Translations under genes and position numbers: made by a program
In this document: positions 1 to 20,083 of the stretch, one piece after another
How the letters are laid out: every line of letters begins with the position of its first letter
Position numbering within the stretch: position 1 is the first letter of the stretch
Notes under the pieces: generated by a model
Databases searched by the model: none
The model's input: the letters and a program-made list of their open reading frames with translations, nothing else
What the model was told of the DNA's origin: nothing
NCBI GenBank assembly: GCA_001275005.1
Contig: JWZX01001112.1
Span: forward strand, 1 to 20,083
Direction: 5' to 3'
Source of the DNA: Chrysochromulina tobinii
Taxonomy: Eukaryota > Haptophyta > Prymnesiales > Chrysochromulinaceae
Length of the DNA stretch: 20,083 nt

Positions 1-480
1 GGCGGCGGCGGCAGCGGCGGCGGCGGCGGCAGCAGACGATCCGGCGCCTCCGAGAGCCTCCCCAAAGTGCTCCGCAAGTACGAGGAGGGCAGCCGAGCCG
101 ACAGCGATGCGCGATCCAACGGAGACCCGAGATCCCATCACGATCAGGCGCAGCCGCATTTGTACCTGTACACGCGCCGCCGGCGCGGCCAAGTCCTCTT
201 GCTGCTCGTGCTGCTGCTCCGAGAGCGTGCGGGCAAGGCCATCGGGTATGACAGCGGCCCCGAGCGAGTCAGCGCCTCCGTTGTTGGTGGCGGCGGCAGG
301 TTGACTTTGTCTCGTGATAAGCGGCGGCGCCGCAGCGGTCATCGCGGCAAGCAGGTATTGGATCAAGGCGACAGGTGGAAGCATGCTCTCAAGCTGCCTC
401 AGCGTCTCCGCCTCACTCGGCACCCTAGCCATCAGGGACCCCTCGTGTGCCGGCACGACCGCTCCTGCGGACGAGCCCAG
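1..480 (-). other. C-terminal edge of the window: helical segment ending in poly-Ala
   Basis: After the discoidin-like domain come LRQLESMLPPVALIQYLLAA-type helices, a short Gln run (SEQQQQED) and a hydrophobic stretch with ALLVLAEHFGEALGG. The last 11 residues visible are all Ala (1-33, GGC/AGC triplets on the plus strand). The reading frame is still open at base 1, so the protein continues beyond the window. Confidence 0.7.
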
Positions 481-3400
481 TCCCTCGAGCGCAAAACACG
501 CCGGGTCGCGCTGCGGCTCGTCGTTGGCCGTGGTGAGCAGGAGTGCAGCGACCGCAACATGGGCCTCGAAGACGAATTCGATGCGAGGCGTCTGCGAGGG
601 GAACCAACTGAGCTCCGCGCACCACTTGCGCCGATCGTCGTTTTGAAGGTTGTGGTATGATTCGGCGCCGTCGGCGTGCGCACGTGACTCGTTGATCGAG
701 AGCGTCGTGTACGGCAGCAGCTGTCCCCTCGCGTCTTGGAAGGCGACGCGCCCGAGCTGCACCGTGCCGCCGCTGTGCACCGACTTGATGATGAGCGCGT
801 ACCGCTTGAATGCGCGCGGCGCGCCCACATGCGTCACAGCGTGCCTTTGCTGGTACCAGCGATGCGGAAGCGCCGGTGCACGCCACTCTTGCAACGGCGT
901 CACCTTGTCCTCATCCGCGTGCTTGGACGACATTTTGGACCCTAGGGGCAAGAGCAGTCGAGTGGCGCACTGGCGGCGCCACGTGGCGCCTTCACTGGCT
1001 CCGTCGAGCTCTCGACCGAGCGGCGCAGTGGGCAGCGCTCGCAAAAAGTCAAGAAGTAGAGCGTACGCTGCGAGCCGGGCGTCCGGATCCGTTTCGAGCG
1101 CTGCGAGCGCCTTCGCCGCGCCCGGCGCATCCGCCGCCAAGCTGACGAGGGCCGCCTGCAGAGCGGCTAGCGGCGCAGGCGCCACTCGAGCGCAGCTAGA
1201 GGCGGTGCCGCCGAGCGCCACGCTCGGCGGGGCGCGTAGTGCGGGACGCTCCATGACGCGCACGCGGAAGCCGGTGATTTTACAGTTGATCCCGTGGCCG
1301 TCGAGGGACTCGAAGCGGATGCCTGTCACGTTGGCCAGCCCATCCTTTGGCGTGAGCAACTTACGCCACACGGCGGCGCTCGGCCGCTCCGAGATCTCCG
1401 TGGTGACGAGAGTCTCCCAGCTGGTGGTGCCCTCGCGCTGCACCTTGACCTTGATATTGCGGATAGAGTACGAGTCGTGGCCCTTGACGGCGACGGAGAA
1501 GTCAACGAGCTCGCCCTCCATGCCGTGCATCTCGACCCAATGCGGCTTGGTCTCTGAGGACGACTGCCAGTACGTCGACCCGTTCTTATCGAAGAGTTTG
1601 GGCAATTCCGACTGAGCAGACGAGCTCGTCACCCGTTTGGGGGTGACCTCGCGCACCTCACCCTCGGCCGGCTCGGCCGACGGCGGCGGCGCGGACGGCG
1701 GCGACGCGGCGGCGGCGGCAGGCGATATGGCGGCCTTGGTGGCTGCGGCCTGCCGGTAGTAGCCGAGGCCGCGCCGGCCGTTGAGGAACACCCATCCCTT
1801 CCACTCCCCCCGCATGCGCGTACTCGGCACGAACTCGACTGCGGGACCGAAGCTCACGCCATCCGCAGACCGCTCGCCCGAGTCGGAGTCCGCGGCCCAC
1901 GCCGCATGCGCCATCTGTGCGGTTTGGGCGAGGTGCGACCCAAGGAATCCGATGAGGCGGCCCACGAGCCAAGGCACCTTGTCGGGGGCGAGGGGCAAGC
2001 CGAGGCCGAGATCTTCGAGCGAGATCGAGGTGACCACCCGGCTGATCATCGCGCTCAGCGTGCGTGCCGGATCGGCGCTGCCTGTGCGCACGTACTCGGC
2101 TGTGGTCGCCTCGTCGAGTCCGAGCCTGGCGCCGTGCTCGCGCAGCACGGTCTCGGCTCCCTCGGGCGGCGGCGCGCCCTGCATGCACGCGGGCACTGGC
2201 GTCAACGACCATGCCGCCGCGCGCTGGCTCAGCCCCCATTCGAGTTGCATCGCTGCCTCGCGCGACACGAGCGCCACCGCAAAACATGGGGCTGCCTCTG
2301 CCTCAAACGGCACCGCCGAGACGGACGCGCCCTCTGCAGACGCGGCGGCATCGGGGGGCGCCCCAGCTCTCGCAGCGCAATACTCAACCCACCGCTGCAG
2401 ACGGCCATAGACACCCTTCTCCTCGCGCTGTTTGCGCGCCCACTCCAGGTAGTCCGGGTGCTGAGTCCGCACTTGCTCGAATGACAGCTCGGCGTACTTC
2501 CCGAAGCCCATCTTCTCGTCCATGCTGGCCGCCGCCTCGAGATGGGAAGCGCTCGGGAAGGCGCTCGTGTCCCCTGTAGTTGAGCCCCCGGTGGAAGCGC
2601 TCGAGCCCCCGGTGGAAGCGCTCGACGCGTCCGGGGCAGCGCATGGCAGCACGACCATCCCTGGCGGCTGACGCGGCGAGTCCCTTGCGAGAGCTCGGAA
2701 ACTGACACCCATCTGATTCGTGCGGCTGGTGCGATGCTCGTCGAGCCGGCGCACCTTCTGCATCTTCTGACTCCCTGGGTCGCTGTCCTCGTGGAACGGG
2801 CCGAGCATCAGGCCGTTGGGCTTGAGCAGTTCCACCCAGCGTGCCGAGTCGCTCATGCTCGCCGCAGCACCCACGTAGATGCGATCAAAGCGCGCCGACT
2901 CCGCGAGGTTGAGCTCAAAGGCGCTTGCATGCACGAACTGCACCTTGGCTAAGCCGATGGCCTCGCATTTGGCCCTTGCGCTCGAGACGGCGCGGTCGTC
3001 GACCTCGACCCCGACGTGATGAGCCTCGGGCCCGATGAGATGAGCGACCATGGCGGAGAAGTAGCCGCTGCCGCTCCCAATGTTGAGGAACGAGTGCCCG
3101 CGCTCGAGCTCCAGGTCGGCGAGAGCGCTGATGTAGATGCTGGGTGCCGAGAGGTGGTACACACCGTCAGGGGTGCGGAATGGCTCCCTCTCGTATGCCT
3201 TGTCGGCGAATTCTGCGGGGAGGAAGTGGGCACGGTCCACTGCACAGAATGCGGCCTCAACGGCCGAATCGCCTTTGAAGGCCCCCTCCGACGTGTAGGA
3301 TGCGCAGTACTGGACGTGCTTGTCGGACAGCGCAGGCGCTGGCCTCGCTGGCGCCACACCGCCACGCGCGACGCGCGCAGGGGCGCAGTCGGGGCACAGA

Positions 3401-6400
3401 TCGTATCTGCAACTCGCGCAGTGATAAAAGAGCGGACACGTGCGGTGGAGATCCTCCCGGCGGCAGCTGTCGCAGACGACGGACGTCTTGTACGTGGGTG
3501 GCAGCAGCACGCGCCCCTCCATGGCATGCTTCTTGGCGCAGCACACCACCGGCAGCGGGCCGAGGGAGCCGGAGAGATCGCACGTGATCGAGCCGAGCTC
3601 GGACACCCGCAGCACCGCTCGGCTGAGCAAGGCTCCGTTAGAAAGCCCTGACCTGTCCCTTACCAGTTGCTCCCGCAGCGAAGACGAGGCCAGCACGGCA
3701 AGCGTGTGTCCTTCTTGACGGACCGCGTCGAGCCACTCAACCACGTCGAAGTCCGCTGCACCCGCCGCACTCGGCAAGAGGAAGGCGGCACGGCGCGCAC
3801 CATTGGTGGCGATGCCGTCGGTGCCCTCCCCGTAAGCGATCGGCTGAGCGTCCGCACCGACGGGCACGAGAGCGAGGGGTGCCCCCAACGGACGAAGGGC
3901 GGCCGTGGCCGTCTTGCCAGCGGCTGCGGCAGCTGGCACAGGCTCGAGTGCCCGCACCCTCTTTTCGCTGTTCGTCGCAGGCAGGGCCTCGAGGCTGAGG
4001 GTCGAGTAGTCGCGAGTGGTCTCACTCATCTGGCGCTTGCTGGCGTCCCAGCTGCCCAGAGGCACCGTAGTGCACACACCGGACTGTGAAAAGTTCCAGC
4101 CCGACTCTTCTGGGCCAGTGCCTGCCTGGCAAATCTTCCAGTACGAGCCGTCATAGTAGATGGCACCGGTAGTGTATGGCGGTGGGCCCTCACGCGTGTA
4201 GCATGGCCCTCCATTGCGCAGTTGGCCTCGGACGAGATTGTACGTACCCGAACAATTTACCCCACTGTCGCCCGAAACCACACGGATGCGCGCCGGGGGG
4301 CCAAGAGGCTCGGGTGGCGGCGGCGGCTCGGGCGGAGGCGCGGGCGGCGGCTCGGTCGGCGGCGGCTCGCACAGCAGCGAGTCGGAGGGTGGCTGTGGGA
4401 AGTGCTTGAGCGCACAAGACGCGCACGCGTCAAAGTCGCAGCCACGGCAGTAGTAGGAGTGGCCTGCCCTAAAGGAGCCGCGGCACACGTCGCACGTGTG
4501 CCCCCCCCGGTTGTTCCAAGTGAGGACGTGCTGATGCTCGGGCACTTTGACCTCAGGGGGCCGCCAGCATAGCTTGAGGACCATCAAGCCCTCACCCGAC
4601 CAATCAAACCAGCCGCCGCCGCCAAAGACCATGTCCTCTTCCGCGCTCGGCGGCGCGGGCGGTGGCGCGCCGTTGATCTCGAGCACATAGGCCGCGCCCC
4701 CGCTCGCGATCAAGCTCTCGAGGCAAGCTGAGTCGATGTAAGGGCTACCTGCCAACCCAAGTGCATGCAGGGCCGGCTGCCGCACCGCTACGACCTGCAC
4801 CACCATAGCCTGTGCCCCGTGCCTCGTGGCGGCTTGCTCTTGCGCCCATCGCAACTCGAGCCCGCACGGGCTCCGGGGCTCGTGAGCTGGCCGGCGCAGC
4901 ACGAGCAACGACTCGCTCGGGCCCAGCACGGCGCTTCGGTGGCGCGCGATCGTCGCGCAGGGCAGGACGCCGTCCTTTGCCTTTTCCCACTCGCCCAGCG
5001 GCGGTCGCCCCTCGGCGCACTTGATGCGGTAGTAGTCGCCGGTGTCACGATCGAGATTGTCCTTGTCGGCCAGATACCAGTACTGGTTGCCGCTCGGCAG
5101 CGTGTACCGGATCATCCAGATCTGACCCTTCTCGTGCACATACTTGGCCGTGCCGCCGTACTCGCCTTCGCGACTGTAGACGCCGTTGGCGGGCGTGAAG
5201 CCAGCGCCACTCACCACGTACGCGTCCTGCATGGAGGCGGCGTGGTCGCCCTCGCCAGCCGCCCCAAGCAGGCGCCGTGTCGAGCTGTCCATGGGCGGCG
5301 CCGCGCCCGCATCGAGCACTGAGAGTGTCAGAGGCATGGGTGCGGGTGCAAGGCGGCGCGTGAGCGCGGCCGACGCGCGCCATAGGTCGCTACGGCGCAG
5401 CCAAAGCCCATCCTCGGCGCACGGCACCGGCGGCAGCGGCGCGGCGCACACGCCCAGAACGGCGCGTAGCAGCGACGGCGCGGCCGCGACGCTTGTGACC
5501 GGCACGGCGCCCGCGCTGACGAGGCTCTCGAGCGCGAGCACTCCAAGCGTCACGAGCGTGAGCGACGCATGCGACGTGGGCGACGAGTCCGCAGAATCCG
5601 CAGAGTCCGCAGAGGGGAGAAGGCCCGAGCGTGGCAGATGCTCCTCGACAAGGGCAGCGATCGCGCGTAGCAGCCTCTCCGCATCGGGCAGCTCGGGGCG
5701 GGGTAGGGCGAGCTGCAACGCCGAGCGCCCCGCCGAGCCAAGGAGCACCTGGACCTCGTCCGTGAGCGTGGGCAGCAGCCGAGCCACCTCAGCCGTGGAC
5801 GCATCCGCCGTGTCGAGCAGCATGAGCGTCGTCGCAGGCGCCGCGCCCGCCTCCACGCCACCCCCGCTCGCGCCATCGGCATGGCTCAGCGCCGTACCGA
5901 GCGCACCACGGCGCAGCGCGTCCTCGCGGGCGCCGAGGGCATGCAGCGCGCCGCTCGCGAGGCAGATGGCGCGCGCGCTCGGCCGAGGCACACTCGCCTC
6001 CCGCAGCGCCGCCTCGCACGCGAGCAGCGCGCCGCTCGGCTCGACGCGCCCATCACGTCGCGGTGCGTCGCGGAGGAGCTGGCGTACAAGGATGATCGTC
6101 TCCAAGTGCCGCTCGACCGGCGAGCTGTCGGGTGCGACCTCAGCGTACAGCGGCTCACACTCGATCGGGCTCTCGAAGCAGTGCCCGAGGGTAGGAGGCT
6201 TGGTGCCGGAGGACGCGCCCCCGGCGGCGATCGCTCCTCCGACTGGGAATGTGAGCAGCGGTGGCATCCCCTCGAGCCAAGAGCCCGCCGTCAGCCGCCG
6301 TATCGCCACGAGCTTCACCTTGTAACGGCCATAGTAACGGCCGACGCAGAAGTGGAACGCGGCGGCGCGGCTCACGGCTCGCGGCAGCTGCACAGCGGTG

Positions 6401-9400
6401 CCGATGGCACGGGACTCGGCGCCGGGGGATTGCTTCTTGCCCGCTTGGATGGTCATCTTGGCCGTATCGAGGGTCAGGGTGAGCGTGTCGCCCGGGCGCC
6501 ACGAGCTTTCGGGCGGGCCGCACGTGTCGGAGCCCTCGAGCTTGAACGCGGTGGGGCCACCTGCGGCTTTCCACCCCCACGAGTTGGCGCCAGAGCCGGG
6601 GTAAACTGCGAGCTCGGACTGGACATCACTCGGGTTCCGCTGAGCGGGCGGTGTGCGCTTTGTGACCCACTGCACACCCACGTACGCACCATCGGGGTCG
6701 AACGAGTCGGACGGCATGACCTTGAACTCGGCCTGCCACGTGCCACTCTTGAGAGCATGCCCAACCTCGCAGAGTCGCATCCCATCGTTCCCGAAGGTGA
6801 CCACCGTGTTGCCCTCGCTCAAATCGCCGCCACACCGTTGGTGCCACTTGGTGCAGAACTTGACGTTCTTGAGCTCGTGACCTCCCGCCGCTGCCCCGTC
6901 GCCCACCGGCGCGAACGTCCACGCCGCGAGCGAAGCGCAGGCGGAGGAGCCTGGCACGCTCGGCTCCTCGCTAATCTCGGCCATTGAGGCGCTGGCGGGT
7001 CTACCGGCTGCCAGCGCCTGCGCCAGTAGACCTTGTGGAGATGGCAGGCACACAATGCCAGTGACCTTGTACTCCTCGTGGCGAACGTTGCGATTCTGTG
7101 CGCTGTCCCACGTGTCCCCAATTGCGCCAGCATCGATGGGAAGTAGATTACCCACGTGGGCGCGGCCTTCCATGAACACTGGCGTCGCTGTCAGACCTGG
7201 GATCTTGAACGCAGCCATCTTTGTGTGCCCATCCTCGTGCACCGCAAATACATACGTTTCTGGCTCACGAGGATGAAGGAGACCAGGAACATTCGGAATG
7301 GTTTTGCCGCTCATGAATGTGCCGCTCATGGTACCAGTCACCATCATGCCGCTCGCCGGCGCGGGCGTCTCCGCCATCTTGGGCAGAGCAGACGGGCGCA
7401 ACGTCACGTACACGAGCTGTGCGGCACATGGCAGCCCGATGCGCACCGATCGGCCGCCCTCTTCGAGCTCTACAGGCGCGCTCTGCATAGCCTTGATGGC
7501 CTTCGGCTCGACGCCTTCGCCGAGCCACTTTTGGATCTCGGCGGAGTCGGTGTGCGAGAGCGGCAGCAGCCACGCCGCCATGCCCGAGGTGCACCCCGCG
7601 ATTGCCCCCGTTAGAGGCATGCGGATCCCTTGCAGCAGTGGCTGCTGCTTCCCCGCCGCGCCGGCGGCGGCGGGCCCGGGGGTGGCGGGCGCGGGGGTGG
7701 CGGCGGTGGGCTTGGGCTCCTTGGCCGGTAGGCGGATGAGGAGCGCTCGGACGATCGAGCACTCGAGTACCCGCGGTGGCGCACCCCACACGGCGCGCCG
7801 GGCCGCCGCCGCCGCGTCGCCCTTGCTTGGTGCTGAGGTGTAGCCGGTTGGCGACGGGGTGGGCGGCGGTGGGGCGGCCGGCCAGATTGTGAATCCAATC
7901 TGCGCGAGGAGCTCCGAGGTGACGAGCTCAGGCAGCACACCGCCCGAGGCAGCGGCTGCGCTCGGCAGCAACCGACCGAGAAGTCGCTGGCTCAGGAGTG
8001 CCACGTCATCGTCGGGTGCGCCCCGCTTAGCTAGGGCCAGCAGGGTGGGCACAGCGGCCTCGGCAAACGGCGCCGGCGCAGGCTCGTTTGGCGCGGGCGG
8101 CAGCAGCAGCACGAGCAGCTGCAGCAGCCGCACGCGCAACTGCGCACTCACCCCTTCGTCCGACAGCTCATGCAGCAGCACACGCACCAACCAGAGCGGC
8201 GCCGTGACGGGCGCATCCGAGCCCTCCCCGGCGTCAGCGGCCGCGGGCGCACCGAGCGCGTGGACCACCTGAGAGAGCACCCAGTACGTAGTGAGGCGCG
8301 CGTCGTCCGGCGCGTGGGACGCGAGCCCGTGGATGTGCTCGAGCAGGCGCGAGCGCTCAATCCACGCCACGTCATCGCGTCCGTACGGGAGGCGCAGCCC
8401 CTGCAGCACGAGCCGCGCCTCCGCCGACCCTATCGAGGGAGTCGTGAGCACCGCCAGCAGTGCGGCGTACAGCTCATGCATCGCGAGTCGGAAGGATCGA
8501 GAGAGCTCATGGCCGCACCCTAGCACACTCGTCGAGCACAGCTGCAGCGTGCCAATGCTTCGTGCGAGCTCGCTGAGCACTGGGAGGCGAAGGGAGCGGT
8601 GGCACGTTCGGAGCGCCCGTGCGAGCGCCTCGAGAGCAGGCACCGCCGCTCCTACGGCGTCGCGCCGACGCGCCATCTCGGCACGCAGCGGTTTCAAGCC
8701 CGCCGGCAACAGCGACACCTCACGCACGTCCGGCTCCAAAAAGTCGAGCACTTCCGACGTGAGCTGGCCGTACTTGTGATTGTCGAGCAGCGCGCCAAGC
8801 ACGTCGCCGCGCGAGCCGAGGCTCGAGCGCGAGCCACCCTTACTGCCCGCTCGGCGCAGCGCGTTGCGCCGCTGCTCAAACGACATGGCGAGCTGCTTGG
8901 CGCGCGCGAGCTGTGCGGTGGCCGCCAGACTGCCGCCCTTTATCTGGAGTTTCAAGCGCGCGCGCTCCCAGCTCGTGCCGCGCGTGAGCGGCGGGGCCAT
9001 CGAGCCGCTCGACGTCCTCGCGAGGTCGAGTGCCGCGGTGCTGCCGCCGCTCAGCTCGTCACTGCTCATGGCGACGCCCATGACGACCTCGCCCGTAGAT
9101 GCCATCCGCTTGACCGGCAGCGGCGGCTCACTCCTCGTGCGCTTCGGCAGCAGCGATGTCATCTCCGGCGGACGCTCGTCCGCTTCGCCCTCGTCCCCCG
9201 TGCCTCCGCCCCCTCCTCGCGCCGGCACCAGCATCACCGCGACAGCGCTGTCGTCGATGCTCACGGAACCGTGGCGGCGCTGAGTCGCGGGCATCACCCC
9301 CTTGAGAAGAAAGAGAGCCCGCTCCAAGATGGGTGCCGCCACGCGCGCCTCCTCCGCCACGATGAACTTCATGTGGCGAGCCTCGACCACCAGATCGTCC

Positions 9401-12400
9401 AGGCCAACGTCGTCCCGGGCGTCGTCCGCGTCTGACACCGCGCTCTCGCCGCCGACGCTCACACGCTCGGCCACGCGCGCCGCTCGCTCGGCCTCCTCGC
9501 CGGCCGTGCTGTGAATGTTCACACCCTCGCCGCCCGTGCTCGACGCCGCCGCCGGCAGGTCAGCCTCGGAGGAGTCCTCGGCGGTTGCACCTCCACCCCT
9601 CCGGAGCGCGGCGCCAACGCGCCCCGCCACCCATCGGCGCACTTGACGCGCGGCCTGCCAGAGCACCACCAGCGATGTGGGCGGGCGCGCTGCATCGAGC
9701 GCCGCCGCCGCCGCCGCCGCCTCCGCCACGAGGTGGTGGTGGCGCAGCAGCACACACACGACGATGCGCTCGAGGCGCGCGCCCGCGCCTCCCTCGCCCG
9801 CCGAGCACTGCACATTCTTCGAGGCGTCGCGCTCAAACTTGGCGAGCATCGCCTCGTGCAGCCGCGCCGCGCCGCTCAGAGGCGCCGTACCGGGCACGCT
9901 CACGTGCGCGGCGAGGTGCTCTAAAAAGGCGGTCGCCTCGTTGACCATGTGCGCGGGCGCGGTCGCGGAGCGCTTGGGAACGAGCGGCACATCGGCGCCG
10001 CCGTCGGCGTTGGATCCGGTGCCGCTACCCGAGCCCGCAACGCCAGCACCAGTGCGCACCAGCCCCCCCCGCAGCAGCTGCCCTTGCAGCGACTCGACCA
10101 AGGGCCCCTCCTCCGGGCCAGCGCCCACGGCGCTCACGGCGGCGAGGCACACACGGGCGAGCACTTGGGCGGCGAGGGTCGCGAGCTTATGCAACTCGTG
10201 CATGCCCGCGGGAGAGGTCAGCCGCCCTTGAACCCACAGCACGGGCGCCACGACGAGAGGCAACTTGGCGCCGCCACCGCCCCCGCCGCCACCGCCGCTG
10301 GCGGCCTCGGTCTTGACGGACCGCCTGGCCTTCACCTTGCCCTTGCCAGCCTTCCCACTCTTGCTAGCCTCGGACGACGACGACGACGGGGTAGCGGCAA
10401 AGCCCGCGAACGGATTTGGCGCATCGATTGGAAGCACGCCATGCCCCAAGAGAGAGCCGCCGGCAGAGGCCGGCGCGGCCGACGGCGCGGCCGACGGCGT
10501 GGGCGGCATCGTACGCACCCACGTGAGACGCACGGCGGCAGCGCGCACGACGACGCGCCGTACCGGGCGTTCGACACGCACGTACGGCGCTCGCTCCGCC
10601 TCGGCCATCGCCGACCACTCGGCCTCACTCACCGACACATCGGGTGCGCCCGTCGTGCCCTGTGTTACCGCCGGCGCGAGCGAGGCGTAGCGCACGAGGG
10701 AGGCGGGCGCACCGACAGCCAGTACGTCGTCACACCAGAGTTCCCACAGCTCGTTCGCCCCCTCCTCGTCGCCGTCGAGTGCCGACAGCGCCGACAGCGG
10801 CACGCCGGGGCGGAGCACCTCAACACGCAGCGACGCACTCGCCACGAGATTCGCGTTCGGACCGCCGCCGGTGGGCAAAGGGCTGCCGCCCGCGGCGGGC
10901 GCGGCGGGCGCGGGCGTGGCAGCGCGGTAGCAGTAGGATGGAACGTGGCGGTTTGAGAACGCTTCGCAGAGCCGGCAGCACGATGGGCATGCCGGCCCGT
11001 TGTCCGGCCCGCAACGGCCATCGGAGCCCGGGATGGCTCTCGTCCCCTTGTGCTTTCCACAGTAGAAGGTCCCCTGACAGCCGATTGAAGTCCCAAAGGC
11101 GACGACGTCTCCCTCGTCGTTGACGAGACTCGCCTGGAAGCGTAAGCACGAGGCGCACGCAGGGCCGCCGGTGGGACCACATCGGCCGTCCGAGCCCGGG
11201 ATGGCGTCCGAGCCGAGGAAGCGGCCGCAGTAGAATTTCAGTCGGCCGTCGTGACGCGTGCCCACATACTCATCATTGCCGCCAAGGCCCACCTGCGCGC
11301 CCTCATCATTCACCGGAGCCGCAGGCGGTGCAGGCGGCGCGAGCGGTGCGGGCGGCGTGGGCTGCGCGGCGGCTGGGCGGCCAAATGTGATCGGGGCACT
11401 TCCAAAGGTGAAGGTCGGCGGAGATCCACCACCAGCAGGCGAGGCGGCGGCAGGGGCAGCAGCGGCACTTCCAAAGGTAAAGGCGGACAGCGGCGCTTGC
11501 GGCGGAGGGGCGGCAGCGGGCAGCGGCGGACCGGCTCTGCCAAATGAGAAGACACCAGGTGCCGGCGGAGATGCACCACCAAATGAGAAAGGGCTGCCGC
11601 CGCCAGTGCTGGGCGAGCCAAAGGGCGAGGCGGCGGCAGGGGCAGCAGCGGCACTTCCAAAGGTGAAGGCGGGCAGCGGCGCTTGCGGCGGAGGGCCAAA
11701 GCTAAAGCCGCCAGGGGCTGCTGACGGTGCGGCGGGGGCGAACACCAAAGGGGCGCCGCCAAAGGTGGGCGCTGCTGGAGCAGCGGCGGAGAAGGGGGCG
11801 GCTGCTGGCGCCGGCGCTCCGAAGCTGAACCTGCCGGCGGGTGCGGGCGTGGCGGTGGCGCCAATGGCAGAGGCGACGCCAAAGGGCGTGGCACTGAAGA
11901 TGGGTGCGGGCGCAGCGGTGCCGCCGGAACGCGGGCGCTGCGGCGCGGGGTTGGCGCCAGAGCTGAAGCTGCCGCCGACTGGTCGCGAGGGAGAACTGAA
12001 GGCCATCGCCGAAGCCCGAAGCTCGGGCGGTAACGCTCCGAGCGCCGTCGCGGGCGCGGGCGCGGGCGCCGTCGCCGGCGGCATCACGGCGTCCTTGAAA
12101 GCGCCCAGCGGAGTAGTTGAGCCCAGGACGGCGCTCGGCTCGGCGGAAGGTGCCTTGTACTCGGCCTCGATGACGAGTTCGGTGGCGCCTGGCCAGATGA
12201 CGATGCGAGTGGCGTGGGACCGCGACGGTGTGAAGTCCATTCGAACAGGCAGCTGCGAGGGGATCCCGGCGACTGGGCGGCGTAGCACCGGTGCGAAGAG
12301 CGCGTCGCAATGCTCGACGAGCGTCGTATTAAGCGTCGTGGTGAGCGCGTCCTCGTCACGAGTGCCGGGTAGCAGCGCCTTGCCCTTGCCCTTGGGCGTG

Positions 12401-15400
12401 GCGCCGTCCCGGGCGGCATGCGCATCTTCGATGGTGCCCGAGCGCTCGATGGCACTCAGCAGCTCCATCAACGCGCCCAAGAGCAACACACCAGCGCCAG
12501 CGCGCGAGGCGGCCGGGGCGGTGGCCGGGGCGGTGGCTGGGGCGCCCATGGAGACGCCGCCGCCATCCTTGGGGGAGGTGAACGCAGTGGAGCCAGTGCT
12601 CGGGACAACGCTAGTGCTCGGGGCGGACGGCCCAAACTGGCGGAGGAGGCAGAGGAGCAGCGATGGGAGCAGCGCGAGCACCGGGTCTGAGCGCAGAGGG
12701 GCGCTGAGAGGGAGCGTCGTGTTGAGCGAGGGCGCTGCGCTCGTGAGCGCCGTGTTGAGCATCGTGATCGGGGGCGATGAGGAAGCCGTCGTGGGGGCAT
12801 GGGCCCCGTCCGCCGACAGCTGCGGCCGCTTGGTGGCGGTGCGCGTCCCGCCACGCTGCTCGAGGCGGCGCGTGACGACGCTCACGACAGCGCCGAGATA
12901 GTGAGCGAGGCTCGCGCCGCTACCCGAAGATGCTTGGAGGATGGAGGCATGCTGCTCACGCAGGAGGGCCGTGCGCGAGGGCGACAGGATGCCACCCGCT
13001 GCCCCTTCGAGCAGCTCTACGATCGAGGCGCCACCGCTCGCAAGCAGACGCTGCATCACCGCCACGCGCGCCTGCAAGACAAGCGGCGCGAGGTTCGACG
13101 CGTCGCCCGGCGCCGCACAAGCGGTCCAAAAGTCCTCGAGGGCCTCGAGGAGTGCCGCTGAGTGTGGCAGCGTCACATCCACGGGAGTTGTCACGAGCAG
13201 CGCGCACAGCGAGCGCACCACAAGGCGCGGGGTGGCTGTGGTCGAGGGCTTGGCCGTTGGCTTGGGCGCGGCCAGCAGCTTGAAGGCGCAAATTTTCGAG
13301 TCGCAGCCACCACGCTGGTTGGTGATGATCTCGAGCCGGACGGACGTCGTCTCGGGCGGCAGCTCTTGCGCGCCGAGCAGCGTCACCCATTGGGGTATTT
13401 CGTGATGTGGCTCCTCGAGTGCCATGCTCTTGATCGTCTTCCATTCCTCCTCCGCCTCGCGTACCTTGAGCACGATCTCGTGCGGCGTGTACGAATCGTA
13501 CCAGACGTGGAGCACTGAGAACTCAACGAGGCGATCGCGCAGGCCCATGCCCACCCCTAAGCCGCCCAGCTCGATCCAATGCGGCCGCGTGCCCGAGCTC
13601 TCCCAATACTGGCCTTTGCGCGCTTGCAGCGACTCTGCATCGCCGCCCGCTGGCTCGAAGAGGCGCGAGAGCGCCGACGCACGCGACGATGCGTTCAGAC
13701 TCGTCGGGCGCACCTCTCGCGCTCCGTCGGCACTTTGGCTGTGCGCGCCCGCCGCCGCCGCGCCCGCCAGCTCGTCCGGCTCGGGCGCTGGTGCGCGGAT
13801 GGCGCCGGCCGAACGCGTAAGTAATGGGAGCACCTCGAGGGCGTAATAGGCTGTCGCCTCGGTGCGCGCGCCCCCCCGCTTCCTCGCAATGAGCCGTTGC
13901 ATCGCGAGCAACGCCGGCCAGTCGACGAGGGCGTTGTTGTGGGCGCTGCTGTCGGAGGTGCACAGGATCTGATGCAGACCGTTACGCATCTCGTCCGTGG
14001 CGAACCCTGGCGTACCCGTTTTAGCGAGGACCGCCGAGACCGCGTGCAGCAGCAGCGTTTTGAGCTCCGCGAGCAGCTGCGAGCGCGCGCGCGCCGCGTG
14101 CACGGGGCGCATGAGAGGCGAGTGCACTGAGACGAGAGCGTGGAAGGCGACGTCAGCGACGCCCGGGGCGGTGGGCTTAGGCGAGACCCCATCAGGCCCG
14201 GGCTCCCAAGTCACGTCGAGTGTGCCGTCGTGACCACTCACACACAGCTTCGCGTACGCACGAGCCCCGTGCCGGTCGGGCGCGAGGGCGAGCTTCGTCT
14301 CCGGCTTGAGGGAGAGGACGTCGCCCGTCCCTTGCACCAAGGCGAGCTCAGAGGGCTTCGCACTCATCGGGTTGCGTCGGAGCGTCAGTGTGCCCGTGCG
14401 GCACTCGGCGCCCAGGCACAGGCGCACCTCATCGGCCGAGGATGTGCGCACGCGCCAGCGCACCTTGGCATCGCCTGCGACGGGCGTACCGAAGGGGGCA
14501 CACAGCCGCTGCGTGCGCACGAGGCGCACCGCCGGAGCCTCGAGCACCATCCCCGCCTCGTCTTCGTGGCCGCCAAAGACGGCGCCCTCCGCCGCCCGCC
14601 CTCCGAGAATGTCGTTCAGCAGAGCGGCAAGTTCCTCATCGTCAGCCACCGCGCGCTTGATGTGTTCGGGCGTGATCGATGGTCTTTCCTCGCCGCGCTC
14701 AGAACGCGCCTCTTCTCGCGCCTGTCGTCGTTCCTCGCGCCGTTCCTCGCGTCGTTCCTCGCGTCGTTCCTCGCGCCGTTCTTCGCGCCGTTCTTCGCGC
14801 CGCGCCTCGCGCCGCTCCTCGCGCCGCGCCTCCCGCACATCCTCATCCTCATCCTCGTCTTGGTCCTCATCCTCGTCCTCATCCTCATCCTCGTCCTCAT
14901 CCTCGTCGTCGTCGTCGTCGTCGTCCTCGTCGTCGCCTTGGGATTCATTGAGGGCTTCCTTGCCCGCCAACTCGAGCACCTCGGCCATCAGGTACTCAAG
15001 AATGACCGCGAGCACGAGCGCTGCCTCCGGCTGCAGCGCAAACGCGGGTCCCGCGATCGCGGCCACCACACGCGGGTCACACACCACACAGTTGCGCGTA
15101 TTGGGACCATCGGGATGGAGCATGGCGCCAAGTGCCTCGCCCGCGCTCATCGCACGCCCGGAGTTCGTCAGGCCCCTATACCGGCGCACACCCTTCTCAA
15201 TCTCGGCGACGGCGTGGCGGAGCAGCTCGGGCCCTATCGTCCCCCATCTCTCAGCCAGCGCCTCACGCACAGCGCCGGCACTCAGCTCACGGCGCAGGCC
15301 GCTCGCGAGTAACGGCGCCCGTGACGGCGTCATCGTCGGCGGGGTAGGCGGTGTGGGGGCTGCGAGCAGCACCGTGGGTGGCAAACCCAAGGCCACAAAC

Positions 15401-18400
15401 GGCTGCTCGATGCTCACCTCGAGGGGCTCGAAGGCGGCCGCAGGCCTCGTGTGGCCGAGGCTGAGGAGGCGAGCGAGTACCTCGGTGATAGCTGCCCCGA
15501 GGAGCTCCAAGGCCTCGGGCTGCATCCCCATGTCAGGATGGACCTGGGAGAGCACGGAACGGCACGAGCCATCCCACACGCCTGGCACGTGCCTTGGTGC
15601 CGCCTTGACGACGACGGCCGCCTCCTTCGCCTCCTTCGCCTCCTCCTTTTCCTCCTTCTCCTCCACCTCCTCCTCGTCCACGTCGAGCCCGCCCACGAGC
15701 TCTAGCAGCCGGCTGAGCATGCTCAGGTGTGGGCCCACGAGCGTTTCCTCCTCCTCGGCCACGGCCGCCCCCTTCGCCTCCGCCTCCTCCACGTCCTCGC
15801 TGCCACTGGCCGCCGTGTCGAGGGCCGCCGTGTCGAGGGCGGTGAGGGAGCTAGGGGCACAGTGGTACGTGGCGCCATTCGCAACGTACTGGACGCGGAT
15901 CGTGCCGGCGTGCACCCCGGTGCTCACATGCTCTTGCACGATCGCCTCGCCGTAGCCGGCCACCAGGACCCGAGCCCCGAGCGCGAACATGGCAAGCAGC
16001 TTCGCGTGCTCGGCGCGCGCGCTCCGTGACACGTGGCATGTGTGGAGGACCTGCAGCAGTGGACACAGCACGAGGGTGACGCTCGGGTCCATATAGAGCG
16101 CTTGGGCGCCCGACACGCCGCCCGTCACGCCGCCCGACACGCCGCCCGACACGCCGCCCGACACGCGTGGTGTCGCGCTACCGGTACCAAAGGAGGAGCT
16201 TCGGCGCTGACTCTGTGGCTCGACGGCCCGCGTGGCGGGCGCCGCCGTGGGCGCCGTGGTTACGCGAGCTGTGAGACTCGGCGGGACGGTCGACGCATCC
16301 TCGAGCACAGCGCCCATCACAGCGCCCATGCGCTCGAGCACGGCGCGCAGGTACGGCGCCGTCGCGGGCACGGTGCGCAGGCTCTCGCCTTGGATCAGCG
16401 CGTGATGGACCGCCGCGAGCAGCACACAGATCGCACGCCGTCGCGGGGTCGGGGGGGCGGCGCCTACGGGCCCCGGTGGCGGCATCGAACTGCTCAAAAG
16501 CCGCTCGAGCCACCCGCCGCCGCCGCCGCCGCCGCTCAGGGCCTCGGCACTGAGCGTACTCACAAGAGAGGCGTCGGCGGCGAGGGCGAGGAAGGGGTCG
16601 GAGCCGTCCACGTCGGGCAAGGCGGGCGCGTCGAGGAGCGAGTGCAGCAGGCCACGCCTGAGGGCAGCCGTTGGGTAGAAGAGCCTCCAGTGCTGCACGA
16701 GCGTCCCGAGAGCGGCCGCCGCCTCGGAAACGGACGTGCCGCGCGCCGTGCCGAGCGCCGAGCCGCGCGCCGTTCCGAGCGCGAGCTCCTCGAGGGCAGC
16801 TCGGAGGGAGCCGAGGGGTCGGTGGGCGGCCTCGAGCGACGCGAGAGAAGGCACGTCGCTCGCGGGCTTCGGCGCGGCGCTTGCGGGCACGAGGGTGTTG
16901 GCGAGCGTCGTGGCGAGCACTTCGGGCCGACTGGGCGTCGCTGCTCCGCCCTCGGCGCCTCGCCCCTCCGCCCATGCCGCCTCGAGCGCCGCCCATGCCG
17001 CTCCGCCGTCTGCGCCGCCGCCATTGGCTTCCTCGACCACAGACGAGGTGCGTATCGGGTTGCACCAGAGCGACGCAGCGAGCGAGAGGGCGGCCGTCTC
17101 TCCCGCCTCGAGTGGAGGGATAAATGTCTCTTCGCCCTCGCCCCTTGCCTCACTCAGCACCGTGAGCGAGGCGCGCACGACGCTCAGGGCCGCACGTGCG
17201 GCCTCGCCGGCGGAGCCGCCGCTCCGCGGCGTACGAGGCTCCGCCCAAGCATCCGTCGGGGGCGCCACCCAGGTGGGCTGCCGTTGGGGCAGCACCACAT
17301 CGGCGTCGGCGTCAGCGTCGGCGTGGGTGGCCTCGAGGAGCGCGAGCGCAGCACCGAGCAAGCCGGCCGTTGGCTGCGGGCCGAGCGGCACACGCGGCCA
17401 GCGCACGCCCATGCCCGTGCCGCCGCCGCCCCGCCCGCAACTGGCTGCCATCGCACTCCAGCCCGCGCACCGCTCCGCCAGCACGGCGAGGAGTAGATCC
17501 GTGCCCTCGACCGCGCTCAGGACAGCGCTCCGCGGGGGCGGGTGCACGCTCGAGGGGGTGGGGATGGGCGTACCGGTAGGGGGTGCGTTGGCCTCGGGCG
17601 AGGCCACCTCGGGCACACCAGCAGCCGCCGGCGCTGCGGCGGTAGCGGCGGCCATCGCCACCGCTTGGAACGCGGCGGCGGCGGCCCGGCGGCGTACGGG
17701 GTCGTTGGCGGCGGCAATGCCGGCACGTGCCTCGGTGCTGAGATCACCGGAAAGGAGAGTGGAGGGCGGCAGGCACGGCTGCACCACGACCTCGCTAATC
17801 GGACTCTCGTCCCCGAGGGAGGGGCTGAGCTCCACAAGCCAGTGCTGGGAGCCGGCCGTGCCGGCCGCGCCAGTCGCAGCCGCATCGGCGGCGGCTCTCG
17901 TGGCGAGATGGCGCCACGCGTCACTCTCTCGAAGCGGCTTGGCAAACAGGGAGAGTGTGTGTCCACCGACGAGGAGCACGCCAAAGGAGGTGAAGGTCGA
18001 CGCGTCCACATCCATGAAGGTCAAGTCGAAGGTGGCACAGCGCGCGTCGCGATCGGCGTCGGAGAGAGGCGGCACCAGCGCGAGCGTCGTGTCGGGCGTG
18101 GGCGTCGTGTCGGGCGTGGGCGTCGTGTCGGGCGTGGGTGCAGGCGGCGGTGGCAGCGTGGTCGTGCCGATCCGGCACTCGAGGGCGCCGGAGGCCGACG
18201 CGGGGATGGAGAGGACGAGAAAGTGGGCGAGGTTGGGCGCGAGCGGCGCGCGGCTCCGAAAGGCAACGAGCGAGAGTGATCCACGTTCGAGACGATAGGC
18301 CTCGCCGCTCGGCGCATCCGCGGGCGGCAGCGACGGCACTGGCAGCAGGCCGCGCGGCCGCGCTCCGTCGCCGCCGGCGGCGACGACGTGCACGCTCGGC

Positions 18401-20083
18401 GGCGGCGCGCCAGACGGGAGCGCTGCCTCGAGCACCGGCACAAATAGTTGATGGCTAGTGCCGCTCGCTGCGCGACGATGCGCCGCGCCCTCGGCAGCGC
18501 CCGTCGCGGCGGGCGTGGCGGCGCTCGCGACGGCGCCCGCGATGGTGGGATGGTCGGCAGGTCTGCGGCGTGTGAGCGTCGCCGCCGCCGTCACGTCTTG
18601 AAAGGTGGCGACGAAGTAGAGAGGGCGGCACTGGAGGAGCGGGGCTGACGCGATGGGCACGTCGTCGGCGAGCAGATGGAGGGTCGATCGGTCGAGGTCG
18701 ACGAGCACGTCCACCTTGGTCACGGCCATCGGAAGCCCCTTGTCGCAGCAGGTGATGAGGGGTGACGAGCCCGTGTTGCAGCCGCCCGCGGCAGTGACCA
18801 TCGCGGACGCATTGTCGGTGCCAACCTCGTCGATGATGGCGCCACGCGCGCGCGAGAGCTGCGCCACCGCTTCTGCGGTGCACACGCCGAGGCGCTTCAC
18901 AAAGGCAGCGAGGGGGGAGGCCGTGCCACCAGAGGCGGTCGCGGGGGGCGGCGCTTTGCTGAGCTCGAAGAGGTGGCAGCCACGCGTGAGCGGCTCGAGC
19001 ACCACGAGCGCCTCGACACGCTTCGGGATGCTCGTGGTACCGCGAGCCGCGTGCCGGATGGTGACCGCCGCGCGCGACCATGCCGCCTTGGCCTTGGCCG
19101 GCTCCGCCTCGGTGGCCGTGCCCGTGCCGGTGCTGTCGGCCGCGGATGCACTCGGCAGTCGTGGCGTCGTGTCGGGCGGGACGGGGGCGATGCGCAGGTG
19201 GGCTGTGGCCCACGTACGCAGGGGGGTGGGGAGCCCGGCGAGCACCGGCGTCCCGTGGTGCATGCATCGCTCACTCACGGCTGGGCGGCTGCCGTCGGCG
19301 CAGAGGGCGAGGGCCAGGGGCGGCAGCGCTTCCAACGCATGCAGCTGGGCAGCGAGGGCGGCGGACAAGGGCGTGCTGAGCGGAAGGAGGCCCGCACGCG
19401 CGCTGGCGTGGGCAGCGGCCGCGGCGCGCAGGGCTGCCTCGGAGGAGCCAGTGCGCAGGGCCAGCCATGCGAGAGCCTCGAGCGCGGCTAGCCGCGCGCT
19501 CACTGGCAGGGCGGCCGCCGGTGTGGCGGTGACGATGGCGGCCAGGGCGCTAAGCGGCGCCTCCTCGAGCAAGGCGAGGGGGGCCCCCCACCCACCGGGG
19601 ATGCCGTCGGGCACTTCATCTGGTGCGCCGGCGTCGCTCAGGGCCGCCGTGCCCGGGAGCCCCCGGAGCCCTCTAGAGCTGCCCTCGTGATTGGCCGCGT
19701 CGGGCGTCAGAAGATCGAAAAGGCGGCCGCCAGATGCGAGCGCCGCGACGGCGCCGCCCAGGAACGTCTCCAGAAGCGGTGCGGGCAGCGGCAGCGGCGG
19801 CGTGGCGGGCGCGCCGCCGCTCGCACCAGCGGTGGGTGCAGCGGACGCAAAGACAGCACTGAGGAGCCGGAGGGCGAGGGCGAGGGCGGGCGGCTCCACG
19901 CGCACGTCCACATGGGGCGGCGGCGGCGTGGGCAGCCGGTAGTGCTCGGCGCATGCTTGGCATATGTCGTAGTTGGACTCGGCGTGGTAACGGATGCCAC
20001 GGTAGCTGTGGGCGAGGGGGTGGGGGGTGGGTGAGCGGCGGCGAGCGAGGCGGGCGAGGCGGGCGAGGCGGGCGAGGCGGGCG
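1..20083 (-). CDS. Giant multidomain scaffold protein, internal fragment of at least 6,694 codons (partial at both ends)
   Basis: I read every triplet of the window in this register and found no stop codon on the minus strand. The next longest open frames, on either strand, are only about 550 codons. Recognisable domains occur in the same frame from end to end, so this is one coding sequence and not an accident of GC content. Domains include histone H2B and H2A folds, two DOC domains, SPRY, ZZ/C1-like fingers, FG repeats, a PCMTD-like methyltransferase and a discoidin-like domain. The mix is closest to HERC2, CUL7 and MYCBP2 scaffolds, but no HECT, RING or RCC1 repeat is visible. Start, stop, promoter and terminator lie outside. 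A few short stop-free introns whose length is a multiple of three cannot be excluded; one candidate is listed. The whole-protein function is unknown; a nuclear or chromatin-linked ubiquitin-type scaffold is my best inference. Confidence 0.93.
481..813 (-). other. Discoidin-like (F5/8 type C-like) beta-sandwich (residues 6424-6534)
   Basis: Motifs: FKRYALIIKSVHSGGTVQLG then RVAFQDARGQLL (family pattern YRLVITxVxGGGxVQLxExxLYDxxG), ESYHNLQNDDRRKWC (NLxDGDxxTKW), RIEFVFEAHVAVAALLLTTA and NDEPQRDPACFALEG (TANDxPxRDPxSWxLEGS). The set is typical of galactose-binding-like domains attached to secreted and intracellular scaffold proteins. It probably binds protein or glycan; no catalytic residues are expected. 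Confidence 0.75.
860..1248 (-). other. Linker between DOC 2 and the discoidin-like domain
   Basis: An Ala/Leu-rich helical stretch (for example AALQAALVSLAADAPGAAKA and RLAAYALLLDFLRALP) is followed by a polar segment, MSSKHADEDKVTPLQEW. No domain is recognised. Confidence 0.5.
1249..1611 (-). other. APC10/DOC-like jelly-roll domain 2 (residues 6158-6278)
   Basis: The sequence KLFDKNGSTYWQSSSETKPH is followed by WVEMHG, an LVDFSVAVKGHDSYSIRNIKV strand pair, TSWETLVTTE, a WRKLL strand and the closing IRFESLDGHGINCKITGFRV. This repeats the DOC 1 plan (TYWQS, PHW, DSY, final GxNxKIxxF) about 11.7 kb away in the same protein. Its DSYSIRNI replaces the DSYTPHEI of copy 1, so the two have diverged. 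It probably serves protein or degron binding. Confidence 0.82.
1612..2376 (-). other. Unassigned region with a GYY motif before DOC domain 2 (residues about 5903-6157)
   Basis: A mixed alpha/beta stretch includes SRVVTSISLEDLGLGLPLAP and KVPWLVGRLIGFLG helices. Near 1753-1815 it has a compact motif, EWKGWVFLNGRRGLGYYR, which resembles the FKTGxxGLGYY motif of some nucleolar proteins; I do not assign a family from it. An Ala/Pro/Ser linker leads into DOC domain 2. Confidence 0.45.
2377..2511 (-). other. FGKY-type motif domain (residues 5858-5902)
   Basis: The sequence MGFGKYAELSFEQV, then HPDYLEWARKQ, fits the widespread small module (M/L)xFGKYKGxxxxEV, then DPDYLxWxxxQ. That module is found next to exonuclease, helicase and GRF-type zinc domains and in DUF3820-like proteins. 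A helix follows (GRLQRWVEYC). Its role is often nucleic-acid or protein binding, not catalysis. The KG of the FGKYKG core is AE here. Confidence 0.65.
2584..2625 (-). repeat. 21-bp tandem duplication encoding SSASTGG
   Basis: Two identical 21-base units (2584-2604 and 2605-2625) encode SSASTGG twice in a Ser/Thr/Gly linker after the methyltransferase domain. Confidence 0.95.
2680..3294 (-). other. Protein-L-isoaspartate methyltransferase-like domain, PCMTD type (residues 5597-5801)
   Basis: Motifs in order: AVEAAFCAVDRAHFLP (PCMT: AFxxVxRxxFxP), a KAYEREP segment, VYHLSAPSIY (PCMT ISAPHMH; PCMTD HLSAPCIY), SAM-binding motif I SFLNIGSGSGYFSAMV, GVEVDDRAVSSARAK (post-I acidic residue), FDRIYVGAAAS and LLKPNGLMLGPF. 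The SFLNIGSGSGY and LIGP steps are closer to vertebrate PCMTD1/2 than to PCMT1. PCMT1 repairs isoaspartate with S-adenosylmethionine; PCMTD proteins bind SAM but act as cullin-ligase adaptors. Which role applies here cannot be read from sequence alone. Confidence 0.85.
3382..3543 (-). other. ZZ/C1-like zinc finger 2 (residues 5514-5567)
   Basis: The segment has VVCCAKKHAM, a Pro/Tyr spacer, then VVCDSCRREDLHRTCPLF and YHCASCRYDLCPDCA. The last half is a textbook ZZ core: C-x2-C-x-YDLC-x2-C. The first CxxC (CDSC) sits at the right distance. It directly precedes the methyltransferase domain by about 45 residues, so it may present a substrate or anchor the enzyme. The ZZ family is known for binding histone H3 N-termini and SUMO. 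Confidence 0.85.
4045..4290 (-). other. Second small beta module, SGDSGVNCSGTY type (residues 5265-5346)
   Basis: The module starts RIRVVSGDSGVNCSGTYNL, includes NGGPCYTREGPPPYTTGAIY and YDGSYWKICQAG, and ends ESGWNFSQSGVCTTVPLGSW. Its VSG-x-G-x2-x-N/C-x-G-x-Y opening and central aromatic strands resemble the module at 4954-5220, with extra Cys that may form disulfides or bind metal. The family and function are unknown to me. Confidence 0.5.
4294..4368 (-). other. Proline-rich linker
   Basis: Residues repeat PPPxEPPP units with Glu, Thr and Ala spacers (EPPPTEPPPAPPPEPP). They form an extended, probably polyproline-II spacer between the C1/ZZ finger and the second beta module. SH3 or WW partners could bind it; none is shown by the sequence. 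Confidence 0.85.
4402..4536 (-). other. C1-like/ZZ zinc finger (residues 5183-5227)
   Basis: The sequence HQHVLTWNN is followed by TCDVCRGSF, a spacer, then YYCRGCDFDACASC and a final His. This is the DC1/ZZ arrangement H-x-H/L, CxxC, Y-x-C-x2-C-D-F-D-x-C-x2-C. All ligands expected for two zinc ions appear present, unlike in the N-terminal ZZ remnant. Such fingers bind protein termini or lipids depending on the family. It is preceded by GGGGWFDWSGEGLMVLKL and followed by a Pro-rich linker. Confidence 0.8.
4954..5220 (-). other. VSGAG-type beta module (residues 4955-5043)
   Basis: The module begins YVVSGAGFTPANGVYSREGE, continues through YGGTAKYVHEKG and IWMIRYTLPSGNQYWYLADK, and ends with YYRIKCAEGRPPLGEWEKA. 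Aromatic and Gly residues alternate as in a small beta-barrel or propeller blade. I have a general memory of VSGAGxxxxNGxY modules in large algal and oomycete proteins, often near kinase or ligase domains, but know no defined function. A related-looking module follows at 4045-4290. Confidence 0.55.
5221..6300 (-). other. Unassigned helical region (residues about 4595-4954)
   Basis: Ala/Leu/Arg-rich helices such as ERHLETIILVRQLLRDAP and AERLLRAIAALVEEHL suggest a solenoid. A 9-bp tandem repeat at 5587-5613 encodes Ser-Ala-Asp three times. No motif identifies a family. Confidence 0.5.
6301..6840 (-). other. SPRY/B30.2-like domain (residues 4415-4594)
   Basis: The order of motifs fits SPRY well: a strand with SGTWQAEFKV, then GAYVGVQWV, the core NSWGWKAAGG with a following KLEG, then WRPGDTLTLTLDTAKMTIQA (SPRY: F-x2-GDxIGVxLDxxxxxIxFxxNG), and a closing FHFCVGRYYGRYKVKLVAI. 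The length of about 180 residues is typical. SPRY domains are protein-binding modules in RING and HERC-type ligases and adaptors. It lies between a beta-rich region and a helical segment. Confidence 0.75.
6990..7500 (-). other. Unassigned beta-rich region before the SPRY domain (residues about 4194-4364)
   Basis: Strand-like segments include GLPCAAQLVYVTLRP, ETYVFAVHEDGHTKMAAFKI and EYKVTGIVCLP, with Gly/Thr/Met-rich turns (GMMVTGTMSGTFMSG). This is probably one or two beta-sandwich domains. I do not recognise the family. Confidence 0.4.
7520..10260 (-). other. Unassigned helical region with Ser-rich disordered linkers (residues about 3275-4188)
   Basis: Long amphipathic Ala/Leu/Arg helices dominate, for example LPVLSELARSIGTLQL, LRVRLLQLLVLLLPP and VLALLTTP-like turns. 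They resemble armadillo/HEAT-type solenoids of large ligases. Between about 8820 and 9600 are Ser/Thr/Arg-rich stretches (GSKGGSRSSLGSRGD, STGGEGVNIHST) that look disordered and phosphorylatable. A poly-Ala run lies near 9700-9725. No catalytic motif or zinc site is visible. Confidence 0.5.
10270..10362 (-). other. Basic NLS-like patch followed by a nine-residue poly-Gly run (residues 3241-3271)
   Basis: A Lys/Arg-rich stretch (KSGKAGKGKVKARRSVK) follows a run of Ser, and nine consecutive Gly come eight residues later (10270-10296). The spacing and composition fit a bipartite-like nuclear localisation signal in a flexible linker, which would agree with the FG tract and histone folds. Basic linkers are not specific, so localisation is inferred. 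Confidence 0.5.
10930..11280 (-). other. Tandem pair of Cys-rich modules with IPGSDGRCGP signature (residues 2935-3051)
   Basis: Two consecutive modules share the order FYCG(R/K), about eight residues, AIPGSDGRCGP, two residues, GPxCxSC. The first ends GGPACASC and the second NGPACPSC. Each has four regularly spaced Cys, enough for one zinc or two disulfides, and both are preceded by a VNDEG or GNDEY motif. A further Cys cluster (CCRLC) closes the second. I have a general memory of similar GSDGRCGPxxGPxC motifs in large protist proteins, but I know no established function. Confidence 0.7.
11380..11883 (-). other. Nucleoporin-like FG-repeat tract, 11 FG dipeptides (residues 2734-2901)
   Basis: In 168 residues there are 11 FG dipeptides of the FSFG, FTFG, SPFG, TPFG and TFGG types, spaced by Ala/Pro/Gly/Ser-rich sequence almost free of charge. 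That is the composition of FG nucleoporins, whose disordered tracts line the nuclear pore and bind karyopherins. FSFG-type cores occur four times. The tract sits between a helical region and Cys-rich modules. It may act in transport-receptor binding, pore association or condensate formation. Low-complexity sequence in a GC-rich genome could imitate this, but recurrent FSFG/FTFG cores argue against chance. Confidence 0.8.
11437..11694 (-). repeat. 72-bp direct duplication inside the FG tract
   Basis: Positions 11437-11508 and 11623-11694 are two 72-base copies differing at three bases by eye. Both encode PPPQAPL, then a variable Ser or Pro, then AFTFGSAAAAPAAASP. One of the differences is synonymous (Phe TTT/TTC). 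Near-identity at DNA level indicates a recent duplication that enlarged the FG tract. The copies are separated by 114 bases. Confidence 0.9.
11884..13269 (-). other. Unassigned helical region between DOC 1 and the FG repeats (residues about 2272-2733)
   Basis: Ala/Leu-rich helices (for example RVAVMQRLLASGGASIVELLEG and DPVLALLPSLLLCLLRQFG) are separated by Ser/Thr/Pro linkers. Near 12140-12240 a beta-like patch reads RMDFTPSRSHATRIVIWPG. A short GKGKGKA-like Lys/Gly stretch is near 12380-12400. I recognise no family; a solenoid followed by a disordered approach to the FG tract fits best. Confidence 0.5.
13270..13665 (-). other. APC10/DOC-like jelly-roll domain 1 (residues 2140-2271)
   Basis: The domain opens with RLFEP and the hallmark QYWESSGTRPHWIELGG, matching the DOC signature TYWQSDGxxPHxIxIxF. 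Next come a strand with WYDSYTPHEIVLKV (DOC: DESYTPSKIxVxxG), a W-V strand (PQWVTLLGA), and the final LEIITNQRGGCDSKICAFKLL, equivalent to the DOC segment IxxNHQNGRDxHIRxIxVY. APC10/DOC domains bind degrons or partner subunits in the anaphase-promoting complex and occur in HERC2, CUL7, CUL9 and MYCBP2. The length of about 130 residues is normal. Confidence 0.85.
13666..14583 (-). other. Unassigned beta-rich then helical region after the histone doublet (residues about 1834-2139)
   Basis: The first 120 residues after the H2A fold look like a beta-sandwich: alternating strands such as AKVRWRVRTSSADEVRLCLG, then GDVLSLKPETKLALA and a terminal DGTLDVTW. I do not recognise the family. The rest is helical (for example RSQLLAELKTLLLHAVSAVLA and WPALLAMQRLIARKR) and resembles a solenoid. 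It links the doublet to DOC domain 1. Confidence 0.5.
14584..15078 (-). other. Histone H2A-like fold with a charged insertion in loop 2 (residues 1669-1833)
   Basis: Helix 2 reads LVLAVILEYLMAEVLELAGK, against H2A YLAAVLEYLTAEILELAGN. After the insertion, loop 2 and helix 3 read SITPEHIKRAVADDEELAALL, against H2A [21 protein letters not shown]; the docking-like LNDILGGRAAEG follows. The H2A acidic-patch residues Glu56, Glu61, Glu64, Asp90, Glu91 and Glu92 are all conserved (residues 1696, 1701, 1704, 1815-1817). The DNA contacts Arg42 and Arg77 are Ala and Ser. Helix 1/loop 1 is about four residues shorter than in H2A and nearly free of basic residues. The fold is fused behind H2B in one chain, as in the doublet histones of Marseilleviridae, but here it sits within a huge scaffold. 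Confidence 0.9.
14686..14940 (-). repeat. 85-residue bipolar charged insertion in H2A loop 2: (Asp/Glu)n then (Arg-Arg-Glu-Glu)n
   Basis: Residues 1715-1799 interrupt the H2A fold exactly between helices 2 and 3. The first part is a run of 32 residues at 14839-14934, all Asp or Glu except one Gln, encoded by GAC/GAG/GAT triplets. The second part, about 14707-14835, repeats Arg-Arg-Glu-Glu in a 12-bp tandem pattern (GCGCCGTTCCTC-like on the plus strand) and should form a charged single helix. No GT dinucleotide lies between the end of helix 2 and the end of the acidic run, so a canonical GT-AG intron does not explain the insertion. GC-AG splicing is not excluded. Confidence 0.88.
15172..15576 (-). 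other. Histone H2B-like fold (residues 1503-1637)
   Basis: Helix 1 and loop 1 read SVLSQVHPDMGMQPEAL, matching the H2B signature VLKQVHPDTGISSKAM. Helix 2 follows (LELLGAAITEVLARLL). Helix 3 is AGAVREALAE, and the C-terminal helix GPELLRHAVAEIEKGVRRY matches the H2B sequence PGELAKHAVSEGTKAVTKY. Acidic-patch residues equivalent to H2B Glu105 and Glu113 are present (residues 1619 and 1627). The position of Lys120, the H2B ubiquitylation site, is Arg. About 44 extra residues separate helices 2 and 3 and may be an in-frame intron. No basic tail is present. The H2A fold follows about 31 residues later, giving a doublet in H2B-H2A order. This signature is much closer to H2B than to NF-YB or other histone-fold proteins. 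Confidence 0.88.
15286..15417 (-). other. Candidate in-frame intron (132 nt, phase 0) inside the H2B fold
   Basis: On the minus strand, codon GAG (15418-15420) is followed by GTGAGC, a consensus 5' splice donor (AG|GTGAGC). An AG at 15287-15286 would close a 132-nt, 44-codon intron at a codon boundary with no stop inside. Removing it leaves 41 residues between the His of HPD and the first residue of helix 3, against 40 in canonical H2B; unspliced, the spacing is 85. The polypyrimidine tract is weak, and other AGs exist nearby. The alternative is a genuine Pro/Thr-rich loop insertion. Confidence 0.45.
15604..15684 (-). other. Glu/Lys-rich charged segment before the H2B fold (residues 1467-1493)
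   Basis: The sequence begins with DVDEEEVEEKEEKEEAKEAKEAA and is a strongly acidic helix-former with Lys spacing. It sits where a free H2B would carry its basic N-terminal tail, so the tail chemistry is reversed. A second, weaker acidic patch (SEDVEEAEAK, AEEEE) lies at about 15740-15805. Acidic segments next to histone folds are common in histone chaperones, which makes self-masking or chaperoning plausible. Confidence 0.8.
15835..15987 (-). other. Small SH3/Tudor-like beta-barrel (residues 1366-1416)
   Basis: Residues GARVLVAGYGEAIVQEH, then AGTIRVQYVANGATYHC and PSSLTAL, make the classic pattern of a five-stranded SH3-like barrel: an opening strand, a turn, an x-G-x-(I/V)-x-V-x-Y-x2-G strand pair, and a closing S-S-L-x-x-L. 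Tudor, CPH (CUL7/HERC2) and MIB/HERC2 modules share this layout. I cannot say which family it belongs to, and the aromatic cage of methyl-lysine readers is not obvious. It lies about 90 residues before the histone folds. Confidence 0.45.
16108..16164 (-). repeat. 12-bp tandem repeat encoding Gly-Val-Ser-Gly
   Basis: About 4.7 copies of GCCGCCCGACAC (plus strand) encode GVSG units, one of which carries Thr instead of Ser. It forms a flexible Gly/Ser/Val linker just before the segment leading to the SH3-like barrel. Confidence 0.93.
18085..18138 (-). repeat. 18-bp tandem repeat, three copies, encoding PTPDTT
   Basis: Three identical 18-base units (18085-18102, 18103-18120, 18121-18138; CGTCGTGTCGGGCGTGGG on the plus strand) encode PTPDTT three times. 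Perfect identity at the DNA level points to recent slippage or unequal exchange. It lies in a Pro/Thr linker between two beta-rich segments. Confidence 0.95.
18568..18840 (-). other. Possible C-terminal half of a SPRY/B30.2 domain (residues about 415-505)
   Basis: The segment contains a strand with VDVLVDLDRSTLHLLADD, then RPLYFVATF. This order matches the SPRY pattern of a G-D-x-(V/I)-G-(V/C)-x-L-D-L-D strand, a strand with a short turn, then PLYPAVS. The first half of the fold is not recognisable, and Cys-rich sequence (CNTGSS, ITCCDKG) precedes it. SPRY domains mediate protein binding and occur in HERC1 and other large ligases. This is a weak call; an unrelated beta-sandwich is possible. 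Confidence 0.3.
19939..20022 (-). other. Degenerate ZZ-type zinc finger (residues 21-48)
   Basis: The segment reads GIRYHAESNYDICQACAEHY, which follows the ZZ pattern G-x-RY-x-C-x2-C-x-DYDLC-x2-C. The YDICQAC core is clear, with Cys at residues 41 and 44. The upstream CxxC pair expected about 15-20 residues earlier is absent, and the RYxC cysteine is Ala. Only one zinc-ligand pair therefore remains. ZZ domains bind N-terminal histone H3 tails or SUMO in several families (p300, ZZZ3, HERC2). Whether this copy still binds zinc is doubtful. Confidence 0.6.
20041..20083 (-). repeat. 9-bp tandem repeat encoding Arg-Leu-Ala at the right edge
   Basis: The forward strand repeats a GGCGAGGCG-type unit about four times and runs off the edge. 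In the coding frame it gives Ala-Arg-Leu repeats (residues 1-14). The total length is unknown because the window ends inside it. It may be a low-complexity linker before the ZZ-like finger. Confidence 0.85.

Follow-up and report, generated by a model that had tools for sequence, protein, structure and literature searches.

A strongly altered histone H2B-H2A pair in a giant protein of Chrysochromulina tobinii, a putative protein-docking module

Introduction

Can an H2B-H2A pair reside within a giant multidomain protein of an alga, and would such a pair still serve as a histone? The question is raised by contig JWZX01001112.1 of the haptophyte Chrysochromulina tobinii, which in its full length of 20,083 nucleotides is the window of this study. 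A preliminary description of this DNA had proposed an H2B-like fold followed, in one frame, by an H2A-like fold. According to the accessible part of a 2022 review, no fused doublets are confirmed among eukaryotic histones (PMC9145170). In a 2026 review, as far as its available text goes, the eukaryotic double histone folds are mostly those of animals, joined by an SOS homologue of Capsaspora and by SPT3, which fungi and protists have; that text contains none of the words 'haptophyte', 'ubiquitin' and 'acidic patch' (PMC13088155).

Results and discussion

The giant open frame and the histone segment

One minus-strand frame runs through 6694 codons without a stop, while the remaining two minus frames contain 111 and 119 stops; about 124 per frame were expected from the base composition. 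This single frame holds all four motifs quoted in the preliminary description: on the minus strand, VLSQVHPDMG starts at window position 15555, RHAVAEIEKGVRRY at 15219 and LEYLMAEVLELAG at 15000, and DDEELAALL ends at 14617. The histone segment comprises residues 1501-1828 (window 14599-15582, minus strand). A separate histone gene was rejected at the DNA level, because the frame continues open on both sides of the segment. The parts of the module are as follows.

1..20082, minus strand, open frame of the giant protein, incomplete, spanning the whole contig with both ends open
15448..15582, minus strand, H2B-like alpha1-L1-alpha2, residues 1501-1545, with SQVHPD (PDB H2B matches, paralogue, helix boundaries of the model)
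15286..15447, minus strand, Pro-rich insert replacing loop L2 of H2B, about residues 1546-1599 (conserved in the paralogue C904 and in public relatives)
15166..15285, minus strand, H2B-like alpha3 and alphaC, residues 1600-1639, including E105, H109 and E113 of the acidic patch (human numbering)
15079..15165, minus strand, linker between the halves, residues 1640-1668 (ubiquitin or WW at this place in relatives)
14947..15078, minus strand, H2A-like alpha1-L1-alpha2, residues 1669-1712, with acidic-patch E56, E61 and E64 (PDB H2A matches)
14686..14946, minus strand, insert replacing loop L2 of H2A, residues 1713-1799 (model helices, tandem repeats)
14599..14685, minus strand, H2A-like alpha3 and end, residues 1800-1828, including D90, E91 and E92 of the acidic patch (PDB H2A matches)

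Each half by itself matches solved histones. In a phmmer search of the PDB, the 60 listed matches of the H2B half (of 176) were all H2B or H2B-H2A chains; the best E value of 7.8e-7 belongs to a tandem construct and sums its two H2B copies, and a single-chain H2B-H2A follows at 5.8e-4. The 60 listed PDB matches of the H2A half (of 238) were all H2A chains (best E 4.1e-6), and they fall in two stretches, alpha2 and alpha3, with the insert between them. A module profile built from six sequences retrieved mainly single-chain H2B-H2A chimeras at the top of its PDB matches (best E 2.4e-8), in line with the preliminary assignment; most of these alignments extend across the H2B/H2A junction, and the Melbournevirus doublet came next (E 1.8e-5). 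Chance resemblance was ruled out by the PDB and profile matches and by the paralogue C904, because it has both halves in identical order. The Pfam core histone model PF00125 did not match the segment up to E 10, apparently because of the long inserts in both L2 loops, and the segment was likewise missing from its matches in the genome scan. Two histone folds, H2B then H2A, thus lie within one polypeptide, as had been proposed, and on the evidence of these alignments the segment is a genuine but strongly altered H2B-H2A pair, a double histone fold derived from both histones.

Of the two inserts, the one in H2B (about 54 residues) is Pro-rich, contains EVSIEQP and VALGLPP and is kept in C904 at 25 of 34 compared residues. 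The H2A insert (about 87 residues) has an acidic run followed by a predicted single Glu/Arg helix, and is made of 6-nt and 12-nt tandem repeats. Two low-confidence models of the module (pLDDT 48) had H2A-H2B dimers as their best structural alignments, and their matches include the SOS histone domain and the Melbournevirus doublet. The halves are predicted to pair intramolecularly like an H2A-H2B dimer, which agrees with the fold expected from the preliminary description.

Other domains of the giant protein

The pair had been described as part of a ligase-like scaffold with DOC, SPRY, ZZ and PCMTD-like domains and FG repeats. The following features were located.

13255..13617, minus strand, DOC/APC10-like domain, residues 2156-2276 (Pfam ANAPC10 1.3e-5; PDB APC10 0.0014)
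11380..11883, minus strand, stretch rich in FG, residues 2734-2901 (holding 11 of all 22 FG dipeptides)
4411..4539, minus strand, C1/ZZ-like zinc module, residues 5182-5224 (Pfam C1_2 2e-6)
2689..3270, minus strand, PCMT domain, PCMTD1-like, residues 5605-5798 (Pfam PCMT 1.5e-26; PDB PCMTD1 3.6e-20)
1393..1629, minus strand, second stretch with weak likeness to a discoidin domain, residues 6152-6230 (F5_F8_type_C of Pfam at 0.0013, short of the cut-off)

The PCMTD-like domain is strongly supported, the DOC domain and the FG repeats were recovered, and the frame together with these domain matches shows the pair to be part of a single giant chain with several domains. A zinc module is present where ZZ had been named, but Pfam assigns it to C1_2. 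SPRY was found neither by Pfam up to E 1 nor by a PDB search of the presumed stretch. The term 'ligase-like' keeps the DOC domain as its basis, but the Pfam families listed up to E 1 include no ligase catalytic domain, a result for the 6694 residues that are visible between the two cut ends. Within the same limits neither ankyrin nor BTB, and none of RasGEF, DH and PH, was detected.

Acidic patch and basic positions

Overall identity of the module to canonical histones is 34 % (51/149). The acidic patch, which we take to consist of H2A E56, E61, E64, D90, E91 and E92 and H2B E105 and E113, is identical to canonical histones in 8 of 8 residues. Among 22 Lys/Arg positions only seven are still basic, and H2A R32, R42 and R77 are lost. 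In the nucleosome, the L2 loops are part of the DNA-binding surface. The module lacks most of the basic DNA-contact residues, and also the short L2 loops, of a nucleosomal histone. Docking of readers is more plausible, because the acidic patch is fully kept and most basic positions are lost. From its residues, the module is read as a protein-docking pseudo-dimer rather than a DNA-wrapping histone, with a putative docking partner.

A family of H2B-X-H2A modules

Relatives of the module were found in public data, so that homologues outside the window protein, as looked for in the preliminary description, do exist. The family was defined by an H2B half with the VSIEQP/LGLPP insert, a variable linker X and an H2A half. 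The window module, C904 and the public relatives P0002-P0006 belong to it; the H2A half is incomplete in P0003-P0006, P0007 is a shorter gene model without linker, and P0008 stops before H2A. By its sequence, the window module is one copy of this haptophyte family, which occurs in different proteins. Public relatives have a WW domain between the halves, and in two further copies of the module in this genome ubiquitin sits there. The paralogue C1665 combines ankyrin repeats with ubiquitin between the halves, while the copy C1648 is near-canonical (49 % identity to the genome's own histones) and interrupted by a candidate intron; the VSIEQP insert is missing from both. A Skp1/BTB-like stretch was noticed in C1665, by eye only. 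The modules thus recur next to unrelated domains. With the 361-residue module as query, six proteins were obtained at E <=10 among 7999 scored, and a 2000-residue piece of the giant protein had one relative (P0002) at E <=0.01 among 7992; among 817 scored candidates from the giant protein's own length class there was none at E <=0.01. No relative was confirmed on prokaryote genome contigs. Two weak matches were discarded by eye as having no histone fold, the matched frame being proline-rich in C231 and acid-rich in C2211.

Proposed role and alternatives

We consider it probable, if only just, that the module is an H2B/H2A-derived double fold and a copy of the haptophyte H2B-X-H2A family which does not wrap DNA and offers its acidic patch as a docking face. 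DNA wrapping would be lost because the basic positions are mostly gone and both L2 loops are replaced by inserts. The intact acidic patch, perhaps together with the conserved Pro-rich loop, would be displayed and may tether proteins that recognise H2A-H2B or the patch, such as arginine-anchor proteins, histone chaperones or importins, and these would be brought to a giant protein that has a PCMTD-like and a DOC-like domain. A bolder version, tentative and in our estimate unlikely to hold in full, sees the H2B-H2A fusion as a general docking cassette of haptophytes: a DNA-free copy of the acidic face of the nucleosome in unrelated proteins, sometimes with ubiquitin behind the C-terminal helix of H2B as a lasting, gene-encoded echo of H2B ubiquitylation, which in the window would bring acidic-patch readers to the giant PCMTD/DOC protein.

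The pair might instead be an internal regulator as in SOS, packed stably onto domains of its own chain, its acidic patch having no outside partner. We regard this as a rather improbable alternative, as recurrence beside unrelated domains fits better with an autonomous module, and identity in the patch exceeds the overall level (with canonical histones as reference). That the segment is a relic or an insertion in drift, of histone origin but with no function of its own in a loop-tolerant giant protein, is quite improbable: the variable, repeat-built H2A insert and the incomplete H2A half in P0003-P0006 would suit it, but synonymous change exceeds nonsynonymous change between the window module and C904, the acidic patch is complete and the frame has no stop. 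Descent from the H2B-H2A doublet of a giant virus instead of the alga's own histones is slightly less probable still. Viral doublets share the order of the halves, the Melbournevirus doublet is among the profile matches, and the identity to canonical histones lies inside the 22-48 % range given for viral doublets in the available text of the 2022 review (PMC9145170). Against this, four viral-contig scans, made with few and narrow patterns, confirmed no relative, and the similarity of C1648 to the genome's own histones and its candidate intron suggest a nuclear fusion. The window module itself is not virus-encoded, as its contig belongs to a 53.15-Mb genome which also encodes canonical H3, H2A and H2B. 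Least of all do we expect a true nucleosomal doublet, which in chromatin would stand in for the H2A-H2B dimer and hold the giant protein on the DNA; likeness to H2A and H2B in sequence and predicted fold speaks for it, yet the loss of basic positions, the long inserts in place of both L2 loops and the missing PF00125 match are opposed to it.

Comparison with known systems and significance

Doublets of Marseilleviridae and Melbournevirus form nucleosome-like particles in virions. They have the same H2B-H2A order in one chain (PDB 7n8n, 7lv8) and match in sequence and structure, but the window pair lies inside a protein of more than 6694 residues, has long inserts in place of its L2 loops and keeps few basic positions. 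The window methyltransferase part has PCMTD1 as its best PDB match; PCMTD1 is a 358-residue PDB chain without histone folds to our knowledge, whereas in the window it corresponds to one domain within a giant protein. The preliminary description knew of no giant ligase-like scaffold with such a pair; histone pairs in multidomain proteins do have precedents in SOS and ABTB2, as the accessible text of the 2026 review documents (PMC13088155). The SOS histone domain (PDB 1q9c, 3ksy), a structural match, likewise presents a pair of histone folds within a single multidomain chain that is not a histone protein. SOS has RasGEF, DH and PH domains, unlike the visible window protein, and its similarity to histones in sequence is described there as limited (PMC13088155), whereas the window pair can be identified as H2B-H2A by sequence. 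ABTB2, listed for animals in the same portion of the review (PMC13088155), combines ankyrin, BTB and a double histone fold, and is likened to the window protein by description as a scaffold-type protein with a histone pair; the visible window protein has neither ankyrin nor BTB. The paralogue C1665 shares ankyrin repeats with ABTB2 but differs by the ubiquitin between its halves. Animal HSIH-DHF proteins also have an H2B-like before an H2A-like fold in a single chain; in the available description they are single-domain proteins with at least 60 % identity to histones (PMC13088155), compared with 34 % in the multidomain window protein.

Recognisable H2B-X-H2A modules whose linker domain can be exchanged, present as a family in haptophytes, broaden the reviewed picture. 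Should the acidic patch function in docking, nature itself would offer single-chain baits for its readers and, in the forms with ubiquitin, also mimics of H2B in the ubiquitylated state. With C1648, which is near-canonical, RNA sequencing can directly test whether eukaryotes have histone doublets.

Reading frame and histone folds

The window comprises the entire contig C399 of a genome of 53.15 Mb in 2253 contigs, and its minus strand holds one open frame of 6694 codons. Since this frame is open throughout, with 111 and 119 stops in the two remaining minus-strand frames (approximately 124 predicted from base composition) and GC contents of 0.72, 0.58 and 0.80 at its codon positions, it is coding and the giant protein extends beyond the contig. 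All histone motifs quoted in the preliminary description were located in this frame. The GC content of the contig is 0.70 versus 0.63-0.65 in three other contigs; all fetched loci span 0.57-0.73. In PDB searches, the best 60 of 176 matches of residues 1490-1655 were all H2B or doublets. The best E value, 7.8e-7, belonged to a tandem construct whose score sums two H2B copies, followed by a single-chain H2B-H2A protein (5.8e-4) and a viral doublet (6.6e-4). Residues 1666-1850 matched H2A (best E 4.1e-6; each of the best 60 of 238 matches was H2A), with alpha2 and alpha3 aligned as separate stretches that flank an insert of about 87 residues. A module profile that combined the window with five public relatives retrieved as top matches mainly engineered single-chain H2B-H2A proteins (best 2.4e-8), mostly in single alignments that begin in the H2B C-terminal helix, cross the junction and reach H2A alpha2. 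The claimed H2B-H2A pair in one chain thus holds: each half matches its own histone alone and the profile matches single-chain fusions. The Pfam histone model did not match the window, apparently because inserts split the folds where both L2 loops belong.

Copies in the genome and public relatives

A search of the same genome with the module revealed a second copy on contig C904, with 61 % identity in the H2B part; the H2A part aligned in two pieces, at 51 % and 79 %. Its frame of 1449 residues has the halves ordered as in the window; ubiquitin separates them (Pfam 1.6e-27), and a 2OG-Fe(II) oxygenase domain follows (1.4e-6). A cold-shock-like stretch at the N-terminus was recognised by eye; for this feature the public relative P0006 gives a Pfam match below threshold (0.055). 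A third copy, on C1665, runs from H2B through ubiquitin (2e-25) to H2A and also has ankyrin repeats (1.9e-12). On C1648, an H2B and an H2A frame join in frame over a 110-base candidate intron (GTGCGT...TTGCAG), and the fusion shares 49 % identity (75/154) with the genome's own histones. Immediately downstream, in the same orientation, is a frame whose H3-like fold is recognised by Pfam (Histone, 9.2e-10); an H4-like fold ahead of it and a SAM-like tail were both seen by eye.

Histone fusion loci outside the window
L027 (C904) 2-4348, minus strand: H2B-ubiquitin-H2A gene with 2OG-Fe(II) oxygenase, one open frame
L037 (C1665) 3143-7144, plus strand: H2B-ubiquitin-H2A gene with ankyrin repeats, one open frame
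L052 (C1648) 5158-8292, minus strand: near-canonical H2B-H2A fusion across the candidate intron, and adjoining H3-like/H4-like frame

The C1648 locus may be a eukaryotic histone quadruplet or else a pair of adjoining fusion genes. At L009, L010, L011 and L012 (C1892, C1317, C2234, C2113), proteins resembling one another, each in a single frame, combine one histone-like fold with long tails; they are apparently a small paralogous family.

Searches of public proteins yielded the relatives P0002-P0008, several of them partial. P0002, with 1745 residues and 76 member sequences, shares 96 % identity with C904. In P0003-P0005 a WW domain (6e-11 in P0003) occupies the linker that separates the two halves, and there is no recognisable H2A alpha3. 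P0006 has a short linker, after which the sequence changes as if frame-shifted. P0007, from a EukProt set and with Chrysochromulina in the protein name, is without the H2B end and the linker; its identity to C904 is 86 % across 204 aligned positions and 95 % across 86. On the basis of these relatives, P0007 above all, the source of the window is taken to be a haptophyte near Chrysochromulina (lineage of C. parva). P0008 contains ubiquitin and ends before H2A.

According to the passages of PMC9145170 drawn on here, no fused doublet of eukaryotic histones had been confirmed, and the putative ones examined there resembled mis-predicted splicing. The window and C904 escape this objection because in each of them a single frame runs through both halves without interruption. 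A double histone fold inside a multidomain protein is a known kind: PMC13088155 names, in the part used, SOS, ABTB2, SPT3 and animal HSIH-DHF proteins as eukaryotic cases. The words haptophyte, fusion and doublet do not occur in the searched text of PMC12459048, on algal H2A variants. Within the limited coverage of these three sources, no description was found of the haptophyte H2B-X-H2A family, in which the linker domain X is exchangeable.

Conserved and lost residues

The Pro-rich H2B insert is, by sequence comparison, conserved to the same degree as the folds: the window and C904 share 25 of 34 residues there, and 50-79 % in the helix blocks. The charged H2A insert is built from tandem repeats:

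Window 14729-14935: 12-nt and 6-nt tandem repeats, insert of the H2A half

Such arrays are often variable in length. The insert is predicted to start with an acidic run and to continue as one long Glu/Arg helix. C904 has a different insert here, and the precise length of this region probably matters little.

Residues were compared with the genome's own H2A and H2B, to which the window is 34 % identical (51/149). All eight acidic-patch residues are kept, as is H2B H109; the hypergeometric P for the patch is 1.3e-4 over the whole fold and 0.0036 restricted to the same helices (35/67 identical). Three of the six remaining canonical Asp/Glu positions are still acidic. Of the 22 canonical Lys/Arg positions, 7 are still basic; H2A R29 is kept, whereas R32, R42 and R77 are lost. 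The patch is complete in C904 and P0002 (8/8), acidic at seven of eight positions in C1665 (six identical), and kept at 7/8 in C1648 and at 5/5 alignable positions in P0003, where the other three are missing along with alpha3; P0006 has lost the alpha2 motif. At the H2B K120 position the window has R, C904 and P0003 have K.

Because of what is kept and lost, we propose docking as the most likely function: an H2A-H2B-shaped pseudo-dimer, free of DNA, would present its acidic patch as a docking module. Entry into nucleosomes as a true histone pair is the least likely reading: the halves do match H2B and H2A, but the loss of most basic positions speaks against it. Internal packing against other parts of the chain, on the model of SOS, is a less likely alternative to docking; the module recurs beside unrelated domains, which fits an autonomous module better. 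A drifting relic, also less likely, might be read from the variable H2A insert and the partial relatives; against it, synonymous change between the window and C904 (0.35) is greater than nonsynonymous change (0.19; Fisher P 2.3e-4, rounded counts). A viral source, suggested by the viral doublet among the PDB matches, is likewise less likely; it concerns origin and is compatible with docking. The near-canonical C1648 copy suggests a nuclear fusion as origin.

Further domains of the giant protein

Among the other domains named in the preliminary description, the methyltransferase domain (PCMTD1-like, PDB 3.6e-20), the APC10/DOC-like domain (Pfam and PDB matches), the C1/ZZ-like zinc module (Pfam) and the FG-rich stretch (11 FG per 168 residues) were recovered. 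SPRY was not, neither in Pfam up to E 1 nor in a PDB search of the candidate stretch. No ubiquitin-ligase catalytic domain appeared among the Pfam families listed up to E 1. A second discoidin-like stretch gave a weak Pfam match. Another giant open frame, of 3694 codons, at L056 (C2248 82357-82776, minus strand) weakly matched the DOC-containing stretch behind the module (1.2e-5).
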